IMG/VR virus record: IMGVR_UViG_3300023301_000008
Coordinates: 1-64,000 of that record
Direction: 5' to 3' (one strand)
DNA length: 64,000 bases
Source: a virus
How positions within the stretch are numbered: position 1 is the first letter of the stretch; every line of letters begins with the position of its first letter. Shown piece by piece: positions 1-64,000 of this stretch. A program made the position numbers and the translations under genes. The notes below the pieces were generated by a model. The model was not told the DNA's origin. It saw nothing but the letters and a program-made list of their open reading frames with translations, and did no database searches.

Positions 1-2
1 AC

Positions 3-56
3 AAGGTTCAACAGATTCGGGAGCGATACCCGTACCCCGACGAAGGAGAAAAATAA
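3..56 (+). CDS. 3' end of an upstream gene (partial)
   Basis: The left edge cuts a gene whose last 17 codons are visible, ending with TAA at 54-56. The tail is charged and proline/tyrosine containing (ends PYPDEGEK). The stop overlaps the ATG of the next small gene (TAATG). Product unknown. Confidence 0.55.
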   Translation, partial: KVQQIRERYPYPDEGEK

Positions 57-133
57 TGTCAACACTCAAAAATCACCCCGGCTTCGAGCTGAGGGACGGG
101 CACTGCGTCTATATGGCCCTTGAGACCGCATAG
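56..133 (+). CDS. Small hypothetical protein, 25 aa
   Basis: ATG overlaps the preceding stop codon, and a GAAGGAG ribosome site lies just upstream, so translation is probably coupled. The product begins MSTLKNHPGFEL and has no recognisable domain. Its support is the strong ribosome site and the overlap; function unknown. Confidence 0.45.
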   Translation: MSTLKNHPGFELRDGHCVYMALETA

Positions 134-152
134 ATAGAGAGAATACCATAAA

Positions 153-623
153 ATGTATGAAGTAAAAGACGGTACACGTACTCTCCGGTTCTCCGGCGAG
201 CTTTTAGGCGAATCCTCATCCCACAGATTCGGTTCGGGACGCTGGATAGAATTCCGACTCTACCGAACGGACAAGGGCACCTACATTCTGTCTCGCGTCG
301 GTGTGTCCAATATATTTCACTCTTCAACATGCCCACTCGTGTCCCGATACGGCCTACATGAGATGGATGTGGAGAGGTTGCCCCCCGGTGCAGTGCCGTG
401 CGAGGACTGCACTCCAGGTAGAACGAACCCTCTAGTATTCCCGGAACAGTATCGATACTGGACTTTGGTGTCCGAGGACCCTGAAGCAATCATCAACGCG
501 CTCTACAAGCCGGACGATTCCGGGGCTAGGTACCTCACTAACGTAGCCCGCCGTGTGCTTGACCAGGCTGCAGAGATGGACCCAGACATTGACCAGGCGT
601 ATCGCATCGAGTTCATTCCGTAG
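153..623 (+). CDS. Hypothetical protein, 156 aa
   Basis: An open frame of normal length and composition. Residues about 60-90 contain an HxxxC (HSSTC) and a CEDC pair, which could bind a metal; this is inference. No transmembrane segment or known domain is recognised. It lies between two small genes at the left edge of the replication module. Confidence 0.7.
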   Translation: MYEVKDGTRTLRFSGELLGESSSHRFGSGRWIEFRLYRTDKGTYILSRVGVSNIFHSSTCPLVSRYGLHEMDVERLPPGAVPCEDCTPGRTNPLVFPEQYRYWTLVSEDPEAIINALYKPDDSGARYLTNVARRVLDQAAEMDPDIDQAYRIEFIP

Positions 624-647
624 ACCTAAATGAGGTAGACTGGGTAA

Positions 648-869
648 ATGCTAGAGAATCCAGAAGAACACGCCACCGGCGTAGACGATGTAAGCCCACT
701 GCGGAGCCTCATTGTGGAAATTCACGAGATTTATCAGGAACTGATAGATGTTGGCTTCTCCTCCAGCGTTGCGGCACAAATCGTAGGGCATATGCTCTCC
801 GTAGCCGTTGGCTCTCGCGGAGACGATGACGACGATGAAGATGAGGTTGAAGACGAACCAGAAGTCTGA
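648..869 (+). CDS. Small acidic protein, 73 aa
   Basis: The middle (about residues 20-50) predicts two helices, and the C-terminus is an Asp/Glu-rich tail. Proteins with a helical UBA-like core and acidic tail are common just before actinophage polymerase genes, but I cannot name a family. The -10 box TAGACT (636-641) ends six bases before the ATG and there is no Shine-Dalgarno site, so the message is probably leaderless. Confidence 0.65.
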   Translation: MLENPEEHATGVDDVSPLRSLIVEIHEIYQELIDVGFSSSVAAQIVGHMLSVAVGSRGDDDDDEDEVEDEPEV

Positions 870-902
870 TAGACTCACAATTTCAAAGACAGAGACAGGA
901 CA

Positions 903-3743
903 ATGACAACAGACCTCAGCAACGTACAGCTACACTTCGTGGATAACCTTGAGAAAGCCATGGAGTTCAAGCGGTGGCTTGGACAGGCCCGACCCCTTAA
1001 CATGATCAGCATTGACATTGAGACCGGAGAAAAACCCGGAAACCACAAAGACGATGCACTATCTCCTTGGCACGGCAAGATTCGACTCATGCAGGTCGGA
1101 GACAGCGAGCAAGGTTGGGCCATCCCATGGGAAGACTGGGCCGGAGTCTTCTATGAAGCTATGGCCGACTTCAACGGCCCCATCGTATGCCACAACATCG
1201 CCTTCGAAGCCAAGTGGATGGCTGTACAATCCAAATGGAAAATGCCGTGGCACAACGCCCACGACACCATGATCATGTCCCAAATCATTAAGCCCAACCG
1301 TAGGTCACACGGTCTGAAACCACTAACTGCCGAGTTGGTAGACTCCAAAGCTGCAGCTATGCAGGCTGAGCTGGATAACGCCTTCTCCGAGAACGGATGG
1401 ACTTGGGGCACGGTCCCCGTCAATTTCAAATGGTACTGGATGTACGGAGCCCTCGACCCAGTAATCACGACACGTCTGGCACTAGAACATTTCTACAAGT
1501 ACGTCCAGCCCGGAGCCGTCTTTAGTGAGGCATACGAACTGGAGATGGCTGTCCGTAAGATCGCCACAACCATGGAGATCAACGGGGCCCGAGTAGACCT
1601 AGAGTATTCACAGAAAAAACTGGACGAACTGCAGCTATACACCGAAAGTGTGAAGGCATGGGGATTCAGTCGATACAACGCCTCCATCACGAGCAACATT
1701 CAGATGGTGAAGCTCTTCGAAAGCTTGGGTGGAGAGATCACTCAATTCACACCCAGCGGGGGCAAGTCCGTCAACAAGGACCAGATCGCAGTGTTTGCAC
1801 TCAGTGAGAACACTGAGGTTCGCACCCTAGCCGAAACGATCCTCAAACAGAGACAGGCCGATAAGCTCGCCTCCTCCTACTTCTCGAACTTCATAAGCGA
1901 CCAGATTGGCGGTGTACTGCACCCATCGATCAATATCATGGCCGCACGCACGAGCCGTATGTCAATCACTAAGCCCGCACTCCAGACTCTTCCTGCCGGG
2001 GACGCTGCTGTGCGCCGAGCGTTCGTTCCCCGGCATGAAGGTGAGGTTCTGATTACGTCTGACCTCGATCAGGTGGAGTTCCGACTCACCGCGTGCTTCT
2101 CAGAGGACCCCGCGCTTATAGAGCTGTTCCACGAGGCTGACCGTGTAGGTGGTGACGTGTTCACCTCGATCATGCGTCAGGTCTATCACGACAACACACT
2201 CGTGAAATCTGATCACAGAAGGAAACTCATTAAGGGTTGTGTGCCGCTAGACTCTGAAATTTTAACTAGACGTGGGTGGCTCACCTATGATCAGGTTGCT
2301 CCGGGTGATGAAACTTTGGGGTACAACATAGAGACGGGCCGGAGCGAGTGGACAACTGTAGAAGGTGTGCACACATTTGACGACTCAGACATCTACAAAT
2401 TATCTAACGGGCACAAATCATTCCTATGCACAGAGGACCATAGATGGATTGCGGATAACGGACGCTCCGGGGATCGCGCCTCAAAGGCAAAAATTATCCA
2501 CGCCGATGAGTTCATTGAGGGAAACAAGAGGCTAATACTAGCTGCAGGTGCTGAGGACGGCGCGTTTGATGTTTCGGACAGTGAGGCCCGTCTTCTGGGG
2601 TGGATTCTTGGTGATGGCTCGATCAAGCGCTCTAAATTTACTGGTGGGCCTTCACAGGCAGGTGGAGCCGGGGTGGGGTGTGCTGTGGAAATCTACCAGA
2701 CCAAGGCAGTAGGAGAGGCAGCAATTGATGTGCTAGCCCAGGAGTATGAGCACACCAGAATTGTCAATCCAAAAACAGGACAAGTAGTTTGGAGTTTCCA
2801 CCCAGACAAGATGCGAGACCTTTTGGGACGTGCTCAGATCGTAGACAAGAATACATTTGATCCTTGGGCACTTGCAGCAGGTCTTACGTTATCTGCCCGA
2901 AACCAGATGATTCGAGGACTAGATGAGGCTAACGGGAAAAATAAGACATCGCAAAAAACAAGGACCAAAATTGATGTAGCTATTGTCCAATCAGCGGCAA
3001 GCCCTGTGGCTGAGTTAGTGGTGGCTCTGGGGTACCTAACTGGGCAGTTCGCTAGGCAGACTACCTACGGCCCGGAGGGCAGCGCTTGGACAAAAAATCC
3101 GTACAAAGTTGTTTGGCATCAGCCCGGGAGAATGACTAATCAGCGTGCATCGCTGGAGTACGTGGAGACTGGCTCCGTGTGGTGTGTGACTACCGGTTCG
3201 GGAACTTGGACCATGCGCCAAAAGGACAAAGTTCCTGTCTTGACAGGAAATACAGTCTACGGTAAATTGTACGGAGCCGGAGTTGACAAGATGGCTGCAA
3301 CCTCCGGTGTCTCTTTTGGCGACATGAAAGAGGTGGTTGACGCATTTGACAACAACTATCCAGGAGTCAAGAGATTCCAAAAGCAGATTGAAAACGAGGG
3401 GGCCGCACGCCTCCGGGCTGAGGGTGAGGCGTATGTGCTCACAAAGACCGGTCGGAAGCTCCCTGCCGATGATGACCGTATCTACTCGCTCACCAACTAC
3501 AAGATTCAGGCCACCGCTGCGGAGGTATTCAAGCAGAACCTCGTAAAGCTGGATAAGCAGGGGCTCTCTGAGTACATGGTTGTCCCGGTGCACGACGAGA
3601 TCGTGCTGTCAGTACCTGAAGCCAACGCCGAAGATATTAAGGCGGTAGTCAAAGAGGCTATGACCTCTACCGAAGGCTGGGTTGTCCCCTTGACCGCTGG
3701 TGTGGACGGTCCATTCAAAAACTGGGGAGAATCCTATGAGTAG
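903..3743 (+). CDS. polA: Family A DNA polymerase with an in-frame intein
   Basis: Replicative DNA polymerase, 946 aa before splicing and 608 aa after removal of the intein at residues 446-783. The N-terminal 3'-5' exonuclease shows a DIE motif (about residue 40), HNxxFE (about 100) and YGALD (about 180). The polymerase part has motif A (SDLDQVEFRL), motif B (RRKLIKG joined to TVYGKLYG after splicing) and motif C (VHDE). There is no 5'-3' exonuclease domain, as in other phage Pol A enzymes. The intein sits inside motif B, so splicing is required for activity. The final codons overlap the resolvase start at 3736. Confidence 0.96.
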   Translation: MTTDLSNVQLHFVDNLEKAMEFKRWLGQARPLNMISIDIETGEKPGNHKDDALSPWHGKIRLMQVGDSEQGWAIPWEDWAGVFYEAMADFNGPIVCHNIAFEAKWMAVQSKWKMPWHNAHDTMIMSQIIKPNRRSHGLKPLTAELVDSKAAAMQAELDNAFSENGWTWGTVPVNFKWYWMYGALDPVITTRLALEHFYKYVQPGAVFSEAYELEMAVRKIATTMEINGARVDLEYSQKKLDELQLYTESVKAWGFSRYNASITSNIQMVKLFESLGGEITQFTPSGGKSVNKDQIAVFALSENTEVRTLAETILKQRQADKLASSYFSNFISDQIGGVLHPSINIMAARTSRMSITKPALQTLPAGDAAVRRAFVPRHEGEVLITSDLDQVEFRLTACFSEDPALIELFHEADRVGGDVFTSIMRQVYHDNTLVKSDHRRKLIKGCVPLDSEILTRRGWLTYDQVAPGDETLGYNIETGRSEWTTVEGVHTFDDSDIYKLSNGHKSFLCTEDHRWIADNGRSGDRASKAKIIHADEFIEGNKRLILAAGAEDGAFDVSDSEARLLGWILGDGSIKRSKFTGGPSQAGGAGVGCAVEIYQTKAVGEAAIDVLAQEYEHTRIVNPKTGQVVWSFHPDKMRDLLGRAQIVDKNTFDPWALAAGLTLSARNQMIRGLDEANGKNKTSQKTRTKIDVAIVQSAASPVAELVVALGYLTGQFARQTTYGPEGSAWTKNPYKVVWHQPGRMTNQRASLEYVETGSVWCVTTGSGTWTMRQKDKVPVLTGNTVYGKLYGAGVDKMAATSGVSFGDMKEVVDAFDNNYPGVKRFQKQIENEGAARLRAEGEAYVLTKTGRKLPADDDRIYSLTNYKIQATAAEVFKQNLVKLDKQGLSEYMVVPVHDEIVLSVPEANAEDIKAVVKEAMTSTEGWVVPLTAGVDGPFKNWGESYE
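2238..3251 (+). mobile_element. Intein with LAGLIDADG homing endonuclease in DNA polymerase
   Basis: A 338-residue intein begins with Cys (codon 2238) and ends with Thr-Gly-Asn, followed by a Thr +1 residue. Two LAGLIDADG-type motifs are visible (LLGWILGDGS and MIRGLDEANG), so the homing endonuclease looks intact. The insertion splits polymerase motif B, a highly conserved site as is usual for inteins. The penultimate residue is Gly rather than the common His. Confidence 0.93.
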
Positions 3744-4200
3744 GAGACGAGTGTTGGCTGTAGACCCCGGAAAGGAAACCGGACTGAGCTGCTTTGAGAT
3801 CGAACCCGGGGGCGAGCCCGTTCTGATCTGGTCTGCCGAAGTGGACGAGGAGACGTTCATTATACCAATCAGAAAAGAGTTGGCAGAACACCCTCACCTG
3901 GAGGTGGCATGCGAGCGGTTCACGATCAACGCGGAAACAGCCAAGAAAAGCCAGGCTCCCTTCAGCTTGGAGACAATCGGCAACCTGAAACAGGCTGTGA
4001 GAGACGTTGGACGGGCCGCAGAGAGCATCAAACTGCAGTCACCGGCAGACGCTAAGAAACTGTTCCCCAACCCCGCACTGAAGCAGCTAGGCTACTGGCA
4101 CGTGGGTGGAAAAGGCCATGCTATGGATGCAATCCGTCACGGACTGCTTTACCTTGTCAATACGGGCTGGGTCCCGTCCCGGCTATTGGATGATGACTGA
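3736..4200 (+). CDS. RuvC-like Holliday junction resolvase, 154 aa
   Basis: An RNase H-fold resolvase expected to cut four-way junctions during recombination and packaging. The N-terminus carries VLAVDPGKETG with the first catalytic Asp. An ACERF segment provides the Glu (about residue 55), and HAMDAIRHG near the C-terminus provides the last Asp. The start at 3736 overlaps the polymerase stop (ATGAGTAG) and fits the family N-terminus; an upstream in-frame start would run into the polymerase gene. Confidence 0.85.
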   Translation: MSRRRVLAVDPGKETGLSCFEIEPGGEPVLIWSAEVDEETFIIPIRKELAEHPHLEVACERFTINAETAKKSQAPFSLETIGNLKQAVRDVGRAAESIKLQSPADAKKLFPNPALKQLGYWHVGGKGHAMDAIRHGLLYLVNTGWVPSRLLDDD

Positions 4201-4254
4201 GAAATTAGGTTAGATGTCTGATAGTGTCATGAATGAAAGAATGGAAAGAGACGA

Positions 4255-6201
4255 ATGTCAGTACTTGTAGAGTTGGATGAAACTGGAAAACTCATCCTTA
4301 TCCACGCCGAGTGGCGGTTTAAGGAGCTGTGCCAGACGATCCCCGGAGCACGATGGAATGATCCTACAAACACGTGGCGCATGCCTGTGTCTTGGACGGG
4401 GTGCCTTGCGCTGCGCTCTACCTTCAAGGATGCTTTGGAGATTGGTCCCCGGCTAGGGGAGTGGGCCCAGAACGAGTTGACGACTCGGGTGGCCCCGGCT
4501 AACGCTCTTCGGGAGCTGCTGGATTTCGAGGGTGGGGACGCAGACTTATTTGCCCACCAACGTGCGGGGGTGGAGTTTCTAGCCACAGCTCGTCAGGCCT
4601 TGTTGGCCGATGAACCGGGACTAGGCAAGTCTGCGCAAGCTATTCGTGCTCTGGCGTATATCATAAAAAAGAACCCAAATGATCACGCGTTTCCAGTTCT
4701 AGTGGTGTGCCCGAACACCCTGAAGAAGAACTGGCAACGAGAGTTTGAAAAATGGGGTCCTCCCAATCGTGATGTACTGGTAGTTACTGGGAGTGCTGCT
4801 CAAAAGCGCAAGCAGTTTAAGGACTACCACGATAGGATCAAAAAATGTCAGGTTCACGGTACACATGCTCAAATAGAGAGTTTCGTGGAGCCCTCTGCCG
4901 ACCCTGCAACATTGCTCTCCACCCAGGAGACAATGATATTGCCTGGTTTGATCGTGCCCGGGTGTACTTGCTATCTAGGCCTGATAGTTAACTGGGAAAG
5001 TCTCAGGTCCCACTCCAGGCTCGCCCCCTACGGCTCTATTGCGCTCAAGAAGTGCAAGGAGCACGGTGGTGCGGACCCCAAGATTTCTGCCAACGCGTGT
5101 GAGGTGCACGAGCGAGAGCTAAACGAGATTGAGTTCCGTAGCGTCATCGCGGACGAGATTCACCGAGCCAAGGACCCCAAGAGCAAGCAGACGCGAGCCC
5201 TATGGTCTGCGTCCGGCAAGGCAGACATTCGCTTCGCCCTCACCGGCACTCCACTGGCTGCGGACGTACTAGACCTCTGGCCGACACTCCACTGGCTGAG
5301 CCCGGACGAGTGGCCGACCAAGACCAAGTGGATTGACCGCATGATCGATGTCATGAGTAACGCCTTCGGTGGTCTAATAGTGCTGGGAGTTAAGCCCCAG
5401 ATGGAGTCTGAATTCTTTAGCGCACTGCATCCTCGTATGCGTAGGATGCTTAAGCAGGTTGTACTGCCATGGCTTCCGGAGATCGTCTACGACAAGCGGT
5501 ACGTAGAGATGAACCCCAAGCAGGCCAAGGCCTACAAGCAGATGAAGACCAAGATGGTTGCCGGTCTGGACAGCGGAGGCTACGTAGTTGCAGCCAACTC
5601 GCTGACCCAGATGGGCCGTCTTCTCCAGTTCGCTTCCGCGTACGCCGAGATTCATGTTGACCCGGACTCTGGAGATCAGAAGGTTGTTCTCTCGGAGCCG
5701 TCCGCTACGGTTGATGCTGCATTCACTGACCTCACCAGTGGTGACTTTGGGTCAGACTCAATTGCGATATCCTCGGTCTCCCGTCAGTTGCTGGAACTCA
5801 TGAGTGCTCGACTAACTAAGGCAAAGATTCCCCACGGTATGATTACGGGGCTAGTCGATGTCTACACTAGACAGGCGGCAGTAGATGATTTCCAGTCAGG
5901 GAAGACTAAGTACATCCTGTTCACCGCACAAGCCGGTGGAGTGGGTATCACGCTGACCAAAGCCCGTAGACTGATTCGTCTGCAGAGGCCGTGGTCTCTC
6001 GTTGATGACCTCCAGGTGCGCGACCGCGTGCACCGTATTGGGTCTGAGGTTCACGACAGCATTATTGTCACCGACTACATCGTGGCCGGGACAGTGCAGG
6101 ATGCCGTGGATGCAGTGCTTGACGGCAAGGCCGACAACTTTGAAGAGATTGTGAAAGACCAGGACCAGCTTAGGAAGCTACTAACTACGGAGGTATTTTG
6201 A
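4255..6201 (+). CDS. SNF2-family DNA helicase/translocase, 648 aa
   Basis: Superfamily 2 helicase. Motif I is DEPGLGKS (about residue 118), motif II is DEIH (about 300), motif III is ALTGTP (about 327), and motif VI is in RDRVHRIGS (about 595). An insertion of about 70 residues between motifs Ia and II contains several Cys/His residues. Phage SNF2 proteins act in replication or recombination; the substrate cannot be read from sequence. The stop overlaps the next ATG (TGATG). Confidence 0.92.
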   Translation: MSVLVELDETGKLILIHAEWRFKELCQTIPGARWNDPTNTWRMPVSWTGCLALRSTFKDALEIGPRLGEWAQNELTTRVAPANALRELLDFEGGDADLFAHQRAGVEFLATARQALLADEPGLGKSAQAIRALAYIIKKNPNDHAFPVLVVCPNTLKKNWQREFEKWGPPNRDVLVVTGSAAQKRKQFKDYHDRIKKCQVHGTHAQIESFVEPSADPATLLSTQETMILPGLIVPGCTCYLGLIVNWESLRSHSRLAPYGSIALKKCKEHGGADPKISANACEVHERELNEIEFRSVIADEIHRAKDPKSKQTRALWSASGKADIRFALTGTPLAADVLDLWPTLHWLSPDEWPTKTKWIDRMIDVMSNAFGGLIVLGVKPQMESEFFSALHPRMRRMLKQVVLPWLPEIVYDKRYVEMNPKQAKAYKQMKTKMVAGLDSGGYVVAANSLTQMGRLLQFASAYAEIHVDPDSGDQKVVLSEPSATVDAAFTDLTSGDFGSDSIAISSVSRQLLELMSARLTKAKIPHGMITGLVDVYTRQAAVDDFQSGKTKYILFTAQAGGVGITLTKARRLIRLQRPWSLVDDLQVRDRVHRIGSEVHDSIIVTDYIVAGTVQDAVDAVLDGKADNFEEIVKDQDQLRKLLTTEVF

Positions 6202-6305
6202 TGGCTTCTCAGAATTCTAAGGCCTGCAAAAAATCAAGAAAACGAATGAGTGACGCAGCTAAAGCTCGCCACCAAAACAAAAGAAGGGAAGGTGATGCCA
6301 TATGA
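6201..6305 (+). CDS. Small basic protein, 34 aa
   Basis: It starts inside the helicase stop codon (TGATG) with an ACGGAGGT ribosome site. It ends by overlapping the next start (ATATGA). The protein is strongly basic (runs of Lys and Arg, begins MASQNSKACKKS), suggesting nucleic acid binding. The tight coupling on both sides supports it as a real gene. Confidence 0.6.
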   Translation: MASQNSKACKKSRKRMSDAAKARHQNKRREGDAI

Positions 6306-7264
6306 ACACTATCACTAACGGACAGGCCTACAAAGTCTCAAACTCAGAGATTCAGGTATTCAAGGACTGTCGCAGAAAATGGTGGCTGACCTATTACAGA
6401 CGGCTCAAGCCGAAGGACAAGAAATACACAGGGCCTCTGGCTCTGGGAAGTCGTGTTCACGAGGCACTAGATCGTCACTATACTTCTGGCGATGATCTAA
6501 TAGAGACGTACAACCTTCTACTCGCTGAAGACCTTCTAGCCATCGAAGAGGCTGAGATGTTTATCCCAGACAACTTTGGTTCCGAAGGGGAACTCGGTCG
6601 TATAATGCTGGAAGGCTACATCGACTGGTCTGACGAGGAGGGTATCAATTCCGACCTAGAGCTGGTCTCTACAGAGGAGATTCTATCTATGTTCCTCATG
6701 GACGGCACCGTAGAACTTCAGGGAAAGCTAGACATGCGTGTGCGCCGTCTCTCCGATGGTGCACGCCTGTTCCGTGACTGGAAGACTGCGATCTCATTCA
6801 CAGACTTCGAATCCACGGCCCAAATGAACGAGCAGATTATGACCTACATGCTCTTGGAGCACGCCAACAACCCTGACCCCGAAACTCGGAGCATGGGTGG
6901 AATCTTTACGCTTTTCCGTAAAGTCAAGCGCACCGCGTCAGCCAAGCCACCGTTCTATAAGCAATTTGAGGTCAATCACAACGTGTTCACCATGCGATCT
7001 TTCTGGGAACGCATCCACGGGGAACTAAACGACCTCATGGCGCTCAAAAATGCGCTAGACTCAGGAGCATCACATAGGCAGGTCGCGTATCCACGTCCAT
7101 CCAGAGACTGTACATGGAAGTGCGACTTCTACTCCATCTGCACGATGTTCGATGACGGTAGTGCCGTAGAGGAGGCGGTGGCAGAACGATTTGAAGTATC
7201 CGACCCCTACGACTACTACAACAGCACACTAGACAAAACGAAAGAAGGAAAAGACAATGGCTGA
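6302..7264 (+). CDS. Cas4/RecB-like PD-(D/E)XK exonuclease, 320 aa
   Basis: Phage Cas4-like nuclease. The N-terminus has SEIQVFKDCRRKWW with the first Cys of a likely Fe-S cluster. The catalytic core includes GKLDMRV (Asp, about residue 143) and RDWKTA (Lys, about 163). Three more Cys lie near the C-terminus (CTWKCDFYSIC). Adjacent Sak4-like ATPase and SSB genes indicate a recombination cassette, with the nuclease making single-stranded ends. Confidence 0.88.
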   Translation: MNTITNGQAYKVSNSEIQVFKDCRRKWWLTYYRRLKPKDKKYTGPLALGSRVHEALDRHYTSGDDLIETYNLLLAEDLLAIEEAEMFIPDNFGSEGELGRIMLEGYIDWSDEEGINSDLELVSTEEILSMFLMDGTVELQGKLDMRVRRLSDGARLFRDWKTAISFTDFESTAQMNEQIMTYMLLEHANNPDPETRSMGGIFTLFRKVKRTASAKPPFYKQFEVNHNVFTMRSFWERIHGELNDLMALKNALDSGASHRQVAYPRPSRDCTWKCDFYSICTMFDDGSAVEEAVAERFEVSDPYDYYNSTLDKTKEGKDNG

Positions 7265-8024
7265 TATGAGACGATCTCTCACGATGCTCATCTACGGTGA
7301 GTCCAAGGTCGGTAAGTCCTCACTTGCCGCCACCGCGCCCTACCCCCGTTTGATGTTGGACGTGGAGGGTGGACACCGCTTCCTCCCTATCGTACCCACC
7401 TACTGGAACCCAGCGCTAGAGGAGCCACCAATGGCTGATGGCACATGGGACACCTGCATTGTGGAAGTGAATGACTACGACACAGTACTTAAGGCGTACC
7501 AGTGGCTCCGATCCGGAAAGCACCACTTCCGGTCCCTAATCATCGACTCAATCTCGGAGCTGCAGGTTAAGCTCTTGGACAAGTTGGTAGGAATCGATCA
7601 GGTCAAGATGCAGGAATGGGGAGACGTTCTACGTCAACTCGGTAGCCTGTTGCGAGACCTTCGTGACCTCACGATGCACCCGACCAACCCACTGGAGGCC
7701 GTAATTTTGACCGCCATGGCGAAGCCGGACAAGAATGGAAAGTACCACCCGTACCTCCAAGGGCAGCTGGCAGTTATGGCTCCCTACTTCTACGACATCC
7801 TTGGTGCCGTAGCGATTGACACATTCCCGAACCCCGAGCCCGGACTACCTCCGCTATCGTTCAGACGACTCTACGTTGTTGGGACCGAAAAGTATGAGGC
7901 CGGAGAACGAGTCCAGGGCCGTCTCGGAACCATTGTCGAGCAGGAAAACCTAAATGTGGTTAGAATGTTGGATATGGTATTCGGAGAACGTCCAGCACCG
8001 CAGCCCGTACAACCAGCTGAATAA
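7257..8024 (+). CDS. Sak4-like RecA-fold ATPase, 255 aa
   Basis: P-loop ATPase of the phage Sak4 single-strand annealing/recombinase type. Walker A is GESKVGKSS at the N-terminus, and a Walker B-like SLIIDS lies near residue 100. It overlaps the nuclease gene by 8 bases and precedes the SSB gene, the usual order of such cassettes. Confidence 0.85.
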   Translation: MADMRRSLTMLIYGESKVGKSSLAATAPYPRLMLDVEGGHRFLPIVPTYWNPALEEPPMADGTWDTCIVEVNDYDTVLKAYQWLRSGKHHFRSLIIDSISELQVKLLDKLVGIDQVKMQEWGDVLRQLGSLLRDLRDLTMHPTNPLEAVILTAMAKPDKNGKYHPYLQGQLAVMAPYFYDILGAVAIDTFPNPEPGLPPLSFRRLYVVGTEKYEAGERVQGRLGTIVEQENLNVVRMLDMVFGERPAPQPVQPAE

Positions 8025-8059
8025 ACAAACAAACAAGAAAAAAAGAAAGAGAGCACAAA

Positions 8060-8716
8060 ATGACAGGCAGTGTAAACTGGGGAGAGGTTATTCAAGAGGC
8101 CCGTGAAGGCGGCGGCTCTTTCGAACCCATCCCCGCAGGAGACTACGATCTCCTCGTAACCAACCCGACACATAAGGTGTCACAGGGCGGCAAGATGATG
8201 TACGTGATTGAAGCCACAGTGCAGGGTGGACCTTACAACGGCAGAAAGATTTGGGACAACCTCGTTGTCTCGCCGGACAGCGGAACCGCCATGGGCTACT
8301 TCTTCAAGAAGATGAAGGCAATCGGTCTACCGACTGAATACTTCCAGGGTGGCCCGTCTGATGACCAGATCGTTAATGATCTGCGCAACCGTAGCTTCCG
8401 TGCCAAGGTCGGCATCAAGACCTTCAACAGCAAGGACAGCAACAGTATCGTTGAGTACTACCCCTCAGCCGCAGCTCCCGGTGGGCCAGTACCAGCGACA
8501 CCAGTGGCTGCAGCAGCGCCGATGCAGGCCGCACCTGCACCTGCACCTGCACCAGCTGCAGCAGCACCGCAGTACGCTGCACCCGCGCCACAGGCTGCCC
8601 CGCAGCCCGCAGCGCCTCCTGCAGCTGCACCGCCCGCAGCAGCGCCTCAGGCCGCTCCGGTAGCAAGTCCGTGGGATGCTTCAACTCCCGCTCCACCGCC
8701 GCCCACGCCTTTCTAG
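8060..8716 (+). CDS. ssb: Single-stranded DNA-binding protein (DUF669-like), 218 aa
   Basis: The N-terminal 130 residues match the DUF669-type phage SSB pattern (EPIPAGDYD, GPYNGRKIWDN, FRAKVGIK). The remaining part is a low-complexity Ala/Pro/Gln tail ending in PTPF instead of the usual acidic DDDIPF. A strong terminator follows at once. Confidence 0.82.
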   Translation: MTGSVNWGEVIQEAREGGGSFEPIPAGDYDLLVTNPTHKVSQGGKMMYVIEATVQGGPYNGRKIWDNLVVSPDSGTAMGYFFKKMKAIGLPTEYFQGGPSDDQIVNDLRNRSFRAKVGIKTFNSKDSNSIVEYYPSAAAPGGPVPATPVAAAAPMQAAPAPAPAPAAAAPQYAAPAPQAAPQPAAPPAAAPPAAAPQAAPVASPWDASTPAPPPPTPF

Positions 8717-8726
8717 GCGGCACTTA

Positions 8727-8759
8727 CGGGCGAGTCGTTTATACGGCTCGCCCGTTTTT
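8727..8759 (+). terminator. Rho-independent terminator after ssb
   Basis: CGGGCGAG (8727-8734) pairs perfectly with CTCGCCCG (8747-8754), followed by five T. It ends the replication operon. Confidence 0.9.
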
Positions 8760-8765
8760 CTTTTC

Positions 8766-8774
8766 TGTTATAAT
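8766..8774 (+). promoter_or_regulatory. Extended -10 promoter
   Basis: TG at 8766-8767 followed by TATAAT (8769-8774), directly after the terminator and 26 bases before the next ATG. No clear -35. Confidence 0.6.
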
Positions 8775-8800
8775 GAAGACTTAACGATTTAAGGAGCACC

Positions 8801-9223
8801 ATGCCCAAGGTTAATTACGACTGGGTGAGAGCCCAATTTGTGTCCGCTGGGGTCCAGCAGGGCGTGGGCGACACCGTACTGAAACTTCTCGCTGTGTGGG
8901 AGGATGTGGACGTACCTGAGAACATGCTTGAGGATTCCATTGAGTTCTTCTCGAAGGTAGCTCTCCAGCACTCACTGAATAATACCCCTGTAGAGGAGAC
9001 CTGGGTCCAGGCACACTCCGGGGGCAATTCAATCGTAGGCGGCACCGTACGCGTCCGTCACAACTACTTCGCAGGCGAGGCAGGCATCCTCCACAACGGG
9101 CGCAAAGGTCGAGTCACGGCTGTCCGATCCGGAGATGTCATTGTGCGTTCCACTGACGACCTTGAGCCGTTCCTGGATAATGTTCACTACCCATTCGAGG
9201 CTCTAGAGATTCGCGTCCGCTGA
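8801..9223 (+). CDS. Hypothetical protein, 140 aa
   Basis: AAGGAG lies 5 bases before the ATG. The N-terminal half is helical. The C-terminal half (about residues 75-140) alternates Val/Arg/Gly strands (GRKGRVTAVRSGDVIVR) reminiscent of a KOW/SH3-like barrel, which is only a suggestion. Single gene with its own promoter, between ssb and whiB. Confidence 0.75.
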   Translation: MPKVNYDWVRAQFVSAGVQQGVGDTVLKLLAVWEDVDVPENMLEDSIEFFSKVALQHSLNNTPVEETWVQAHSGGNSIVGGTVRVRHNYFAGEAGILHNGRKGRVTAVRSGDVIVRSTDDLEPFLDNVHYPFEALEIRVR

Positions 9224-9245
9224 TCGAGCGCGTCTCTTTTAAAAA

Positions 9246-9254
9246 TGGTATGAT
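9246..9254 (+). promoter_or_regulatory. Extended -10 promoter for whiB-like gene
   Basis: TGG TATGAT (9246-9254) is 35 bases upstream of the WhiB start. Confidence 0.5.
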
Positions 9255-9289
9255 GCTATTTAGTCTAGTATTAGAGGAAGTAGAATATT

Positions 9290-9865
9290 TTGTCAATAAG
9301 TAATGGGGAAGCTACCAACTGGGAAGCGGAGTCTCTTTGCTCCAAACCGGAGAACAAAGAACTCGACTTCTTCTCTACAGACCCTGGCGAGGTGTCTGCC
9401 GCCAAGAATCTCTGCTTCAGTTGTCCCGTTCGTGGAGACTGCATTGAGTTTGCCCTGGAGAACGGTAAAATCTGGGGAGTCTGGGGTGGCCGGGATGCCA
9501 ACGAGATCAGACGAATCCTGTCAGTCAACGCCAATGGCGAGGAAGTCCGAAGAGGACGCTTCCCCCAATGCGGGTACTGCGGAGCACGCACGAGCCGACT
9601 CACCACCAAGACTGTAGACAAGCCTGATGGGGGACGCTGGACTACCGTTAAGGCTGTGGAGTGCACAGAGTGTGGATTCGAGTGGAAGAGCCGTACAAGT
9701 GCAAACGCAGTAAATGCGTACCACACCGCTCGCGCTGTGAAAGCTGAGCGTAGAGACAAGAAAAGGGCCCTCAACAAGAAAGGGCCCTCAACTCGTTCAG
9801 CTTCTAAGGCTAGCGCAAAACCTGCTCGTCCCGTAGACGCTCCTGAGGAGTCATCACAAAAGTGA
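9290..9865 (+). CDS. WhiB-like Fe-S regulator with extra zinc ribbon, 191 aa
   Basis: Residues about 17-70 carry the WhiB cysteine pattern (SLC, then CFSCPVRGDC) and the GVWGG turn that contacts the sigma factor in host WhiB proteins. After it, CGYCG and CTECG form a second four-Cys zinc-ribbon-like unit not found in a standard WhiB, followed by a basic tail. Start TTG at 9290 with GAGGAAG upstream. The last 56 bases overlap the convergent phosphoesterase gene. It probably reprograms host transcription. Confidence 0.85.
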   Translation: MSISNGEATNWEAESLCSKPENKELDFFSTDPGEVSAAKNLCFSCPVRGDCIEFALENGKIWGVWGGRDANEIRRILSVNANGEEVRRGRFPQCGYCGARTSRLTTKTVDKPDGGRWTTVKAVECTECGFEWKSRTSANAVNAYHTARAVKAERRDKKRALNKKGPSTRSASKASAKPARPVDAPEESSQK

Positions 9866-11138
9866 GCATACCGGGGAGTGAATACTCTCCGGTGGACTGA
9901 CGGAAGTACTCACTACCGCCATCCATGGCTGGTGTCTGTCGCCAGAGGCACGCACCCCAGTCACTGAGCTTGTCGTGGTGGAAGTGGTGTGTGATCAGAA
10001 GATCAGCCGCACCAATCGGGTCACGGCCAGCGGCCATATTTTTGAACCAATTTTGGGCTTTCTTGTCCTGCGTGGCACCCTGCACGCCCTTGCCATATAC
10101 GTCTCCGTGTGTCGTGGCCAAACGCCAACCAGCCACGTCTACATACACGCCAGCCTCAGCCTCCGCGATGGTATATTCGACGTGCTGGAGAGCGGGGTCA
10201 CGCTCAGTAGCCAATCGTGCCATCTCGAAGACCATAGTGTCGTCGTTGTCATAGAGTGTGGTCTTGTGGCCGTTGATCCGGTTCTCACCGTGGTTGCCTC
10301 GGGTGGCCAATACGATGACATCATCAAAGTACGGGGCGAGTCGGTCAATAGTATCCAAGATCGCAGTGACAGCTGTGTTAATCTGGCCGCGCCGAGTAAG
10401 GTCCAAACTGTACGACTGGTTCGGGTAGATCGTGCACCCCTCGATGATATCTCCACCTCCGATGATAACCAACGTACCGATGCTTCGACCAATCAGTCTC
10501 AGCTCCATGACGCGTGCTTCGACCATAGCGAGGTATTTGTCCAAGCGAGCCAGTGTGGCGGGAGTTCCACCGTTCTCGTCCTTACCGAACTGGGTGTCGT
10601 TCAGTGAGATAACGAACACCCCACTGCCGGATGTCTGCAAGTTGCCTGTGTTGGCCACCGGAGATTTGGCTCTGAGGTTTCTCAGGCATTCAATCGGATC
10701 GAAGTCCTCTAGGACTACCTCATCAGACGCTGCAGTTGCGGCGATCTTCTTGAGGTTCGGCCATGCGGATAGCTTATTCGAGAATAGGCCATCACCGTAG
10801 GCGATAGATCGCACTGATACGTGGAAGTCTTCCGGCCTGTCTCCGGAAGAGCGCAGCCAGTCTCGCGCATCCTCCATAGTTACGGGGCGGTCGCGGACTG
10901 CCGCGTACCCTGTAACGGACTTGGTGCCCGTGGAGGAAGTTTCGGTGACCTCGCTCTGCATAGTTACATCGCGCTCTCCGAGTTTGGGATCGGGGCCGTG
11001 CTTATAGTGCCTGCGGACACTGGCCTCCGATACGTCTAGTAGTTCTGCATAGAACGTGTTGGTGTGTTCTTCTTGGTCAAGGTGTACACCCTGAGCCAGT
11101 GAGTTTACACACACGCTGCAGCTGGAGTTATTTGCCAT
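9810..11138 (-). CDS. Metallophosphoesterase-like protein with N-terminal zinc/HTH region, 442 aa
   Basis: The N-terminus has a CSVC motif and a helix-turn-helix-like stretch (DVSEASVRRHYKHG). The catalytic part shows SLNDTQFG, GGGDIIEG, TRGNHGE and TTHGD/THHFHHD motifs, all typical calcineurin-like metal ligands. Similar long proteins occur in many actinophages; the substrate is unknown. GAAGGAG precedes the start. The 3' end overlaps the convergent WhiB gene. Confidence 0.82.
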   Translation of the reverse strand: MANNSSCSVCVNSLAQGVHLDQEEHTNTFYAELLDVSEASVRRHYKHGPDPKLGERDVTMQSEVTETSSTGTKSVTGYAAVRDRPVTMEDARDWLRSSGDRPEDFHVSVRSIAYGDGLFSNKLSAWPNLKKIAATAASDEVVLEDFDPIECLRNLRAKSPVANTGNLQTSGSGVFVISLNDTQFGKDENGGTPATLARLDKYLAMVEARVMELRLIGRSIGTLVIIGGGDIIEGCTIYPNQSYSLDLTRRGQINTAVTAILDTIDRLAPYFDDVIVLATRGNHGENRINGHKTTLYDNDDTMVFEMARLATERDPALQHVEYTIAEAEAGVYVDVAGWRLATTHGDVYGKGVQGATQDKKAQNWFKNMAAGRDPIGAADLLITHHFHHDKLSDWGACLWRQTPAMDGGSEYFRQSTGEYSLPGMLTFVMTPQERLRDEQVLR

Positions 11139-11181
11139 TTGTCTTTATTTCTCCTTCGTAGGCAAGTTGCCTATAGCTATA

Positions 11182-11736
11182 CTAGCTTATTTCGGAGTGT
11201 GTTGCAGGGTCAGTCTGCTCCGGTGTTGTGATAGGGCCTGTGCTGGTTCCGAGCTTGTATCGGACTAGTTGTGTTCTTTGTTCGTCAATCTGCTCCATGG
11301 CTTCGCGGAGGTCGTTAACAGAACGGTCTCGTTCTCTTGTCAGACTGTCGATAATCTCTTTCTGGGTGTCAGCAGATTTAGTCAGAGTGATGATGAGCTG
11401 GTTCAGGGTAGCTACAGTCTCTCGCAACGAGACAACTTGCTTGTCTGCCATATCCAAAAGATGTTGGATTGTCCGAACAGCTGATTCTTTTTGGCTTCGC
11501 TCCTCGATTGCAGCCTCTTTGTATCGGTTGACGAGGTCAGACTCCTCGTCTACATCATTCTTGCGCTCCTGAACATTGGAGTTTCGTCTATTGATAAGGA
11601 ACTGAATCACTCCGGTCACTATGGCACTGAAGACGGAGGCCGAGATGATAGCTCCGACGACCACACTTATTATGTCTTGGCTTTCAGATGCCAGAGATGG
11701 TGCTACCTGGAGGACGTGTTGGAGGACGTATAGCAT
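11182..11736 (-). CDS. Membrane-anchored coiled-coil protein, 184 aa
   Basis: One membrane segment (about residues 20-45, DIISVVVGAIISASV) is followed by a long coiled coil rich in Glu, Lys and Arg up to about residue 160. The start at 11736 is chosen because GAGGAG lies 8 bases upstream; an earlier Met would overlap the upstream gene. One membrane helix plus coiled coil next to a multi-span protein could be a lysis-type or membrane-protection pair, but this is inference. Confidence 0.7.
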   Translation of the reverse strand: MLYVLQHVLQVAPSLASESQDIISVVVGAIISASVFSAIVTGVIQFLINRRNSNVQERKNDVDEESDLVNRYKEAAIEERSQKESAVRTIQHLLDMADKQVVSLRETVATLNQLIITLTKSADTQKEIIDSLTRERDRSVNDLREAMEQIDEQRTQLVRYKLGTSTGPITTPEQTDPATHSEIS

Positions 11737-11740
11737 AGGG

Positions 11741-12220
11741 TTAGGGCTCCTCACTGCCTGCATCGAAGATGTCTATCGGAGTTGTGTCTGGATTCACGGC
11801 CTCTTTTACTCTGTTCGCTAGTTCTCTTCGTCTGTAATTCAGTGGGATGAAAAGCCACAAACCAATCAAGATGACGCTGATTCTCATAAGAGGAGTGTCA
11901 GGCTCCGGTGATCTAATCTCATAGATGATGATACCTAACTGAAGGACTGCGTACGTGAGCGGAGTGATCATCAGTATTGTCACTCCTAGGCGCTCAAGTA
12001 TGAGGTTACTTCTTTTGAGTATTCCTGCAATACCGACTACGGCAGCAATCATTGTGAGTCCGGTCCACACGATAATCCCGGAATAGGTCAACACGTCAAC
12101 GGAAGCGGCAGGGGTGAACACAGCGTAGGATAGGGCCCACAGAAAGCTTACAGAGTAGATATACAAATACTCTTTCCGCGTCCCTGTGGTTCCCCGAACC
12201 GATTCACGTAGTGTGCTCAT
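11741..12220 (-). CDS. Four-helix membrane protein, 159 aa
   Basis: Four hydrophobic segments (about residues 20-40, 48-68, 75-98, 112-130) with a charged C-terminal tail. GGAG lies 7 bases before the ATG. It is cotranscribed with the coiled-coil membrane protein gene that follows. Holin-like in general build, but no lysin gene is visible nearby, so function is open. Confidence 0.68.
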   Translation of the reverse strand: MSTLRESVRGTTGTRKEYLYIYSVSFLWALSYAVFTPAASVDVLTYSGIIVWTGLTMIAAVVGIAGILKRSNLILERLGVTILMITPLTYAVLQLGIIIYEIRSPEPDTPLMRISVILIGLWLFIPLNYRRRELANRVKEAVNPDTTPIDIFDAGSEEP

Positions 12221-12398
12221 GTCGTATCTCCGAGCGGGTCAGTTTTTGGGTGGTCAGTACTCTATTGTAGGTCGAGATATACTGTTCTATCCCGGCCAGT
12301 CTGTACAGCACAGACAGTTTTGTACAGACAAAAGTGACGTAACTGCGGACCGACTTCTGTGCTAGAGTGGGGACACACTTCAGGTAGTTCGGTACGGT

Positions 12399-12427
12399 TT
12401 GACTTATTTCTGGGGAGTCACTACACT
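12399..12427 (+). promoter_or_regulatory. Promoter for primase-helicase gene
   Basis: TTGACT (12399-12404), 17-base spacer, TACACT (12422-12427). A leader of about 40 bases with an AAAGG site follows. Confidence 0.75.
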
Positions 12428-12473
12428 GAACGGTATCCCCGTCCAGTTCATTAATTACGTATAAAGGCAGCAC

Positions 12474-15074
12474 ATGGCAAATGACAATCTCTCTGTAATG
12501 GCGGAGCACTACGGCAGCATCGGCTGGAGCATCATGCCCACGCACGGGTTATTCCAGACCGGCCTGTGTACCTGTGGCGAGCGGCACAGCGACCCCAAAG
12601 ATATTGGCAAGCACCCGGCCACCACGGGCGGGTTAAATGATGCCACCACCAACGGAGCAACCATTCACGGATGGTGGGCCAACCAGCCCCTCTATAATGT
12701 TGCAGTAAACTGCGCCAAAACTGGTGTGTTTGTACTGGACGTTGACCCCCGTAACGGCGGTGTAGATTCGTTCCTCAAACTAGAGGCCGAAATCAGCGGA
12801 GAATTTTTTGCCGAGGGATTCACCAAAACTGTGACGGCAACCACCGGAGAGTACACTCTCAACGGCCAGCCGATTCGGGGTACACACATGTACATCCTCG
12901 CACCGGAAGGTGTAGCACTCAGTGGAAAATTGAAGGACTTCCCAGGAATTGACATCAAGCATAAGGGGTACACTCTTGTTGCGCCCTCACGACACGTCTC
13001 CGGAGTTTTATACGGCTGGGCCCCGGGGCTGGCTCCGTGGGAGACCGTTATGGCCAAGCCGAGTCAGGTTCTTCTGGACCTGCTGAGCAAGAACACTGCA
13101 CCCAGTTCCGGAGGCTCTGGCGGCATCGGTCGAACCAACTGGGACTGGCTGGGCGAGAAAATCAACCTAGAGAGGTTCTTCTCCGAAGGCATTGACGAGG
13201 GGTCCCGAGTCACAGACATCTATACCATCGCATGTGCCATGGCGAACAAGTACGGCACCTCCGACATGGACCGTAGTTTTATCGAGACACAGCTGTTGCG
13301 CTTCAACCACGAGATGGTCAGGCCCCCACTGGAGCTGGAAGGTACAGACGGCATCCTCCGGCACATCCACAACGCTATTGACTTCGTGGCCGCGAACCCC
13401 AAAGACAAGAACATGCAAGGCATGGGCGGGTTCAGTGAGACTGTGCAGCGCGATGTTATGGGCTGGGCGAGGGGCACCGTAGAAGTCAAGAACACGATGA
13501 CGAGAACCCAATCTGCGGATGAGAAGAACGAGCCCTACACCCGCGACGATGATGATGCTACCGGAGAGGACACTAACAGTGTGCCTCTGGATGTGAGCAT
13601 TGCTATGGACGTAGACGCACTCTCCGAAGACGATGGAGGAACAGTAGGTGAGCGTACGCTCTCTGATCTCGGAAACGGTCGTAGGTTTGTAGACGCGTTC
13701 GGCAACATCATGCGCTACACCCCCGGGCTCGGGTGGTTCAAATGGAACGGCCAGTACTGGAAGCCAGACACTGAGGACCTTGAGGTTCGTGAGCTAGCCA
13801 AGAAGTTAGGCTCGCTGATTAGCGCCGAGGCGGCTCATTATGAAGACTCGGATGCTCGCAAAGTTGTTCAGGCGTGGGCGAAGAACACCAAGTCCAATGC
13901 TCGTCAAGCTGCAGCTGTTGAGTCGTCACAGTCTGACCCTCGCGTAGGAGTAGATGTTGACCACTGGGACAACAACCCGCACCTTCTTGGTGTGGCCAAC
14001 GGTGTCATCGACTTGCGTACCGGGGACTTGCTTCAGGGTCGCCCGGACCTGCACATCACGCGTAGGTCCCCTATCCGGTATAGCCCCGGATTCAGCACGC
14101 CGCGTTTCCAGGAGTTCCTTGACTTTGCCACACAAGGAGACAAGGAATACCAGAACTGGCTTAAGCGTGCGTTCGGCTACACACTGACGGGTCGCCGCGA
14201 CTATGACGTTCTGTTCATCGTGTACGGTCCTGCCGGTTCTGGTAAGAACGTGTTTGTGGAGTCCCTAGTGAAGCTGCTAGGAACTAAGCAGTACGCGTTC
14301 CCACTGGACTCGCAGATTCTTGCACAGGGTGATGGTCGAGCCAACGCGGCAGACCTCTATCACTGGGCTGAGCTGCGTGGTCGCCGGATGATCTGGGTGG
14401 ATGAGTTGCCCGAGTCCGAGCGTCTGAAAGAGAACGCGGTCAAGAAGCTGACCGGCTCCTCAGAAATCTCGGCCCGCTCTCCAGGAGAGAAGCCGTTCAC
14501 ATTCGAAAGCCAAGGCAAGCTTTGGATCACCACGAACCACAGACCGGTCATTACTGACGATGCCATGTGGCGCAGAATCCGTCCGATTCCGTGGATCAAT
14601 GTTCCTGAGGTTGCGGACCCAACTTTGAAGGCGTACTTGCACGACCCCGAGGGCGGCCTTCCGGCTATTCTAGCTTGGGCCGTTGAGGGTGCTATGGAGT
14701 TATATGCCTCCCGTGAGATTGATGCTCTCGGATGGTGCACCGCTGTTACGGATGCGGCAGAAGTTTACCGCAAGAACGAGGACCGTCTGGGGCTCTTCCT
14801 TGAGGATGAAACTGAAGACGATGTTTCGTCCAGCCTGAAGATGCGTGACCTTTACGAAATTTACAAGGTCTGGAGTGAGGACCGCACCGAGCGTCCAATG
14901 TCTCGTATTGCTTTGGACCGTAAGCTGGCCGACCGTGGCCTACAGATTAGTGGTTCGGGGGGTAGTGCTGTAGTTTTGAGTAAGCGTCTGAAGACTCCAG
15001 GTGCTCCGGCACCTACGCACACTCCGGGGACCACTGATTGGGGACTAGCTGCTCGAATATCAAGAGACGTATAG
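12474..15074 (+). CDS. Primase-polymerase/SF3 helicase fusion, 866 aa
   Basis: The N-terminal prim-pol (AEP) domain has VLDVDPRNGG with catalytic Asp pair (about residue 85) and a GTHMYI motif. A D5-type region (residues about 400-560) leads to an SF3 helicase with Walker A GPAGSGKN (about 584), Walker B IWVDE (about 640) and a TTNHRP sensor. Together these prime and unwind DNA at the fork. Linker residues 345-395 are acidic and low complexity. Confidence 0.92.
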   Translation: MANDNLSVMAEHYGSIGWSIMPTHGLFQTGLCTCGERHSDPKDIGKHPATTGGLNDATTNGATIHGWWANQPLYNVAVNCAKTGVFVLDVDPRNGGVDSFLKLEAEISGEFFAEGFTKTVTATTGEYTLNGQPIRGTHMYILAPEGVALSGKLKDFPGIDIKHKGYTLVAPSRHVSGVLYGWAPGLAPWETVMAKPSQVLLDLLSKNTAPSSGGSGGIGRTNWDWLGEKINLERFFSEGIDEGSRVTDIYTIACAMANKYGTSDMDRSFIETQLLRFNHEMVRPPLELEGTDGILRHIHNAIDFVAANPKDKNMQGMGGFSETVQRDVMGWARGTVEVKNTMTRTQSADEKNEPYTRDDDDATGEDTNSVPLDVSIAMDVDALSEDDGGTVGERTLSDLGNGRRFVDAFGNIMRYTPGLGWFKWNGQYWKPDTEDLEVRELAKKLGSLISAEAAHYEDSDARKVVQAWAKNTKSNARQAAAVESSQSDPRVGVDVDHWDNNPHLLGVANGVIDLRTGDLLQGRPDLHITRRSPIRYSPGFSTPRFQEFLDFATQGDKEYQNWLKRAFGYTLTGRRDYDVLFIVYGPAGSGKNVFVESLVKLLGTKQYAFPLDSQILAQGDGRANAADLYHWAELRGRRMIWVDELPESERLKENAVKKLTGSSEISARSPGEKPFTFESQGKLWITTNHRPVITDDAMWRRIRPIPWINVPEVADPTLKAYLHDPEGGLPAILAWAVEGAMELYASREIDALGWCTAVTDAAEVYRKNEDRLGLFLEDETEDDVSSSLKMRDLYEIYKVWSEDRTERPMSRIALDRKLADRGLQISGSGGSAVVLSKRLKTPGAPAPTHTPGTTDWGLAARISRDV

Positions 15075-15075
15075 A

Positions 15076-15106
15076 CGCGCCTCTTGATTAAATTGGCGCG
15101 ATATTT
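15076..15106 (+). terminator. Possible terminator after primase-helicase gene
   Basis: CGCGCC (15076-15081) pairs with GGCGCG (15095-15100), followed by ATATTT. The T tract is short, so termination may be partial and feed the tRNA array. Confidence 0.45.
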
Positions 15107-15188
15107 GCCTCAGTATCGTCGCTGTCTTATAAACAGTCCTATCTAATGACGTAATTGGTGGATGTGGGTTCAATTCCCATCTGGGGTA
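15107..15188 (+). tRNA. tRNA-like gene, possibly Ile(TAT), lacking a D arm
   Basis: Ends can pair (GCCTCAG with CTGGGGT, two G-T wobbles), the T arm is canonical (GTGGG TTCAATT CCCAT), and a stem carries loop CTTATAA (anticodon TAT). Only seven bases separate acceptor and anticodon stems, so there is no D arm, while 26 bases fill the variable region. Likely degenerate or a non-tRNA structured RNA. Confidence 0.35.
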
Positions 15189-15192
15189 CCTA

Positions 15193-15221
15193 TTGACAAA
15201 GAAGAAAATACGTGATAGAGT
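15193..15221 (+). promoter_or_regulatory. Promoter for first tRNA group
   Basis: TTGACA (15193-15198), 17 bases, TAGAGT (15216-15221). A second extended -10 (TGC TACAAT, 15296-15304) lies closer to tRNA-Trp. Confidence 0.8.
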
Positions 15222-15319
15222 TTCTCTAGAAGCACAAAGCCAAACCCGTGTGAACTTGGTGATCCGGTCTTGCGGTTACTGACCGGCCCGCCGAGTGTGC
15301 TACAATGTATGAACAACAT

Positions 15320-15390
15320 AGGGCTATAGTCTAACGGTAAAACAGCAGTCTCCAAAACTGCATTTCCCAGTTCGAATCTGGGTAGCCCTG
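15320..15390 (+). tRNA. tRNA-Trp(CCA)
   Basis: Acceptor AGGGCTA/TAGCCCT pairs fully. Anticodon loop CTCCAAA lies on a GCAGT/ACTGC stem. T arm CCCAG TTCGAAT CTGGG. No encoded CCA. Confidence 0.93.
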
Positions 15391-15411
15391 CTCTATACAA
15401 CTAAAAACTTA

Positions 15412-15483
15412 GCGAGGTAACCCGGAGGTGGTTCCGGTCAGGTCTCATACGCCTAGGACGAGGGTTCGACTCCCTCTCTCGCA
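15412..15483 (+). tRNA. tRNA-Met(CAT)
   Basis: GCGAGGT pairs with CTCTCGC except one inner T-C mismatch. D stem CCGG/CCGG, loop CTCATAC gives CAT. G1-C72 pair, so not an initiator. Confidence 0.85.
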
Positions 15484-15493
15484 ACTATACCAA

Positions 15494-15566
15494 CGCAGAG
15501 TGACTGGAGGGGTCCCAGCACGGTCTCATACGCCGAAAGACGCGGGTTCAAATCCCGCCTCTGTGA
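15494..15566 (+). tRNA. tRNA-Met(CAT), second copy
   Basis: CGCAGAG/CTCTGTG acceptor, loop CTCATAC (CAT), T arm GCGGG TTCAAAT CCCGC. It begins with a C1-G72 pair. It could also be an Ile tRNA if the C is modified to lysidine. Confidence 0.88.
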
Positions 15567-15607
15567 CTTATACGTCTCCTTTACGATCCCCGCAGCCACA
15601 ACCGAGG

Positions 15608-15739
15608 ATGTTGAGTGGAATACTCGGTCCAAGGGTGTGTGTGTGGGACCTTGAGGCTGTAGACACTTCCGGGGCAGTTTATCGGCTCTTCTTTGGGAGC
15701 GTCAAAATCTCCTGGGATGCTACCCGAGACGTAGTGTAG
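15608..15739 (+). CDS. Small hypothetical protein, 43 aa
   Basis: Starts MLSGILGPRVCVWDLEAVDTS. The composition (Trp, Tyr, Phe and alternating strands) looks protein-like and unlike a tRNA shadow. No clear ribosome site and no family recognised. Confidence 0.4.
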   Translation: MLSGILGPRVCVWDLEAVDTSGAVYRLFFGSVKISWDATRDVV

Positions 15740-15772
15740 CCGGACTCTTCTCAAAGAATTTTGAGAAAACTC

Positions 15773-15801
15773 TAGACACACCTCAAAATGTGTGTTAGTA
15801 T
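15773..15801 (+). promoter_or_regulatory. Promoter of a 14-codon minigene
   Basis: TAGACA (15773-15778), 17 bases, TAGTAT (15796-15801), then six bases to ATG 15808. Confidence 0.65.
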
Positions 15802-15807
15802 TCATAC

Positions 15808-15852
15808 ATGAACGTTTTCGAGCACCCATTTGAACTGGATTACCCCCAGTAG
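15808..15852 (+). CDS. Leaderless 14-aa minigene
   Basis: Encodes MNVFEHPFELDYPQ. It has a dedicated promoter with the exact -10 to ATG distance seen at other leaderless genes, and a dedicated terminator 23 bases after the stop. It may act as a peptide or as a short RNA of about 100 bases. Confidence 0.4.
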   Translation: MNVFEHPFELDYPQ

Positions 15853-15875
15853 AGGTCGAACACGCTTAAAAACTC

Positions 15876-15910
15876 GGCCTCCAATTCTGACACAGAATCG
15901 GGGGCCTTTC
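15876..15910 (+). terminator. Rho-independent terminator after minigene
   Basis: GGCCTCC (15876-15882) pairs with GGGGGCC (15900-15906), with an inner GATTCTG-like extension, followed by TTTC. Confidence 0.75.
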
Positions 15911-16018
15911 TAATTTAAACTCAAATCGAGTCTGAAAATTGATAACTACACAGAGTGAAGTAGTAGAAAGTAGTCTAGAGTTAAGTTCGACTCTCTAGAT
16001 TGCTGGTATACTGTTGTA

Positions 16019-16738
16019 ATGAGAATAAACAGTAATACCCCATCCAAAGAGATGGTGGAGGATGCTATTAGCAAATCAGAGACCATCAAGGAAGTTGGGC
16101 TACACCTCGGATACAAAGTCGGAGGCAGTCTAAACACTAGAGTGAAGTTCCTCGCAGAGCTTTACGAGCTGGACCTGCCCAAATTTGATTACCGCCTTGC
16201 TGCACAAAGAGTGGGCAGGTATAACAGGCTTTCAGACGAAGAGTGGTTCTCTCAAGGAACTTTCCGAAGTGGGGTACACACCAGGAAACGACTTGTGTCC
16301 CTCGGGGTTCCTGATATTTGTGCGGTTGTGGGATGTCCACTGAATCGTGGATTTTCGTGGCTAGGAGCTGATATAACCCCGCACGTAGATCACATAAATG
16401 GAGATAAATTTGACAACAGAAGAGATAATTTACAGTTTTTGTGCCCTAACTGCCACCAACAGACGGGAACCTGGGGGAACACTAGAAGAGGACCATCAAA
16501 CGTAGAAGTTAATGTCTGTATCGACTGTGCAGATGAAATCTCTGTAGGGTCCGTACGGTGTAGGACATGTGACTCGAAAAATAAGATAGTGACTGGACGG
16601 GCAAGTAGAATATCTTGGCCCAAGGATCAAGAGCTATTGGTCATGGTTGAAAGAGATGGGTGTCGGGGGACAGGAAAAATTCTTGGTGTCTCCGACAACT
16701 CAATAAAGAAAAGACTTAGAAGGCAGAATCTTCTTTGA
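16019..16738 (+). CDS. HNH homing endonuclease, 239 aa
   Basis: Free-standing HNH nuclease. The HVDHINGDKFDNR core and CPNCHQQTG zinc site lie at about residues 120-150, with two more Cys pairs (CIDC, CRTC) and a C-terminal helix-turn-helix (ILGVSDNSIKKRL). It lies inside the tRNA array, and tRNA-Pro begins two bases after its stop. TATACT ends six bases before the ATG, so it is probably leaderless. Related to the protein at 17835. Confidence 0.88.
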   Translation: MRINSNTPSKEMVEDAISKSETIKEVGLHLGYKVGGSLNTRVKFLAELYELDLPKFDYRLAAQRVGRYNRLSDEEWFSQGTFRSGVHTRKRLVSLGVPDICAVVGCPLNRGFSWLGADITPHVDHINGDKFDNRRDNLQFLCPNCHQQTGTWGNTRRGPSNVEVNVCIDCADEISVGSVRCRTCDSKNKIVTGRASRISWPKDQELLVMVERDGCRGTGKILGVSDNSIKKRLRRQNLL

Positions 16739-16740
16739 TA

Positions 16741-16814
16741 TCTGGATATGGTGTAAGGGTTAGCGTACGGCGTTCGGAACGCTGAGGACCAGTTTCGAGT
16801 ACTGGTATCCAGAC
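16741..16814 (+). tRNA. tRNA-Pro(CGG)
   Basis: TCTGGAT/ATCCAGA acceptor, anticodon loop TTCGGAA, canonical T loop TTTCGAG region. First of three consecutive Pro tRNAs. Confidence 0.88.
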
Positions 16815-16827
16815 GAATATGTAGTAA

Positions 16828-16901
16828 CAGAGAGTAGCTCAATTTGGTAGAGTGCTAGATTTGGATTCTAGAAGCTGCAGGTTCAAATCCTGTCTCTCTG
16901 A
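16828..16901 (+). tRNA. tRNA-Pro(TGG)
   Basis: CAGAGAG/CTCTCTG acceptor, CTAGA TTTGGAT TCTAG anticodon arm, GCAGG TTCAAAT CCTGT T arm. Confidence 0.92.
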
Positions 16902-16911
16902 CGAAGTACAG

Positions 16912-16985
16912 CAGAATGTGGAGCAGCCAGGTAGCTCGTCTTTCTGGGGAAATGAAGGTCGCAGGTTCGAATCCTGCCATTCTGA
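16912..16985 (+). tRNA. tRNA-Pro(GGG)
   Basis: CAGAATG/CATTCTG acceptor, D stem GAGC/GCTC, loop CTGGGGA with one mismatch in the anticodon stem, T arm GCAGG TTCGAAT CCTGC. Confidence 0.88.
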
Positions 16986-16994
16986 CAAAAGGTC

Positions 16995-17023
16995 TTGACA
17001 AACCTTAAAAATGTCTGTAGCAT
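16995..17023 (+). promoter_or_regulatory. Promoter inside tRNA array
   Basis: TTGACA (16995-17000), 17 bases, TAGCAT (17018-17023). It drives about 150 bases without a recognisable gene before the next promoter, so an untranslated RNA is possible. Confidence 0.7.
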
Positions 17024-17029
17024 AGAAGT

Positions 17030-17180
17030 AGACATGGTGCCTGGGTGCGCCAGCAACCTGAGCCTTACTAGTGTGCCGTAGGTGAAGAGAGGAAGTTGAG
17101 GCAGGCTTAGCGGCCTGATAGATGAGAATCTCATCCCAGACATGGTGGTTGAAGCTCAAGTAGTCGAGCCTTGACGAAAA
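17030..17180 (+). ncRNA. Unassigned transcribed stretch in tRNA array
   Basis: Lies directly downstream of a strong promoter and upstream of another. No open frame or cloverleaf is convincing. A GATGA...TCATC hairpin is visible near 17120. Candidate small RNA only. Confidence 0.25.
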
Positions 17181-17186
17181 ATGTTC

Positions 17187-17215
17187 TTGACAAAACTTGA
17201 AACTGTCTGTGGAGT
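17187..17215 (+). promoter_or_regulatory. Promoter upstream of tRNA-His
   Basis: TTGACA (17187-17192), 17 bases, TGGAGT (17210-17215). Predicted start about 17222, ten bases before tRNA-His. Confidence 0.72.
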
Positions 17216-17231
17216 AGTAAAAGTACCGCCT

Positions 17232-17304
17232 GGTGGGCGTTGTATAAAGGTTATTACATCCGATTGTGATTCGGAAGATGGGGTTTCGATTACCCTCGTT
17301 CACC
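17232..17304 (+). tRNA. tRNA-His(GTG)
   Basis: Anticodon arm TCCGA TTGTGAT TCGGA. The extra G(-1) at 17232 faces C73, the His identity pair. Acceptor GTGGGCG/CGTTCAC uses two wobbles. Confidence 0.9.
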
Positions 17305-17333
17305 CGAAGAGGCAGTTGCTGTCTCGAATGTAA

Positions 17334-17396
17334 GACCCCGTAGTTACTGGACGTGACCTTAGTCGCGGGGTCGTGCATCGAAGGGGAGTCACGTCC
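17334..17396 (+). ncRNA. Interlocked stems: candidate RNA pseudoknot
   Basis: GACCCCG (17334-17340) is complementary to CGGGGTC (17366-17372), and GGACGTGAC (17349-17357) to GTCACGTCC (17388-17396), all perfectly. The two helices cross, giving an H-type pseudoknot or two alternative folds. Function unknown. Confidence 0.5.
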
Positions 17397-17409
17397 CTGA
17401 GCAACACTT

Positions 17410-17482
17410 GCATTTGAAGACAAAAGGTAGAGTCGCTTCCCTGTCACGGAAGAGGTAGTGGGTTCAAGTCCCATCATTTGCG
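17410..17482 (+). tRNA. tRNA-Asp(GTC), weak acceptor
   Basis: Anticodon arm CTTCC CTGTCAC GGAAG and T arm GTGGG TTCAAGT CCCAT are good. Acceptor GCATTTG/CATTTGC has two central T-T mismatches. Its last bases can instead form the helix of the permuted RNA at 17475-17565. An intact Asp tRNA follows at 17626. Confidence 0.7.
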
Positions 17483-17565
17483 CGAGGGGGTGTTTGTGGG
17501 TTCGAATCCCATCTGGCGGGGGTCACCCTGCCGGTACGCTAACGGTAACGCGGCCTCCGTGAATG
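17475..17565 (+). ncRNA. Circularly permuted tRNA-like RNA (candidate Y RNA)
   Basis: Order of parts: T arm (GTGGG TTCGAAT CCCAT, 17496-17512), 3' acceptor strand CTGGCGGGG (17513-17521), tetraloop GTCA, 5' acceptor strand CCCTGCCGG (17526-17534), D-arm-like CGC TAACGGTAAC GCG (17537-17552). The ends CATTTGCG-C-GAGG (17475-17487) and CCTC-CGTGAATG (17554-17565) form a 12-bp helix with one bulged C where the anticodon arm would be. This is the YrlA-type layout known for bacterial Y RNAs bound by Ro. Identification as a Y RNA is inference. Confidence 0.65.
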
Positions 17566-17576
17566 TCAGAAAAGTC

Positions 17577-17605
17577 TTGACAAGATACTTATTTTCTGGT
17601 AGTGT
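17577..17605 (+). promoter_or_regulatory. Promoter upstream of tRNA-Asp
   Basis: TTGACA (17577-17582), 17 bases, TAGTGT (17600-17605). Confidence 0.75.
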
Positions 17606-17625
17606 TATAAACAAGTAGTAAGTAA

Positions 17626-17698
17626 GGTCCGTTAGCTCAGTGGTTAGAGTGCCTGCCTGTCACGTAGGAAGTCGCCGGTTCAAGTCCGGTACGGGTCG
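17626..17698 (+). tRNA. tRNA-Asp(GTC), intact copy
   Basis: GGTCCGT/ACGGGTC acceptor, CCTGC CTGTCAC GTAGG anticodon arm, GCCGG TTCAAGT CCGGT T arm. Confidence 0.93.
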
Positions 17699-17712
17699 CG
17701 GTAATTGCTGTG

Positions 17713-17742
17713 TTGAACCCTGCAGTAATTGTGTGGTAGAAT
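17713..17742 (+). promoter_or_regulatory. Promoter upstream of tRNA-Glu(CTC)
   Basis: TTGAAC (17713-17718), 18 bases, TAGAAT (17737-17742). Confidence 0.6.
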
Positions 17743-17761
17743 GTATCTAAGGGTTCAATTG

Positions 17762-17832
17762 GGCCCTATGGTGTAGAGGTAGCACACATCCCTCTCAAGG
17801 ATACGGAAGCGGATCGTTACCGCTTAGGGTCA
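17762..17832 (+). tRNA. tRNA-Glu(CTC)
   Basis: GGCCCTA/TAGGGTC acceptor, CATCC CTCTCAA GGATA anticodon arm. T loop is ATCGTTA. The HNH gene ATG follows two bases after the discriminator. Confidence 0.9.
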
Positions 17833-17834
17833 CA

Positions 17835-18521
17835 ATGAAAACTACGGACGAAGGTTTTGCAGAACTAGTAAAAGACAGCACTAGTTACGCCGATATGTTT
17901 AGAAAAATGGGGTGGTCCACTAATGGAACATCATACCGACACTCACGTAAGCGAGTGGATAGGTTGGGGCTAGACACCTCCCACTTTAGGCGCGGGACTC
18001 CGGCTGGAGCACGGAAAAAGAATCAAACTGATCGACTAGTTCTAGGAGGTTTGGGGGGTTCAATTAGTGGCAGAGTTTTGAAGGCTGGTCTTCTTCAGAT
18101 CGGTAGGCAATATGTGTGCGAAGGTGTATACGAGTTTTGTGGCAATCTGGGGGTGTGGCAGGGCCAGGAATTGACACTAGATGTTGACCACATAAATGGA
18201 GTTCGAAGTGATAATAGACCCGACAACCTAAGATTTTTATGCAAGAACTGTCACGGAATTACTGAGACATTCGGGTCAAAAAATAGAAAAATTCGACCCC
18301 CGTCACGTTGCCACTGTGGTAGAGTGAAGGGTTCTCGATCTGTGGAATGTTCAGTTTGTTATGTATCTTCTGGAAGAAACAGAGAGTCTCAAACTAAAAA
18401 AATTGATTGGCCCTCCAGGGAAGAACTTCTACTGAGGCTAAGCAGAAGTAGCTACCTAGCGGTATCAAAAGAGTTAGGAGTGTCAGACAATGCAATACGT
18501 AAGCACCTGAAAAACAATTAA
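17835..18521 (+). CDS. HNH homing endonuclease, 228 aa
   Basis: Paralogue of the protein at 16019: the DVDHINGVRSDNRPDN core and CKNCHG lie at about residues 115-145, with CHCG/CSVC zinc pairs and a C-terminal helix-turn-helix (ELGVSDNAIRKHL). It begins two bases after tRNA-Glu(CTC) and ends five bases before tRNA-Glu(TTC), so it probably arrived by homing between two Glu tRNA genes. No ribosome site is visible. Confidence 0.87.
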   Translation: MKTTDEGFAELVKDSTSYADMFRKMGWSTNGTSYRHSRKRVDRLGLDTSHFRRGTPAGARKKNQTDRLVLGGLGGSISGRVLKAGLLQIGRQYVCEGVYEFCGNLGVWQGQELTLDVDHINGVRSDNRPDNLRFLCKNCHGITETFGSKNRKIRPPSRCHCGRVKGSRSVECSVCYVSSGRNRESQTKKIDWPSREELLLRLSRSSYLAVSKELGVSDNAIRKHLKNN

Positions 18522-18525
18522 ACAA

Positions 18526-18599
18526 GCCCCGTTGGTCTAGCGGTTATGATTCCAGATTTTCACTCTGAGAGATCGTCGGTTCGAATCCGACACGGGGTA
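18526..18599 (+). tRNA. tRNA-Glu(TTC)
   Basis: GCCCCGT/ACGGGGT acceptor (G1-T72 wobble), loop TTTTCAC on CAGA/TCTG, T arm GTCGG TTCGAAT CCGAC. Confidence 0.9.
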
Positions 18600-18622
18600 C
18601 GCAACAACTAAATAAAACACAC

Positions 18623-18704
18623 GCCGTGTTATCCAAGTGGACAAAGGGTGCTGACTGTAAATCAGATGTCAACGACTTCGTGAGTTCGAATCTCGCACGC
18701 GGTA
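18623..18704 (+). tRNA. tRNA-Tyr(GTA)
   Basis: Class II tRNA with long variable arm. Acceptor GCCGTGT/ACGCGGT, anticodon loop CTGTAAA. Confidence 0.92.
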
Positions 18705-18720
18705 CGCAATAAGTGAATAA

Positions 18721-18794
18721 GCCAGCTTAGCTCAGTAGGCACGAGCGCATGACTGAAAATTATGAGGACACCGGTTCGAAACCGGTAGCTGGCA
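18721..18794 (+). tRNA. tRNA-Phe(GAA)
   Basis: GCCAGCT/AGCTGGC acceptor, CATGA CTGAAAA TTATG anticodon arm, ACCGG TTCGAAA CCGGT T arm. Confidence 0.93.
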
Positions 18795-18836
18795 CAATGA
18801 GTGGGAGGAGGGTTTGATCACCTGACATCTACTCAG

Positions 18837-18882
18837 GGAGTGGCCGTTCTAGTAGAATCGATTCGGGACGGAATCACGCTCC
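18837..18882 (+). ncRNA. Structured spacer RNA between tRNA-Phe and tRNA-Leu
   Basis: GGAGTG pairs with CGCTCC. Inside, CCGT pairs with ACGG and TTCT-AGT-AGAA forms a small hairpin. Not a cloverleaf; role unknown. Confidence 0.3.
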
Positions 18883-18886
18883 ATTT

Positions 18887-18970
18887 GGGTGTATGGCGCA
18901 ACGGCGACGCAGCTGGCTTAGAACCAGTGACCTGAAAGATGGTTTCTCAGTTCGAATCTGAGTATGCCCA
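18887..18970 (+). tRNA. tRNA-Leu(TAG)
   Basis: GGGTGTA/TATGCCC acceptor, CTGG CTTAGAA CCAG anticodon arm, long class II variable arm, CTCAG TTCGAAT CTGAG T arm. Confidence 0.92.
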
Positions 18971-18985
18971 CAAAATTCAATACAA

Positions 18986-19060
18986 GCTCTCATAGCCCAA
19001 CTGGTAGGAGGCGGGTGTCTCAAAAGCACCACAGTGTGAGTTCGAATCTCACTGGGAGTA
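18986..19060 (+). tRNA. tRNA with CAA (Leu) anticodon but short variable loop
   Basis: GCTCTCA/TGGGAGT acceptor, GGTGT CTCAAAA GCACC anticodon arm, GTGAG TTCGAAT CTCAC T arm. The variable region is only five bases, unlike normal Leu tRNAs. Confidence 0.82.
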
Positions 19061-19061
19061 C

Positions 19062-19134
19062 GCGTTTATAGCCCAACGGCAGAGGCAGAAGATTTAAATC
19101 CTTCTCAGTGCGGGTTCGAGTCCCGCTAGACGTA
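19062..19134 (+). tRNA. tRNA with TAA (Leu) anticodon, short variable loop
   Basis: GCGTTTA/TAGACGT acceptor, loop TTTAAAT on a GAAG/CTTC stem with an A-C mismatch next to the loop, GCGGG TTCGAGT CCCGC T arm. Variable loop five bases. Confidence 0.8.
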
Positions 19135-19135
19135 C

Positions 19136-19204
19136 GCAGATATGTTGGAATAGGTAGACAAGCATCGCTGCAAGGGCGTGGGAGTTCAACTCTCCCTATC
19201 TGCA
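19136..19204 (+). tRNA. Shortened tRNA, anticodon uncertain (GCA or CAA)
   Basis: GCAGATA/TATCTGC acceptor and GGGAG TTCAACT CTCCC T arm are perfect, and the D arm is Leu-like. Only 16 bases remain for anticodon arm plus variable loop (ATCGC TGCAAGG GCGT), so it is about seven bases short. Probably degenerate. Confidence 0.5.
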
Positions 19205-19214
19205 CTAGATGAGA

Positions 19215-19243
19215 GCCTCAGGCATTGCGCCTGGGGCTTTTTT
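19215..19243 (+). terminator. Rho-independent terminator of first tRNA block
   Basis: GCCTCAGGC (19215-19223) pairs with GCCTGGGGC (19229-19237), then six T. The following promoter overlaps it. Confidence 0.9.
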
Positions 19244-19253
19244 CATGTAGACT
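19225..19253 (+). promoter_or_regulatory. Promoter of leaderless gene at 19261
   Basis: TTGCGC (19225-19230), 17 bases, TAGACT (19248-19253), seven bases to ATG. The -35 lies inside the terminator hairpin. Confidence 0.65.
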
Positions 19254-19260
19254 GCCTGTC

Positions 19261-19512
19261 ATGGAACACGAATTCATTTGTGAAGTCTGCGGACTCACCG
19301 AAATGCTGACTGACGAGCTGGCCTACACGAGCGGCTGGGACTACCCCCCTTTCGTAGGAGTGTGGGCAATCATCAGCCCCCGCGCATGCCCGGACTGCGA
19401 TATGACAGATACCGCATGGTGGGCCCTGCAGACCGGCACCTCGCCGGACGATCTCACGGATAAGCAGAAAGAAGCCGTAGAGAGAATTATCTATGAAGTG
19501 CCCCGGAGCTAG
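19261..19512 (+). CDS. Small zinc-motif protein, 83 aa
   Basis: Two Cys pairs (CEVC near residue 7 and CPDC near 45) suggest one zinc site. Leaderless: the -10 box TAGACT ends seven bases before the ATG. Followed by MazG-like and ThyX genes, so it may belong to a nucleotide metabolism group. Function unknown. Confidence 0.75.
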   Translation: MEHEFICEVCGLTEMLTDELAYTSGWDYPPFVGVWAIISPRACPDCDMTDTAWWALQTGTSPDDLTDKQKEAVERIIYEVPRS

Positions 19513-19534
19513 AGAAATTTGGTAGGGTAGACAC

Positions 19535-19978
19535 ATGACTCAAATACAAGAACTACAGAAGCGTATCGGTGAAACCAATGGCAAGAACGGGTTCAACGAG
19601 TACGAAAAACTTCCCCCCGAACACCAGAACAACTATATCGGCAACAAACTCATGCTGGTCGGCTCCGAACTGGCCGAGGCTCAAGACGAGCTGCGCACCG
19701 GGCACCCGATTGACGAAACGTATTACACCACTCCTCCAGTGCCTACCTCTCTGGCTGTGGAGTTCCCCAGCGGGGGGGACGCGCAAGAATACTGGAATGA
19801 GTATCAGGCCGCAATTCCTGGCCCCAAGAAGCCTGAGGGATTCCCCTCTGAGATTGCCGACGCAGTTATTCGACTGTTCGGAGTCGCCTACGAGACCGGC
19901 ATCGACCTAGAGGCCGCGATCCGGGAGAAGATGGCATACAACGACACCAGACCCTTCAAGCACGGAAAGAAGTTCTAG
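19535..19978 (+). CDS. MazG-like nucleotide pyrophosphohydrolase, 147 aa
   Basis: Two metal-binding helices are visible: SELAEAQDELR (about residue 47) and EIADAVIRLFG (about 107), the EExxE and ExxD pattern of all-alpha NTP pyrophosphatases. It would hydrolyse (d)NTPs or related alarmones. TAGGGT ends six bases before the ATG. It directly abuts ThyX. Confidence 0.78.
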   Translation: MTQIQELQKRIGETNGKNGFNEYEKLPPEHQNNYIGNKLMLVGSELAEAQDELRTGHPIDETYYTTPPVPTSLAVEFPSGGDAQEYWNEYQAAIPGPKKPEGFPSEIADAVIRLFGVAYETGIDLEAAIREKMAYNDTRPFKHGKKF

Positions 19979-20677
19979 ATGACTGATATAACACTAAGCT
20001 CGGAGGTCACCGTAAAGCTGATCCGAGCCCTTGCCTCAGATGATGGGGTTGTGCAGGCCGCACAGGTGTCTGTGAAGGGAGAGAATAGCCCCGAGACCGA
20101 TGCCCCACGGCTGATCAACTATCTGATGTCAAGCCGCCACGGGAGTCCATTCGAACACAACTCGCTCACTTTTTTCGTGGAAGCTCCAATCTTCGTGTTC
20201 CGCGAGTGGCACCGCCACAGGATCGCTTCGGTCAACGAGATGTCTGGCCGCTACTCCAAGCTCCTGCCTAAGTTCTACAGCCCCGCAGACGACCGCAAGC
20301 TGATCAACACGGGTACGAGCGCTCGCCCTGAGTTTGAGACCGGCACCGAGGGGCAGATGACCGTGGTCCAAGAAGGGGACCGCCTTGTGGCCCAAGTGGC
20401 ATGGAACGAGTACGAGATTCGCCTGAATTCTGGTATCGCCAACGAAATTGCGCGTACGGTACTTCCAGTCTCAATCTACTCCCAGATGTATTGGACGGTC
20501 AACGCTCGTTCGCTAATGAATTTTCTGTCCCTACGCACAGACTCACCGGACGCAGCAGTACGCTCGCGGCCACAGCGAGAGATTGAGCTGGGTGCTGAGC
20601 TGATGGAGGCCGAGTTCGCTCACCTAATGCCCGCCACACACGCTTCGTTCGTAGCGAACGGACGAATTGCTCCCTAA
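19979..20677 (+). CDS. thyX: Flavin-dependent thymidylate synthase ThyX, 232 aa
   Basis: Makes dTMP from dUMP with FAD and methylenetetrahydrofolate. The signature RHRxxSxNxxSxRY appears as RHRIASVNEMSGRY (about residue 77). The start is immediately after the preceding stop, so translation is coupled. Together with the nrd genes, dNMP kinase and nucleotidases it supplies DNA precursors. Confidence 0.95.
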   Translation: MTDITLSSEVTVKLIRALASDDGVVQAAQVSVKGENSPETDAPRLINYLMSSRHGSPFEHNSLTFFVEAPIFVFREWHRHRIASVNEMSGRYSKLLPKFYSPADDRKLINTGTSARPEFETGTEGQMTVVQEGDRLVAQVAWNEYEIRLNSGIANEIARTVLPVSIYSQMYWTVNARSLMNFLSLRTDSPDAAVRSRPQREIELGAELMEAEFAHLMPATHASFVANGRIAP

Positions 20678-20723
20678 GAAATAGGGTGTTTCGACAAATT
20701 GCTGTTTAGTGAGACAAAAGGGC

Positions 20724-20752
20724 TTGTAAGATGTTCCGATCTGTGCTAGAGT
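20724..20752 (+). promoter_or_regulatory. Promoter of a 22-codon minigene
   Basis: TTGTAA (20724-20729), 17 bases, TAGAGT (20747-20752), six bases to ATG. Confidence 0.65.
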
Positions 20753-20758
20753 AAGTAC

Positions 20759-20827
20759 ATGACGAAATCACAGCGCAAGCAAAGTACCGGGACAGTGAAT
20801 ACTGTGTCCGGTATCAGCGGGCTGTAA
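20759..20827 (+). CDS. Leaderless 22-aa minigene or small RNA
   Basis: Encodes MTKSQRKQSTGTVNTVSGIS plus two residues. A hairpin (ACCGGGACAG with CTGTGTCCGGT) lies in the coding part, and a terminator follows 25 bases after the stop. The unit, promoter to terminator, spans about 130 bases and could act as an RNA. Confidence 0.4.
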   Translation: MTKSQRKQSTGTVNTVSGISGL

Positions 20828-20852
20828 CCAAGTCATAAACAGACTTAGAAGA

Positions 20853-20884
20853 AGCCCCTGGTTGTAATAACCTAGGGGCTTTTC
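20853..20884 (+). terminator. Rho-independent terminator
   Basis: AGCCCCT (20853-20859) pairs with AGGGGCT (20874-20880), then TTTCT. It ends the minigene unit. Confidence 0.88.
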
Positions 20885-20943
20885 TATTGGAACGGAAAGC
20901 AACTTGTCCACTTGATGGGCTTGAAGTGTGTTATAATTATATA

Positions 20944-21483
20944 GTGGAAGATAAATGTAGATATCCTGAGTGTGGGAAAATTCCTGGAACTCGGCATCGT
21001 GGGCTGTGTCCGTATCACTATGGACACTGTAAAAACCTTGGAACACTGGAGGAGCACGCGAGACCGTCAAGAACTGGAAAAACCCACTTATTGACGAATG
21101 TAGATGAAAAAACTAGACACGGAACTTGTTCAGTGTGTGGGGCCACATCAGTATTCCTAAAAAGTAACAGCAGATGGTATTGCTCCAGCACCAGGAACTC
21201 TACGGACCGTAGACCATATAACGTGGCGTACTACTACAAGAACAAGTACGGACTGGAGCCAGACGGCAAACAAAAGCTTGCTGAATCCCAAGACAACAAA
21301 TGTCCAATTTGTGACACAGAAATTGACTTGACACGGACAAAATCTCACATCGATCATAACCACGAAACTGGAGTGATTCGAGGGGTTTTGTGTAACACGT
21401 GTAATATGGGTTTAGGGCTGTTCTACGAGAATAGAAATCTTCTACTAAAAGCTGTGGCTTACTTAGATAAGCACGAAAATTGA
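20944..21483 (+). CDS. Endonuclease VII-like His-Me nuclease, 179 aa
   Basis: The C-terminal half matches recombination endonuclease VII: CPIC, then SHIDHNHETGVIRGVLCNTCN. The N-terminal half has extra zinc pairs (CRYPEC, CSVC). I prefer start GTG 20944, because TATAAT ends exactly six bases before it, the leaderless spacing used here; an in-frame TTG at 20887 is an alternative. Placed among tRNAs, it is probably a homing endonuclease rather than the resolvase. Confidence 0.83.
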   Translation: MEDKCRYPECGKIPGTRHRGLCPYHYGHCKNLGTLEEHARPSRTGKTHLLTNVDEKTRHGTCSVCGATSVFLKSNSRWYCSSTRNSTDRRPYNVAYYYKNKYGLEPDGKQKLAESQDNKCPICDTEIDLTRTKSHIDHNHETGVIRGVLCNTCNMGLGLFYENRNLLLKAVAYLDKHEN

Positions 21484-21612
21484 AACAAAAATAGTGGATA
21501 AGTATTAATCTCCCCATAGTTCCAGTACGGTCCTGCCCAAACGCAGGTTACGACTGGTGTTGGCGTTCAGGAAGGGAGACTTGTGGGGTAGAGTGAACGT
21601 AGCCCCACGCCT
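21484..21612 (+). other. Structured spacer before Ser tRNAs, nothing assigned
   Basis: CCTGC/GCAGG and GTGGGG/CCCCAC hairpins and a TCTCCC/GGGAGA pairing can be drawn, but no cloverleaf or reading frame is convincing. Confidence 0.25.
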
Positions 21613-21696
21613 GGAGTGTGACCCTGACTGGTGGAGGGGTACGCTTGGAAAGCGTCACGTACCGAGAGGTATGAAGTTCGATCCTTCCGCGCTCCG
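21613..21696 (+). tRNA. tRNA-Ser(GGA)
   Basis: GGAGTGT/GCGCTCC acceptor, D stem CCCT/AGGG, loop TTGGAAA, variable arm GTACC-GAGA-GGTAT. Confidence 0.9.
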
Positions 21697-21747
21697 CATA
21701 CTCCCCTACGCAGCGTGTGAAATCCGTGACGGTGTTTGGGGTTAAAT

Positions 21748-21831
21748 GGATAGTAAACCGGCCAGGTGGTCGGGACAGCTTCGAAAACTGATCGCACCGA
21801 GAGGTGTGAGAATCGTGTTCTCTGCTATCCG
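21748..21831 (+). tRNA. tRNA-Ser(CGA)
   Basis: GGATAGT/GCTATCC acceptor, loop TTCGAAA on a CAG/CTG stem with an inner mismatch, variable arm GCACC-GAGA-GGTGT. Confidence 0.87.
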
Positions 21832-21835
21832 CACT

Positions 21836-21921
21836 GGAAAATAAATCTGGGGGGTCCCAGAACTAGTCTTGAAAACTAGCGGTACCTGAGAGGGTATGGG
21901 TTTCGAATACTCTGTTTTCCG
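21836..21921 (+). tRNA. tRNA-Ser(TGA)
   Basis: GGAAAAT/GTTTTCC acceptor, CTAGT CTTGAAA ACTAG anticodon arm, class II variable arm. Confidence 0.92.
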
Positions 21922-21925
21922 CTTT

Positions 21926-22009
21926 GGAGGGTAATTCAGTCTGGTGGCTGAGCATCCCTGCTAAGGATCGCGCACCGAAAGGTGTAGGTTTCGATTACTT
22001 TGCCCTCCG
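21926..22009 (+). tRNA. tRNA-Ser(GCT)
   Basis: GGAGGGT/GCCCTCC acceptor, ATCC CTGCTAA GGAT anticodon arm, variable arm GCACC-GAAA-GGTGT. Confidence 0.92.
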
Positions 22010-22012
22010 CGA

Positions 22013-22041
22013 TTGACTTGCAGGTTTCGATCTGTTAGACT
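22013..22041 (+). promoter_or_regulatory. Promoter upstream of tRNA-Lys
   Basis: TTGACT (22013-22018), 17 bases, TAGACT (22036-22041). Confidence 0.8.
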
Positions 22042-22060
22042 AGTTTTACCCGACCCTCAT

Positions 22061-22131
22061 GGGCCTATAGCTGAGGGGATTAGCATCTGGCTCTTAACCA
22101 GAGGACGCGGGTCCGATTCCCGCTGGGCCTA
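22061..22131 (+). tRNA. tRNA-Lys(CTT)
   Basis: GGGCCTA/TGGGCCT acceptor with wobbles, TCTGG CTCTTAA CCAGA anticodon arm, GCGGG TCCGATT CCCGC T arm. Confidence 0.9.
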
Positions 22132-22262
22132 CAATGAGAGATAAGCTTTCTGTTCTAGAGCAGGAAGTCTAAGACTCAGGAACACAGGAAACAACTTGTA
22201 GTCTAGACCTTCAGTTGCTCCTCCCGTACAGTCGGGCGAACCGGGTTTCGATAAGCCCACTT
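22132..22262 (+). other. Structured spacer between Lys tRNAs
   Basis: A CTTTCTG/CAGGAAG hairpin and a T-arm-like GGG TTTCGATAAG CCC are visible. No complete tRNA can be folded; possibly a decayed tRNA. Confidence 0.25.
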
Positions 22263-22334
22263 GGGTCTCTCGTATATCGGAAAATACTGTAGGCTTTTAC
22301 CCTTCAAAGCGGGGTTCGACTCCCCGGGGACCCA
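22263..22334 (+). tRNA. tRNA-Lys(TTT)
   Basis: GGGTCTC/GGGACCC acceptor, D stem GTAT/ATAC, loop CTTTTAC, CGGGG TTCGACT CCCCG T arm. Confidence 0.88.
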
Positions 22335-22378
22335 CTCGACCGTTCCGTTAGCCGGTCTCTAAAATGTTAGCGGGGTGC

Positions 22379-22449
22379 GTGGGTGTAGCTTAATGGTAAA
22401 GTACGACTCTTCCAAAGTTGTGATGCCGGTCCGATTCCGGTCACCCGCT
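22379..22449 (+). tRNA. tRNA-Gly(TCC)
   Basis: GTGGGTG/CACCCGC acceptor, CGACT CTTCCAA AGTTG anticodon arm, GCCGG TCCGATT CCGGT T arm. Confidence 0.9.
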
Positions 22450-22455
22450 CTCTAA

Positions 22456-22526
22456 CCCCCTGTAGCTCAGAGGAAGAGCAATCACCTTTAAGCGATGGGC
22501 CGAGATATCGTAATTCTCTGGGGGGA
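22456..22526 (+). tRNA. Irregular tRNA, best anticodon TAA
   Basis: CCCCCTG/TGGGGGG acceptor and GCTC/GAGC D stem are clear. The anticodon stem TCACC/GATGG has one mismatch around loop TTTAAGC, and the variable region is very short. Other registers are possible, so identity is unsure. Confidence 0.5.
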
Positions 22527-22543
22527 CGCATGAAACTTAGGTA

Positions 22544-22588
22544 GTCAGGCATCTAAGGAACTGCGCCCGCCGTGTGCGGTGGCCTGAC
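22544..22588 (+). ncRNA. Structured RNA element between tRNAs
   Basis: GTCAGGC (22544-22550) pairs perfectly with GCCTGAC (22582-22588), and an inner CCGC-CGTGT-GCGG hairpin is present. Not a tRNA; role unknown. Confidence 0.4.
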
Positions 22589-22590
22589 AT

Positions 22591-22661
22591 GTGGATATGG
22601 TGAAATGGTATCATCATAGCTTGCCAAGCTATGGGCGCGGGTTCGATTCCCGCTATCCGCT
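22591..22661 (+). tRNA. tRNA-Gly(GCC)
   Basis: GTGGATA/TATCCGC acceptor, ATAGC TTGCCAA GCTAT anticodon arm, GCGGG TTCGATT CCCGC T arm. Confidence 0.93.
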
Positions 22662-22689
22662 CGATAAGGGTACGCGACCCTTAGAAAGT

Positions 22690-22743
22690 CCTTTGATGCC
22701 TCTCGTTAAGTGGGAGAGGGTAGTTGGGAATCCAATTCAAAGG
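22690..22743 (+). ncRNA. Three-way-junction RNA element between tRNAs
   Basis: CCTTTGA/TCAAAGG closes a junction with two perfect hairpins, CCTCTC-9-GAGAGG and TTGG-GAAT-CCAA. It resembles a tRNA missing one arm. Function unknown. Confidence 0.45.
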
Positions 22744-22748
22744 CATTT

Positions 22749-22821
22749 GCCTCCTTAGCTCATCAGGTAGAGCGCCACTCTTGTAAAGTGGATGTGATCG
22801 GTTCGATTCCGGTAGGTGGCA
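22749..22821 (+). tRNA. tRNA-Thr(TGT)
   Basis: GCCTCCT/AGGTGGC acceptor with one T-T mismatch, CCACT CTTGTAA AGTGG anticodon arm, T arm ATCGG TTCGATT CCGGT. Confidence 0.9.
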
Positions 22822-22840
22822 CGGATACAGCATAGCTCAA

Positions 22841-22897
22841 GCAGGGCCCCAGTCGCGGTACCACGCGATCAGACGGTCCCCGAAGTGCTCCCCCTGC
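22841..22897 (+). ncRNA. Structured RNA element between Thr tRNAs
   Basis: GCAGGG (22841-22846) pairs with CCCTGC (22892-22897), and TCGCG-GTACCA-CGCGA is a perfect inner hairpin. Role unknown. Confidence 0.38.
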
Positions 22898-22966
22898 CGT
22901 TCGTGACAAATGGTTCTAGACGGCGGTAAGGGTAAGGAGAGGTTGGCTCTTCTCTGGTTTCCACCC

Positions 22967-23038
22967 GCCTCGTTAGCTCAGTGGTAGAGCACTTCTCTCG
23001 TAAAGAAGGGGTCGTCAGTTCAATCCCGACACGAGGCT
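22967..23038 (+). tRNA. tRNA-Thr(CGT)
   Basis: GCCTCGT/ACGAGGC acceptor, CTTCT CTCGTAA AGAAG anticodon arm. T stem GTCAG/CCGAC has one mismatch. Confidence 0.9.
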
Positions 23039-23087
23039 CAATAAAAGACCTAAGGGGGAAATGCCCTCGGAGGAGAAAGATAGCATC

Positions 23088-23225
23088 ATGGCAACACAAT
23101 CAGAAGCAGTAGCCTTGGCATTGGATACACTGGTCAAAATGGTGGAGGACAATGAAACGCCCTACGGGACGCGACTTGAAGCCATCAGAGAGATTTTCAG
23201 ATACGACATGAGTCTACGACAGTAG
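23088..23225 (+). CDS. Small helical protein, 45 aa
   Basis: Starts MATQSEAVALALDTLV. GGAGGAG lies about 12 bases before the ATG. Amphipathic helical composition, no known domain. A genuine small gene inserted in the tRNA array. Confidence 0.6.
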   Translation: MATQSEAVALALDTLVKMVEDNETPYGTRLEAIREIFRYDMSLRQ

Positions 23226-23257
23226 CTTGAAGAGGGGTGCGACTCTAACGCACAATT

Positions 23258-23329
23258 GCCGCCTTATATCAGTGGTAGATGGCGAACTTGGTAAGTTCGA
23301 GGCCGTGAGTTCAATCCTCACAGGCGGCA
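23258..23329 (+). tRNA. tRNA-Thr(GGT)
   Basis: GCCGCCT/AGGCGGC acceptor, CGAAC TTGGTAA GTTCG anticodon arm, GTGAG TTCAATC CTCAC T arm. Confidence 0.92.
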
Positions 23330-23347
23330 CGGCAGCAGACGAATATC

Positions 23348-23475
23348 GGGGTTGCACCTGAGAGTTTCGTCTAACCTAGGCATCGGATTTTTCAGTTCCG
23401 CGTGCGGTCTAGGGACACATGGGGGCTTATGGCTTTGTACTCCAAAAACTGACAGGCTGGCGAGGATGCAACTCC
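23348..23475 (+). ncRNA. Long-range paired RNA element between tRNAs
   Basis: GGGGTTGCA (23348-23356) pairs over nine bases with TGCAACTCC (23467-23475, one wobble). It encloses CCTAG/CTAGG and CCGC-GT-GCGG helices. No coding frame; candidate structured RNA. Confidence 0.45.
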
Positions 23476-23486
23476 GGACCAGCTAT

Positions 23487-23558
23487 GATCGTATAGCTCA
23501 GCGGTAGAGCTGCAGTGTGACACACTGCCTGTCGGGGGTTCAAATCCCTCTACGATCA
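23487..23558 (+). tRNA. tRNA-Val(GAC)
   Basis: GATCGTA/TACGATC acceptor, GCAGT GTGACAC ACTGC anticodon arm, GGGGG TTCAAAT CCCTC T arm. Confidence 0.92.
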
Positions 23559-23561
23559 CGC

Positions 23562-23590
23562 TTGACTAACAGACCCAAGTCTGGTAGACT
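23562..23590 (+). promoter_or_regulatory. Promoter upstream of tRNA-Val(TAC)
   Basis: TTGACT (23562-23567), 17 bases, TAGACT (23585-23590). Confidence 0.8.
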
Positions 23591-23668
23591 AAAGAAGTAG
23601 TGGTTGGGTTTCTTCAAGCTAACTAGGATTGTAACCTTCCGGCAGGTACCGCTGGAAACAACTCCCCC

Positions 23669-23737
23669 GGACCGGGGGCTGGTGTTCGATTGACTTTTAC
23701 ACGGTCGATTTGCTGAGTCCGATTCTCAGTCGGTCTA
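23669..23737 (+). tRNA. tRNA-Val(TAC) with reduced D arm
   Basis: GGACCGG/TCGGTCT acceptor, six-bp anticodon stem with loop TTTACAC, CTGAG TCCGATT CTCAG T arm. Only about 14 bases replace the D arm. An overlapping palindrome CCCCCGG-A-CCGGGGG could compete with folding. Confidence 0.6.
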
Positions 23738-23762
23738 CAAGGCTTGCATCCTACTGCTGTAT

Positions 23763-23833
23763 TCCTCTTTAGCTCCAAGGCGGAGCAAACGGCTGTTAAC
23801 CGTAAGGGTCAGGTTCGATTCCTGAAGGGGGAG
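23763..23833 (+). tRNA. tRNA-Asn(GTT)
   Basis: TCCTCTT/AGGGGGA acceptor, ACGG CTGTTAA CCGT anticodon arm, TCAGG TTCGATT CCTGA T arm. Confidence 0.92.
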
Positions 23834-23922
23834 CGACGAGGGTTTTTGCAAGTTTTACTCGGAGTGGAGGAAAAATGTGACGGATGCGGTCCAGAGTTCT
23901 AGAAATGGAGCCGTATCAACCT

Positions 23923-23995
23923 GTCTCCATAGCTCAGTGGATAGAGCGATTGACTACGCATCAATAGGCCGGGGGTTCAAATCCCTCTGGGGATA
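23923..23995 (+). tRNA. tRNA-Arg(ACG)
   Basis: GTCTCCA/TGGGGAT acceptor, TTGA CTACGCA TCAA anticodon arm, GGGGG TTCAAAT CCCTC T arm. A34 would need editing to inosine by a host TadA. The 89 bases before it hold nothing I recognise. Confidence 0.9.
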
Positions 23996-24000
23996 CGCAT

Positions 24001-24072
24001 GCCTCTATAACTCAACGGAAGAGTAGTAGCCTTCGAAGCTAAAAGTTGGGAGTTCGAATCTCTCTGGGGGCA
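24001..24072 (+). tRNA. tRNA-Arg(TCG)
   Basis: GCCTCTA/TGGGGGC acceptor, TAGC CTTCGAA GCTA anticodon arm, GGGAG TTCGAAT CTCTC T arm. Confidence 0.9.
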
Positions 24073-24126
24073 CTAGAGGGGGAGCGACCTCTAGGACACC
24101 TGGGTGTCCGGTAAAAACGCTCGTAT

Positions 24127-24197
24127 TCCCCGTTAGTGTAACGGTAACACGACTGACTCTGACTCAGTTATTCTTGGTTCGAATCCAGGATGGGGAG
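24127..24197 (+). tRNA. tRNA-Gln(CTG)
   Basis: TCCCCGT/ATGGGGA acceptor, ACTGA CTCTGAC TCAGT anticodon arm. Preceded by a perfect GGACAC-CTGG-GTGTCC hairpin in the spacer. Confidence 0.92.
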
Positions 24198-24214
24198 CAA
24201 CATTCAAGACACTA

Positions 24215-24243
24215 TTGACAATGACAGAAAGAACAGGTAGTCT
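24215..24243 (+). promoter_or_regulatory. Promoter of leaderless AAA ATPase gene
   Basis: TTGACA (24215-24220), 17 bases, TAGTCT (24238-24243), six bases to ATG 24250. Confidence 0.8.
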
Positions 24244-24249
24244 CAGAAC

Positions 24250-25416
24250 ATGACACATTTTATCAAACAAGGATCGCGCTACATGGTGGCCCCAGCTGAG
24301 GCTATCGATATGCGCAAGACCCTTCCTGAAGGGACGTACACGGTAAAGTTTGACGAAATGAGCGGATCGTTCTACCTAGAGGTCATCGAAGACTTCACAG
24401 TAGCCACCAAGATTTACGGCGACACCACCAAGCATGCCAACCGAATCCTCGAAACTTTCGCGGACCGCCCCAACTCTACCGGAGTCATGCTCTCGGGGGA
24501 GAAAGGCAGCGGCAAGACGCTCTTGGCCAAGGTCATTAGCGTCCGTGCTCGCAAGGCCGGTATCCCCACCATTGTCATCAACAACGCGTGGTGCGGTGAA
24601 GTATTCAACGGGTTCATTCAAATGATTGAACAGCCTACTGTCATCATCTTTGACGAGTTCGAGAAAGTGTACGACCGAAACGAGCAGGAAAAAATGCTCA
24701 CTCTGTTGGATGGTGTCTACCCCAGCAAGAAACTCTTTATCCTCACGTGCAACGACAAGTACCGCGTGAATACGCAGATGACCAACCGCCCCGGTCGAAT
24801 CTTTTACCGCATGGACTACGCTGGTCTGGAGAACTCATTCATCATGGAGTATTGCGCCGATAACCTTGAGAACAAGGGCCACACGGACTCCATCTGCAGG
24901 ATCGCCATGGCGTTCTCGGAGTTCAACTTTGACATACTCAAAGCTTTGATCGAAGAGATGAACCGCTACAAGGAAACTCCTCAACAGGCCATGGAAATGC
25001 TCAACGCCAAGCCTGAGTTCAGCGAGGGTGCTGATTACATGGTTCAGATCAAGGTCAACGATGTCAAGATTGATAAGGACAAGTTTGACGACTACTGCTG
25101 GAGCGGAAACCCGCTGGCTGGCACTGTACGAGTCGGCTACTACACCTCAGGCCCGGTCAGAAAAAAGCGCAGTCGCCCGGGCCGTGATACAAGCCCTGAG
25201 GCTCCGGTTTCCGCGAAGGAACTGATGGACAATCTCTTCGGTGACGATGACGTGGCTGAGGAGTCCGCATACACGTACCAGGACTTCACAAGCGCGGACC
25301 TCAAGGTGGTAGATTCTGCCGGAGGCAAGTTCAAGTTCGTGAACGGTGCTGGCTCCAAGCTCACCCTCACACGAATCCGTGCTCCGAAGTCCAACGTGGA
25401 CTACAGCGCGTTCTAG
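24250..25416 (+). CDS. AAA+ ATPase, 388 aa
   Basis: Single AAA+ module: Walker A GEKGSGKT (about residue 83), Walker B VIIFDEFEK (about 133), sensor-1 LTCND (about 165) and an arginine region NRPGR (about 178). The C-terminal 130 residues are unlike known partners and partly basic. Typical of large-phage ATPases of unknown client. Leaderless from its own promoter. Confidence 0.88.
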   Translation: MTHFIKQGSRYMVAPAEAIDMRKTLPEGTYTVKFDEMSGSFYLEVIEDFTVATKIYGDTTKHANRILETFADRPNSTGVMLSGEKGSGKTLLAKVISVRARKAGIPTIVINNAWCGEVFNGFIQMIEQPTVIIFDEFEKVYDRNEQEKMLTLLDGVYPSKKLFILTCNDKYRVNTQMTNRPGRIFYRMDYAGLENSFIMEYCADNLENKGHTDSICRIAMAFSEFNFDILKALIEEMNRYKETPQQAMEMLNAKPEFSEGADYMVQIKVNDVKIDKDKFDDYCWSGNPLAGTVRVGYYTSGPVRKKRSRPGRDTSPEAPVSAKELMDNLFGDDDVAEESAYTYQDFTSADLKVVDSAGGKFKFVNGAGSKLTLTRIRAPKSNVDYSAF

Positions 25417-25457
25417 TAGCAACCGGCGAGGTGCCCCCGGTAAAATTGGCACCGTAT

Positions 25458-25531
25458 TCCCCGGTAGCACAATTGGTAGTTGCGGCAGTCTTTGAAACTG
25501 TAGGTTGTTGGTCCGAATCCAACTCGGGGAG
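25458..25531 (+). tRNA. tRNA-Gln(TTG)
   Basis: TCCCCGG/TCGGGGA acceptor, GCAGT CTTTGAA ACTGT anticodon arm, GTTGG TCCGAAT CCAAC T arm. A GGTGCC/GGCACC hairpin precedes it. Confidence 0.92.
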
Positions 25532-25553
25532 CACTACTTATCCACTATTTTCT

Positions 25554-25624
25554 GCCTCTCTAGCTCAGCGGAAGAGCACATCTTTCCTAAAGATGTGGCC
25601 CCGGTTCGATTCCGGGGAGGGGCA
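25554..25624 (+). tRNA. tRNA-Arg(CCT)
   Basis: GCCTCTC/GAGGGGC acceptor, CATCT TTCCTAA AGATG anticodon arm, CCCGG TTCGATT CCGGG T arm. Confidence 0.92.
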
Positions 25625-25625
25625 C

Positions 25626-25654
25626 TTGCATTGAGTCTCCTCAGATGATAGACT
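25626..25654 (+). promoter_or_regulatory. Promoter of leaderless gene at 25661
   Basis: TTGCAT (25626-25631), 17 bases, TAGACT (25649-25654), six bases to ATG. Confidence 0.75.
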
Positions 25655-25660
25655 GCTCTA

Positions 25661-25906
25661 ATGACTGACATAGAAACAGAACACGAACCCTGGACCGTCA
25701 ACACCTTGATCGAAATTCTCGGGGAATATGACAAAGACGCGAAGATTAACGTCACCATGTACCCCTCTTGGAGAGGCATCTTCGTGATGATTCTTTGGAG
25801 AGTTCCGTACGTTGGTCGCTGGTCTCTCAAGCACAACCTTGATGTCCTTCCAAGCATGCCCATCACTGCGGTGTCCACCTCAGATAGTGGAGTGGATATT
25901 GGTTAA
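25661..25906 (+). CDS. Hypothetical protein, 81 aa
   Basis: Begins MTDIETEHEPWTV. The middle is hydrophobic and aromatic (RGIFVMILWRVPYVG) but too polar for a confident membrane span. Leaderless from a dedicated promoter. No family recognised. Confidence 0.65.
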   Translation: MTDIETEHEPWTVNTLIEILGEYDKDAKINVTMYPSWRGIFVMILWRVPYVGRWSLKHNLDVLPSMPITAVSTSDSGVDIG

Positions 25907-25910
25907 GGGC

Positions 25911-25939
25911 TTGCACTCCTAGTGCAGACCTGCTAGAAT
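25911..25939 (+). promoter_or_regulatory. Promoter of leaderless gene at 25946
   Basis: TTGCAC (25911-25916), 17 bases, TAGAAT (25934-25939), six bases to ATG. Confidence 0.75.
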
Positions 25940-25945
25940 CTTGAT

Positions 25946-26176
25946 ATGGCAAAAGACAGAGATGAATTCAGTGACGTAAAATCAGGCACGGCTGTTGCAG
26001 ACCTTATAGGTAGAAGGCATGGTCGTGTAGTGGTCGTAATCGGCAAAGGTATGTTCCGAATCCGCTGGGAGGACGACGAAGACGAGATTCTTCAGCGTCA
26101 CCAGCTCCTGGTTCGGTACACCACCGAGAGCCCCAAATTCATCCCAGGGCGCGTCAAGGTCTCAGAGAGGCCGTGA
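25946..26176 (+). CDS. Small basic beta-rich protein, 76 aa
   Basis: Residues 20-60 alternate strands with GRRHGRVVVVIG and FRIRWEDD, resembling a small KOW- or SH3-like barrel; this is only suggestive. Leaderless. A 12-codon frame (26190-26228) follows but has weak support. Confidence 0.65.
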   Translation: MAKDRDEFSDVKSGTAVADLIGRRHGRVVVVIGKGMFRIRWEDDEDEILQRHQLLVRYTTESPKFIPGRVKVSERP

Positions 26177-26283
26177 TAAGGTAGTCCTATGAGAAACGAA
26201 ATCTACACTGACTATGACACTATTTAGGTCATAGATTCGAAGCGGGAACCGACCCGCTATCTATGGCCGGAAATGAGGTCATT

Positions 26284-26928
26284 ATGTCGAGAACCGACAA
26301 AGATCGTCCCTACTGGGTCAGGCAGAACGATGACGGAACAAACACCGATCACGGCCACCTTAAGCTGGGCAAGACGATCTACAGAACGTATTACGTGTAT
26401 GACGAAAATGGCAAGGTCGTCTTCCACGAAGAGCCACAGTTCTATTCTGCAAGCCTCATTGTGCAGAACGTCAGTGGACTTACACGCTACTACACCATTT
26501 ACACCTTCTCTGAAGAGGCAGTCAATGAGGCGCGTGAGCTAGTCAAAAAGGGCAAACCATACGATCAGGTGCAAACCGGTGTGCGGCTCGTGGCTCAGAC
26601 AGAGAAGGTCGTGGCCGTGGTGCTCAAGGACTACTGCACCGAGGGTGAAAAGCTCACGGGCGGTGGCTACGGGCACTATGACGATCTGCCCTGCACCCCA
26701 GCAATGGCTCCAGGCGACTGGGGGTATTGCTACAGCTCTTTTAGCAGTAGCGGAAAGAAAAAGCGCGGATACTACGATATGCGTAATGGCTTGTCTCGAC
26801 GTACGTCCCGAGACTATCTGCGTGGTGTCGTCGATAGCTTTAACACCTACGGAGAGGCCTTCGATGACGATGACGAGCTGCCCCTGACCGCACAGCACCG
26901 TCACTCTATGTTGTGGGACCTTTACTAG
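26284..26928 (+). CDS. Hypothetical protein, 214 aa
   Basis: I prefer ATG 26284, with GAGGT just upstream; an in-frame ATG at 26263 is the alternative. Rich in Tyr and Gly, with a Cys/Gly-rich central part and an acidic patch (DDDDE) near the C-terminus. No domain recognised. Confidence 0.7.
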   Translation: MSRTDKDRPYWVRQNDDGTNTDHGHLKLGKTIYRTYYVYDENGKVVFHEEPQFYSASLIVQNVSGLTRYYTIYTFSEEAVNEARELVKKGKPYDQVQTGVRLVAQTEKVVAVVLKDYCTEGEKLTGGGYGHYDDLPCTPAMAPGDWGYCYSSFSSSGKKKRGYYDMRNGLSRRTSRDYLRGVVDSFNTYGEAFDDDDELPLTAQHRHSMLWDLY

Positions 26929-26935
26929 AAAAGGC

Positions 26936-26964
26936 TTGACGACAGGGTAAGAGCCTGATAGAGT
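26936..26964 (+). promoter_or_regulatory. Promoter of small gene and macro-domain gene
   Basis: TTGACG (26936-26941), 17 bases, TAGAGT (26959-26964), six bases to ATG 26971. Confidence 0.78.
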
Positions 26965-26970
26965 AAGAGT

Positions 26971-27078
26971 ATGATAACCAACGTATACCCTGTAGCACTG
27001 CCGGGAGCGGTACACGAGACCCTGATGTGGGCGAACGAAGTGGCCCACTTGCAGACGATCCTCTGCGTGAAAGGCTAA
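26971..27078 (+). CDS. Leaderless small protein, 35 aa
   Basis: Begins MITNVYPVALPGAVHE. Exact leaderless spacing. It ends three bases before the macro-domain start, so it may serve as a translated leader for that gene. No family known. Confidence 0.55.
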   Translation: MITNVYPVALPGAVHETLMWANEVAHLQTILCVKG

Positions 27079-27081
27079 ACC

Positions 27082-27552
27082 ATGGGAATGATTATCCACC
27101 AAACAGGAGACCTGTTCACAACTGACGCACGTGCTATTGGGCATGGTGTTAATGTCGATGGCATTATGGGCTCAGGCATTGCTTTGCAGTTCAAAGAACG
27201 CTTCCCCGATATGCACAATGAGTACAAAAAGCTCTGCAAGTCGGGTGAACTGGAGCCTGGAGGCCTTATGGTCTACGAACAGGCTCCGGGGCTGTATATT
27301 TACAACCTCGCGTCACAGGATCGCCCGGGGGCTAACGCCTCCTACGAATGGCTGTCTGAGAGCTTCAGACGTGCGCTGGGTGTTGCCGAGGCTGATGGGT
27401 TGAAAGAGATTGCTCTCCCACGGATTGGTTCTGGTATCGGTGGGCTCAATGAGCGTCAGGTTGAGGGCATGATTGCAGACATCATTGCCCCTACCCGGGT
27501 GAACGTAGAAATTTGGTCCCCCCCTCAAAAGGACATTTATGTGGTAATCTAG
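27082..27552 (+). CDS. Macro-domain ADP-ribose-binding protein, 156 aa
   Basis: Complete macro domain. GHGVNVDGIMGSGIA at residues 17-31 and LPRIGSGIGGL near 113 are the ADP-ribose loops. The pattern resembles the ALC1/TARG1/DarG-type macro domains, which remove ADP-ribose from proteins or DNA, or process ADP-ribose-1''-phosphate. In a phage it could reverse a host ADP-ribosylating defence (for example DarT) or recycle RNA-repair by-products. The substrate is not readable. Confidence 0.85.
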   Translation: MGMIIHQTGDLFTTDARAIGHGVNVDGIMGSGIALQFKERFPDMHNEYKKLCKSGELEPGGLMVYEQAPGLYIYNLASQDRPGANASYEWLSESFRRALGVAEADGLKEIALPRIGSGIGGLNERQVEGMIADIIAPTRVNVEIWSPPQKDIYVVI

Positions 27553-27559
27553 TAGTAAT

Positions 27560-27631
27560 GGTGGTGTGGCTGACTGGTTTAGGCGCTGCTCTGCAAAAGC
27601 AGATAAGGGAGTTCAATTCTCCCCATTACCT
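27560..27631 (+). tRNA. tRNA-Cys(GCA)
   Basis: GGTGGTG/CATTACC acceptor with two wobbles, CTGCT CTGCAAA AGCAG anticodon arm, GGGAG TTCAATT CTCCC T arm. Confidence 0.88.
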
Positions 27632-27635
27632 CCAC

Positions 27636-27709
27636 CTCTCCATAGCTCAGCGGATTAGAGCAGAAGGTTTCTACCCTTCGTGCCGGGGGTTCGACTCCCT
27701 CTGGAGAGA
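27636..27709 (+). tRNA. tRNA-Arg(TCT)
   Basis: CTCTCCA/TGGAGAG acceptor, GAAGG TTTCTAC CCTTC anticodon arm. Its 3' end GGAGAG lies 4 bases before the next ATG and could double as a ribosome site. Confidence 0.92.
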
Positions 27710-27710
27710 C

Positions 27711-27974
27711 ATGACAAACAAAAACGAAGACATGAAATTGAGCCTCCACCCGGACGCTTTGGATAGAAACTGCGGGTCCTTGGACGTGTCCACGGACTTT
27801 GATTCCTCTTGCCTCCCTACAACCTGGATTTGGCTGACCTTCAACACTCCGTATGAGCCGTGGTTCAGACTGACGTTTGCTGAGGCGGCGGAATTGCGAG
27901 ACCGACTCAGCGACGAGCTGGTTGTCTACGACACACTGACCGATGAGCAGAAGCGCATTGCCGATACGGAGTAG
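27711..27974 (+). CDS. Hypothetical protein, 87 aa
   Basis: Starts MTNKNEDMKLSLHPDALD, one base after the tRNA-Arg discriminator. The middle has WIWLTFNTPYEPWFRLTF, then a helical acidic end. No family recognised. Confidence 0.65.
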   Translation: MTNKNEDMKLSLHPDALDRNCGSLDVSTDFDSSCLPTTWIWLTFNTPYEPWFRLTFAEAAELRDRLSDELVVYDTLTDEQKRIADTE

Positions 27975-27989
27975 GTGCTATGATGTTGG

Positions 27990-28079
27990 ATGGCTTCCGC
28001 TTGCAAATGCCGTCACAGGTGCTCACAGCCGAATTGTGGTTGTGGGTCATCCTGTGATTATTGTTCCCATAAAGCCTAG
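27990..28079 (+). CDS. Cys-rich 29-aa protein, metallothionein-like
   Basis: Eight Cys and two His in 29 residues (CKCRHRC, CGCGSSCDYCSH). TATGAT with a TG extension ends five bases before the ATG, so it is probably leaderless. The stop codon overlaps the next promoter's -35. Metal binding is inferred from composition. Confidence 0.5.
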   Translation: MASACKCRHRCSQPNCGCGSSCDYCSHKA

Positions 28080-28105
28080 ACAAACGATATAGAGTATGCT
28101 AGAAT
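28077..28105 (+). promoter_or_regulatory. Promoter of Ile/Ala tRNA group
   Basis: TAGACA (28077-28082), 17 bases, TAGAAT (28100-28105), about 15 bases before tRNA-Ile. Confidence 0.7.
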
Positions 28106-28119
28106 GTAAATTCACGCAC

Positions 28120-28193
28120 TGGGGTTTAGCTCATCTGGTTAGAGCGCGTCACTGATAATGACGAGGCACGCAGTTCAAGTCTGCGAATCCCAA
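28120..28193 (+). tRNA. tRNA-Ile(GAT)
   Basis: TGGGGTT/AATCCCA acceptor, GTCA CTGATAA TGAC anticodon arm, CGCAG TTCAAGT CTGCG T arm. The only tRNA here followed directly by CCA (28194-28196). Confidence 0.92.
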
Positions 28194-28210
28194 CCAATAC
28201 AATTCAATAT

Positions 28211-28283
28211 GGGGGTCTAGCTCAATGGGTAGAGCGTCGGTTTTGCAAATCGAAGGCAGGGGGATCGTAGCCCCCGACCTCCA
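28211..28283 (+). tRNA. tRNA-Ala(TGC)
   Basis: GGGGGTC/GACCTCC acceptor, TCGGT TTTGCAA ATCGA anticodon arm. T loop is ATCGTAG instead of TTCGANT. Confidence 0.9.
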
Positions 28284-28288
28284 CTTAT

Positions 28289-28361
28289 GGGCCTTTAGCA
28301 CAATTGGTAGTGCACATTTCTGGCAGGAATGAGGTTGCGCGTTCGAGTCGCGTAGGGTCCA
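28289..28361 (+). tRNA. tRNA-Ala(GGC)
   Basis: GGGCCTT/AGGGTCC acceptor with wobbles, CATTT CTGGCAG GAATG anticodon arm, GCGCG TTCGAGT CGCGT T arm. Confidence 0.9.
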
Positions 28362-28400
28362 CTCCTATTTTACAGGTTTTCCTGCAATTTTAAGAAAGAC

Positions 28401-28429
28401 TTGCGCCCGTGAAAGTTTCGTGCTAGAGT
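28401..28429 (+). promoter_or_regulatory. Promoter of structured-RNA array and Ro operon
   Basis: TTGCGC (28401-28406), 17 bases, TAGAGT (28424-28429). The predicted start near 28436 lies just before the first RNA unit. Confidence 0.75.
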
Positions 28430-28462
28430 CTTACTTAGACGTTACAACTTAACAGAGAATTC

Positions 28463-28555
28463 GGTGTACGAGCCGGATGACAGACCGTTATCAAATCCGA
28501 CTAATAATCAGACACGGCGAAAGCCAATCGGTCTTCAATAACATGCTCGTTCACC
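28463..28555 (+). ncRNA. Y-RNA-like unit 1
   Basis: Ends GGTGTACGAGC (28463-28473) and GCTCGTTCACC (28545-28555) pair at 10 of 11 positions. Inside, GTTAT (28487-28491) pairs with ATAAC (28538-28542), leaving an asymmetric loop CGGATGACAGACC opposite AT. The interior has a GGC-GAAA-GCC hairpin but no T arm. It shares the end/loop layout with the three following units. Confidence 0.6.
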
Positions 28556-28562
28556 ACAAGCT

Positions 28563-28670
28563 TAGTGGGCCGGATGTTTTCGGTTATCTCTCACATAGAA
28601 GCGAAGGCACGTTCGATTCGTGCGACGGTCTGGCTACCTAGTTACCCCGATGGCAATTACATGCCCACTA
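28563..28670 (+). ncRNA. Y-RNA-like unit 2 with T arm
   Basis: TAGTGGGC (28563-28570) pairs perfectly with GCCCACTA (28663-28670). The internal motif GCCGGA...CGGTTATC is opposite ATTAC-AT. It contains a T arm (GCACG TTCGATT CGTGC), then GACGGT with a weaker partner ACC..GTT, so the acceptor-like stem comes after the T arm. Confidence 0.6.
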
Positions 28671-28677
28671 TAACAAC

Positions 28678-28809
28678 TTGACGAGCCGGAGATTGTTCGG
28701 TTATCTATGGAACAGAAGAGGTTGTCGGTTCGAGTCCGGCAACACCCTTAGGGGTGTTTAGCTCAATCGGCAGAGCACTAAAACCCGAGTGTCATAACAT
28801 GTTCGTCAA
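28678..28809 (+). ncRNA. Y-RNA-like unit 3: permuted tRNA with tetraloop
   Basis: Ends TTGACGAGC (28678-28686) and GTTCGTCAA (28801-28809) pair over nine bases, and GTTAT (28700-28704) pairs with ATAAC (28794-28798). Inside: T arm GTCGG TTCGAGT CCGGC (28724-28740), AACACCC (28741-28747), loop TTAG, GGGTGTT (28752-28758), then D arm TAGCTCAATCGGCAGAGCA. So the acceptor stem is closed by a tetraloop and the ends sit at the anticodon position, as in YrlA-type Y RNA. Confidence 0.72.
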
Positions 28810-28819
28810 TAACCTTTCG

Positions 28820-28987
28820 GTGCGAGCCGAAGAGAATTGGTTACCCATGGAAGCCAGAGGTACGGTCGCTTGACGGCCCACTGCACTCTGGACTAGGCTG
28901 AGCTAGGCTCTCAGATATTGTGCGTAGAAACGCTCAAATAGCTGGAGGAAGTACCAGCACTTCCGATTTTCACACACATGTTCGCAC
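28820..28987 (+). ncRNA. Y-RNA-like unit 4
   Basis: GTGCGAGC (28820-28827) pairs with GTTCGCAC (28980-28987, one wobble). GAGCCGAA...GGTTACC matches the shared 5' motif, and CAC-AT-GTTCG the 3' motif. Inner CCAGAG/CTCTGG and GGTCG-CTTGA-CGGCC helices are visible. It ends 76 bases before the Ro gene start. Confidence 0.5.
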
Positions 28988-29063
28988 TACAACTTCGCAG
29001 CCAAAGATGTCTGCACAAATATGTTCGTCACAGGGCGAGCCGGAAAAGAAAGAAGACAAAGAA

Positions 29064-29627
29064 ATGACAGATTCACTTAAGACAGTACGCACCCGTGCCG
29101 CATCCCAGCTTGATCCTGCAAAAGCTCCTCAGACTGTTCGGACCCGCGAGGACCAGGTGCAGAACAACGCAGGCGGTTTTGTATTTTCCGTCAACGACAT
29201 GGAACGCGCCAAGCGCTTCCTCATTCTAGGTTCTGAGAAGAACTTCTACACTTCTGGGCAGAAGCTCTCGAAGGAGAACGCTGGTGTCATCACCAAGCTG
29301 GCTTCCGACGCTGAGGCTGGCATCCAGCTCGTGGACCTGATCACGGAGATTTCTGTGGCCGGTCGCGCTCCCAAGCAGAACCCTGCTCTCTTCGCTCTGG
29401 CTATTGCAGCTTCGAGTCCCGAAGAGTCGGTACGTTCGTATGCCCTCGACAAGTTGACTGATGTTGCGCGAACCGCTACACATTTGTTTATCTTCGTAGG
29501 GTATGTTGAACAGTTCCGTGGTTGGGGCCGTGCACTTCGTCGTGCTGTTGGAGGTTGGTATCTGTTCCACGAAGGACGTGGGTCTCTTGCATACCAAGTG
29601 ACAAAGTATCGTAGTCGTGTGGTATAA
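29064..29627 (+). CDS. Ro/TROVE protein, N-terminal part, 187 aa
   Basis: The first section of the TROVE HEAT-repeat ring of a Ro60-type RNA-binding protein: QNNAGGFVFSVND, RFLILGSEKNFY and ending LAYQVTKYRSR are family hallmarks. Ro rings bind Y RNA outside and misfolded RNA 3' ends in the hole. The frame stops where Ro proteins normally continue to the W(T/S)HRD motif; that continuation is the next gene. Start ATG 29064 suits the family N-terminus. A GCGAGCCGGA motif like those of the RNA units lies 28 bases upstream. Confidence 0.82.
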   Translation: MTDSLKTVRTRAASQLDPAKAPQTVRTREDQVQNNAGGFVFSVNDMERAKRFLILGSEKNFYTSGQKLSKENAGVITKLASDAEAGIQLVDLITEISVAGRAPKQNPALFALAIAASSPEESVRSYALDKLTDVARTATHLFIFVGYVEQFRGWGRALRRAVGGWYLFHEGRGSLAYQVTKYRSRVV

Positions 29628-29693
29628 TGGAATCTTTCTGATTCTCATTTTCGAAAATTATGCTCACTAGTTGTGAGCCGAAAGGAATAAAAA

Positions 29694-30764
29694 ATGACAA
29701 ACACTGCTTGGACACACCGTGATGTCTTACGACTATCACATCCCAACATTACGGACGATAATCTGGTGAATTGGATGACCGGCAAGGATTTTGATCTAGA
29801 TACCCTACCTGCTCAGACTAAGGGGTATGAGCTTGCCAAGAGCCCTGGCGCAGACGTGCCTGCACTCATTCGTGAGTACGGGCTGAGCTGGGAGATGATC
29901 CCGACTCAGGCACTCAACACGCCTGCCACGTGGGATGCACTGATGGACGGTAACGTTCCTCTCGGTGCGCTGATCCGTCAGCTCCCGCGTCTGACTCGTA
30001 TTGGGTGGCTTGCACCTATGAATGCGAACACGGCTTTGGTCGTGACTCGTCTCACCGATACAGTCCAGTTGGAGAAGGCTCGTATTCACCCGTTGAATGT
30101 TCTGTCCGCGATGAAGACATATTCCGCAGGCGGCGCGACGTACGGGTACAGCAGCTCTGCACGTAAGCCGCAGATTCCGTACACTCCAGTGCGTGAGATC
30201 ACAGATGCGTTGGATGCCGCGTTCTACTTGGCGTTCAAGTCAGTCACCCCCGCCAATAAGCGGACGATGGTTGGTGTGGACGTGTCAGGATCGATGGCCT
30301 CGTACATCGGTGACAGCCCGCTATCCGCAGCAGAAGTTGCTGCAGCTATGGCGCTCGTCACTGTGGCTACCGAGCCGATGGTTGTGGTCTATGGGTTCTC
30401 CCACCAGATCGCAGAACTGCCGATCAGCCCGCGTCAGCGTCTTGACGATGTTCTGGACCTTACGAGGGATCGTAACTTTGGTGGTACGGACGCAGCTCTT
30501 CTAGTGCGTACGGCATCTGCGAAGAACATTCTCGTGGATACGTTCATCGTGATCACTGACAACGACACCTGGGGTATGAGACACGTGTATGCCGAATTGG
30601 AGAAGTACCGCGCCAAGACTGGAATTTTGGCCAAGATGATCGTCTTGGCCTGCACCGCAAGCGAGTTCACTGTTGCGGACCCGAGGGATGATCTGAGCCT
30701 AGATATTGCGGGCATGGACTCTGCAGTGCCGCAACTGATTGCTGAGTTCAGTAGAGGGGATTAA
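29694..30764 (+). CDS. Ro/TROVE protein, C-terminal part with vWA domain, 356 aa
   Basis: Starts MTNTAWTHRDVLRLSHPN, which is the point where an intact Ro protein would follow the upstream gene. HEAT repeats run to about residue 190. A von Willebrand A domain follows with a full MIDAS: DVSGS (about 201), GTDA (about 264), ITDND (about 285). AAAGGA precedes the ATG. It is in the same frame as the upstream part, but two stop codons (29625 and 29688) separate them. Confidence 0.85.
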   Translation: MTNTAWTHRDVLRLSHPNITDDNLVNWMTGKDFDLDTLPAQTKGYELAKSPGADVPALIREYGLSWEMIPTQALNTPATWDALMDGNVPLGALIRQLPRLTRIGWLAPMNANTALVVTRLTDTVQLEKARIHPLNVLSAMKTYSAGGATYGYSSSARKPQIPYTPVREITDALDAAFYLAFKSVTPANKRTMVGVDVSGSMASYIGDSPLSAAEVAAAMALVTVATEPMVVVYGFSHQIAELPISPRQRLDDVLDLTRDRNFGGTDAALLVRTASAKNILVDTFIVITDNDTWGMRHVYAELEKYRAKTGILAKMIVLACTASEFTVADPRDDLSLDIAGMDSAVPQLIAEFSRGD

Positions 30765-30816
30765 CAAATAGAATTCACCCTGTTTTATTTTTAAAAAAGG
30801 TTCTTAGAACTTTGCC

Positions 30817-30845
30817 TTGCTGTATCATCATCAATCTGATAGACT
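30817..30845 (+). promoter_or_regulatory. Promoter upstream of 99-aa gene
   Basis: TTGCTG (30817-30822), 17 bases, TAGACT (30840-30845). It directly abuts the terminator hairpin, so its transcript would begin inside the hairpin. Confidence 0.6.
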
Positions 30846-30880
30846 GGGGCTCGACTTATTAATAGGTCGGGCCCCTTTAT
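30846..30880 (+). terminator. Rho-independent terminator of Ro operon
   Basis: GGGGCTCGAC (30846-30855) pairs with GTCGGGCCCC (30866-30875, one wobble), followed by TTTAT. Confidence 0.85.
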
Positions 30881-30900
30881 CTTTTAAGGAAGCAGAATAA

Positions 30901-31200
30901 ATGCGCGTACGTGAAGTTCATCAGAACGGCAGTGTTATCGAACTGCGTGGACTCTTTAGGGTCAACAAAGCGCTGAAGGAGTGGCGAGATCGCCAGGAAG
31001 AAGTGCCCAAGAAGGAGGACCCTGAAGACTCCAGACCTAAGGTTACCGGAGTATCTGCTCAGGTGCACGGCAGCGGCCAGCGTGACTATCAGATCAGTAA
31101 GGGGCGTATCCCCGAGATCAACGCGGAAACCCCCTTCAAATTCGGGTTCCAGCCTAACCCTGCAGCTCCTGTGGAGCCCAATACTTATCCTGAGGTGTAG
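30901..31200 (+). CDS. Hypothetical protein, 99 aa
   Basis: AAGGAAG lies nine bases before the ATG. Charged and basic N-terminal half, Pro-rich end. No domain recognised. Last gene before the convergent minus-strand block. Confidence 0.65.
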   Translation: MRVREVHQNGSVIELRGLFRVNKALKEWRDRQEEVPKKEDPEDSRPKVTGVSAQVHGSGQRDYQISKGRIPEINAETPFKFGFQPNPAAPVEPNTYPEV

Positions 31201-31227
31201 AGCGATCTTCAGATAGCCTGTAGGCCG

Positions 31228-31395
31228 TCAGTGGGCATCCTGTGCCCTCCAGAGACAGAAATAGCCGGGCACTTTGTGCTCGGCTTCTGTGCTTCCCGAC
31301 CACTGGTAGGCCACCGCCAATATATGCGTATGGCCCCAGATCGAGATCGGGATCACCTCCCTGTTAGAGAATGGGGGTGACCATTCGGATGTCAT
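31228..31395 (-). CDS. Small hypothetical protein, 55 aa
   Basis: Begins MTSEWSPPFSNREVIP. GGAG lies five bases before the ATG. Its start lies within the 27-aa frame below. Contains WGHTH and Trp/Tyr-rich strands. Product unknown. Confidence 0.5.
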   Translation of the reverse strand: MTSEWSPPFSNREVIPISIWGHTHILAVAYQWSGSTEAEHKVPGYFCLWRAQDAH

Positions 31396-31447
31396 AGCTC
31401 CAGATCAGGCCGCTAAGGGCCAGTTCGGTGAGTTTACGTTCGTTCAT
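31364..31447 (-). CDS. Small hypothetical protein, 27 aa
   Basis: Begins MNERKLTELALSGLI. GGGAG is well placed upstream. It overlaps the 55-aa frame by 32 bases in another phase, suggesting coupling. Confidence 0.4.
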   Translation of the reverse strand: MNERKLTELALSGLIWSYDIRMVTPIL

Positions 31448-31513
31448 GTAGCTCCCATCTGGAGGCAGTATGCCATCCGTTAGTTTTGTTGTGTCTCCAT
31501 TGTAGCGAAATTT

Positions 31514-32794
31514 TTAGACCACGACCGGAGTCTCAATGTCAATATTCTTGAAGAATCTGGACACGTTGGGGTCCACACGAATGTCACTGGGGGCCAGTGG
31601 GTGGCGCAGCATAAGTCCGCTGGCTGATGTCACACGACTCAGTGCCACGTACGTCTGCCCCGGGCTAAATGCTCCGGCTCCGAGGTCAATCTCAATCTCA
31701 TCCTTGGTCATGCCCTGAGACTTGTGGATTGTTACGGCCCACGCGAGCTTCAAAGGTAGTTGAATGTATTTAGGAGAGAGCGGGAACATGTCTGGTGCAC
31801 AGTCGGATGGAATCCACGGGTGGGGACTGATATTGTAGCGTTCTCCATCAATCTCTACTGTCACCCACCCTTCATCAGTGCAGGTGACAATCTCGCCTAC
31901 AGTTCCGTTGACCCAGCGATCCTGGCCATCGTTTGTGAGCATGATGACCTTGGCACCGGGCTTAAGGTGGATCACGCGTTCGGCTGGTTCGTCTCGTCCG
32001 AAGCCGGTACTGACTTTGGCCTCGTAGGAGTACATTTTGCCGGGCAGCTGTGCGAGACTTTGGGAGTTCTTATCGAACACGGTCTTGTTGTACCCGGCCA
32101 AGAGGAGTGTGTCGTCGGTGGGTTTGTTCATTCCCCCCACGATATTGATTAGACGTAGCTCATCAGAAGTGATCGACCCATCCCGCACCGCGTTCAGCAA
32201 GTGGGTGAATTGTTCATCTCCTCGTTGGCGCTGAATCTGCTCCAAAGCGAACGTGTCAAAGCTGGTGTCGTTCTTCCACACTTTTGCATCGAAGAACCAC
32301 TCCGAGCGGTACTTACGGAGCTTCAGGTATTTCTTGAAGTCGTCGTTGACTACTGGAGGTAGTTGGTAGGGGTCGCCGAACATTACCAACCGCATCCCAC
32401 CAAAGGGTTCGTGGCTGTTGCGAATGATCTGAAGGTTGCGATCCATAGCGTCCATGAGGTCTGAAGAGATCATCGAGATTTCATCGACAACGAGTACATC
32501 AAATTTTCTGATCCACGCGTGATTGTACTGGAGCTTGTTGTGGTCCGCGTACAGGTCTGCGGGGAGCGCGGTGCCTAGCCCTAGCAGCCTGTGCACGGTC
32601 TTGCCGTCCACGCTGAGCGCAGCCACTCCTGTAGATGCCGACACAAGAATTTTGTGTTTGCCTGAGGCCTGGTAGTGCTTGAGTACATGCGATTTGCCGG
32701 TACCGGCACGGCCAGTACAAAATACATGGCCAGAGGTATTATTTAGGTAGTCAATAACCTTCTGCTGCTCGTCACTAGGGGGTAAAAGTGTCAT
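31514..32794 (-). CDS. PIF1-like SF1B helicase, 426 aa
   Basis: Walker A GRAGTGKS (about residue 26), DEISM (about 104), GDPYQLPPV (about 144), and C-terminal TIHKSQGMT and YVALSRV motifs. A 5'-3' DNA helicase of the PIF1/RecD group, probably for replication or recombination. The promoter on the minus strand reads TTGACA, 18 bases, TAGACT, with an AAGGA site before the ATG. Confidence 0.93.
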   Translation of the reverse strand: MTLLPPSDEQQKVIDYLNNTSGHVFCTGRAGTGKSHVLKHYQASGKHKILVSASTGVAALSVDGKTVHRLLGLGTALPADLYADHNKLQYNHAWIRKFDVLVVDEISMISSDLMDAMDRNLQIIRNSHEPFGGMRLVMFGDPYQLPPVVNDDFKKYLKLRKYRSEWFFDAKVWKNDTSFDTFALEQIQRQRGDEQFTHLLNAVRDGSITSDELRLINIVGGMNKPTDDTLLLAGYNKTVFDKNSQSLAQLPGKMYSYEAKVSTGFGRDEPAERVIHLKPGAKVIMLTNDGQDRWVNGTVGEIVTCTDEGWVTVEIDGERYNISPHPWIPSDCAPDMFPLSPKYIQLPLKLAWAVTIHKSQGMTKDEIEIDLGAGAFSPGQTYVALSRVTSASGLMLRHPLAPSDIRVDPNVSRFFKNIDIETPVVV

Positions 32795-32829
32795 GGTGTC
32801 CTTAGTCTATAGGTATTTATTGGTCGTTG

Positions 32830-34338
32830 TCAACGTGTTTTCACATATCTAGATTTTCCGGCATCCCATACTCTGAACATGCCGTTGAGGGCTGCAAGCT
32901 CTTTTTCTGAGAGGCCTGGGATAGTTTTGAGGTCGGGGTCTCGATTGAATCTGTCTTTGCGGTAGTTGAACTTGTGCTCCCTACGGCGTGCCCCTCGTCT
33001 CAGGTATGTGTAGTCCGGAGGCAGAGTCTTATCTAGAACAAATCCTGTCTTCAAGTAGAGGTCTCCGGTGGAGACTCTAAGATCAGCGAAAGTGATCCAC
33101 TCATCCACCTCGTACAAGTTCTCTACGTATTTCATTAGTTTGGGCATCCCTCCCGGCACTCTGGCAGATGTGGCGTATCGTTCTAGATAGAATGCTCCAT
33201 TAAGTTTTGATTTTTGTTTGGCAACAAGAACAGCAACATCTTCTCCTTCCGGACTCACCAGCATTGCGTATACAGTGCCTCTTGCTGCCCCCTGTATGTG
33301 GTTGGCCTGTAGAAACGTGCTGGCGCGGTCATAGGACACAGACTCCATCGAACATTTTCTTGTGTTTATTTTAGAGTCTGTGCTCATGTTCAGCTTGTGT
33401 TTAATCATACGTTCTACTGCCTCTCTGTGGTATAGCCACTCGTCTTCCCAGATTTGAATAAGTTGGACACCTGAAGCTTCACACGCCCTTAGTCGATTTG
33501 CGTGGCTATGTCTGTCTTTATATTTTTCGCTGTGCCAGAAAATCCCATCTAACTCAAAAGCCTGTCTAGTTTCTGGAATATAGACATCCAACTCATAGGG
33601 GGGCACCACACCGGTAACACTATTTTGTGCGGTCGGCTGGAGTGTGTGGATAAATGAGTACAACTCCTGTTCAATCTTTGAGGTTCCAGTGGTATTGCAG
33701 TGTCTACATCCTTGCCCGGACGCACGGTGGTAGACTCCGGTGGACCAGACTCTGCTGCACATGTTACAGCGCCATTTGGCTCTGTACTTGGCAGACACCA
33801 TATAATCCTCGGGGTTCCCGTGATTGTCCTCGTGCCACTCTGAGGCCAGCTCTGGAAATTGATGTAGAAGAGAATTTTTACGAGATGGGTCAACCTTAAT
33901 TCCAGCGCAAAACGGACATCCGGATTTTGTTCGATTTCTTTGGTGAGGTGTGGCCTCCCAGGAGTGTTCTGGGTTGTTTTTGCAAAGCCACCACACTTTT
34001 TTTGAGTGGTTTGCAAGAATCTCAGTTGATCTTGTAGGGTTGGTCTTGGAGTACTCTTTATTAAGTTCTGGGTTAATGTCCGCCAATGAGTTGAACCCGG
34101 ATAGAACTTTTCGCATGGGTGTGGAGCAGTACGGGCATCCAAAGCCCCTGATGCGGTCTTTGGGGGTGGCCCTCCATGTGTGGTAGTGTCCACTCTCTGG
34201 GTCTGTATGGGACCACTCTAGGAGTTGGTGCGTACCGGGACGCACAGATGTGGTGTGGCTGTACTCTACTGCCTCACGAGCCAGGTCTGGGAACAGGTCG
34301 GCTACGCTTCCCCCAGGGAGAGGAATTTTTGATGTCAT
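32830..34338 (-). CDS. EDxHD (I-Bth0305I-like) homing endonuclease, 502 aa
   Basis: The N-terminal 220 residues hold several treble-clef zinc modules (CPYC, CPFC, CNMC, CRHC). The nuclease core ELDVYIPETRQAFELDGIFWHSE (about residues 250-272) has the Vsr-like EDxHD layout. The C-terminal 200 residues are shared with the protein at 34569-36029. TATACT ends six bases before the ATG. A selfish element beside essential helicase and nrd genes. Confidence 0.85.
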   Translation of the reverse strand: MTSKIPLPGGSVADLFPDLAREAVEYSHTTSVRPGTHQLLEWSHTDPESGHYHTWRATPKDRIRGFGCPYCSTPMRKVLSGFNSLADINPELNKEYSKTNPTRSTEILANHSKKVWWLCKNNPEHSWEATPHQRNRTKSGCPFCAGIKVDPSRKNSLLHQFPELASEWHEDNHGNPEDYMVSAKYRAKWRCNMCSRVWSTGVYHRASGQGCRHCNTTGTSKIEQELYSFIHTLQPTAQNSVTGVVPPYELDVYIPETRQAFELDGIFWHSEKYKDRHSHANRLRACEASGVQLIQIWEDEWLYHREAVERMIKHKLNMSTDSKINTRKCSMESVSYDRASTFLQANHIQGAARGTVYAMLVSPEGEDVAVLVAKQKSKLNGAFYLERYATSARVPGGMPKLMKYVENLYEVDEWITFADLRVSTGDLYLKTGFVLDKTLPPDYTYLRRGARRREHKFNYRKDRFNRDPDLKTIPGLSEKELAALNGMFRVWDAGKSRYVKTR

Positions 34339-34380
34339 TTTAAAAGTATATCACAACTGGAGTGGGTTGGTAGGACTAGT

Positions 34381-34572
34381 CTACGCGTACAGGTGTGTCG
34401 TCTCACATGCGGAGCAGTAGTAGCCCACCAGATTTTCGCGCTTCATGTAGCCGCGTTTCTCCGTCTGGGTGATCGAGTTGAGGTTATTGAATGACCCCCC
34501 GCACGTCTCACACGTGTCGGGGGTTTCAAACAATACGACAGGTTTAATACTTTCTTGATCTTCATTGTTCAC
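34381..34572 (-). CDS. Small zinc-finger protein, 63 aa
   Basis: CETC (about residue 21) and CSAC (about 54) pairs form one likely zinc site. Its start overlaps the stop of the upstream endonuclease gene (ATGA). Function unknown. Confidence 0.7.
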   Translation of the reverse strand: MNNEDQESIKPVVLFETPDTCETCGGSFNNLNSITQTEKRGYMKRENLVGYYCSACETTHLYA

Positions 34573-36029
34573 TGTAGGTTTCCTCTTTCTGTTTTAGTGT
34601 ACCTTATTTTACCGGCATCCCATACTCTGTAGAGCCCATTCAAAGTAGCCAGCTCCCGCTCTGTTAGTTCGGGTTGGTAGAGTAGATCATTATCGAGTCT
34701 GAATCTCTTTTTACGGTAATTGAATTTGTGGACACGTGTCTTTCTATTGGATAGGTATGTGTAGTCTGGGGGAAGAATTTTGTCTACTTGGAATCCAGTT
34801 GATTCATATAACCCCCCATCTGTTGTGGCTAGGTCTGCAAATGTGACCCAAGTCTTAACGTCCTCCACTTTGGCTATGTGGGCCATCAGTTTAGTGAAGC
34901 CTCCCCGGACTAGACCCACCGTGGCGTACCTATCGATGATGTGCTCTCCTGATGAAGACACTCTCCGGGCCAGTACGGCCCTGAGGACCCCGTCTGAGGT
35001 TTTTAGTCCATAGTACCGTGCAACTCTCGGCGGCCCCTGGATGTGGTTTATCATTAAGAATCGTCTCGCTTCTAGAGCAGAGACTATCCCGGGCACACAC
35101 TTATTGGCAGATACCCTCTCTCCTGAGAAATTTCCAGTAAGCATTAGTATTCTGTTTTCTATGAGGGATCGGTTTCTGTCCCAATCATCGCTCCATATTT
35201 GAAGAAGTGTGATATTTTTGTCTCGGCACTCCTGGTACTTGTCGTGGTGGTATCCTCTAGGACGGGTGCCTTCTTTGTGCCACCACAGGCCGTTGAATTC
35301 AATTGCCAAGTTGTGATTTGGTATCCAGATGTCCAGCTCTTTGGTTCGCAGTTGGGTTCTGTCTCTGGGTTGGTGTTCAATGTTGTGGTGGGTGAGGAAG
35401 GCCGACAGTTCCTCCTCGGGGCGACTGATAGAGTGTGCACACGTTGGACATCCTGTAGATTGGGATGTTCTCATATCTGGAGACGCTAACCACGTGTGCT
35501 TTTTGTTGCATGACCAGTCTACTTTTTGGTTGTGCCCTGCTACAACATCTTGAGGAGTCATTCGGCTGTCTGCCCAGTCTTTGGCTACTTCTGGGTGAGA
35601 TGTGCCTAGATCGTTGATTCCCACAACAACCTGTCTGTTGTAACACACAGCGCATTTTTGATTTCCGGCCACTCTATTGTTTACGGTGGCCTCCCACTCA
35701 TGTCCGCAGGAGCCCAGCCACCATGCCTTGGTTCGGTGTCCTTTTCGGATAGTCTCTGGACCATAGAGATTCTTTGTGGGGTGCCATTCATCGGCTATGC
35801 TGGGGTTTGTGGTGAGTAGGTCATTGAATCCTGCCCAGGTGGCCTTATTGGCACAGTATGGACACTTTGAACCACGGACGCGCGGTCCGGGCCAGCTCTC
35901 CCACTCGTGGTTTAGGGCACACACCCACCAGTATTTTTTGTGTCCAAATGGGCTAATTGTGTTTAACGTGGCAGGCAGATTTTTAGTGGGGTGCCACTCT
36001 AACAATAGTGATTCGGGGATAATAACCAT
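34569..36029 (-). CDS. EDxHD homing endonuclease, second copy, 486 aa
   Basis: Four zinc-ribbon repeats (CPYC, CAVC, CPTC and W-rich spacers), then ELDIWIPNHNLAIEFNGLWWH (about residues 225-246) as nuclease core. The C-terminus parallels the protein at 32830 (RVWDAGK..RY.KT). I prefer ATG 36029, since TACCAT ends six bases before it; an in-frame ATG at 36053 is possible. Confidence 0.84.
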   Translation of the reverse strand: MVIIPESLLLEWHPTKNLPATLNTISPFGHKKYWWVCALNHEWESWPGPRVRGSKCPYCANKATWAGFNDLLTTNPSIADEWHPTKNLYGPETIRKGHRTKAWWLGSCGHEWEATVNNRVAGNQKCAVCYNRQVVVGINDLGTSHPEVAKDWADSRMTPQDVVAGHNQKVDWSCNKKHTWLASPDMRTSQSTGCPTCAHSISRPEEELSAFLTHHNIEHQPRDRTQLRTKELDIWIPNHNLAIEFNGLWWHKEGTRPRGYHHDKYQECRDKNITLLQIWSDDWDRNRSLIENRILMLTGNFSGERVSANKCVPGIVSALEARRFLMINHIQGPPRVARYYGLKTSDGVLRAVLARRVSSSGEHIIDRYATVGLVRGGFTKLMAHIAKVEDVKTWVTFADLATTDGGLYESTGFQVDKILPPDYTYLSNRKTRVHKFNYRKKRFRLDNDLLYQPELTERELATLNGLYRVWDAGKIRYTKTERGNLQ

Positions 36030-36062
36030 ATACTGATGGTACCATAAAGTCACCGGATGCGG

Positions 36063-37124
36063 TTAGAAGTCCCAGTCCGTTTTCTCCATGGCCGCAGCCT
36101 TGGGGTCTTTGTAGGTTGAGCCGCCACCGCTGAAGAAGTCGTGATTCTCTCCCGTAAGGGATAGGGCAGACAGGATCGTGGCGTTGACCTGTGTCGTGTC
36201 GGATGGGAAGAGATTTGGGTATCCCAGATTCTGGAGTGCCTTGTTAGCATTATATCGGAGGTAGGTTTTGACCTGCTCGGTCAATCCAATCTCGTCGTAC
36301 AGGTCTTGGGTGAACTGAATCTCATTGTCGTAGAGGTCCATGGTCAAGTTGACCGCGAACTCTTGGTAGTAGTTCTGTTGTTCCTGTGGGAGCTTGCGAA
36401 CACCATTCTGGTATTTGTACCCGATGTATTGTCCGTGCACGGCCTCATCCCTAACGATTAGTCGGATGATGTCAGCACTGTTGGTAATCTTGCCTCGGGA
36501 GGACATGTAGAACGGCCAGAAGAATCCGCTGTAGAACAGAAACGACTCTAGGAGGGTGCTTGCAATCTTTCTCTTGTGCGGGTCATCTCCATCGTAGTAG
36601 CTGAGAATAATTTCAGCCTTCTTCTGCATCTGAGGATTCTCTTCAACCCAGCGGAAAAGGTCATCGATCTCCTCGGTAGAGCAGAGCGTACTGAAGATGT
36701 TGCTATAGCTTCGAGCGTGCACTGACTCCATGAAGGCAATGTTGGTGTAGACCGCAGCCTCATGAGGGGTCACAGAGTCCGGAATGAGGGAGATTGCGCC
36801 CACCTCAGATTGGATCGTATCTAGAGCCGTGAGGCCACCGAATACCTTGCGAGTGATGTCCTTCTCGTTCTCGGTCATATTTCTCCATGAGGGGAGGTCA
36901 TTGGATACGGCGATCTTCTCTGGGAGCCAGAAGTTCTCGGTGAGCTGGTTCCAAGCGATGCCGTCCATCGGGTCTGGGAGTCGGTTCCAGTTGATGGCCG
37001 GGACTAGTCGGGGGTTCACCACAGTTGGTCCCCTTGAGGGCAACCTACTCAAGAACTCTAGAGGACTGGTGGTGCATCCCGATTCGATGGTTTCTCTCTC
37101 AAGCGAGGAGGAATTGTCTGTCAT
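36063..37124 (-). CDS. nrdF: Class Ib ribonucleotide reductase small subunit, 353 aa
   Basis: Diiron or dimanganese radical subunit that supports NrdE. Metal ligands are visible: LTALD, MESVHARS (ExxH), LLESF and RDEAVH (ExxH). The start at 37124 (MTDNSSSLE) follows GGAAAGAG; a frame extension upstream begins with TTG. Downstream of nrdH, nrdI and nrdE in one minus-strand operon. Confidence 0.94.
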   Translation of the reverse strand: MTDNSSSLERETIESGCTTSPLEFLSRLPSRGPTVVNPRLVPAINWNRLPDPMDGIAWNQLTENFWLPEKIAVSNDLPSWRNMTENEKDITRKVFGGLTALDTIQSEVGAISLIPDSVTPHEAAVYTNIAFMESVHARSYSNIFSTLCSTEEIDDLFRWVEENPQMQKKAEIILSYYDGDDPHKRKIASTLLESFLFYSGFFWPFYMSSRGKITNSADIIRLIVRDEAVHGQYIGYKYQNGVRKLPQEQQNYYQEFAVNLTMDLYDNEIQFTQDLYDEIGLTEQVKTYLRYNANKALQNLGYPNLFPSDTTQVNATILSALSLTGENHDFFSGGGSTYKDPKAAAMEKTDWDF

Positions 37125-37255
37125 TTCTTTTTCTCTTTCCAAAACATTACGAGACCCAATGCGAGACCGCCTGGGAACCTACGGGGAACGGGTAGCCATC
37201 GTCTCAGTCTGGCACTCCTCCACCCACACTCTAGACCAGCACGGAGTCGTCCCAC
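37121..37255 (-). CDS. Possible small basic protein, 44 aa
   Basis: GTG start, Arg-rich, stop overlapping the nrdF start (ATGA). It fills the nrdE-nrdF gap, but codon use is unremarkable and no ribosome site is clear. Confidence 0.25.
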   Translation of the reverse strand: MGRLRAGLECGWRSARLRRWLPVPRRFPGGLALGLVMFWKEKKK

Positions 37256-37260
37256 CTTAC

Positions 37261-40200
37261 TCACAGCTCGCACGCAACACAGTTCGAGAGCTGAGTACCT
37301 TCCATCGGGTTCTGGTTTACACGGGTGTAGTAGATGGTCTTAAGGCCTTTCTTCCACGCGTAGATGTGCGCTTTAGTGATGTCACGAGTTGTGGCATCGC
37401 CGTTGATGAACAGTGTGCAGGAGAGGCCCTGGTCTACGTGTTCGGTTGCGGCAGCATAGACATCGATCAACGCCTCTGGGGAGAGGTGGTACGAGTCTCG
37501 GTAGAACTCTCGGTTGTCTTCGTTCATTCCGAAGGCCGGGTAGTAGATGCGTCCGAGCGCACCCTCCTTACGAATCTCAATCTGTGCTGAGATCGGGTGG
37601 ATGGATGCGGTGGAGTGGTTGATGTATGAGATCGAACCGGTCGGAGGCACCGCTTGAAGGTATCCGTTGTAGATGCCGTACTTAGCCACCACGTCCCGAA
37701 GAAGGGTCCATACCTCGACCCCGGGGACCGTAATTCCATACTTCTTGAATAGCTCCTGCACTCTCTCAGTTTTTGGTGCCCAACTCTGTGAGATGTACTT
37801 CTCAAAATACTCCCCAGAGGCGTACTTACTTGATTCAAATCCGTCAAAGGTCTCTCCACGTTCTTTCGCAATGGTGGCTGATGCTCTCACGGCATAGTAG
37901 GTAATGGCCGCAAAATACGCTGAAGTAAAGTCCACAGCCTCTGGAGAGTCGTAATGTATTTTCTCGGAGGCCAAAAATCCTGCAAGGTTCATCTGACCGA
38001 GGCCGATGGCGTGTGTCATGGCGTTTCCTTGTGCAATCGAAGGCACGGCTGACACATTGGAGAGGTCGGATACAGCGGTAAGTGCTCGAACAGCGATGTG
38101 TACCGTGTTTCCTAGGTCACCACCGTATATCGACTTGGCAATGTTCATAGAGCCTAGGTTGCAAGAGATGTCTCGACCAACGTGATCGTATGAGCCATCC
38201 TCATTGAAAGTGGAGGCGGTGTTGACCTGAAGAATCTCTGAGCAGAGGTTAGACATGTTGATGCGACCCTTCAGATTGGAGGCCCGGTTAGCAGTGTCCT
38301 CGAAGAGAAGGAACGGATAGCCGGAGGACATAGCCAACTCTGAGACGACCTCGAAGAATCGAAGTGCCTTGATCTTGGTCTTCCTGATCCTAGAGTCCTC
38401 TACCCATGCACGGTAGTGCTCGGTCACAGAGAGGTCGGTCATGGGCTTACCCATAACGCGCTCCACATCATAGGGCGAGAAGAGGTACATATCCTCGTCG
38501 TTCTTAGCCAAGTGGAAGGTGATATCCGGAATGACCACGGCGAGGGAGAGCGTTTTAATTCTGCTCTTCTCGTCCGCGTTTTCGCGCTTGGTGTCTAGGA
38601 ACGTCAGAATGTCCGGGTGGTGCGCGTTCAAGTAGACCGCACCGGCACCGGGGCGAGCCCCGAGTTGGTTAGAGTACGAGAAAGCATCCTCAAGCATCTT
38701 CATAACTGGCACGACACCGGAAGACTGGCCCTCGATCTTTTTTATGGGGGCACCGGCTTCACGAAGATTGGTGAGCGTAAACGCCACACCCCCACCGCGC
38801 TTAGACATTTGGAGCGCAGCATTATGAATGTTCGAAATTGATTCCATGTTGTCTTCAGTACGTACGAGAAAACAGTTGTGAACAACATACCCATTTGCAA
38901 CGTAGGTGTGATCATCCTCAACCTCCAAGTTGAAGACCTCTACAGGACTCTCTAGGGCTGTGTGGTCCACACTCCGCACCCTGTACATGGGGTGTCCGTC
39001 TATCACGCGCTTATGTACTGTGGACTGGTGGCTGTCAGTAATTCGGAACTTCTCAATGGTCTTGTCTACCGCATAGATATACTCAGTGTTTCTTCCGACT
39101 CCCTGTGTGATAATCAACTGGGCGGTAGGGTTTCCTGCCTGATTAGTATAAATTCTAGTTGTTGGGGCTAGGCCTGTTCGAAGGGCGGTATCAAAAAGTT
39201 GCTGAACTAGGGCTGGGTTTACGAGGTCCATAATTACCCCAGCCTTGACTGTTGTGCCGTCTCCCCGCATGGCTCCAATCAGGAGCCCCCACAGGAAATC
39301 AGCAGGAGCGTGAGTGTAAATTTCCGGTAGGGTTTTTCTATCAAAACCCGTACCAATGGTGTTTAGGAAGAAGTCCCCGACAGCTTGCGACCAGACAGCC
39401 ACATTGGTGGACCCGTCCTTGTTCACGTTTATGGTAGGGGTGAGGCCGAAAATCTCCTCAGACAAGGCAATGACATCCTCAATGTATTTCTCCTCATGGG
39501 ACCCAAAAGTAAATCGTACTCCCTTCACTGCGCCGTTGGTTCGATGTGTGTATCCCTCAGCCAGGTAGTATCCTATAAATCTTCCGAACTTCTCGTCAAG
39601 TTGCACGACATCCCGTACAGGCCGAGACTGTAGTGAGGTGGTGTGGCCTTTTCTTTTGTTGTTTTTAGCGTCCACTGTACCTACGGCCAGTACTCCTGCG
39701 TCTAGGCTATATCGAGTGCTGTTTCTCAGGTACGAGGACACCTGTATTTGAGTATCCTCTTCGAGTGTGGTGTCCACCCCCAAAGCCACATAGTCTCCGG
39801 GCTTTACATCCTGGAGGGGCACCCATTTCAGATTTTCGGTGGCTCCGTCTCCCAAGTGTACAGACGCTACGTCCCGGGGGGTAGATACCAGTACCGGGTG
39901 CTCCCCTGTGCCACGAAGGGGTCGGATGTTCCCACTCACAGCGAGAGTGACCATGAAGTCGGTCTCATATCTGGAGCCTACAGAGGTTACGGACATGAAT
40001 CGACCAGCATGTGTCAGTACTTTGTCTCCCGTTCGAATTTTCTCGATAGGTACAGAGCCGTTTTCGGTCGTAATCGGAGTCCCCGCTTCGAAGCACGAGA
40101 CCAATTCTCCTCGCTGAGCCTTGGCCGCGTTGAGGAACGTGGGGGTTGCGGGCTGGTAACGACCAGTCATGATTTCGTCTACAAGGGACTCTGCAGTGGA

Positions 40201-40635
40201 GACATCTCCACGAGCGAGATAGAGCGCGGTGGCCGAAACTCGGTCCTCGAATCGCTCAAGATATCGCTTACCATCGAAGGTTTTCAGGGCATACGTGGTG
40301 TAGAACTTGACCGCTCCGAGGAGTCCTGGGAATCGAAACTTGTACGCGTAGGAGAGCTTGTATATGTCCTTGACATCCTCAAAGTTGTACTGGTCGAAGA
40401 TGGCCTTCTCGTAGTACTCATTGTCGAATAGGAAGTCCAGCTTCTCTTCAAGGGTGTGAAAAAAGACCGTAGAAGGATTAATGTTCGTCAAGAAGTATTG
40501 ACGTGCGGACTCTCTGTCCATGTGGAGCTGGAGGGTCTTTTTCTCTTCATCGGCGTAGAAGTATGACATCGCGTTCAAGGCGAAGTAGTCGGACTCCCCG
40601 TGCGATGTGGTGCTTACGTCCTCAATGATTGTCAT
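37261..40635 (-). CDS. nrdE: Class Ib ribonucleotide reductase large subunit with intein, 1124 aa
   Basis: Reduces NDPs to dNDPs. The spliced protein would be 717 aa, normal for NrdE. Recognisable parts are RGELVS joined to CFLVRTEDNMESI, SKRGGGVA, NLCSEI and the C-terminal CVACEL redox pair. The intein occupies residues 181-587 at a conserved active-site Cys. The start overlaps the end of nrdI by 14 bases. Confidence 0.95.
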   Translation of the reverse strand: MTIIEDVSTTSHGESDYFALNAMSYFYADEEKKTLQLHMDRESARQYFLTNINPSTVFFHTLEEKLDFLFDNEYYEKAIFDQYNFEDVKDIYKLSYAYKFRFPGLLGAVKFYTTYALKTFDGKRYLERFEDRVSATALYLARGDVSTAESLVDEIMTGRYQPATPTFLNAAKAQRGELVSCFEAGTPITTENGSVPIEKIRTGDKVLTHAGRFMSVTSVGSRYETDFMVTLAVSGNIRPLRGTGEHPVLVSTPRDVASVHLGDGATENLKWVPLQDVKPGDYVALGVDTTLEEDTQIQVSSYLRNSTRYSLDAGVLAVGTVDAKNNKRKGHTTSLQSRPVRDVVQLDEKFGRFIGYYLAEGYTHRTNGAVKGVRFTFGSHEEKYIEDVIALSEEIFGLTPTINVNKDGSTNVAVWSQAVGDFFLNTIGTGFDRKTLPEIYTHAPADFLWGLLIGAMRGDGTTVKAGVIMDLVNPALVQQLFDTALRTGLAPTTRIYTNQAGNPTAQLIITQGVGRNTEYIYAVDKTIEKFRITDSHQSTVHKRVIDGHPMYRVRSVDHTALESPVEVFNLEVEDDHTYVANGYVVHNCFLVRTEDNMESISNIHNAALQMSKRGGGVAFTLTNLREAGAPIKKIEGQSSGVVPVMKMLEDAFSYSNQLGARPGAGAVYLNAHHPDILTFLDTKRENADEKSRIKTLSLAVVIPDITFHLAKNDEDMYLFSPYDVERVMGKPMTDLSVTEHYRAWVEDSRIRKTKIKALRFFEVVSELAMSSGYPFLLFEDTANRASNLKGRINMSNLCSEILQVNTASTFNEDGSYDHVGRDISCNLGSMNIAKSIYGGDLGNTVHIAVRALTAVSDLSNVSAVPSIAQGNAMTHAIGLGQMNLAGFLASEKIHYDSPEAVDFTSAYFAAITYYAVRASATIAKERGETFDGFESSKYASGEYFEKYISQSWAPKTERVQELFKKYGITVPGVEVWTLLRDVVAKYGIYNGYLQAVPPTGSISYINHSTASIHPISAQIEIRKEGALGRIYYPAFGMNEDNREFYRDSYHLSPEALIDVYAAATEHVDQGLSCTLFINGDATTRDITKAHIYAWKKGLKTIYYTRVNQNPMEGTQLSNCVACEL
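38875..40095 (-). mobile_element. Intein with LAGLIDADG homing endonuclease in nrdE
   Basis: A 407-residue intein begins CFEAGTPI and ends VANGYVVHN before Cys+1 (the catalytic-region Cys of NrdE). LAGLIDADG motifs are FIGYYLAEG and LLIGAMRGDG. The His-Asn terminus is canonical, so splicing is likely intact. Confidence 0.93.
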
Positions 40636-41038
40636 TGCTTTCCATTTCTGTGTAGGTGTGTAGCTCTGCTAGTACAGTGCTTACGTCTTCGTCTGAGCCA
40701 AGTAGCTCGAATCTGTGTAGTACGGGGACTTCACACTTTTGGGATACGATATCGCCTCCACGGCAGTATGTATCTCCGAAGTTGGTGTTCCCTGATGCTA
40801 CCACGCCTCGGATCAATGCGCGGTTGTCGGGGTCGTTCAAGAATTTGATGACCTGTTTGGGTACTGCAGCCTCAACATCTCGTCCTCCCGCGTAGGTGGG
40901 GAAGATCAGAATGTAGGGCTTGGTGACCTTGAGAAGCTCGTCGGTCGGGTGTAGGGGGATGCGATGGGCTGGCCACTCTAGGCGGTCAACAAAACGCCCC
41001 GTGTTGTTTGTGATGTTAGAGAAAAAGACAACGTCCAT
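40622..41038 (-). CDS. nrdI: NrdI flavodoxin-like protein, 138 aa
   Basis: Flavodoxin that activates the class Ib metal cofactor. FFSNITNNTGRFV at the N-terminus binds the FMN phosphate; FPTYAGG and GNTNFGDTYCRGG follow the family pattern. Between nrdH and nrdE. Confidence 0.93.
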   Translation of the reverse strand: MDVVFFSNITNNTGRFVDRLEWPAHRIPLHPTDELLKVTKPYILIFPTYAGGRDVEAAVPKQVIKFLNDPDNRALIRGVVASGNTNFGDTYCRGGDIVSQKCEVPVLHRFELLGSDEDVSTVLAELHTYTEMESNDNH

Positions 41039-41046
41039 AGCGAACC

Positions 41047-41280
41047 CTAGGCGCTGAGAGCTGACAACCTGTCAGGACGGAATCCGCTCCAGTGGTCGTC
41101 TCCGGCGATTACTACGGGGGCCTGCATGTAGCCGAGGCTCATAGCCAGCTCGTAGGCTTCGGGGTCTTCAGTTATATCGCGCTTGGTATATTCGAGGCCG
41201 CTCTTATCTAGGGCTCTCTGGGTGGCCGTACAAGGTACGCAGTTGGGTTTTGCCAGTAATGTGATCGTCATGTCTGTCAC
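41047..41280 (-). CDS. nrdH: NrdH glutaredoxin-like electron donor, 77 aa
   Basis: The CVPC redox motif at residues 14-17 and WSGFRPDRL at the end are hallmarks of NrdH, the thioredoxin-reductase-dependent donor for NrdEF. Start may be the Met at residue 1 or 4. First long gene of the nrd operon. Confidence 0.94.
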   Translation of the reverse strand: MTDMTITLLAKPNCVPCTATQRALDKSGLEYTKRDITEDPEAYELAMSLGYMQAPVVIAGDDHWSGFRPDRLSALSA

Positions 41281-41286
41281 CCTATC

Positions 41287-41364
41287 CTATTGACAAGATT
41301 CGCAGGCGAATTCGTCTGCTGGGTCTATTGGGATGGCGTATCCGTCTACAAATTCATTTTCCAT
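41287..41364 (-). CDS. Small acidic protein, 25 aa, leading the nrd operon
   Basis: Begins MENEFVDGYAIPIDPA and ends with a CESC pair. AAGGA is placed six bases before the ATG. It precedes nrdH by six bases. Confidence 0.5.
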   Translation of the reverse strand: MENEFVDGYAIPIDPADEFACESCQ

Positions 41365-41394
41365 GGGGTTCCTTTTTTGTCGTCCCCGGAAGCA

Positions 41395-41440
41395 AAAAAG
41401 ACAGACCAAAGCACCGTAAGGCACCCGATCTGTCACGTAG
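41395..41440 (-). terminator. Minus-strand terminator upstream of nrd operon
   Basis: Read on the minus strand, GACAGA...TCTGTC closes a hairpin followed by six T (A run at 41395-41400 on the plus strand). It implies a separate short minus-strand RNA from 41440-41570, in which I see no gene. Confidence 0.6.
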
Positions 41441-41565
41441 CGGGGTTGCGTGTATGTCCAGCGATTTGCTGGTCCTAACAGACTAGCACCAAAGGTCGCT
41501 TGCGTGCTTAGAGAGGTGGCTGGTATGCTCTCTAATACTATTTTGAACTCCTCAATAAAGACGGC

Positions 41566-41606
41566 AAAAACCCCGGTCACCTTAAGAAAAGGTGCCGGGG
41601 TTTTTT
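41566..41606. terminator. Bidirectional rho-independent terminator
   Basis: CCCCGGTCACCTT pairs with AAGGTGCCGGGG (one bulge), flanked by five A and six T. It can stop transcription from either side; it ends the membrane-protein gene at 41619. Confidence 0.85.
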
Positions 41607-41618
41607 GTCCTAAAGTGT

Positions 41619-42002
41619 CTAGACCTTGTTGGCAGAGACAGTTGTTTCCACTGCTTCTTGAGCGCCATTCGGGATGACGTGGACACCAATTGCGGCTAGG
41701 CCAGCTAGTGCAACACTGATCCAGTCACTTGAGGTAACTGCTCCCCATGAGAGCGCGGCCCCTAGAACCACAGCAAGGGCCATGAGTGAAGCTCCGGCGA
41801 GCACCACGAATGTCTTGCCAAACTTGGCCAGTCCTGCAGGCAGATTTGGAATCAAGTACACTCCGATGGCGGTCACCATGGCGATAGCGATGTTGACGTA
41901 TTCGATGGGTGTAACAAGATTGTCTGTGAGGGCCGATCCTAGGATAGCGATTCCTGCGGAGATGATCATCACAATAGCTTTAGCGTATACACTAATGTTC
42001 AT
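41619..42002 (-). CDS. Small membrane protein (holin-like), 127 aa
   Basis: Four hydrophobic segments (about residues 5-25, 35-52, 64-86, 92-112) with little else. AGGAAG precedes the ATG. The size fits a holin, but no endolysin is adjacent; assignment is tentative. Confidence 0.7.
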   Translation of the reverse strand: MNISVYAKAIVMIISAGIAILGSALTDNLVTPIEYVNIAIAMVTAIGVYLIPNLPAGLAKFGKTFVVLAGASLMALAVVLGAALSWGAVTSSDWISVALAGLAAIGVHVIPNGAQEAVETTVSANKV

Positions 42003-42073
42003 GTGCTTCTTCCTATCTATGCAGGCGACAGAGCGCGGGAGTGCACAAATGAGCCTACATTACTACTAATAGT

Positions 42074-42331
42074 TTACTCTACGTTTCTACGCTGATTAAA
42101 GAGTTTCCATCGCTCATCAATGATTTTGACAGCTGCAGCAGTGATTCCGGTCTTGTATTTGTTGAAGTGGTGGGAGCAGAACATGAGGTCTCCGTTACCG
42201 AGCAGCACACCTACGTATGCTTGGGCCCCGCACTGATCACATCTGTCCGAGACCACCAGAATATTGGTCTCATCCTCGGCTTCGGGTTCATCGGAGGCTT
42301 TAACCTCTGGGTCTATTGTTGCAGTTTCCAT
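42074..42331 (-). CDS. Small zinc protein (CDQCGAQAY family), 85 aa
   Basis: RCDQCGAQAYV (about residue 30) and LMFCSHHFNKY (about 50) give a Cys/His zinc site found in a common actinobacterial and actinophage small protein. TACAAT ends six bases before the ATG on the minus strand, so it is leaderless. Confidence 0.78.
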   Translation of the reverse strand: METATIDPEVKASDEPEAEDETNILVVSDRCDQCGAQAYVGVLLGNGDLMFCSHHFNKYKTGITAAAVKIIDERWKLFNQRRNVE

Positions 42332-42471
42332 ATGTACATTGTAACCCGCAATCTACTTCATTGTCCAGCCCTATTCGGATTTTTCACGGTATCTCAGGCA
42401 TTCACTAGGCTTCGGGGGGATAGAGAACTGTCTGACTGGTGGGTTGTACAGATGCTACAAATAACTAGGGC

Positions 42472-42500
42472 TTGACTTGTGGCTTGCGGGGATATAGAGT
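42472..42500 (+). promoter_or_regulatory. Promoter of second whiB-like gene
   Basis: TTGACT (42472-42477), 17 bases, TAGAGT (42495-42500), about 35 bases before the start. Confidence 0.78.
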
Positions 42501-42535
42501 TGGGGTGCACCGTTACCAACAAGAAAGTAGACACT

Positions 42536-42838
42536 ATGAGAACCATTCCTATGCCCACATTCGAGGGTAAAGGACCTCGCCCTTGTGCAACCGACCCCGA
42601 ACTCTTTATGAGTGAGATCAACTTCCCGTCCAAGTCTAGAGAGGCCAGAGATATTGTAGTTGAGGCTAAAAAGATTTGTGCCACGTGCCCCTATAAGAGG
42701 GAGTGCGGAATTTATGCGCTTGACAGCCCTGACGAACGTGGTGTCTGGGGTGGCTTCTCTGAGCAGGAACGAAAGATGTTCCGTCAAACTATGTCCGGGG
42801 GGAAAGTTCGCCAGACTGCTCCAGTCGCACGCGGTTGA
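42536..42838 (+). CDS. WhiB-like Fe-S transcription factor, 100 aa
   Basis: Compact WhiB: Cys at about residue 17, then CATCPYKREC (about 49-58), then GVWGGFSEQER. A basic C-terminal tail suits DNA or sigma-factor contact. The 3' 50 bases overlap the convergent HTH gene. Confidence 0.9.
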   Translation: MRTIPMPTFEGKGPRPCATDPELFMSEINFPSKSREARDIVVEAKKICATCPYKRECGIYALDSPDERGVWGGFSEQERKMFRQTMSGGKVRQTAPVARG

Positions 42839-43271
42839 TCGAGTAATATATTGGGTTGGCTGAGCTGAGCCCGAGCATATCCGCCACCTTGGCCATTGAA
42901 AGTCCGGCCTCAAAGTATTTGTGAAGTGCAAGGTGATATTCTTCGGTGCTCGTCAGCTTGGCCACGATAATTTCAGCTAGTGCCGCATCGTAGACTTCCT
43001 GAGGGTACTTCGTACGTGCACGCCCAGAAGACGGCTTGAGGGACGCGGTGGTGACGCGCCTACGTAGACCGGCGTACGTGACTCCGAGGGCTGCAGCCAT
43101 ATCGAGCAGGGAGCCCCTCTTAGCGTAGTACTCGCAGAGGAGGCGTGTGTACTCACGGCTCGCGTCATGCTGTGGGGACACGGTGTCCCTACTACCGTAG
43201 GCTCGTACGGCCAACGGCAGCAGTGGCGCGACTAGCGCGGCGTACTCCTGAGTCATTTCTGTCTTCGTCAT
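42789..43271 (-). CDS. Helix-turn-helix protein, 160 aa
   Basis: Two HTH-like segments: SLLDMAAALGVTYAGLRRRV (about residues 52-71) and SMAKVADMLGLSSA (about 128-141). Minus-strand promoter TTGACA, 17 bases, TATTGT, six bases to ATG makes it leaderless. Possibly a small-terminase-like or regulatory DNA-binding protein; unresolved. Confidence 0.7.
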   Translation of the reverse strand: MTKTEMTQEYAALVAPLLPLAVRAYGSRDTVSPQHDASREYTRLLCEYYAKRGSLLDMAAALGVTYAGLRRRVTTASLKPSSGRARTKYPQEVYDAALAEIIVAKLTSTEEYHLALHKYFEAGLSMAKVADMLGLSSANPIYYSINRVRLEQSGELSPRT

Positions 43272-43359
43272 ACCTCTACAATACTGACTAAAAGGTATAA
43301 TGTCAAGGGCTCTTTAAAATTTTCTCGTTACGTTTTTAGAAATCCTGTAGGATGGGGGA

Positions 43360-43986
43360 ATGACTTCACCACAACCGCCATCTTTCCCGTTTACTCCCCC
43401 TATGCCTCCGCCTCCTCCTGAGACGGTCTATACCACTGCGCCCGGGCTTCCTCGGATCGCCCCGCCGCCCATCCAAGAGTGGAACGCGCCTACACCCGCG
43501 CCCGTGAGCGAGCCTGCACAGGTGGTCTCTCCAGTGCGAAAGAAGAGTACACGACTAAATTTGGACTCCACATGGGTTCTGGTCTTCACCGTGTCCATTG
43601 TGTTCGGGTTGATGCTCGCCTCCTTCACTGCCTCGTTTGTTGCGATCTATGAGGTGGCTGAGTTTACGGGTATTGGTGAGCTTCGCTGGGTGTTCCCGGT
43701 CTTCATCGATGCGGCTATCCTCGCGTACACGCTGTCCCTCTTTATCTTCAAGCATCGCGGGGAGAGTACGTGGCGCACCCTTCTAGGCCTCTTCGGCTTC
43801 GCACTCCTCTCTGTTGCGGCCAACGTGGTCCACACGATCTCGTATTGGGAGGGGGACATCTCCAGTTACCAGTCTTGGATCGGAATAGTATTGACTGCTG
43901 CTGCGCCTATCGCGGTGTTGCTTGCGTCTGAGGAGATTGCTCGTCTGGCATTCGAGCCGGAGGGCCTAGACAAAACTTCTGTTTAG
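43360..43986 (+). CDS. DUF2637 membrane protein, 208 aa
   Basis: A Pro-rich N-terminal 60 residues precede four membrane helices (about 72-95, 108-128, 140-158, 172-190). The helix region has RWVFPVFIDAAILAYTL and SVAANVVHT, matching DUF2637 proteins of actinobacteria and their plasmids. Function unknown; often linked to DNA-transfer or regulatory loci. TAGGAT ends six bases before the ATG. Confidence 0.8.
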   Translation: MTSPQPPSFPFTPPMPPPPPETVYTTAPGLPRIAPPPIQEWNAPTPAPVSEPAQVVSPVRKKSTRLNLDSTWVLVFTVSIVFGLMLASFTASFVAIYEVAEFTGIGELRWVFPVFIDAAILAYTLSLFIFKHRGESTWRTLLGLFGFALLSVAANVVHTISYWEGDISSYQSWIGIVLTAAAPIAVLLASEEIARLAFEPEGLDKTSV

Positions 43987-43999
43987 CACTACATAGAAA

Positions 44000-44116
44000 G
44001 TGGTTAGAGCCCTGTCAAGATTCTTTGGCGGGACCCTCTCAGGACCAGTCATTATGATTGGAATGTTCCTGTTGCTTTCGGCTGGCCTCTTCATGGGGGT
44101 TCGCTGGGATGCGTAG
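44000..44116 (+). CDS. Single-span membrane peptide, 38 aa
   Basis: Begins VRALSRFFGGTLSG (GTG start) and has one membrane helix (residues about 14-34). No good ribosome site is visible. Confidence 0.4.
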   Translation: MVRALSRFFGGTLSGPVIMIGMFLLLSAGLFMGVRWDA

Positions 44117-44172
44117 GCGCGGTATGAATGTAGCGTAAACCAGTGTGAGACTCGTCTCATAGTGCTAGTATT

Positions 44173-44205
44173 GAGCCGTCCGGTAAATTGCCGGGCGGCT
44201 CTTAC
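44173..44205 (+). terminator. Rho-independent terminator
   Basis: GAGCCGTCCGG pairs with CCGGGCGGCTC, then TTACTATT; the T run is interrupted. A GAGAC/GTCTC hairpin lies just upstream. Confidence 0.7.
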
Positions 44206-44220
44206 TATTGGGGGGCACCG

Positions 44221-44412
44221 TTGTCAATCGAATTTGATTATAAAGAGAACTCGTACATGCTTGTGCGCGGCCCTGGAACAGGGGTCTGGATTCTCCTGGT
44301 CAAAGGCGAGACCGGTGCCTTCACGATCCTCCTCAGATTCAATGGGGACACAGACGAGAGCAAAGCAATTGACACAGCAAAAGGACATATCAATGAAAAA
44401 CGATCCGATTGA
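44221..44412 (+). CDS. Hypothetical protein, 63 aa
   Basis: TTG start at 44221 with GGGGGG upstream. Beta-rich (SYMLVRGPGTGVWILLV). It overlaps the next gene's start by 20 bases. Confidence 0.6.
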   Translation: MSIEFDYKENSYMLVRGPGTGVWILLVKGETGAFTILLRFNGDTDESKAIDTAKGHINEKRSD

Positions 44413-44671
44413 GATTGAGAGCCCCGCAGAACAGGAACGGCTATTCAAGAAACTGAAAGCCGAAAATGACGCAGACCTTAAGATGGAAATGACCACACTA
44501 GCTGACGGCCCCGCCAAGGGGACCGAGATGCTTATCCCCCACGGAGTGTACGTAGTCTCTGCCGAAGTTGAGGGTAACGAGTACATTTACATCCGTAGCG
44601 CACGTCTGACCGACACATTTCTACACCTACGTACGGACAATTCTAGCTCCTCAGAAACAGGTGTACAATGA
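44393..44671 (+). CDS. Hypothetical protein, 92 aa
   Basis: AAGGA lies eight bases before the ATG. Charged helical N-terminus, then beta strands (GVYVVSAEVEGNEYIYI). No family recognised. Confidence 0.65.
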   Translation: MKNDPIEIESPAEQERLFKKLKAENDADLKMEMTTLADGPAKGTEMLIPHGVYVVSAEVEGNEYIYIRSARLTDTFLHLRTDNSSSSETGVQ

Positions 44672-44722
44672 ATAAACACACAAAGTGTGTACCCCTCAAC
44701 GAGGGCCAAGAAGGAGGGCCAG

Positions 44723-44905
44723 ATGTCGCTTGATACCGCACCTCTAATCCTCTGTGTCCAGGACGATCTTCTACAGGTCCAGGACAACTTTGGGTCGGAC
44801 CTAATCTACGTGAAGTCAGTGCATGGCTTGGATGCCGTGCAGTTTAATGACGAAGGCGACGAGATCGCCCGTTACACCGTGGATGTGCAACTAACGAGGT
44901 TGTAG
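44723..44905 (+). CDS. Hypothetical protein, 60 aa
   Basis: AAGGAGGG precedes ATG 44723. Beta-rich, ends TVDVQLTRL. Overlap-free operon member. Confidence 0.6.
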   Translation: MSLDTAPLILCVQDDLLQVQDNFGSDLIYVKSVHGLDAVQFNDEGDEIARYTVDVQLTRL

Positions 44906-44907
44906 GT

Positions 44908-45171
44908 GTGTTCTCCGTCCTAGAGATTGTTCTATCCCTGGTTCTGGCATTTTTTGCCGGAGGCTCGGTTTGGCATGTCGTCAGCATTCGCACACACAGA
45001 CGAAGAATCTGCGCAATAGTCTCAGCGGACGACCACACCAGAGAGGCCGCACGTCTCGTGCACCGGGCAATCCGCACCAAAGACCTCGTATACAAACAAC
45101 ACCTCCGGGATGATGCCTTCCAGCACTATGTCCTTGCAGACAAGATTGAGAATGGGCCATATTTCCCTTGA
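44908..45171 (+). CDS. N-terminally anchored membrane protein, 87 aa
   Basis: GTG start two bases after the previous stop. One N-terminal membrane helix (residues 3-24) and a basic cytoplasmic domain with several His. Confidence 0.62.
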   Translation: MFSVLEIVLSLVLAFFAGGSVWHVVSIRTHRRRICAIVSADDHTREAARLVHRAIRTKDLVYKQHLRDDAFQHYVLADKIENGPYFP

Positions 45172-45196
45172 CTTTTTAATAGTCCTGCCCTAGACT
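45168..45196 (+). promoter_or_regulatory. Promoter of leaderless gene at 45203
   Basis: TTGACT (45168-45173), 17 bases, TAGACT (45191-45196), six bases to ATG. It overlaps the preceding stop codon. Confidence 0.85.
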
Positions 45197-45202
45197 AGGG
45201 GT

Positions 45203-45517
45203 ATGGATTACATCAAGCTTCAAGAAAAAACCAAGACACTGTCTAAGATAGCCATACGGGTAGGCATAGGATTTTATATCCTGCTCTGTCTAGCATTACT
45301 CACACTTCTGGGCATCATCCTCTCATCTATCTCATTCCCGGGAAACCTGATTTCCCTGGCCACCTACAGTGTGGCCCTTCTTGCTCTTCTTTCGTACGTC
45401 TTCCGGGAGTTCGTAGAGTATAAGGCCAGGCAGCAGATCAACAAGATCGAAGCTGCAGAGAGTTCGGCCAAATACCAAGCCGAACTGGCTGAGCTGAGAG
45501 AGCAGGCCAAAAAATGA
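45203..45517 (+). CDS. Two-span membrane protein with coiled coil, 104 aa
   Basis: Membrane helices at about residues 20-43 and 50-68, followed by a charged coiled coil. It overlaps the PRPP-synthetase-like gene start (ATGA). Confidence 0.7.
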   Translation: MDYIKLQEKTKTLSKIAIRVGIGFYILLCLALLTLLGIILSSISFPGNLISLATYSVALLALLSYVFREFVEYKARQQINKIEAAESSAKYQAELAELREQAKK

Positions 45518-46458
45518 GCATTAGTTTCCATTCCAAGCTTGAGAGCGGGCTCTATGTAGACTCCCCGTTTCATGCCCTGACCTTTCCAGCGGGGGAGGCT
45601 CACATTGTTACCCCGGACGCGTGGGACCCCAACGACTACACACTGCACATCGCAGACGTACGCGGCCACGACCCGCAAGACCTCTTCATGCTGGCCATGT
45701 GGGAGGAGATGCTGTACACCGTCAGTGACGACAGCAACAATCCCTGCAACTCTGCCGTTCTCATGCCCTACCTCCCCGGAGCACGCGCAGATCGCGGCAA
45801 CCCCGTTGGGGCCAAGGTCTACGCCAACTTTCTCAACGGACTATTCCTTGGGCAGATCGTTACCTTGGACCCGCACTCTCCAGTGATGCAGGGCTACATC
45901 TGCAATACTGACAAGGTCGGTGCCGGAGGAAATAACCTCACAGTCTTCCCGTTCGAGCGCATCATCAAGAACGAAATTCAGGACGCATCATCCGGCTCTA
46001 AGCCTCAACCGTACGTGGGAGTTATTGCTCCTGACAGGGGAGCAGTAGACCGAGCCGCACGAGCCGCACGTGTGATGGGTGTGCCCGTCTACCGTGCAGA
46101 GAAGACCCGAAACTTCGAGACCGGGAGACTCAGCGGATTCCACATGGTTGATTCTTTACCGGAATCTGGTAATTTCCTTCTGATCGATGACATCTGTGAC
46201 GGAGGACGCACCTTCGTTGGGCTGGCAGATGTTATCTATGAATCTAATCCCAACGTTAGTCTTGACTTGTGGGTGACTCATGGAGTTTTCCCCAAAGAAG
46301 ACGGATTCAAGCAGCTCACGCAGGTGTTTGGGAAAATCCACACCACCGATTCCTATCACATCCCAGACAACGACAACGCAAGGCTGATGAAGCTCCAGGA
46401 GAGTGTAGTAGTCCACAAGCTCGCTCCGTACCTCTACGGGGAACTCAACACTGTTTAA
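45514..46458 (+). CDS. Phosphoribosyl pyrophosphate synthetase-like protein, 314 aa
   Basis: PRPP-synthetase fold. LMPYLPGARADRG stands for the ATP-side flexible loop, VIAPDRGAVDRAARAA for the regulatory/ribose site, and LLIDDICDGGRTF is the PRPP-binding loop. It departs from housekeeping PRS in the ATP region. In phages, a PRS-like enzyme next to a NAMPT-like enzyme can form the NARP1 NAD+ restoration pathway (Adps plus Namat). The neighbour here is a NAMPT remnant. Role: NAD+ related or simple PRPP supply; undecided. Confidence 0.85.
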   Translation: MSISFHSKLESGLYVDSPFHALTFPAGEAHIVTPDAWDPNDYTLHIADVRGHDPQDLFMLAMWEEMLYTVSDDSNNPCNSAVLMPYLPGARADRGNPVGAKVYANFLNGLFLGQIVTLDPHSPVMQGYICNTDKVGAGGNNLTVFPFERIIKNEIQDASSGSKPQPYVGVIAPDRGAVDRAARAARVMGVPVYRAEKTRNFETGRLSGFHMVDSLPESGNFLLIDDICDGGRTFVGLADVIYESNPNVSLDLWVTHGVFPKEDGFKQLTQVFGKIHTTDSYHIPDNDNARLMKLQESVVVHKLAPYLYGELNTV

Positions 46459-46475
46459 TACTGATATTTTAGGTC

Positions 46476-46504
46476 TTGATTTATAGTCATTCTTCGTGTA
46501 GCGT
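46476..46504 (+). promoter_or_regulatory. Promoter of NAMPT-like gene
   Basis: TTGATT (46476-46481), 17 bases, TAGCGT (46499-46504), then GGAGGT and ATG. Confidence 0.65.
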
Positions 46505-46510
46505 GGAGGT

Positions 46511-46875
46511 ATGAGTAAATTTGATCTTATTGCCCCACTCCTAGACACGGATTTTTATAAGGTTGACCACCGAAGACAGTATATAGGGGGGACCACCAAA
46601 GTCCTCTCCAACTGGACAGATCGAGGGTCCCGACTGAAAGACGTTACCCACACGGTACACTTCGGCCTTCAAGCCTTCATTCATTCTTGGATGGTCGATG
46701 CGTGGAGACCGTTTTTCGCTGCGGACGAAGATACAGTTGCTTCCCTCTATGAGGAGTTCTTGCTGAACACCCTGGGGCCAAACGATGTCGGGAGCGAGCA
46801 CGTTCGTGATCTTCACCGGGGGAGTACACCTTCACTGAGGTCCGCGCTAACCTGCACCCGGAGGGCGTGATTTAG
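46511..46875 (+). pseudogene. Nicotinamide phosphoribosyltransferase remnant with internal deletion
   Basis: The first 100 codons match NAMPT (TDFYKVDHRRQY, VLSNWTDRGSR, HFGLQAFI, LGPNDVGSEHV). The frame then runs into unrelated residues and stops at 46868. In the -1 frame the last 17 codons before TAG 46873-46875 (EYTFTEVRANLHPEGVI) resemble the usual NAMPT C-terminus. About 350 codons of catalytic domain are missing, so the enzyme is dead. Promoter and start are still intact, which suggests a recent deletion. Confidence 0.78.
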
Positions 46876-46876
46876 T

Positions 46877-47512
46877 GTGAGTGAGAGATATGTTGTTGTC
46901 CCAGCGCGGGATCACAGTCCTCTCCTGGAGGGTCTTGCAGAGTCTGTGCTAGCGGTGGGGGCTCAGTTCATTATCATCCACACCAACCCCGACGCACCGG
47001 TAAGCAGTCCTACACCGGAGAGCACAGCACACGCGGAAACTCTTGTCCCGAAGATTGACATTCCAGGAGCCATCAACATTTTTGGTGACGCACAGAACTT
47101 CCAACGGTGGGTCAATCTTGGCCTCCGACGCGCCCTTGAATTGGGTGGGGATGACGCTCTCGTATTGGTCATCAATGATGACGTGATTGTGCCTCCGGAG
47201 TCCCTGGACTCGATGTTCTCTTTCCTAGAGAGCGCAGACCTGGTGTACCTGAACACCAGGCCGTTTGGTGCGCATACTCCTCTGACTGGTTGGCTGTTTG
47301 GAATTCGTCCGTCTGTCCTGATGATGGACGAACGATACACATGGTGGTACGGAGACGACCATCTATGGAAAGAGGCCACAAGCCGGGGGCTCAGGATACT
47401 CATGTTGGATTGTGAGCACGAACACGTACGCGGGGATAAGCCGCCGTGCGAGCCCTCGTTCATCTCCCTCACGGAACTAGATAACGCACTGTACCGAAAA
47501 CTTTGGGGATGA
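46877..47512 (+). CDS. GT-A glycosyltransferase-like protein, 211 aa
   Basis: Family 2-like fold: VVVPARDH at the N-terminus, VINDDVIVP (metal-binding DD, about residue 97) and TWWYGDDHLW (acceptor/catalytic region, about 155). Target could be phage DNA bases or host surface sugars; not resolved. GTG start one base after the NAMPT remnant. Confidence 0.75.
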   Translation: MSERYVVVPARDHSPLLEGLAESVLAVGAQFIIIHTNPDAPVSSPTPESTAHAETLVPKIDIPGAINIFGDAQNFQRWVNLGLRRALELGGDDALVLVINDDVIVPPESLDSMFSFLESADLVYLNTRPFGAHTPLTGWLFGIRPSVLMMDERYTWWYGDDHLWKEATSRGLRILMLDCEHEHVRGDKPPCEPSFISLTELDNALYRKLWG

Positions 47513-47515
47513 CGT

Positions 47516-47544
47516 TTGATTTCTCACACATTGTTTGGTAGGGT
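47516..47544 (+). promoter_or_regulatory. Promoter of leaderless gene at 47551
   Basis: TTGATT (47516-47521), 17 bases, TAGGGT (47539-47544), six bases to ATG. Confidence 0.75.
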
Positions 47545-47550
47545 ATCATC

Positions 47551-48273
47551 ATGACTCTAATTCTTCGCGCCGAGTACGGCTCTCGGGCCTACGGCACCTA
47601 TTCAGTTGACTCCGACCACGACATGGTGGAAGTCATTGTTGAGCCTCGTGAATATGTGACCGGGCTCTCTACTTGGGACACCAAGCACAACTCCACGGCA
47701 GGGGACGGCAACCGTTCGACCCGAGAGGACACCGACACCACGGTTTATGGTCTGCACAAGTTTGCTGACCTGGCCGTGACCGGCAACCTTTCGGTGCTGG
47801 GCGTGTTGTTTCTTCCGGAGTACGAGTCTATATCTGAATCTGGTCAAATGTTAGTGGACAATAGGAGCATCTGTGTGTCAAAATCTGCTGGCCACAGATT
47901 CTTGGGGTATATGGAATCACAACGTAAAGCCATCACCGGGGAGAGAAATAAACGAACAAACAGACCAGAACTCACGGAGCAATTTGGATGGGACGTGAAG
48001 TTCGGAATGCACGCTATTCGTCTGGGATATCTGGGGCTTGAGCTTATGTCTACCGGAAGCATTGAACTTCCGATGAGCGGAATGCCTCTCAGAGTCTGCA
48101 GAGCAATTCGTGGGGGAGAGGTCACGAAAGATCAGGGACTAGCTCTAATTGAAGACCTTGGCGTAAAATTGGAATCAGCTATTGATCAATCTACTTTCCC
48201 AGAAAGAGGTGATAGAGAGGTGATGTCTAAACTTCTCCACACTATCTACACAAGTGAGTGGGAGTCAAGATAG
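47551..48273 (+). CDS. RlaP-like nucleotidyltransferase, 240 aa
   Basis: DNA polymerase beta-type nucleotidyltransferase: GSRAYGTYSVDSDHDMV at the N-terminus supplies the GS and DxD metal site. DKRKA-type helices (ESQRKAITGER, FGWDVKFGMHAIRLG) follow the RlaP/YcgL (PF10127) pattern. RlaP proteins are linked to RNA ligase/repair systems. No RNA ligase is seen in this window. Leaderless. Confidence 0.82.
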   Translation: MTLILRAEYGSRAYGTYSVDSDHDMVEVIVEPREYVTGLSTWDTKHNSTAGDGNRSTREDTDTTVYGLHKFADLAVTGNLSVLGVLFLPEYESISESGQMLVDNRSICVSKSAGHRFLGYMESQRKAITGERNKRTNRPELTEQFGWDVKFGMHAIRLGYLGLELMSTGSIELPMSGMPLRVCRAIRGGEVTKDQGLALIEDLGVKLESAIDQSTFPERGDREVMSKLLHTIYTSEWESR

Positions 48274-48298
48274 TCAGCCAAGCACTAGGTGCAGCCTA

Positions 48299-48327
48299 TT
48301 GACAAACTGCGGTGGCCTCTGTAGACT
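48299..48327 (+). promoter_or_regulatory. Promoter of leaderless gene at 48334
   Basis: TTGACA (48299-48304), 17 bases, TAGACT (48322-48327), six bases to ATG. Confidence 0.85.
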
Positions 48328-48333
48328 TGGAAT

Positions 48334-48918
48334 ATGACTCAGCGATTTTTCTCCTCAGATTTTCATTTTCGTCACGACAAAGTTGTGGCCCTCCGCGGCT
48401 TTGGCCGCGAGGACGGTTCCGTGGATCACGATGCCTACGAGGAGCAGCTGGCGCACAACTGGGATAGCCGTGTCAAGAAGGACGACATTGTGTGTATCCT
48501 AGGAGACATCGCCCTCAACCCTCGGAAGGGTGCATTCGACTGGTTCGATGCTCGTCCGGGTAGAAAGGTGTTGATTTCTGGTAATCACGACAATATTCAT
48601 CCTATGCACAGCAAGGCTATGAGGGCTCTTCCCGAGTGGATGGAGCACTTTGAGTCGATCTGGCCGTTCCTGAGGATCAAGGTGGGAGGGCAGAATCTTC
48701 TGCTCTCACATTTCCCGTACACAGGAGAAGGGTCACGAGATATCGAGGACCGGCACATGGAGTACCGCCTAAGAGATGAGGGTTTGCCGTTGGCTCATGG
48801 TCACACACATTCCTCCACGGAAATCGCTCACGGACGGATGCTTCACGTAGGCCTGGACGCGTGGGACCTGGAGTTGGTTCACGAGCTGTCTGTTGAAGAC
48901 TGGCTCAAGACCCTCTAA
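48334..48918 (+). CDS. Metallophosphoesterase, 194 aa
   Basis: Calcineurin-like set: SSDFHFRH, LGDIALN, ISGNHD, LSHFPY and HGHTH. Similar single-domain phage phosphoesterases may be 2'-3' cyclic or mono-nucleotide phosphatases; the substrate cannot be told. Leaderless. Confidence 0.87.
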   Translation: MTQRFFSSDFHFRHDKVVALRGFGREDGSVDHDAYEEQLAHNWDSRVKKDDIVCILGDIALNPRKGAFDWFDARPGRKVLISGNHDNIHPMHSKAMRALPEWMEHFESIWPFLRIKVGGQNLLLSHFPYTGEGSRDIEDRHMEYRLRDEGLPLAHGHTHSSTEIAHGRMLHVGLDAWDLELVHELSVEDWLKTL

Positions 48919-48949
48919 AATAGTGGTATCCTGAGGGGGATGAACTCAA

Positions 48950-49126
48950 GTACCGGAGTACCTGTGTAGGCGCGACCTCGAAAAAACCGAGGCTAGAGCG
49001 CTACGAGGATTGGGCGCTTTCATTTCGCCTGGCTTCGGTTGCCTGATCGGATTGGCTGGCGACATAACGAACAGCCGTATGGAAGTGTACACCATACGGA
49101 GCGCGTCGGCCAATCCGATTCTCATT
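48950..49126 (+). ncRNA. Structured RNA candidate between phosphoesterase gene and 49167 gene
   Basis: About 250 bases without a reading frame. Perfect helices: CCTCG/CGAGG (48976-48992), CGGATTGGC/GCCAATCCG (49048-49056 with 49109-49117), CGAC/GTCG inside it, and CCGTATGG/CCATACGG (49075-49082 with 49092-49099). A TGG TATCCT extended -10 lies at 48925-48933. No known class recognised. Confidence 0.5.
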
Positions 49127-49131
49127 TACTG

Positions 49132-49160
49132 TTGACTTATTCCCGGAGTTCTGCTAGTAT
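49132..49160 (+). promoter_or_regulatory. Promoter of leaderless gene at 49167
   Basis: TTGACT (49132-49137), 17 bases, TAGTAT (49155-49160), six bases to ATG. Confidence 0.78.
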
Positions 49161-49166
49161 AGTGGA

Positions 49167-49427
49167 ATGACTACTGCAACTATTTTTATCGGCCTGTATC
49201 AGGGTGTGATCGGCGCGGAAGAAGATGCCACTTTGGTGGCCGTCTTCTCATCCAAGAATCAAGCCCTTCGGCTCCGAAATGAAATCTCCGACTCCCATAC
49301 GGACCTGAAACGCGCAGCCAACGAGGCTCGCCAAACTTACCGTCAGGAGACCGCTGAGGTTCCAGACCTGTACTGGGACTTTCGCCCGGTATCGTTCGAC
49401 CCCCGAAGCATTGAGGAACTCCTCTAA
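49167..49427 (+). CDS. Hypothetical protein, 86 aa
   Basis: Begins MTTATIFIGLYQGVIGA. Short beta start then long charged helix. Leaderless. Its stop overlaps the next start (TAATG). Confidence 0.68.
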   Translation: MTTATIFIGLYQGVIGAEEDATLVAVFSSKNQALRLRNEISDSHTDLKRAANEARQTYRQETAEVPDLYWDFRPVSFDPRSIEELL

Positions 49428-50239
49428 TGTTGGTAGGTCTCTGGGGGGACATCCACGGTGACTACACTTGGGTTCGTCACGCCCTTCCAGTTTTTGCGGC
49501 ACGTGGCATTACGCGTGTGATTCAGGTCGGTGACTTCGGCATCTACTCGGGCTTCAAAGGGAGCAAGTTTCTCCGGAAAACGGCCAAGCTGGCAACCGGC
49601 CTAGGTATCGATCTGTACGTGGTGCCCGGCAACCACGAAGGCTGGGACATGATCAACGATCTCACAGACGAGGCCACGGATTTTGTGACCCTCTGGCCGG
49701 GTCTTCATATCGCTCCTCGTGTGCACCGCTGGGAGTGGGAGGGCGTTTCGTTCGCCTCACTGTCCGGCGCTCCGAGTGTGGATAGGTGGTGGAGGACTCA
49801 AGCTCAAGCCGTGGACCCTGTAGGGGCTCGTGACTACTGGTTTGAAGCCGAGGCCATCACTCCCGGTCAGGCTATGCAGATGGCTGAGGGTGGACGAGCG
49901 GACGTAATGATCGGTCACGATGCTCCGGAGGGCGTAGCTACGATTGAGCAGGAGATCGGCCACAACCCTCACGGGTTCCGTGTCGCTGACATTCTGTATG
50001 CGGCTGAAGGCCGCCTCCGCATGGCCGAGGCATTCCGTGGTGTGTCTCCGGACTTGTTCGTTCATGGTCACTACCACTTCAAGGTGGACGAGGAGATTCG
50101 CAGTCCCGGTCGTGACGGCTGGACGCGCATCTTCGGTCTGGAGTGTAACAACCAAGAATTCAATCTGGGTGTGTTTGACACCGAGACTCGCAAAGCTGAG
50201 CACATCAGCATTTTTGAAGGGAATCAACCTAATGGCTAG
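49427..50239 (+). CDS. Metallophosphoesterase, 270 aa
   Basis: LWGDIHGDY, VGDFG, VPGNHEG, GHDAPEG and HGHYH are the metal-binding motifs of a calcineurin-like phosphatase. Third phosphoesterase in the window and the one closest to cellular Ser/Thr or Ap4A-type phosphatases. Function unproven. Confidence 0.88.
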   Translation: MLVGLWGDIHGDYTWVRHALPVFAARGITRVIQVGDFGIYSGFKGSKFLRKTAKLATGLGIDLYVVPGNHEGWDMINDLTDEATDFVTLWPGLHIAPRVHRWEWEGVSFASLSGAPSVDRWWRTQAQAVDPVGARDYWFEAEAITPGQAMQMAEGGRADVMIGHDAPEGVATIEQEIGHNPHGFRVADILYAAEGRLRMAEAFRGVSPDLFVHGHYHFKVDEEIRSPGRDGWTRIFGLECNNQEFNLGVFDTETRKAEHISIFEGNQPNG

Positions 50240-50612
50240 AGCAGCAAAACATCCAGGGCTATTGAAGGTCAAACTGAGCGTCAAGCGTGAGCGTGAGCTG
50301 GCGGCACGACGCGACTCATGGGATATGGACTTGGCGGTGGACGAAATTCTGGCCCAAGCCTTTGACGACTGGCGAGACGTTACAGGGTCTGTGCAGGGCT
50401 GGGCCAGCTATCTGGCTCTCTCCTTGGACGACCTCGCTCATGTGCCCTCCCAGGAAACTCTGGTTCTTGTGCAGAAAGCGCAAAAAGCCTCAGACGTAGA
50501 GGTGGTTCAAGAGTTCTTCGGAAATGTTCCGGAGGATACTGTGCTCGGGCACATCTCCAACGAACTGGCAGAAAGTATCGAAGACGGCCAACCCGTTCGG
50601 GTGGTCGGATAG
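50232..50612 (+). CDS. Hypothetical helical protein, 126 aa
   Basis: Begins MARAAKHPGLLKVKLS. It overlaps the phosphoesterase by 8 bases. Basic N-terminus, acidic helical rest. No domain recognised. Confidence 0.65.
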   Translation: MARAAKHPGLLKVKLSVKRERELAARRDSWDMDLAVDEILAQAFDDWRDVTGSVQGWASYLALSLDDLAHVPSQETLVLVQKAQKASDVEVVQEFFGNVPEDTVLGHISNELAESIEDGQPVRVVG

Positions 50613-50631
50613 TGACGAAAGGATTTATATA

Positions 50632-51213
50632 ATGAAGGACAACAAACAAGTGCGAATGTACGTGGATGTAGACGGCTGTATCAACGCTAGCCACTCGAAA
50701 TTGGAGTGGGACGATGCCCCGAGTAGGGGGTCAGCCAGCCCCGAAGGGGAGGGCGGCTTCCAATACAACATCACTTGGTCTCAGGCAATGATTGATGATC
50801 TCTCTCTTTTGGACGTGGAGATCGTGTGGCTGACCACGTGGTGTGAAGCTGCACCTGTGGAGATCGGTGGACTCACCGGTTTCGGCAGGAACGCCAGAGT
50901 ATTGCGCCCTTTAGGAGGTGGTAATATTTCATTCCCCTCTATCGGATGGAAAGTGCTCTCACTAATTGATGATCAGCAGAATGACCCGTCTCCGTATATC
51001 TGGATCGATGACGAGCTAAGCGATCAGATGTCTGTGATCGTCGATGAAGTCGGTCTGAAGTATGCAGGACTCTATATCAGACCTATTTACATCATGGGTA
51101 TCAGCAAACACCAAGTGGGCGAGATGGATAAATTCATCCAGTCCAGTTCTTCCCACGTCCCGGACGGGCCAGCAACCCTCGATCCCGGGCCCGGTCCAGT
51201 CGATCCTGGATAG
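50632..51213 (+). CDS. HAD-like hydrolase/nucleotidase, 193 aa
   Basis: MYVDVDGCIN (DxD nucleophile, about residue 10), WLTTWCE (Thr motif, about 68) and YIWIDDEL (acidic motif, about 122) define a HAD fold. The last 15 residues are Pro/Gly rich (PGPGPVDPG). The final 80 bases overlap the convergent gene at 51134. Confidence 0.78.
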   Translation: MKDNKQVRMYVDVDGCINASHSKLEWDDAPSRGSASPEGEGGFQYNITWSQAMIDDLSLLDVEIVWLTTWCEAAPVEIGGLTGFGRNARVLRPLGGGNISFPSIGWKVLSLIDDQQNDPSPYIWIDDELSDQMSVIVDEVGLKYAGLYIRPIYIMGISKHQVGEMDKFIQSSSSHVPDGPATLDPGPGPVDPG

Positions 51214-51694
51214 TACGAACGCTGTCCATCCCCAGGACCTCAGCAATTAGCTTTGCGGGTGCTGGGGTTTGGAACGTCTCCAGGAACTCATACATAAGAG
51301 CGGTATTGGTGACGACCTCGCCCTCGGGGTCCAGGAGTCCGATAAACGCTTCCAGGTGGTGGGCGATGTGCTTGGTGCGGTCGCCGGAAGATACGGCAGG
51401 GGCCACTCCACCGGAAGCCTGTTCGATCAATTCCAGCACGTCAGTAGAGATATGACTGACTCTACGCAGCGCCACCTCTCTGGAGCCACCGAATACGGGG
51501 ATCACGAGGAAGCCTGCCGCCTGTGCTGTCTCAGTGTTAAGTCTGGAGACCCACCACTCTGAGGTCCACCCCGTGTTAGACTGGTTGAGTTCAACGGTAG
51601 CTAGCATTTCACCTAGAGAAAACTCCAGTATTTCATTGGTATCTACGGGTGTACTGTAGGACGCAGGATAGTTACGGACTCGTGGATTCTTCAT
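51134..51694 (-). CDS. Hypothetical protein with C-terminal HTH-like segment, 186 aa
   Basis: The end carries AKLIAEVLGMDSVRTIQDRLDRARDRGLL, which looks like a winged or simple HTH. TAGAAT ends six bases before the ATG on the minus strand, so it is leaderless. A lone minus-strand gene in a plus-strand block may be a regulator. Confidence 0.68.
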   Translation of the reverse strand: MKNPRVRNYPASYSTPVDTNEILEFSLGEMLATVELNQSNTGWTSEWWVSRLNTETAQAAGFLVIPVFGGSREVALRRVSHISTDVLELIEQASGGVAPAVSSGDRTKHIAHHLEAFIGLLDPEGEVVTNTALMYEFLETFQTPAPAKLIAEVLGMDSVRTIQDRLDRARDRGLLARPGRGKNWTG

Positions 51695-51752
51695 GATCTA
51701 ATTCTACCCCATTATTTTACTCTGATCCGCATGTTGTAGAAAGGTTCCAGAC

Positions 51753-51935
51753 ATGAAAATGTCCCCCGAAGTGGTCACAATTTCTCTGACTGAAGAGGAA
51801 TCAGCCTTATTACTGGACTGGGCGGTGGAAATCCTGGGTCGAAAGCGGACAAAACCGGGTTCTGTGGACCACAGCCTGCATCAAAAAGTGTGGGACGCTT
51901 GGTCTGATGCTGCAAAAGGGAGAGAGATCGAGTAG
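51753..51935 (+). CDS. Small hypothetical protein, 60 aa
   Basis: AAAGG precedes the ATG. Begins MKMSPEVVTISLTEEE, helical. Its stop codon TAG is part of the next gene's -10 box. Confidence 0.62.
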   Translation: MKMSPEVVTISLTEEESALLLDWAVEILGRKRTKPGSVDHSLHQKVWDAWSDAAKGREIE

Positions 51936-51945
51936 ACTGTGCTCT

Positions 51946-52509
51946 ATGACGAAATTACGTATACTCTCGGACCTCGATGGTTGTATTGCTGACTGGGGCC
52001 ACGAGTGGGACCGCCATGCGGTGCTCTATCCGGGACTGAACCTGCCTACGACCGAGAAGCAGACCTCTTTTGATCTGACACTGGGTCTTAGCTCTGATGG
52101 GCGTGAGGCAGTGAAGTACATCATGGAGTACCCCGGGTTCTATGCAGCCTTGCGGCCTATTTATGGGGCTATCGAAGCCCTACACGAAATGGATGAGGCG
52201 GGGTACGATGTTCGTATTGTGACCTCTCCGTGGATTACGAATCCCACATGCGCTAGCGACAAGATCAATTGGGTTGAGCGTTTCGTGGGGGCCGGGTGGG
52301 GCAAGCGCGTGATCATTGCCTCAGACAAAACGCTGATCAGAGGGGATATTTTAATTGATGACAAGCCAGAGGTCACTGGAGCAGATGTTCCAGAATGGGA
52401 GCAGTTATTTTTCAGTCAGCCCTACAACATCAACTTAACTGGTAAGCGCAGAATAACCAATTGGAGCGATTGGCGTTCCATTATAGAAGAAGTGGAAGTA
52501 TTCGCATGA
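51946..52509 (+). CDS. 5'(3')-deoxyribonucleotidase-like HAD protein, 187 aa
   Basis: SDLDGCIADW (about residue 8), IVTSPW (about 93) and ILIDDKPE (about 138) match the NT5C-type deoxyribonucleotidases, which dephosphorylate dNMPs. TAGACT ends seven bases before the ATG (leaderless). The stop overlaps the kinase gene start. Confidence 0.82.
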   Translation: MTKLRILSDLDGCIADWGHEWDRHAVLYPGLNLPTTEKQTSFDLTLGLSSDGREAVKYIMEYPGFYAALRPIYGAIEALHEMDEAGYDVRIVTSPWITNPTCASDKINWVERFVGAGWGKRVIIASDKTLIRGDILIDDKPEVTGADVPEWEQLFFSQPYNINLTGKRRITNWSDWRSIIEEVEVFA

Positions 52510-53159
52510 GTGGACTACAAGCAGGGAGCACACTAGAGATGAGGGCTCCACGTACATCACGTACCCGACTGGTTGGTATCGGAGGCCTACTACAGGCCGG
52601 TAAGGATGCCGTGGCCGACTACCTTGTTAAGGAGCACGGCTGGGTGAAGATGGGCATGAGCGACCCGCTGGACCAGGCTCTACGGGCTATGAACCCATAC
52701 ATCCAGGTTCTCTCCGGAGAGCCCATGAACAAGAACAAAGGCCCGAAATACTTGCCCTACCAGGACATCAGAGACAAGCTCTCCTACGTGGAGGCCAAGA
52801 ACATCACTGACGTGCGCCGGAATCTTCAGACGCTCGGTACTGAGGTGGGCCGAAACCTAATCGGGGAGGACATCTGGGCCCATGTCGCACGAGACAACAT
52901 CAACGACCAGATGATTGACGGTAAGAGCGTAATCCTGACGGGCGTGCGCTACCCGAACGAGCTATACCTGATAAACCAGTTCGTGGATGCCGGTCAGACG
53001 TGGTTCGTTACGCGCCCCTCCAAGCGAACGGCAGCGCAACCCGACCAGCACTCTTCCGAAACCTCGGTAAGCGCTGAGGACTTCTCAGTGGTCATCGACA
53101 ACAGCGGCACTCTGGACGACCTGTACAAGTCCGTTGACGAGATTCTGTTTGGCTCCTAA
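52506..53159 (+). CDS. Deoxynucleoside monophosphate kinase, 217 aa
   Basis: P-loop GGLLQAGKDAVADYL (about residue 24) and the family pattern (MGMSDPL, GEDIWA, GVRYPNE) resemble T4 gp1-type dNMP kinases. Works with ThyX, RNR and nucleotidase to build dNTPs. The start overlaps the nucleotidase stop (ATGA). Confidence 0.85.
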   Translation: MSGLQAGSTLEMRAPRTSRTRLVGIGGLLQAGKDAVADYLVKEHGWVKMGMSDPLDQALRAMNPYIQVLSGEPMNKNKGPKYLPYQDIRDKLSYVEAKNITDVRRNLQTLGTEVGRNLIGEDIWAHVARDNINDQMIDGKSVILTGVRYPNELYLINQFVDAGQTWFVTRPSKRTAAQPDQHSSETSVSAEDFSVVIDNSGTLDDLYKSVDEILFGS

Positions 53160-53302
53160 TGGCTGTCGGAATTCAGGTGTACGCACAAGTTCCCCAGTGT
53201 ATTAGTCCGGGGACGCACAACTTTGAGCTGTCTCCTGGGATCATGCTCGCGGTGTGTACACGCTGCGGGCTGATCCGTAGGCAGGATGGCAGGTATGCCT
53301 GA
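53159..53302 (+). CDS. Small zinc-motif protein, 47 aa
   Basis: The start overlaps the kinase stop (TAATG). Cys at residue 14, His at 20 and a CTRC pair near 33 suggest a single zinc site (MAVGIQVYAQVP...). Confidence 0.6.
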   Translation: MAVGIQVYAQVPQCISPGTHNFELSPGIMLAVCTRCGLIRRQDGRYA

Positions 53303-53585
53303 TTTTCCAGTTGACGAGAGTACGCTCAACAATGTAAAGCACGCGCTCGGCGCACGCCTAGATGACCAGGGAGATGGGTACCCTATCGTTGTGGGGGCCG
53401 ATTTCACGCTGCACCAGCTCCTGGACTTCTACTCGGGCTATATGCCGGAAACCAACCGACCGCTCGGAATGATAGAGACACCCTTCGGGCGCATGGAAGC
53501 GGAAGAGGTAGAGGCCGAACTATACACGGTGCATGACTTGATTGAGGCCCTCATTGCTGAAGTCGAAAGACTGCGTGGAAAATAG
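53286..53585 (+). CDS. Hypothetical protein, 99 aa
   Basis: Start 53286, or three codons later. Acidic helical C-terminal half (EAEEVEAELYTVHDLIEAL). It overlaps the preceding gene by 17 bases. Confidence 0.65.
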   Translation: MAGMPDFPVDESTLNNVKHALGARLDDQGDGYPIVVGADFTLHQLLDFYSGYMPETNRPLGMIETPFGRMEAEEVEAELYTVHDLIEALIAEVERLRGK

Positions 53586-53598
53586 TTATATAATGGGC

Positions 53599-53627
53599 TT
53601 GACACTGCTGGTTTCGGCCTGTAGAGT
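53599..53627 (+). promoter_or_regulatory. Promoter of leaderless rIIA-like gene
   Basis: TTGACA (53599-53604), 17 bases, TAGAGT (53622-53627), six bases to ATG. Confidence 0.85.
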
Positions 53628-53633
53628 ATAACT

Positions 53634-55886
53634 ATGAAACTTCCTACTAACACAGTCGCCGCTTTCGGGAACATCGCCTACGTTAAGAACGTTCCAATGC
53701 AGATTGATCCGGGCGCTTCCGGTATCATCCTCGACTCGCTGATCCGGATTTACACGTCCCCCTATATTGCGGCTCTGCGTGAATACCTGAGCAACGCCAT
53801 GGACTCCCACAAAGAGTGCGGCCAGACGCGACCTATTGAGGTCTCGCTGCCGTCCGCTCTCTCTCCGATGCTGATCATCGAAGACTTCGGTACCGGGATG
53901 GACTCGTACACTCTCGGCCAGTACGGCCAGTTCGGCTGGTCCACCAAGCGCGACTCGAACGATGACATTGGTGGCTTCGGTCTCGGCTCCAAAGTAGGGT
54001 TGGCTCTGACAGCGCAGTATACGGTACAAGCTGTTAAGGACGGTAAGCTCTCCCTTGCAGTCATTGGCCGGGGCTCTAACGGCAACCCGGAGATGAACTT
54101 CGTCACTGTGGACGAGGACACAGACCTCCCCAACGGAGTCAAAATTATCATCCCAACCTCGGAGCACCGCCAGTTCTCCATCGACAAGGATCGATTCCTC
54201 ATGGGCTTCCCAGCTGGTTCTGTCCTGCTGGACGGCCACCCCAACACGGTTTCAGTCCACGACACTGACTACTTCACACCCATCGAGGGTGTGGGCTGGC
54301 GCTCAGACCGCACAAACTCCGCTGCCATTGGTGGCATCGCCCTGGTTCACGGCGTGGTCTACGACATTGAGTTCAGCAATCTTTCGGACGACTTCGACTA
54401 CTCATTGCGCCGTGGGCTCTTCCAGGAGGTTGTGCTGGACCTTGAGAATGGTGAAGTTGATATCTCCCGTTCACGAGAAACCCTGGTTTACTCCAAGCGC
54501 ACTCGTGAACTTCTTTCCAGTAAGTTGACTGCTATGGTAGATTTCCTGTCCATCAAATACGGCGAAGAGGTGGACGCGGCAGAGACCGCTCGTGAGGCCC
54601 TTCAGTTGACGGCGAAGGCTGCGGAAATTGGTCTGAACACTCACGAGTACACATGGAACGGCTCACCATTGGTTCGTCCGACTGCCATGAACTACCACGA
54701 CTCTATGACCACCCCGGAGGTTACAAAGATGGATCGCATCTGGTCCAGCGCTCGGACGACGAACACACGTTTGTCTCGTGAGTACACGCACTACGGGTAC
54801 TTGCTTTCGGGTTCGGGGTTCTCCTACATCTTCTCCAAGTCTCACACGACTCTGGTGCACAGTGCCCAAGAGCCCGTCCACCAGGCGAATGGAATTACTG
54901 TCCACGCGCCGGAGGCCAATGCTCTGCGTGTCTTCGCGGAACTCAAGCACGGTGACACCGCAATCGGTATGCAGTATTACATCACTTCAATGAAGTTGAA
55001 AAACCTCCCTGTGGAGTTTACTCAGGCCTTCTCTGAGGTTATATCGGCCACAGACATGCTGGCTGAGGTCACCGCTGAGCGTGAGGCTCGCCGTCTAGCA
55101 GCAGCCGCTCTGCGTAGGGCAAACGCGGCTCTAGCCCCTAAGGCACCTAAGGTTGCAGAACTTGAGGTTCGTCGGATCATCCTGACCGGCAACGCCAACG
55201 GCTACTCCAGTTCCTACAGAGAGTACGTGACATTCGCTGACAACTTGGAGCCGGATGACACTCACGTACTGATCCAGCGCGGGATCGGTGGGCCCACTGA
55301 GGCCATGCTTGATTTGTTCTCCACCAAGGGTGGGGCCTACCAGAATTCCGAACTGTATCGGACGTTGCTTCACTTGCAGAAAGAGCATAAGGTGGTCTTT
55401 TTGATTCTGAACGCGGGACGTAGCACCAAGCCCTACACATCCCAGGTGCCTAACCTTGTACTCGCCGGTGAGCTGTTCACACAGATCATCGAGCCGTTGG
55501 TTGAGGGCCTCCAGGCTAGCGTAACCAACGCGGCACGACAGGCCATGCAGGACTCGGCTCTACCTATGACCGGGTGGGTGAGTATGATCAGTGATACGGC
55601 GTGGCTGCAGATCACTAACGAAGATGTTCGCAACTGGGGTGCTTCAGTCCGGACCCACCGAACCGGGGGCTCTGGTATTATAGAGGTACGGGACAGCCTG
55701 CGGGTCCTTGAGGGGTGCAGGAGCGCATTCGTATCACTAGATGTAGACCTGTTCTCACTGGCTCCAATTGCCGGAGACACCACGGCTGAAGATGTCCTTC
55801 ACAAGCTTCCGCTACTCAAGAACGCACAAGATAGCGCGACCACGGATGATGTGGTTGAGTACATCAACTTCAAAATCGCAAAGTAG
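53634..55886 (+). CDS. rIIA: rIIA-like GHKL ATPase, 750 aa
   Basis: The N-terminal GHKL ATPase domain has YLSNAMDSH (N box, about residue 52), EDFGTGMD (G1, about 84) and IGGFGLGSK (G2, about 109). T4 rIIA is membrane associated and, with rIIB, protects against the lambda Rex exclusion system and influences lysis. The rIIB homologue follows directly. The messenger is leaderless despite the protein's size. Confidence 0.85.
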   Translation: MKLPTNTVAAFGNIAYVKNVPMQIDPGASGIILDSLIRIYTSPYIAALREYLSNAMDSHKECGQTRPIEVSLPSALSPMLIIEDFGTGMDSYTLGQYGQFGWSTKRDSNDDIGGFGLGSKVGLALTAQYTVQAVKDGKLSLAVIGRGSNGNPEMNFVTVDEDTDLPNGVKIIIPTSEHRQFSIDKDRFLMGFPAGSVLLDGHPNTVSVHDTDYFTPIEGVGWRSDRTNSAAIGGIALVHGVVYDIEFSNLSDDFDYSLRRGLFQEVVLDLENGEVDISRSRETLVYSKRTRELLSSKLTAMVDFLSIKYGEEVDAAETAREALQLTAKAAEIGLNTHEYTWNGSPLVRPTAMNYHDSMTTPEVTKMDRIWSSARTTNTRLSREYTHYGYLLSGSGFSYIFSKSHTTLVHSAQEPVHQANGITVHAPEANALRVFAELKHGDTAIGMQYYITSMKLKNLPVEFTQAFSEVISATDMLAEVTAEREARRLAAAALRRANAALAPKAPKVAELEVRRIILTGNANGYSSSYREYVTFADNLEPDDTHVLIQRGIGGPTEAMLDLFSTKGGAYQNSELYRTLLHLQKEHKVVFLILNAGRSTKPYTSQVPNLVLAGELFTQIIEPLVEGLQASVTNAARQAMQDSALPMTGWVSMISDTAWLQITNEDVRNWGASVRTHRTGGSGIIEVRDSLRVLEGCRSAFVSLDVDLFSLAPIAGDTTAEDVLHKLPLLKNAQDSATTDDVVEYINFKIAK

Positions 55887-55899
55887 TCTGACGGTAGGG

Positions 55900-55928
55900 T
55901 TGACAGAGTTGGCCCTACCTGCTAGACT
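55900..55928 (+). promoter_or_regulatory. Promoter of rIIB-like gene
   Basis: TTGACA (55900-55905), 17 bases, TAGACT (55923-55928). A leader of about 48 bases contains AAAGGAAG, so this message is not leaderless. Confidence 0.88.
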
Positions 55929-55982
55929 CATATAAGAACCTAAGACATATATACCAACTACAAACGAAAGGAAGTACCTGCA

Positions 55983-57116
55983 ATGTCCGTATTTTTCAGT
56001 AAGCAGACGAGCGAGGAGTTTGACGGAGCCATCGTACTTATCGATGGAGCCCCGGTGGCCATCGACTCGTCCCACGCGAACTATGAGGATGTCATTGATC
56101 TCCTCATGAGCGGCCTTGATATCTTGGAAGAAGAAATTCGAGACATGATCCGACCGTTCGATAACGCTGCAGCAGAGATGATTCGTCTCTCTGAGCGTGT
56201 CACTGCGGGGGGCAACGTCCTCTACTTTGATGGCGACCCCATTGATGGATCGCTGTCCTCGCATATCATCCGTATCCTCCAGGAAGAGGGGACGGCCAAA
56301 GAGGGCGGCTTCAGGAACTTCGTGGCCTTCCTTGAAAAATTGATGCAGAACCCATCTGAGGTCAGCCGTCAACACCTGTACGACTTCGTTACCCACCACG
56401 GAATCACGATCACGCCTGAGGGAGACCTCGCGCTGTACAAGAGCACTTGGGATGATGGCACCCCCACCTACGCGGGGTACGGTATTGTTACCACACCGGA
56501 CGGTGTGATTACCAAGTACGAGAATGGTCTTCTACCAAACGCTGTGGGAAACATCATCGAGATTCCACGCTCAATGGTGGACGAGAACCGCAACTCTGCG
56601 TGCTCTACTGGCCTCCACGTGGGAGCGTTTAGTTTCGCCAGAGGCTACTCCAGGAAGCTTTGGGACGTTGTCGTAAACCCGCGTGACGTTGTGGCCGTAC
56701 CTCACGATGCGTCATCCGCGAAGATTCGCGTGTGCCGATACGAGGTTGTTAGTGTCAACGAGGAGAAGAAGGAATTCGAGGGTCCTTCGATCCTTATCAA
56801 CATCGTTGTGGAGGACGAGTACGAGGATGAAGAGCACAGCGACGAGTGTGAAGAGGGCTGCGAGGAGTGTGACGACTTCTGGCTAGATGAAGAGGACGAA
56901 GACAACATCGTCTCGCGCCCCGCTTCTCTTGAGGACCAGCTTCCGGCCCTTGTGGTCGTCAGCAACTCACGCGTTCCGGAGTATGAGGACCTGATTAAGG
57001 GTCTCATGAGAGCTGACCCTACTGTGTCTCTGAATCGCTACAAGTCCAAGAGAATTACAGCTGGAAGGCGAGATCAGTTTGCACAGGCAGCGCACAATCT
57101 AGGGTACAAACTTTAG
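55983..57116 (+). CDS. rIIB: rIIB-like protein, 377 aa
   Basis: The middle section (residues about 130-250: TPEGDLALYKS, NRNSACSTGLHVGAFSFARGY) matches the rIIB core. The C-terminal part is extremely acidic with Cys pairs (DECEEGCEECDD) and ends with a basic helical tail resembling an IBR/HTH-type module. Partner of the rIIA-like protein. Confidence 0.82.
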   Translation: MSVFFSKQTSEEFDGAIVLIDGAPVAIDSSHANYEDVIDLLMSGLDILEEEIRDMIRPFDNAAAEMIRLSERVTAGGNVLYFDGDPIDGSLSSHIIRILQEEGTAKEGGFRNFVAFLEKLMQNPSEVSRQHLYDFVTHHGITITPEGDLALYKSTWDDGTPTYAGYGIVTTPDGVITKYENGLLPNAVGNIIEIPRSMVDENRNSACSTGLHVGAFSFARGYSRKLWDVVVNPRDVVAVPHDASSAKIRVCRYEVVSVNEEKKEFEGPSILINIVVEDEYEDEEHSDECEEGCEECDDFWLDEEDEDNIVSRPASLEDQLPALVVVSNSRVPEYEDLIKGLMRADPTVSLNRYKSKRITAGRRDQFAQAAHNLGYKL

Positions 57117-57147
57117 GATCGGCCCTTACGAAGACTACATAGGCCGT

Positions 57148-57189
57148 GGGAGGGACGCACATTCTAAAGAGTGTGTGTTCCTCCCTTTA
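57148..57189 (+). terminator. Rho-independent terminator after rIIB
   Basis: GGGAGG pairs with CCTCCC around an ACGCACA/TGTGTGT inner helix, then TTTATT. Confidence 0.85.
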
Positions 57190-57235
57190 TTAGTTGACCC
57201 TTTACTTTTGTATAGGGCGGGTGTAGACTTGAGAC

Positions 57236-57553
57236 ATGGAAGACATTGGACAAGAGCCCGACGAAAGTCAAGAGATGATGAAGGGTGTTTGCCGAAAATC
57301 GGAGGCGTTCGACCCTGACTACGTGATTGATAGTCCTGCAGACGTTCAGTACCTGGAGGTGGACCGGATGTTTGTTAAGCATATCTACGGCAATGCAGAG
57401 ATAGACGGAACGATGCACGAGTTTAAATTCAAGATGGGGCAGAAGCTCTACATGACGTGCGGACAAGATATGAGCCGCCTCCCTGACCCGTTGCAAAAAG
57501 AGTCTAACCCTATCTGGGCCCCTCCTATAGATACTTCTGACGAAACCGTGTAG
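57236..57553 (+). CDS. Hypothetical protein, 105 aa
   Basis: Begins MEDIGQEPDESQEMM. Acidic N-terminus and a YLEVDRMFVKHIYGN segment. TAGACT ends six bases before the ATG (leaderless). No family known. Confidence 0.65.
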   Translation: MEDIGQEPDESQEMMKGVCRKSEAFDPDYVIDSPADVQYLEVDRMFVKHIYGNAEIDGTMHEFKFKMGQKLYMTCGQDMSRLPDPLQKESNPIWAPPIDTSDETV

Positions 57554-57562
57554 ACTATCCCC

Positions 57563-57823
57563 ATGACTACTACAGATGAGACAAAGACAAACGAAGACCT
57601 CCCTAAGGACTCTCTCGTAAAGGGGGTGCGCGACTGGTTCGGATGGAGAGTTATTCTCTTCGGCATGTTCATCACCTCGAAAGACTTCCAGAGCACAGTG
57701 AAGGAAATGCTCGCTCTGGGTATGGCCTCCAAAATCAAGAGCATCATGGGAGAGACATCTTTTGACGACCTCCTGGATGCGATCAAGGACATAGAGGATG
57801 TTGACCAGACTGAAGAGTCCTGA
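57563..57823 (+). CDS. Hypothetical protein, 86 aa
   Basis: Begins MTTTDETKTNEDLPKD. A central amphipathic or weakly hydrophobic stretch (WFGWRVILFGMFITS) lies between acidic ends. TAGACT ends six bases before the ATG and includes the previous stop codon. Confidence 0.62.
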   Translation: MTTTDETKTNEDLPKDSLVKGVRDWFGWRVILFGMFITSKDFQSTVKEMLALGMASKIKSIMGETSFDDLLDAIKDIEDVDQTEES

Positions 57824-57851
57824 TAACCTATCTTTCAGTTGGGCCGGTCAC

Positions 57852-57885
57852 AGTCCCGGGGTGCTTATACACTCGCGGGACTTTC
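57852..57885 (+). terminator. Rho-independent terminator
   Basis: AGTCCCG (57852-57858) pairs with CGGGACT (57876-57882), then TTTC. Confidence 0.82.
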
Positions 57886-57887
57886 TA

Positions 57888-57916
57888 TTGACTTTCATTC
57901 TGCCGTGTTGTAGACT
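57888..57916 (+). promoter_or_regulatory. Promoter of leaderless CCA-enzyme gene
   Basis: TTGACT (57888-57893), 17 bases, TAGACT (57911-57916), seven bases to ATG. Confidence 0.88.
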
Positions 57917-57923
57917 ATTGAGT

Positions 57924-58613
57924 ATGGAAAAGATTAAGACGTATCTAGTTGGTGGTGCCGTTCGAGACCATATTTTGGGTCTTGACCCTAAGGACCTTGA
58001 TTATTCGGTCGTTGCTTCCAGCTTCTCTGCTATGAAGTCCTGGCTTGAGGATGAAGGATACACTATCTTTCTTGAGCATGAAGACTTCGGTGTGATTCGT
58101 GCACGGAAAGGGAAGCAAGTCGCTGACTACGTGATCTGCCGAAAGGACGGCGTTTACTCTGATGGTCGTAGACCGGACTTTGTGGAGGTCGGAACCCTCG
58201 AAGATGACTTGAGGCGGAGAGATTTCACCATCAACTCTTTAGCGATGGACGAGTCCGGCAAAGTCATCGACCTCTTCGGAGGTGTGAAAGACCTGCAGTA
58301 TCGACGGCTTCGCGCAGTGGGCGATCCTATGGATCGTCTACGTGAAGACCCGCTCCGAGCTTTCCGGGCACTTAGGTTCTCTGTTACGAAAGCGATGGAG
58401 ATTGATAAGGACCTCGCGCACGCCATGCAAGTCCTGAGTGTTATTGACAGCATGGAGTCGGTGTCCACGGATCGCATCCGTGTGGAGCTAGGCAAGATGT
58501 TCGCGTTCGATTCGACTGCGTCTATGGAGCTTTTGATTCGAACGTACCCCGACTACCTTCGAGTAGCTGTGGATCGTGGTATCTGGTTCGAACCGACAGT
58601 GAAGGGTCGATGA
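57924..58613 (+). CDS. CCA-adding enzyme/poly(A) polymerase-type nucleotidyltransferase, 229 aa
   Basis: Class II tRNA nucleotidyltransferase head and neck: YLVGGAVRDHILG, KDLDYSV (catalytic DxD), RRRDFTINSLA, DPLRAFRALRF and DRIRVELGKM. At 229 aa it lacks most of the C-terminal tail of bacterial enzymes (normally about 400 aa). Almost none of the phage tRNA genes encode CCA, so it probably completes or repairs them. Leaderless. Confidence 0.88.
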   Translation: MEKIKTYLVGGAVRDHILGLDPKDLDYSVVASSFSAMKSWLEDEGYTIFLEHEDFGVIRARKGKQVADYVICRKDGVYSDGRRPDFVEVGTLEDDLRRRDFTINSLAMDESGKVIDLFGGVKDLQYRRLRAVGDPMDRLREDPLRAFRALRFSVTKAMEIDKDLAHAMQVLSVIDSMESVSTDRIRVELGKMFAFDSTASMELLIRTYPDYLRVAVDRGIWFEPTVKGR

Positions 58614-58807
58614 TGGTTGACGACTACTTAGTTGATGCTGAGTATCTTGTCATCCATCGGTTTGAGACTGGAGGTCGGGATTGTGTTCTCTCTTTGGGAT
58701 TGCACAACCCGGCCTACGTTCGAATCGAGTTCTACGGGGGCACCGGAGTAGTTGAAAAGTACTTCGACTTGGACAAAGAGTTTGACATCTCATTGGATGT
58801 CTGCTAG
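58610..58807 (+). CDS. Hypothetical protein, 65 aa
   Basis: The start overlaps the CCA-enzyme stop (ATGATGG). Beta-rich, ends FDISLDVC. Its TAG stop is the beginning of the next gene's -10 box. Confidence 0.62.
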   Translation: MMVDDYLVDAEYLVIHRFETGGRDCVLSLGLHNPAYVRIEFYGGTGVVEKYFDLDKEFDISLDVC

Positions 58808-58810
58808 ACT
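58782..58810 (+). promoter_or_regulatory. Promoter of leaderless gene at 58817
   Basis: TTGACA (58782-58787), 17 bases, TAGACT (58805-58810), six bases to ATG. Confidence 0.85.
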
Positions 58811-58816
58811 TGTTTC

Positions 58817-58984
58817 ATGTTTAAAAGACGGCATAAAGTAATCATCCACTACAAGAGTGGAATATCAGTCAAATTCCGAGCCAGCGAGTTCAGCATCAAC
58901 AATGACACGTACTCCTGGAAAGACGCATACCCCCGCCCCTTGAAGCTGGGTGCGGAGGACATCGAAAGCGTGTGGTACAAATAG
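58817..58984 (+). CDS. Small hypothetical protein, 55 aa
   Basis: Begins MFKRRHKVIIHYKSG. Basic N-terminus and beta strands (HYKSGISVKFRASEF). Leaderless from a perfect promoter. Its stop overlaps the next start (TAGTG). Confidence 0.62.
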   Translation: MFKRRHKVIIHYKSGISVKFRASEFSINNDTYSWKDAYPRPLKLGAEDIESVWYK

Positions 58985-59235
58985 TGGACCCCCTAACTGG
59001 TGCAGTCGTCGGAGCAATCGTGCTCTTCTTTCTCCGTGAAGTTGTCGCGGTGCTTATCGTCTGGATCGGAATGGTCCTAGGTATCGGTCTGGGCGGGGCG
59101 TTTGATGCACCCTGGCTGGCTGGATTTATTATCTTCTTCGCGTGGGTGGCCGCAGTCGTCTGGCAAGTCTTCGCCATCGTGTGGATCATCATTGACATCA
59201 TCACCATCATACAGATAGCCGCCGGGAGTGCTTGA
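58984..59235 (+). CDS. Hydrophobic membrane protein, 83 aa
   Basis: GTG start overlapping the previous stop. Two or three membrane helices with a Gly-rich turn (GMVLGIGLGGAF). Nearly no charged residues. Function unknown. Confidence 0.65.
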   Translation: MDPLTGAVVGAIVLFFLREVVAVLIVWIGMVLGIGLGGAFDAPWLAGFIIFFAWVAAVVWQVFAIVWIIIDIITIIQIAAGSA

Positions 59236-59260
59236 CTTTTCAGGTATCTACCTATAGACT
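59232..59260 (+). promoter_or_regulatory. Promoter of leaderless gene at 59267
   Basis: TTGACT (59232-59237), 17 bases, TAGACT (59255-59260), six bases to ATG. The -35 covers the previous stop codon. Confidence 0.9.
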
Positions 59261-59266
59261 TTAGGC

Positions 59267-59479
59267 ATGGATACATTAACATACGCGTTCATGAAGAAGA
59301 AGCTAGAGTTTAGGCTCCGGAAAGAAATGATCCAGGCCGGACTCGATCCCGCACACACACCTTTGGTTGGTGACGGAGAGACTGAATGGCCGGTTGGCGA
59401 GCAGATGCTGGCCCGGATGGTTACAGCGGCACTCGTAGTTTTTGAGGGGGCCTCCGATGGATGGACTTCAGATCAGTAA
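59267..59479 (+). CDS. Hypothetical protein, 70 aa
   Basis: Begins MDTLTYAFMKKKLEFR. Basic N-terminal helix. Leaderless. It overlaps the next gene by 23 bases. Confidence 0.62.
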   Translation: MDTLTYAFMKKKLEFRLRKEMIQAGLDPAHTPLVGDGETEWPVGEQMLARMVTAALVVFEGASDGWTSDQ

Positions 59480-59723
59480 TCTCAAGACGCTGCGCGAGTT
59501 TATGTGCAAGACCCAACACAAGGTCTACGCTGAGCCGGGAGGTCCTGAAAGCTACGAAGCTAAGATGATCTCAGAACTTATCCGGGAGATTGACCGTCTG
59601 CGGCCACTCGGGTCTGACGGCAAACACGGTAAGCTCCACACCTATTACTGCCAGTGTGATCTTACCGCTGACGAGCGAACAGATTTATACTGGAGCAGCA
59701 TTACGTGGGAGGATGTACAATGA
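59457..59723 (+). CDS. Hypothetical protein, 88 aa
   Basis: GAGGGGG precedes ATG 59457. Contains ELIREIDRLRPLG and CQC residues. Its stop overlaps the next start (ATGATG). Confidence 0.6.
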   Translation: MDGLQISNLKTLREFMCKTQHKVYAEPGGPESYEAKMISELIREIDRLRPLGSDGKHGKLHTYYCQCDLTADERTDLYWSSITWEDVQ

Positions 59724-60082
59724 TGGCCCTGACAATGGACGAAATTCGATATGACTTCATGGTTACTGAGGGGCGTTGGCTTGCTGAAAGCGACTCCTAT
59801 AAACGAGGAATAGCGGTCGGTCGTGTTCAGGATTATTTGCTAGGTTCCTATGAGGTAGACTACTACGAATCAGATTCCAACTGGCTCAGCAATAAGGACC
59901 TTCGGGAGCTGTTCCTGGAGGGGGTGCACGAGGGCCACACGTATGGTCGGACAGACAGCACAGCTGAGGAGCTGTTCATCGAAGCACACGAACTAGACGT
60001 GAAGACCTTCGGCCTCAAGAACTTGTTCGTGAAAGTTGTGCGTGAACCCTTGACTCCTTTAGTTGAGTTTGGTAGGGTATAG
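59720..60082 (+). CDS. Hypothetical protein, 120 aa
   Basis: GGGAGG precedes ATG 59720. Acidic and Tyr-rich; helical middle (RELFLEGVHEGHTYG). No family known. Confidence 0.65.
   Translation: MMALTMDEIRYDFMVTEGRWLAESDSYKRGIAVGRVQDYLLGSYEVDYYESDSNWLSNKDLRELFLEGVHEGHTYGRTDSTAEELFIEAHELDVKTFGLKNLFVKVVREPLTPLVEFGRV
60050..60078 (+). promoter_or_regulatory. Promoter of leaderless gene at 60085
   Basis: TTGACT (60050-60055), 17 bases, TAGGGT (60073-60078), six bases to ATG. It lies inside the end of the previous gene. Confidence 0.85.
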
Positions 60083-60084
60083 AC

Positions 60085-60303
60085 ATGACAACTTTTCTGG
60101 GTGTGTTCGCAATCGTTTTCGGCTTTGTGGTGATCTTGGTCACACTTGGTGGGGCAGTCTGCATGTGGAAATCCAAACACTATTGGCCCACTTCTCTGAA
60201 ACTGGCCCTCTCTTTTGGAGGGATTATCCTCTTGTCTCTGATCATCTCTTTGGGGGTTGACGCTGTTGTGGCTGCTTCCTCCTCTGTCTGCTACGTGAAT
60301 TAG
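60085..60303 (+). CDS. Two-span membrane protein, 72 aa
   Basis: Membrane helices at about residues 4-26 and 40-62, with a short basic loop between. Leaderless. Function unknown. Confidence 0.65.
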   Translation: MTTFLGVFAIVFGFVVILVTLGGAVCMWKSKHYWPTSLKLALSFGGIILLSLIISLGVDAVVAASSSVCYVN

Positions 60304-60311
60304 GGGCTGAG

Positions 60312-60659
60312 ATGTCTTCCAACTTTCCACCCCCGTTCGGGGAGATCACCAACAAAGTAACCCTAGTCTCACGGCAGAGCATGCTAGAGACTGTAGAGTG
60401 GCTGTCCGGTCCGTGTGGACACAGACATGCTATTACAGTTTTCCCGTTTATCAATCAAATCTGGATATCCGACTCAGCAATAGACTGCTTGTTTATCATG
60501 CAGAAAAATTTCGAGGCCGGTGAAGAGGTGGCTGAAGCGACAAATGGTGAGACGGAAGAAGAGAGGGAGATTGCGGAGTACAAAGGCCTGCCCAAATACG
60601 TGACTACACTAGACTCTGCAGACGAGGACTGGGAACTCAATGGTCAATCTGGTCTGTAG
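60312..60659 (+). CDS. Hypothetical protein, 115 aa
   Basis: Begins MSSNFPPPFGEITNKV. GPCGH near residue 33 and an acidic C-terminal third. No family known. It overlaps the next small gene by 20 bases. Confidence 0.6.
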   Translation: MSSNFPPPFGEITNKVTLVSRQSMLETVEWLSGPCGHRHAITVFPFINQIWISDSAIDCLFIMQKNFEAGEEVAEATNGETEEEREIAEYKGLPKYVTTLDSADEDWELNGQSGL

Positions 60660-60771
60660 ATTCTTGGGGTGTAGGCTGGTCATTCCGGTTGACAACCCAT
60701 TCGATGACATCTATTGCGAGCGATGTGGTGTATACTTGATACCACGAAATGAGGAGAACAATGACGAATGA
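60640..60771 (+). CDS. Small zinc-ribbon-like protein, 43 aa
   Basis: Begins MVNLVCRFLGCRLVIPVDN. C-x4-C and CERC give a four-Cys metal site. Real-looking despite no clear ribosome site; coupled to the upstream gene by overlap. Confidence 0.55.
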   Translation: MVNLVCRFLGCRLVIPVDNPFDDIYCERCGVYLIPRNEENNDE

Positions 60772-60823
60772 AGAATTGATGGAGACGCTAGTGAGTCTAA
60801 GAGATGATTTGAACAATGACTAA
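60761..60823 (+). CDS. Very small acidic protein, 20 aa
   Basis: Encodes MTNEELMETLVSLRDDLNND. GAGGAG precedes the ATG. It overlaps both neighbours, so it may couple translation into the glycosyltransferase gene. Confidence 0.45.
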   Translation: MTNEELMETLVSLRDDLNND

Positions 60824-61898
60824 CCCTACAGACCTGTGCCTAGTGCTGATCGTAAAGAACGAGGCACTGGTTATCGAACGTCTGATTGAGTCGGCGCGTC
60901 CACACATTACTTCATGGTGCATCCTGGACACTGGGAGCACGGACGGAACACAGGACGTAATTCGCACGGCGCTCTCGGACCTGCCCGGCAAACTCATGGA
61001 GAAGCCGTGGGTAGACTTCGCGCACAACCGATCACAGGTCATGGCCGAAGCGACCAAGATGACAGACGGTTGGATGCTCATGATGGACGCAGACTTCACG
61101 GTAGAGTATGAGCCCGGGCTCCTTGAAGCTTTGGCTGAGTTCGATACCGAGCAAGGACTGCTCCTGATTGACAATCACCACCGGCTCCCGATGCTGGCCC
61201 GAACCGGAATTCCATGGTACTACGTGGGACGTGTCCACGAATACATGACCGCTGACGTACCATTCAACCGCAAACCTTTTGATCACATTCGTCTGACACA
61301 CCATGCAGACGGAGGGTCACGTGTAGGCCGACATGCTCAGGACGTGAAGCTCCTGGAGCAAGACGTAGCGGACGACCCCACCAACACACGATCTGTGTTC
61401 TATCTGGCGCAGTCCTACCGTGATACCGGGGATATTGAACGGGCGGCAGAGGCGTACCGCATTCGGGCCACTATGGGTGGCTGGGACGAGGAAGTCTATA
61501 TGGCGCTCTTCCAGGCTGGAGTCATGGAGGAGAGGTTAGAGGACCCGAACTCAGTGCTCACCTTAGAGGCGGCATGGGAACTTCGACCGTCTAGGGCTGA
61601 AGCCACACACCAATTGGCGCGGCACCACCGTATCGCTGGAAACATTCGACTCGCGTGGCTGTGGGCTTACGCGGCTTACAACACTGATCGACCCGACGAC
61701 ATTCTCTTTGTTTACAGTTACGTCTACGACTGGGCTGCAGCTTTCGAGTACACGGACGCACTCTGGCGCAATGGGGCTTTCGGAGAGGCTGAGAAGGTGG
61801 CTCATAAGACTCTGAAGTCCGACCTGCCTGATGACTACCGTAACCATTTGGAGATGATTTTGAAGTACATCGAGGATCAGAGGGAGAGCAATGAGTAG
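60816..61898 (+). CDS. Family 2 glycosyltransferase with TPR-like tail, 360 aa
   Basis: GT-A domain: LVLIVKNEALVIERL, ILDTGSTDGTQ and MMDADF (DxD, about residue 90). From about residue 180 helical TPR-like repeats (YLAQSYRDTGDIERAAEAYR). A pattern common in large-phage glycosyltransferases; sugar and acceptor unknown. Confidence 0.87.
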   Translation: MTNPTDLCLVLIVKNEALVIERLIESARPHITSWCILDTGSTDGTQDVIRTALSDLPGKLMEKPWVDFAHNRSQVMAEATKMTDGWMLMMDADFTVEYEPGLLEALAEFDTEQGLLLIDNHHRLPMLARTGIPWYYVGRVHEYMTADVPFNRKPFDHIRLTHHADGGSRVGRHAQDVKLLEQDVADDPTNTRSVFYLAQSYRDTGDIERAAEAYRIRATMGGWDEEVYMALFQAGVMEERLEDPNSVLTLEAAWELRPSRAEATHQLARHHRIAGNIRLAWLWAYAAYNTDRPDDILFVYSYVYDWAAAFEYTDALWRNGAFGEAEKVAHKTLKSDLPDDYRNHLEMILKYIEDQRESNE

Positions 61899-62229
61899 AG
61901 TAGTTTTTATAGGCGGAGCGTTCAACGGAGTCGAAGTAGACCTGAAGCGATGGCCTGAGAAGGTTGAGATTGCCGGACTTCGGTACTCTCGAATTGATGA
62001 CCCGGACACAGGAGTGTTCCTGGGCGCGTATGTAGGAGGAGAACCAATGGATGACGAGAATGTCCCTATGGAGGCTGTGGCAATGAATGCTGAGGAGGTT
62101 GTGAAGGCAGCAGTTGCGTGGAAGAGTAGCAAGGGGGGTAGTCCCGTGATGGACCGCAAAGAGTGGGCTCTGTTTGACGCTGTTGAACAACATGGTGCCG
62201 CTACAGGGGGATTCGAGCGCGATGATTGA
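61891..62229 (+). CDS. Hypothetical protein, 112 aa
   Basis: It overlaps the glycosyltransferase end by 8 bases. N-terminal beta region (VVFIGGAFNGVEVDL), helical remainder. No family assigned. Confidence 0.62.
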   Translation: MSRVVFIGGAFNGVEVDLKRWPEKVEIAGLRYSRIDDPDTGVFLGAYVGGEPMDDENVPMEAVAMNAEEVVKAAVAWKSSKGGSPVMDRKEWALFDAVEQHGAATGGFERDD

Positions 62230-62605
62230 CAACTATCAAACTGCAGGGTGGCCACTAGGGCCGACCTCCACCATCTACATGGACGGCACAGCGGTATTCA
62301 ACGTGCGTGAATATGGAGAGCCCGGAATCAAGACGACCGTGGTGCTCACGCCCAAACAGGCTGAGGATATCCGCGAGGTCGTGTCTAACGAGATGGACGC
62401 AATGAGCGAATTTGATGCTCGGGAAGTTATGGCCGACGCAATGAAATACCTGAAGCGTGCCAAAGAGGCTGAGGCAAAGCTGGCCGCTATCGAAGAAATT
62501 CTGGAGCCCGAGTGGATACAAGGTAAAGTTCTTCCGGCCTACCTGGGGGCAGAGAATGCTGCTCGAATGGGGGCTATTATGCGGGTATGGAATGATAATG
62601 AGTAA
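62222..62605 (+). CDS. Hypothetical protein, 127 aa
   Basis: Begins MIDNYQTAGWPLGPTS. Coiled-coil-like middle (AMKYLKRAKEAEAKLAAIEEIL). It overlaps both neighbours by 8 bases. Confidence 0.62.
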   Translation: MIDNYQTAGWPLGPTSTIYMDGTAVFNVREYGEPGIKTTVVLTPKQAEDIREVVSNEMDAMSEFDAREVMADAMKYLKRAKEAEAKLAAIEEILEPEWIQGKVLPAYLGAENAARMGAIMRVWNDNE

Positions 62606-62747
62606 ATCTCTGAGAGAGGAGCTTATCGACCTTCAGCTTGCGTCCAAATCAGTCACCAGGTCAGACGGATACAAGTCCATTGTTACTGTGACGAACGAGG
62701 ACGCGGCTGATGCCTTAGAATTTCTAGACGCGAGGGAAGAGAGTTGA
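62598..62747 (+). CDS. Small hypothetical protein, 49 aa
   Basis: Starts MSKSLREELIDLQLA inside the end of the previous gene. Acidic C-terminus (NEDAADALEFLDAREES). Confidence 0.55.
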   Translation: MSKSLREELIDLQLASKSVTRSDGYKSIVTVTNEDAADALEFLDAREES

Positions 62748-62755
62748 GAGTGAAG

Positions 62756-63040
62756 ATGAAGGAACCGATTAGACGATTCAAAAAGAAGCCGGTCGAGATC
62801 GAGGCCATGTGGTTGGGTTCGTATATGTGCGCCCAGGATATCGTGAACTGGATTGGTGGAGACGCGTACGCACGCAACACTCAGGGTGGGAACGGACCTG
62901 TGGCTTTATTCATTCCGACCCTTGAGGGTGTGATGCGAGCCGATATCGGTGACTGGATCATCAAAGGTGTAGAGGGAGAGTTTTATCCTTGTAAGAGCGG
63001 CATATTTGATCATACCTACGAAGAAATCATTGACTTCTGA
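62756..63040 (+). CDS. Conserved phage protein (KKPVEIEAM family), 94 aa
   Basis: RFKKKPVEIEAMWL at the start and DIGDWIIKGVEGEFYPCKSGIF near the end are the signature of a widespread phage protein of unknown function. ATG 62756 chosen; in-frame TTG 62744 (overlapping the previous stop) is an alternative. Confidence 0.78.
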   Translation: MKEPIRRFKKKPVEIEAMWLGSYMCAQDIVNWIGGDAYARNTQGGNGPVALFIPTLEGVMRADIGDWIIKGVEGEFYPCKSGIFDHTYEEIIDF

Positions 63041-63064
63041 TCTAGAGTGTGGGAGGATATAGGC

Positions 63065-63118
63065 GTGCTTAGAGATAAACCACTAGAGGTTATACGGCTG
63101 GGGCGGCGGGTATTCTGA
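63065..63118 (+). CDS. Very small protein, 17 aa
   Basis: GTG start with GGGAGG nine bases upstream; stop overlaps the next ATG (TGATG). Encodes [17 protein letters not shown]. May be only a coupling leader. Confidence 0.4.
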
Positions 63119-63501
63119 TGGCTTCCGGGGCGGGCTCGAACTCTAGTAAACCTCGGGTCCTCGTAACGGGATCGCGGGACTGGCCGTGGGTGGACGTAAT
63201 CCTCTCAGAACTCCTAGACGTGCGAGAGAACCTGGGGGATTTTATTCTCGTCTCTGGAGCGTGCCCTACCGGAGCGGACAGCATAGCAGAGATGGTGTGC
63301 GAGTGGGAGGGCCTTGAGGTGGAGCGGCACCCGGCCAACTGGTCACTGGGTCGGAGTGCGGGATTCATACGCAACTCGGAGATGGTGAAGCTCGGGGCTA
63401 CCGTATGTGTGGCGTTCATTAAGGACGGGTCTAAGGGCGCAACGCACACGGCTGGTCTAGCTATAGGGGCGGGAATTCCACTGATTAAGTATTCGGCTTG
63501 A
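63118..63501 (+). CDS. SLOG-family protein (DUF2493/YspA-like), 127 aa
   Basis: [30 protein letters not shown] and [10 protein letters not shown] form the nucleotide-binding Rossmann-like SLOG fold. SLOG proteins bind nucleotides or NAD-derived ligands; some act in signalling or defence. Specific role here unknown. Confidence 0.82.
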
Positions 63502-63527
63502 CATTTATTGTTGAGGTCCTGTAGACT
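63498..63527 (+). promoter_or_regulatory. Promoter of leaderless gene at 63534
   Basis: TTGACA (63498-63503), 18 bases, TAGACT (63522-63527), six bases to ATG. Confidence 0.82.
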
Positions 63528-63533
63528 GTGTTT

Positions 63534-63827
63534 ATGGACCCGAATGATCTAACAACCAACATAGAGCTGCCCTCGGAAAAACTAGGGGAGGCTCTGAATG
63601 TGGCGCACACTGTGATGCTGTTGATGGGCATCAGAGGCGAAGACCGCCTAGAAGTCGCACTCTTCATGGGCTCTCCGGAGTTCCGTGCATGGAAAGCTGA
63701 GCACCGTAAAGAGGTACTGCTTGAGGCGGCGGATACGTGGGACTCACTGCAGACTCCGGAGAACGATCACTACTCTCGCCGTGATACGGCCCTGTGGTTG
63801 ACGGACCTTTCGGACTTGGATGAGTAA
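63534..63827 (+). CDS. Hypothetical protein, 97 aa
   Basis: Begins MDPNDLTTNIELPSEK. Helical with a WKAEHRKEVLLEAADTW segment. Leaderless. The stop overlaps the next start (TAATG). Confidence 0.65.
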   Translation: MDPNDLTTNIELPSEKLGEALNVAHTVMLLMGIRGEDRLEVALFMGSPEFRAWKAEHRKEVLLEAADTWDSLQTPENDHYSRRDTALWLTDLSDLDE

Positions 63828-64000
63828 TGGCCTCTCTAATACTGTGGGTGGTGGCTGCTTTGGCTTTCATGTTTGTGGGCATCTCGATGCCGGGGGTAGT
63901 CAAACGACACAAGCGTGCAAAGATATTGGCTCGCTGGGTACAAGACTTTGAACGGCTTGAGGGTGTGTTCGCTGGGATGACAGCATCTATGCGAGAAATG
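63827..64000 (+). CDS. Membrane protein, truncated by window edge
   Basis: An N-terminal membrane helix (residues 3-24) is followed by a basic helical segment. The reading frame is open at the right edge, so length and function are unknown. Confidence 0.6.
   Translation, partial: MASLILWVVAALAFMFVGISMPGVVKRHKRAKILARWVQDFERLEGVFAGMTASMREM

Follow-up and report, generated by a model that had tools for sequence, protein, structure and literature searches.

Some 24 genes of a phage genome fragment are very likely leaderless and transcribed from promoters that are fused to their start codons, as judged from the DNA sequence. The layout combines a fixed promoter-to-ATG geometry with near-exclusive use of AUG, few Shine-Dalgarno-like 4-mers and a pyrimidine at position -1; it is restricted to particular regions and recurs in related phages. 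In the explanation that we favor, the host housekeeping RNA polymerase would recognize a near-consensus promoter, composed of a TTGACA-like -35, a spacer of usually 17 nt and a TAnnnT -10 (mostly TAG-nnT). As the -10 ends 6 nt before the ATG, transcription would start at the A of the start codon, and ribosomes would start on the 5'-terminal AUG without Shine-Dalgarno contact, probably by 70S-type initiation. The sigma factor would be the host sigma-A and the timing early.

A fragment related to large Microbacterium phages

The stretch of DNA analyzed here (the window, 64,000 nucleotides) makes up nearly all of an IMG/VR virus record of 64,366 bp with a G+C content of 52%. It harbors 33 tRNA genes on the plus strand (15320-28362) and homologues of DNA polymerase, helicase, primase, ribonucleotide reductase (RNR), rIIA and rIIB. 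A megablast search with 25 kb of the window (20001-45000) against 50,697 phage records returned no match. The rIIA and RNR proteins match the 186-195 kb Microbacterium phages Pumpernickel, Zooman, A3Wally, Cece and Big4, the RNR protein also matches Arthrobacter phages of ~194 kb, and several window genes are present in Pumpernickel and Cece in similar order. Based on the matches to Microbacterium phages and the gene order in Pumpernickel and Cece, the window is taken as a putative fragment of a large actinophage. Exact direct terminal repeats span 19,963 bp in Pumpernickel, 17,079 bp in Zooman and 18,079 bp in Cece.

Several genes of the window display further peculiarities. The RNR large subunit (37261-40635, minus strand, 1124 aa) contains an intein-like insert at approximately residues 181-587, with Hint and LAGLIDADG-type matches, and two adjoining minus-strand genes between the helicase and the RNR small subunit (32830-34116 and 34569-36053) match homing/HNH endonuclease families. 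The plus-strand gene 46511-46870 is readable only as the N-terminal part (119 aa) of a nicotinamide phosphoribosyltransferase (NAMPT); its counterparts in Pumpernickel and Cece have ~500 codons and are annotated as nicotinate ribosyltransferase.

Promoters end 6 nt before ATG

A preliminary description of this DNA had proposed a motif search at fixed distance from gene starts. Both strands were scanned, independently of gene calls, for promoter boxes defined by a TTGACA-like -35, a 16-18 nt spacer and a TAnnnT -10. The window contains 35 such boxes, compared with 11.7 (sd 3.3) in 30 first-order Markov shuffles. The search yielded a sharp spike: 12 of the 35 boxes are followed by an ATG at a gap of precisely 6 nt from the -10, compared with 0.23 boxes in shuffles, every other gap from 0 to 30 nt has an ATG at one box at most, and neither GTG nor TTG is found at gap 6 among the 35 boxes. 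A strict pattern (TTGAC, 18 nt, TAnnnT, 6 nt, ATG) occurs 10 times in the whole record and not once in a control read backward.

Eighteen start sites had been named individually in the preliminary description, which claimed a TAGACT-like -10 ending 6-7 nt before the start codon. All of them indeed carry TAnnnT at this distance (gap 6 at 16 sites, gap 7 at 19261 and 57924), always in front of ATG, and the third base of the -10 is G at 16 of the 18. The -35 had been described as usually TTGACA/T with a 17-base spacer; at least four of six matches to TTGACA at 16-18 nt are present at 14 of the 18 sites, 12 of these 14 with a spacer of 17, and the sites without such a -35 are 19261, 25661, 25946 and 51694. 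Our own count of 24 genes agrees with the earlier estimate of about 25 and consists of the 18 named sites plus 648, 19535, 46511, 51946, 57236 and 57563. Excluded were 17907 and 60382 (minus), whose ORFs start inside or lie against other ORFs though they pass the -35/ORF filter, as well as 16019 and 34338 (minus), which have a -10 at gap 6 and no -35. Window genes were called with our own codon-score script, not with a standard gene finder. The predicted leaderless genes and their promoters are as follows.

612-650, plus strand: -10 TAGACT, 6 nt, ATG of 648-869; -35 matches at 3/6 only; ORF not chosen by the codon-based gene caller
19225-19263, plus strand: -10 TAGACT, 7 nt, ATG of 19261-19512; -35 matches at 3/6 only, with a terminator-like hairpin in its place
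19499-19537, plus strand: -10 TAGGGT, 6 nt, ATG of 19535-19978; no -35
24215-24252, plus strand: TTGACA-17-TAGTCT, 6 nt, ATG of an AAA ATPase gene (24250-25416)
25626-25663, plus strand: -10 TAGACT, 6 nt, ATG of 25661-25906; weak -35 TTGCAT
25911-25948, plus strand: -10 TAGAAT, 6 nt, ATG of 25946-26176; weak -35 TTGCAC
26936-26973, plus strand: TTGACG-17-TAGAGT, 6 nt, ATG of 26971-27078 (35 aa), which precedes gene 27082
42329-42367, minus strand: TGGACA-18-TACAAT, 6 nt, ATG of 42331-42074
43269-43306, minus strand: TTGACA-17-TATTGT, 6 nt, ATG of 43271-42789
45168-45205, plus strand: TTGACT-17-TAGACT, 6 nt, ATG of 45203-45517; the upstream ORF ends at TGA of the -35
46476-46513, plus strand: TTGATT-17-TAGCGT, 6 nt, ATG of 46511-46870 (NAMPT N-terminal fragment)
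47516-47553, plus strand: TTGATT-17-TAGGGT, 6 nt, ATG of 47551-48273 (RlaP-like nucleotidyltransferase)
48299-48336, plus strand: TTGACA-17-TAGACT, 6 nt, ATG of 48334-48918 (phosphoesterase)
49132-49169, plus strand: TTGACT-17-TAGTAT, 6 nt, ATG of 49167-49427; upstream stop at TGA of the -35
51692-51729, minus strand: -10 TAGAAT, 6 nt, ATG of 51694-51134; no -35 (2/6)
51910-51948, plus strand: -10 TAGACT, 7 nt, ATG of 51946-52509 (5'-nucleotidase NT5C); weak -35
53599-53636, plus strand: TTGACA-17-TAGAGT, 6 nt, ATG of the rIIA homologue (53634-55886)
57201-57238, plus strand: TTTACT-17-TAGACT, 6 nt, ATG of 57236-57553; a terminator-like hairpin of 17 pairs lies upstream (57148-57185)
57528-57565, plus strand: TAGATA-17-TAGACT, 6 nt, ATG of 57563-57823; ORF 57236-57553 ends at TAG of the -10
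57888-57926, plus strand: TTGACT-17-TAGACT, 7 nt, ATG of the tRNA nucleotidyltransferase gene (57924-58613)
58782-58819, plus strand: TTGACA-17-TAGACT, 6 nt, ATG of 58817-58984; ORF 58610-58807 ends at TAG of the -10
59232-59269, plus strand: TTGACT-17-TAGACT, 6 nt, ATG of 59267-59479; TGA of the -35 is the upstream stop
60050-60087, plus strand: TTGACT-17-TAGGGT, 6 nt, ATG of 60085-60303
63498-63536, plus strand: TTGACA-18-TAGACT, 6 nt, ATG of 63534-63827; TGA of the -35 is the upstream stop

The hairpin at 19261, which lies with a T run over the -35 and spacer, was seen by eye and not listed by the terminator scan. The rIIA homologue, put forward earlier as a 750-aa example of the layout, retains this position: its promoter is of the TTGACA-17-TAGAGT type at 6 nt, and residue 1 of the protein aligns with the annotated start of Zooman rIIA.

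Shine-Dalgarno, initiator and start-codon signals

The claim that no Shine-Dalgarno site is present was largely borne out, with SD-like 4-mers in front of 1/24 window leaderless genes versus 18/24 comparison genes; both sets were chosen by us, the former from the -10 geometry and the latter from the codon-script gene calls. A duplex-energy measure of Shine-Dalgarno strength did not separate these two window sets (p = 0.16). The same measure separates the sets in Cece (p = 4e-4), where SD-like 4-mers are found at 10 of 40 leaderless genes versus 43 of 49 non-leaderless genes with at least 7 nt upstream.

A pyrimidine precedes the ATG at 21/24 window leaderless genes versus 9/24 comparison genes. 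Among unique sites it is present at 10/11 in the window, 13/15 in Pumpernickel, 33/37 in Zooman, 34/37 in Cece, 10/12 in the IMG/VR record G002 and 5/6 in Racecar (p = 0.09); the baseline before all ATGs is 38-42%. Bacterial RNA polymerase usually prefers to initiate at a purine (+1) that follows a pyrimidine (-1), and the pyrimidine bias therefore provides support, separate from that of the -10, for a transcription start at the A of the ATG. With respect to the start codon itself, all 40 Cece genes with TAnnnT at gap 6 or 7 use ATG, versus 105 of 136 others (p = 2e-4). Pumpernickel harbors five GTG candidates at gap 6, 1.6 being expected, and an AUG-only rule is hence not absolute. The almost exclusive use of AUG is consistent with translation from a 5'-terminal AUG.

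The same promoter type precedes tRNA genes and rIIB

Promoters of this type were also identified without a start codon at gap 6, namely ahead of tRNA genes and of rIIB.

17577-17605, plus strand: TTGACA-17-TAGTGT, 20 nt before tRNA-Asp, no start codon
22013-22041, plus strand: TTGACT-17-TAGACT, 19 nt before tRNA-Lys
28077-28105, plus strand: TAGACA-17-TAGAAT, 14 nt before tRNA-Ile
55900-55928, plus strand: TTGACA-17-TAGACT ahead of rIIB (55983), which is leadered, with the Shine-Dalgarno-like sequence GAAAGGAAG before its ATG

Six of the 33 tRNA genes (15320, 17626, 17762, 22061, 22379 and 28120) have a TAnnnT 13-20 nt upstream together with a -35 of at least 4/6 matches. At a distance of 10-22 nt, random positions of the same region average 0.9 and none of 500 draws reaches six; with a -35 of at least 5/6, three tRNA promoters remain at this distance versus 0.28 at random (1/500). 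The excess is weaker if distances of up to 59 nt are allowed, with 8 versus 4.1 (24/500) and, for a -35 of at least 5/6, 3 versus 1.4 (85/500). Features of host sigma-A promoters are thus found in the sequence, comprising a TTGACA-like -35, a 16-18 nt spacer and TAnnnT, also at non-coding RNA genes.

The layout recurs in other actinophages and varies between orthologues

The preliminary description spoke of the layout in one phage. It belongs to a group of phages, as the gap-6 spike recurs in Pumpernickel (17/67 promoters), Zooman (44/99) and Cece (48/83; terminal-repeat duplicates included in all three), leaving 15, 37 and 37 sites, respectively, after duplicate removal. A spike is also present in G002 (12/100) and, weakly, in Racecar (8/132, six unique), and NootNoot has 6/80 at gap 6 and likewise six at gap 3. 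No gap-6 spike was detected among the promoters of T4 (1/30), Peregrin (2/33) and Zion (0/19). The strict pattern yields 13 sites in Pumpernickel, 33 in Zooman, 33 in A3Wally and 40 in Cece, with backward-read controls of zero throughout. Counts elsewhere, with controls in brackets, are Racecar 4 (1), Atuin 3 (0), NootNoot 5 (0), Trina 1 (0), Peregrin 2 (1) and T4 1 (0), and the pattern is absent from Zion, vB_OspM_OC and Seuss. Twelve IMG/VR relatives, some of them near-copies, harbor 0 to 10 sites each (controls 0). Among the matches listed by pattern scans of IMG/VR and of genome contigs, occurrences were scattered, and they enter none of our conclusions. The -10 itself varies, from TAGACT in the window to TAAGCT/TAGGCT in Zooman and TATAAT in G002, and the gap stays at 6. 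In Cece, the ATG of the pattern coincides with the annotated start at 25 of the 26 sites compared (of 40; the plus strand of annotated stretches was examined). The remaining site (L224, Cece 153197-153232) starts an 11-codon ORF that extends, in a different frame, over the annotated start of gene 263.

Orthologues in Pumpernickel, Zooman or Cece were identified for 12 of the 23 window leaderless genes tested, and a -10 at gap 6 or 7 is present in 14 of the 28 resulting pairs (gap 6 in 12, gap 7 in two, any other gap from 0 to 20 in at most one). The comparison set of 28 genes, which included 19535, itself leaderless in the window, scored 11 of 54 pairs, distributed over 19535 (3), 27082 (3), 41038 (2), 45514 (2) and 49427 (1). 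A TAnnnT at gap 6 or 7 precedes all three orthologues found of 19535, and the gap-6 -10 of the phosphoesterase gene 48334 is shared by its orthologues in Cece, Zooman and Pumpernickel (3/3). The orthologues of gene 648 in Pumpernickel and Zooman likewise carry TAnnnT at gap 6, and for 42331 two of three relatives have the -10 at this gap. Other genes differ between phages: 43271 is leaderless by this measure in Zooman and Cece (TATAAT) and leadered in Pumpernickel, the tRNA nucleotidyltransferase gene 57924 is leaderless in Cece and not in Zooman, and the RlaP-like nucleotidyltransferase gene 47551 is not leaderless in Zooman and Cece. None of the three rIIA orthologues has a -10 at gap 6 or 7. 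The first residue of the AAA ATPase (24250) corresponds to an ATG in 12 IMG/VR relatives as well as in Pumpernickel, where the orthologue is leaderless; a -10 at gap 6 or 7 is found in 0/12 IMG/VR orthologues, and 11 of these 12 display, by eye, a TATAAT/TACAAT-like box ~30-37 nt upstream. Collectively, the layout is gained and lost gene by gene while the class persists, and it is not fixed per gene.

Three small leaderless plus-strand ORFs (26971-27078, 45203-45517 and 49167-49427) precede genes 27082, 45514 and 49427, orthologues of which carry a leaderless -10 in three, two and one relatives, respectively; for 27082, the orthologue itself has TAnnnT at gap 6 or 7 in all three relatives. Possibly, a small gene was inserted behind an old promoter-ATG at each of these loci.

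Leaderless promoters are confined to particular regions and gene classes

The layout had moreover been described as genome-wide, which the distribution of sites contradicts. Counting sites with a -35 of at least 4/6 and an ORF of at least 35 codons, successive 10-kb segments of the window contain 0, 1, 2, 0, 7, 6 and 3. The replication block (903-15074) and the RNR genes (36-41 kb) lack such sites with a -35; weaker sites stand at 648 and, with gap 5, at 41038. In Cece, 40 of 176 annotated plus-strand genes have TAnnnT at gap 6 or 7. When genes preceded by a space of 7 nt or more are taken as likely heads of transcription units, 35/69 early and terminal-repeat genes carry the layout, compared with 0/15 structural genes. 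It is likewise absent from all 26 Cece structural genes, most of which carry Shine-Dalgarno-like sites, and from 13 neighboring minus-strand genes. The first 20 kb of Cece harbor 16 sites and the stretch from 20 to 90 kb none. Among 82 annotated Pumpernickel genes of the 100-150 kb region, seven have the layout including a -35, each with an ATG at gap 6. In Cece and in the window, the layout does not extend to all gene classes. Terminal repeats enter the cell first in phages such as T5 and SPO1; by analogy, early expression of the terminal-repeat and leaderless genes appears plausible.

Promoters overlap stop codons of upstream genes

Of the 138 sites counted over the window, Pumpernickel, Zooman and Cece, 116 have a clear codirectional ORF upstream. 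Its stop codon is formed by the first three bases of the -10 (TAA/TAG) in 26 and by the TGA of the -35 in 25 of these 116 (51 in total), a tally that includes both terminal-repeat copies and orthologous promoters of different phages. Stop-to-ATG distances of 9 nt occur at 28 junctions, 23 of them leaderless, and lengths of 7, 8, 10, 11 and 12 nt total 4 to 9. With a spacer of 17 and a gap of 6, the TGA of the -35, the TAA/TAG of the -10 and the TGA of ATGA fall into three different frames; of 98 such sites in the four phages, 54 contain the full set of three stops.

Selection for stop codons was considered as a reason for TAG/TAA in the -10 and rejected, as these triplets are equally common in promoters without a leaderless start (47/74) and in leaderless promoters without an overlapping ORF (31/49). 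Stop overlap may therefore be automatic where promoters lie over gene ends, as the consensus holds stop triplets. Upstream ORFs enter in the three frames 39, 34 and 16 times (of 89), which differs only modestly from an even distribution. Terminator-like sites are slightly more frequent than in shuffles (20 versus 12.8, sd 4.5; 15 versus 11.8, sd 4.1); with so few over chance, transcripts from upstream probably read through into these units, which are not isolated. A private terminator for each gene found no support beyond two cases, in scans and by eye. One might speculate, with considerable doubt, that the junction serves as a compact cassette that ends an upstream gene in any frame and starts the next within ~38 bp. 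A gene lacking a Shine-Dalgarno site would then depend on its own promoter for translation and yield no protein from read-through RNA, so that each early gene would be insulated and easily gained or lost.

Alternative explanations

The leaderless reading of the preliminary description is supported, as a prediction from sequence, by the exact gap of 6, few SD-like 4-mers, the -1 pyrimidine/+1 purine, the tRNA promoters and the recurrence at annotated starts. A tight fixed distance to the ATG would also suit start-associated sequences like those of some mycobacteriophages, which are conserved at starts and act in translation. That the boxes are translation signals of this kind and not promoters is nevertheless highly improbable, considering the coupled -35 at 17 nt, the like boxes before tRNA genes and the leadered rIIB, and the -1 pyrimidine. 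Transcripts might instead originate mainly from upstream promoters, the starts being reached in leadered or read-through RNA and the gap-6 promoters being secondary, as the scarcity of terminators and the codirectional ORFs upstream of 116/138 sites in four phages would allow. However, SD-like 4-mers are mostly missing and read-through RNA would thus be expected to be poorly translated, and we consider this scenario unlikely.

A stronger competitor, to which we assign somewhat less than even chances, holds that nothing here is phage-specific and that these are host-style leaderless genes as on actinobacterial chromosomes; it is compatible with transcription from start-codon-fused promoters and denies only a special use by phages. 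According to the figure given in PMC3160421, an average of 19.2% of actinobacterial genes are predicted to be leaderless. The uniformity that the preliminary description found striking is real and regular, yet less exotic than it appeared. In 200 kb of each of two genomes of Arthrobacter's order, the excess of -10 boxes at gap 6 or 7 amounts to 8.1 and 7.9% for ATG and to 2.0 and 4.1% for GTG, and other actinophages reach 3.7% (Racecar), 5.9% (NootNoot), 6.4% (Zion) and 7.6% (Peregrin) of called genes; these figures require the -10 only, ignore the -35 and rely on genes called by our codon-score script. As the unrelated actinophages Peregrin, Zion and NootNoot are moderately positive, the bare -10 signal is not confined to the group studied here. 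By contrast, the window, Pumpernickel, Zooman and Cece show ATG excesses of 30, 18, 20 and 23% of called genes, with GTG values of -1.5, +1.1, -1.0 and -0.7%, respectively; the -10-only measure with ATG gives no excess in G002 (-0.4%) and T4 (-6.3%). Moreover, the full TTGAC layout occurs 0-4 times per genome in 79 genomes of Arthrobacter's order (at all in 35/79), compared with 10 in the 64-kb record and 40 in the 187-kb Cece genome (duplicates included). The group is marked by a higher rate, a near-consensus -35 and almost no GTG.

Comparison with known systems

The mechanism is already known; new are its scale, the near-exclusive use of AUG and the stop-promoter-start overlap. In our searches of the open literature, we found no description of this layout in Microbacterium phages. 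The predicted leaderless class resides in cultivable actinophages (Zooman, Cece, A3Wally and Pumpernickel). These would allow leaderless initiation to be followed in infected cells, where the leadered genes of each virus could serve as internal controls. The class would also provide annotators with a start-codon rule, and it exemplifies junctions at which promoter, stop codon and start codon share bases.

Many middle and late transcripts of the Thermus phages phiYS40 and P23-45 are reportedly leaderless, as mapped by experiment. Those phages belong to a different host phylum and a middle/late program, whereas here non-structural and terminal-repeat genes are concerned and leaderlessness is predicted. 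More generally, phage transcripts are described as often leaderless in PMC5312081. The leaderless genes of Actinobacteria (PMC3160421) and Deinococcus-Thermus (PMC12340547), as far as these sources describe them, share with the present sites a TAnnnT ~12 nt upstream of the start codon, a start codon at or near the predicted 5' end and the lack of a Shine-Dalgarno site; the phages differ from them by a near-consensus -35, almost exclusive AUG, confinement to particular regions and frequent overlap of promoter and stop. Also close are the promoters PL1, PR2 and PL2 of cluster O mycobacteriophages (PMC4351075), which are likewise SigA-like, have a predicted start at the first base of the start codon and belong to actinophages. 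Judged by description only, cluster O has three such promoters, whereas Zooman and Cece harbor dozens per genome, accompanied here by shuffle and orthologue controls.

What the first reader, a model, noticed from the sequence alone, without database searches (positions are those of the whole stretch)
28463..29063. Tandem array of Y-RNA-like elements directly upstream of a split Ro gene
Four successive units (28463-28555, 28563-28670, 28678-28809, 28820-28987) each have complementary ends whose sequences differ from unit to unit yet stay paired: 10/11, 8/8, 9/9 and 8/8 bp. That is compensatory variation within one locus. All share a 5' motif GCCGRA...GGTTATC opposite a 3' motif AYAAC-AT or similar. 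Unit 3 encloses a permuted tRNA module. The array lies between a strong promoter and a TROVE protein gene. Ro proteins of bacteria and of some mycobacteriophages are known to pair with YrlA-type Y RNAs. A tandem array of divergent units, instead of one Y RNA, would be new as far as I know.
Basis: partly seen in the sequence, partly recalled or inferred. Interest (0 to 1): 0.93.

Follow-up and report, generated by a model that had tools for sequence, protein, structure and literature searches.

The report
Phage Y-RNA array and split Ro
A phage carries four different Y-RNA genes in a row just before a Ro protein gene that is cut in two, and each half of Ro is preceded by a small hairpin that copies, inside-out, the part of a Y RNA that Ro is expected to grip, which suggests that the protein limits its own production to match its RNA partners.

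Summary
A covariance model built only from other genomes recovers three of them in 64 kb (E 4e-8 to 3e-5). The end stems covary strongly. They are Y RNAs by anatomy; only unit 3 carries a full tRNA-mimic (Rfam YrlA 35 bits, below the 69-bit cut-off). The array is not unique: 96 of 157 Ro protein clusters (mostly viral) have at least one unit within 1.2 kb upstream of Ro, 41 have three or more, and the maximum is eight.

(1) Each Ro half has, over its ribosome-binding site, a hairpin AUGYUC-loop-GAGCCGRA that is the Y RNA's basal Ro-binding helix in circularly permuted order. Such leaders occur in 19/157 Ro clusters against 11/1297 control genes, including streptophages and Nocardia, with covariation. 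(2) The Ro split is unique among 418 loci, lies between the counterparts of Xenopus Ro K170/R174 and H187, and brings its own promoter-like site and leader hairpin. Best reading: autogenous control that matches Ro output to Y-RNA supply. Binding is untested.

The parts
28401..28429 (+). Promoter-like site for the array: TTGCGC-17-TAGAGT with extended -10 (TGC-TAGAGT)
   Evidence: read from sequence; not among the sites listed by the consensus scan
28463..28555 (+). Y unit 1: S1 stem 10/11 pairs, S2 stem 6, GNRA-type hairpin GGC-GAAA-GCC inside, no tRNA module
   Evidence: z -2.8; R1 E 1.9e-5
28563..28670 (+). Y unit 2: S1 8/8 pairs; T-arm-like hairpin at 28607-28623 (GCACG-TTCGATT-CGTGC)
   Evidence: R1 E 3.8e-8; weak match to the nematode sbRNA family ceN72 (E 3.6)
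28678..28809 (+). Y unit 3: S1 9/9 pairs; permuted tRNA mimic (T-arm, acceptor-like stem, D-arm) at 28717-28779
   Evidence: Rfam YrlA 35.1 bits, E 8.4e-6, gathering 69; R1 E 3.3e-5
28819..28988 (+). Y unit 4: S1 9 and S2 9 pairs; long multi-hairpin insert, no tRNA mimic recognised
   Evidence: z -2.5; not detected by R1
29021..29044 (+). Leader hairpin 1 (paired part 29023-29040): AU-GUUCGUC-ACAG-GGCGAGC-CGGA, a permuted copy of the Y basal helix, 23 nt before the Ro start codon
29064..29627 (+). Ro N-terminal half (187 aa, TROVE positions 1-158); ends ..KYRSRVV; stop codon overlaps the TATAAT box
29620..29628 (+). Extended -10 box TGGTATAAT at the end of the first Ro half; possible separate promoter for the second half
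   Evidence: not listed by the consensus scan
29660..29682 (+). Leader hairpin 2 (paired part 29662-29678): AU-GCUCAC-UAGUU-GUGAGC-CGAA, directly before the SD and start of the second Ro half
   Evidence: (z -2.6)
29694..30764 (+). Ro C-terminal half (356 aa, rest of TROVE plus Ro60 vWA domain with intact DVSGSM); begins MTNTAWTHRDVLRLSHP
30846..30875 (+). Intrinsic-terminator-like hairpin after the Ro operon

Best explanation
The locus is a Ro/Y-RNA cassette of an actinophage related to Microbacterium phages Cece and A3Wally. Shown by sequence: four divergent Y RNAs in tandem share one Ro-binding handle (basal stem S1, CGRA/ACAU internal loop, stem S2, GUUAYC), and each presents a different module: GNRA hairpin, T-arm, tRNA mimic, long multi-hairpin. 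They are followed by a Ro protein encoded as two polypeptides. Shown by comparison: a short hairpin lies over the ribosome-binding site of each half, and is the Y handle's S1 helix with its conserved edges in circularly permuted order; the same leader recurs in about 20 Ro clusters. Inferred: Ro binds the Y RNAs, and Ro that is not occupied by Y RNA binds the leaders and blocks translation, so Ro (and, here, each half of the ring) is made only as far as Y RNA is available. Inferred: the two halves assemble into one ring, and the Y units let the phage attach Ro to different partners or gate it in different ways (as YrlA does with PNPase in Deinococcus).
For: Array: (31 non-window units: 15 of 18 pairs with two-sided changes, 87% paired against 67% shuffled). 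Leader: 19/157 Ro clusters against 11/1297 control genes, p 3e-12, shuffles 0.95 +/- 1.0. Hairpins chosen by structure alone end in CCGR in 16/49 Ro leaders against 3/360 controls, p 1e-13. Leader stems covary (pair 5: GC, CG, AU, UA; pair 6 likewise), have the same G-Y-Y-C/G-R-R-C core and flanks AU/UU and CGRA as Y RNAs, and sit 9-23 nt before the start codon. Leader type (GAG, GGG) matches Y type in the same genome, 0.67 against 0.39 permuted, p 0.004, phylogeny not corrected. In the window the only two + strand hairpins of this form with six or more pairs that stand just before a start codon are those of the two Ro halves. Split: both halves keep normal identity to relatives (ORF1 61% to L324; ORF2 58%), key residues and Ro60 fold (ORF2 to 9nep E 3e-28, TMq 0.87). 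A Listeria phage with an Rsr-like gene shows three very abundant RNAs within 2 kb upstream of it (PMC12282133).
Against: No RNA or binding data for this phage. The leader lacks stem S2, which the Y units have, so it may be too small for Ro. Most Ro clusters (about 87%) have no leader that passes my test, so it is not a general requirement. The split has been seen in one assembly only; the one other contig from this virus (L005) begins inside ORF2 and does not cover the split. Unit 4 is not found by the held-out model.
Confidence: 0.62

Rival explanations
1. The Y array is real, but the leader hairpins are only remnants of array junctions: the 3' end of one Y unit next to the 5' end of the following, truncated one gives the same order of motifs, with no regulatory role.
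For: Junctions in tandem arrays have exactly the order ACAUGYUC..GAGCCGRA, so the origin is plausible.
Against: Leaders occur in streptophages and in window ORF2 where no array lies next to them; stems are kept by covariation; distance to the start codon is confined to 9-23 nt.
Confidence: 0.15
2. The leader is an ordinary 5' stabilising or RBS-masking hairpin, or an RNase cleavage site that frees the Y RNAs from the Ro mRNA; Ro does not recognise it.
For: It overlaps the ribosome-binding region; hairpins of any kind are equally frequent upstream of other genes (31% against 28%).
Against: The CCGR tail and UG head are specific to Ro leaders (16/49 against 3/360), match the Y handle and agree in type with the Y RNAs of the same genome.
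Confidence: 0.2
3. The split Ro is a pseudogene or an assembly error and only the intact relatives are functional.
For: 1 of 418 loci; two other broken genes (L318, L267) look like a frameshift and an in-frame stop.
Against: Both frames keep normal identity and key residues; the break adds an extended -10, a leader hairpin, an SD and a start codon rather than just a shift.
Confidence: 0.15
4. The units are decayed tRNA genes at the end of the phage's tRNA array, not Y RNAs.
For: They follow 33 tRNA genes, and units 2 and 3 contain tRNA arms.
Against: ARAGORN and Rfam tRNA find nothing there; the shared part is the non-tRNA handle, which covaries and is linked to Ro across phages.
Confidence: 0.02

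Closest known systems
YrlA, bacterial Y RNA (Rfam RF02553; Salmonella, mycobacteria and phages)
   Same: Closed basal stem, permuted T/D-arm tRNA mimic (unit 3), position next to a Ro gene
   Different: 35 bits here against a gathering score of 69; the other three units have no full tRNA mimic; four units rather than one or two
Deinococcus Y RNA with Rsr and PNPase (RYPER)
   Same: Ro60-family protein with Y RNAs encoded beside it; the Y RNA tethers and gates Ro
   Different: No PNPase gene found among the window proteins scanned; more units with different modules; split Ro
Salmonella rsr-yrlBA-rtcBA RNA repair operon
   Same: More than one Y RNA beside a Ro gene (two)
   Different: No Rtc genes among the window proteins scanned; array of four; leader hairpins not described there in what I could read
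Nematode sbRNAs and vertebrate Y RNA clusters
   Same: Several divergent Y-type RNAs per genome with a shared Ro-binding end stem and GGUUAUC
   Different: Separate genes with their own promoters, not one array before the Ro gene (general knowledge)
Autogenous control by RNA mimicry (ribosomal protein leaders such as S15 or L20; from general knowledge)
   Same: An mRNA leader imitates the protein's normal RNA target next to the ribosome-binding site
   Different: Here the target would be a Y RNA and the copy is circularly permuted; regulation not shown

Membership tests
Y RNA (broad) | 5' and 3' ends pair into a basal stem kept by compensatory change | tested here: met
Y RNA (broad) | Conserved Ro-binding region at the end stem (CGRA / GGUUAUC opposite ACAU) | tested here: met
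   conserved across 31 other units and found in window units 1-3 by R1; unit 4 has it by eye and scanner only
Y RNA (broad) | Linkage to a Ro60-family gene | tested here: met
   TROVE and Ro60 vWA downstream; units sense-oriented upstream of Ro in 96/157 clusters, antisense control 2/157
Y RNA (broad) | Stable RNA bound by Ro | not testable with these tools
   needs RNA-seq and pull-down
YrlA (Rfam RF02553) | Reaches the family's gathering score | tested here: not met
   unit 3: 35.1 bits against 69; units 1, 2, 4 no YrlA match
YrlA (Rfam RF02553) | Permuted tRNA-like domain with T- and D-arm | tested here: met
   unit 3 only; unit 2 has a T-arm only
Ro60/Rsr protein | TROVE HEAT ring plus vWA domain with MIDAS motif | tested here: met
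   spread over two frames; ORF2 model matches Ro60 structures, E 3e-28; ORF1 model only moderate, pLDDT 73
Autogenous translational operator | Leader imitates the protein's RNA target over the RBS | tested here: met
Autogenous translational operator | Protein binds the leader and represses translation | not testable with these tools
   no binding or expression assay

The most novel reading that the evidence does not exclude
Ro proteins of phages and some bacteria control their own synthesis through leader hairpins that are circularly permuted copies of the Y RNA's Ro-binding helix, so that Y RNA dose sets the Ro level; in this phage the device has been duplicated to keep a naturally two-piece Ro in step, and the Y array is a set of interchangeable adaptors.
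Probability: 0.5. Interest if true: 0.82.

Novelty: new variant of a known kind. Interest (0 to 1): 0.72.

Why it matters
Why some genomes keep several different Y RNAs, and how Ro and Y RNA amounts are matched, are, as far as I know, open. The locus points to a concrete answer: a shared handle with varied modules, and a handle copy in the Ro mRNA itself. It supplies many Y RNAs that the Rfam YrlA model does not report at its cut-off, a model that finds them (R1), and a natural two-chain Ro cut at the predicted Y-RNA-binding face for structural work. The leader hypothesis can be tested with a two-plasmid reporter.

Tried and rejected
A DNA pattern search for GAGCCGAAG-N8-GGTTATC in viral contigs was unspecific and was not used further. 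Rfam at gathering score finds no Y RNA in the window or in 18 related loci. The sigma-70 consensus scan does not list the array promoter or the TATAAT before ORF2, so both rest on reading the sequence. Folding the whole 631-nt region is uninformative (z -1.1), and unit 2 alone folds no better than shuffles (z -1.1). Hairpins as such are not enriched before Ro (p 0.4); only the signature is. The idea that the split is common was rejected: 410 of 418 loci have one full-length Ro frame.

Full report
What was checked. The window is a linear IMG/VR record of 64,366 bases, with 33 tRNA genes between 15.3 and 28.4 kb. Its nearest named relatives at this locus are the ~190-kb Microbacterium phages A3Wally, Cece, Pumpernickel, Zooman and Big4.

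The array. A scanner that demands a basal stem S1, the CCGR edge, a second stem S2 before TTAYC and a YG edge on the 3' side finds 28463-28555, 28563-28670, 28678-28809 and 28819-28988 and nothing else on the + strand (one hit on the - strand). Applied to 157 Ro clusters (70% amino-acid linkage) it finds at least one unit within 1.2 kb upstream in 96, at least two in 69, at least three in 41, and eight in L338; the antisense control gives 2 of 157. By source, 85 of 137 viral clusters and 20 of 25 clusters from cellular genomes (which may include prophages) have a unit. Units are either tRNA mimics of about 135 nt or simple ones of about 79 nt, and most arrays with two or more units mix them.

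That these are real structured RNAs rests on three tests. (i) With unit ends chosen by sequence anchors only, outer stem pairs form 3.55 of 5 times against 2.65 +/- 0.04 when 3' ends are swapped within a genome. (ii) On 31 simple units from other genomes, 15 of 18 pairs show two-sided changes, 87% of cells pair against 67% in shuffles, and sliding the partner by one column drops this to 45% or less; these units were selected partly by pairing, so (i) is the cleaner test. (iii) Model R1 from those 31 units finds window units 2, 1 and 3 at E 3.8e-8, 1.9e-5 and 3.3e-5 and nothing else in 64 kb. R1 also finds units inside or beside the tRNA arrays of Cece, A3Wally, Zooman, Mareelih, Sixama and GMA2, and upstream of Ro in streptophages.

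Relation to known Y RNAs. Unit 3 matches the YrlA core at 35.1 bits (gathering 69); relatives score 28 to 42 bits, and none of 18 loci gives a YrlA hit at gathering. The nematode sbRNA model, a Y-RNA homologue, also matches Cashline (31.8 bits). So these are Y RNAs by anatomy and linkage, but three of the four are not YrlA. In the window each unit carries a different module: GGC-GAAA-GCC hairpin (unit 1), T-arm-like hairpin GCACG-TTCGATT-CGTGC (unit 2), T- plus D-arm (unit 3), long multi-hairpin insert (unit 4).

Leader hairpins. The idea was noted from the window and a few Microbacterium phages and then tested on further loci. A hairpin with UG or CG at its 5' edge and C-CGR at its 3' edge, 8-26 nt before the start codon, is found in 19 of 157 Ro clusters, in 11 of 1,297 other genes of the same loci, and in 0.95 +/- 1.0 shuffled leader sets. 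Turning the test round, hairpins chosen by structure alone are no commoner before Ro than before other genes, but 16 of 49 end in CCGR before Ro against 3 of 360 elsewhere (p 1e-13). Twenty-one leaders (20 clusters plus the second window leader) share the core G-Y-Y-C/G-R-R-C, vary by compensation at pairs 5 to 7, and carry mostly AU or UU and CGAA or CGGA at the edges. This is the Y RNA basal helix with its conserved edges, in the order 3' strand-loop-5' strand. It occurs in Microbacterium phages, streptophages, large IMG/VR phages and Ro genes in Nocardia genomes. In A3Wally a promoter-like TTGACA-17-TAAGCT would place it at the very 5' end of the mRNA (sequence).

The split. Intact relatives read ..KYRQR-EGWTHRDL..; here frame 1 ends KYRSRVV and frame 2 begins MTNTAWTHRDV. 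By alignment to Xenopus Ro (1yvp) the break falls between the counterparts of K170/R174 and H187. H187S is a Ro60 mutant reported to lack Y RNA binding (PMC11277228); that K170 and R174 also contact RNA is from memory. The inserted stretch carries TGGTATAAT overlapping the stop of frame 1, then the second leader hairpin, an SD and a start codon. Both halves keep normal identity to the closest relative L324 (61% and 58%), whose Ro is intact and preceded by an array (five units by the scanner) and a variant leader. ORF2 is predicted as a Ro60 fold (pLDDT 87.5; best match human Ro60 9nep, E 3e-28); ORF1 is moderate (pLDDT 73). No other of 418 loci has such a split.

Mechanism. Most likely the array transcript gives four Y RNAs that share the handle, and Ro binds them. 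When Ro exceeds Y RNA it binds the leader copies of the handle and shuts off its own translation; in this phage both halves carry the copy, so they stay in step. Binding and repression are inferred. Weak points: the leader has no S2; most Ro clusters lack a leader that passes the test; the concordance of leader and Y type (p 0.004) is not corrected for descent; scanner thresholds were set after looking at examples; the split rests on one assembly.

Literature. Bacterial Y RNAs tether Rsr to PNPase and mimic tRNA (PMC8394870); Salmonella has an rsr-yrlBA operon (PMC7790460); a ROT/TROVE protein in some jumbo phages is noted without arrays in the passage read (PMC7824862). A Listeria phage shows three very abundant RNAs within 2 kb upstream of an Rsr-like gene, which its authors suggest may be Y RNAs (PMC12282133). 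A Ro60 dimer of Thermus phage phiLo has been solved (9l5y). I found nothing on arrays of this size or on leader mimicry in the held library, but the central papers are not held.

Noticed in passing
window 15107-28362: At least 33 tRNA genes (Rfam adds 15107-15188, 15411-15484 and 17410-17482) interleaved with HNH and endonuclease VII genes; a CCA-adding/polyA-polymerase-like gene lies at 57798-58610.
   Followed up: partly
window 37264-40635 (-): Ribonucleotide reductase large chain interrupted by an intein with Hint and LAGLIDADG domains.
   Followed up: no
window 32833-34338 and 34572-36053 (-): Two neighbouring paralogues of about 500 aa with three DUF4379 treble-clef repeats; the first has a weak REase-like domain; possibly homing-type endonucleases near the Ro locus.
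   Followed up: no
L002 2614-2804; L015 4855-5490; L023 4996-5642; L013 4796-5471: Y-RNA units embedded inside phage tRNA arrays, between tRNA genes, suggesting shared processing.
   Followed up: partly
L338 1412-2448: Array of eight divergent Y units directly upstream of Ro, the largest seen.
   Followed up: partly
L267 about 3666; L318 about 2484-3274: Two further broken Ro genes: an in-frame stop in an actinomycete MAG and an apparent frameshift; not the window's kind of split.
   Followed up: partly
window 27082-27552: Macro-domain protein just upstream of the last tRNAs and the array.
   Followed up: no
L247, L266, L237, L292: Ro genes in Nocardia genomes carry covarying versions of the leader hairpin, so it is not confined to free phages.
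   Followed up: partly
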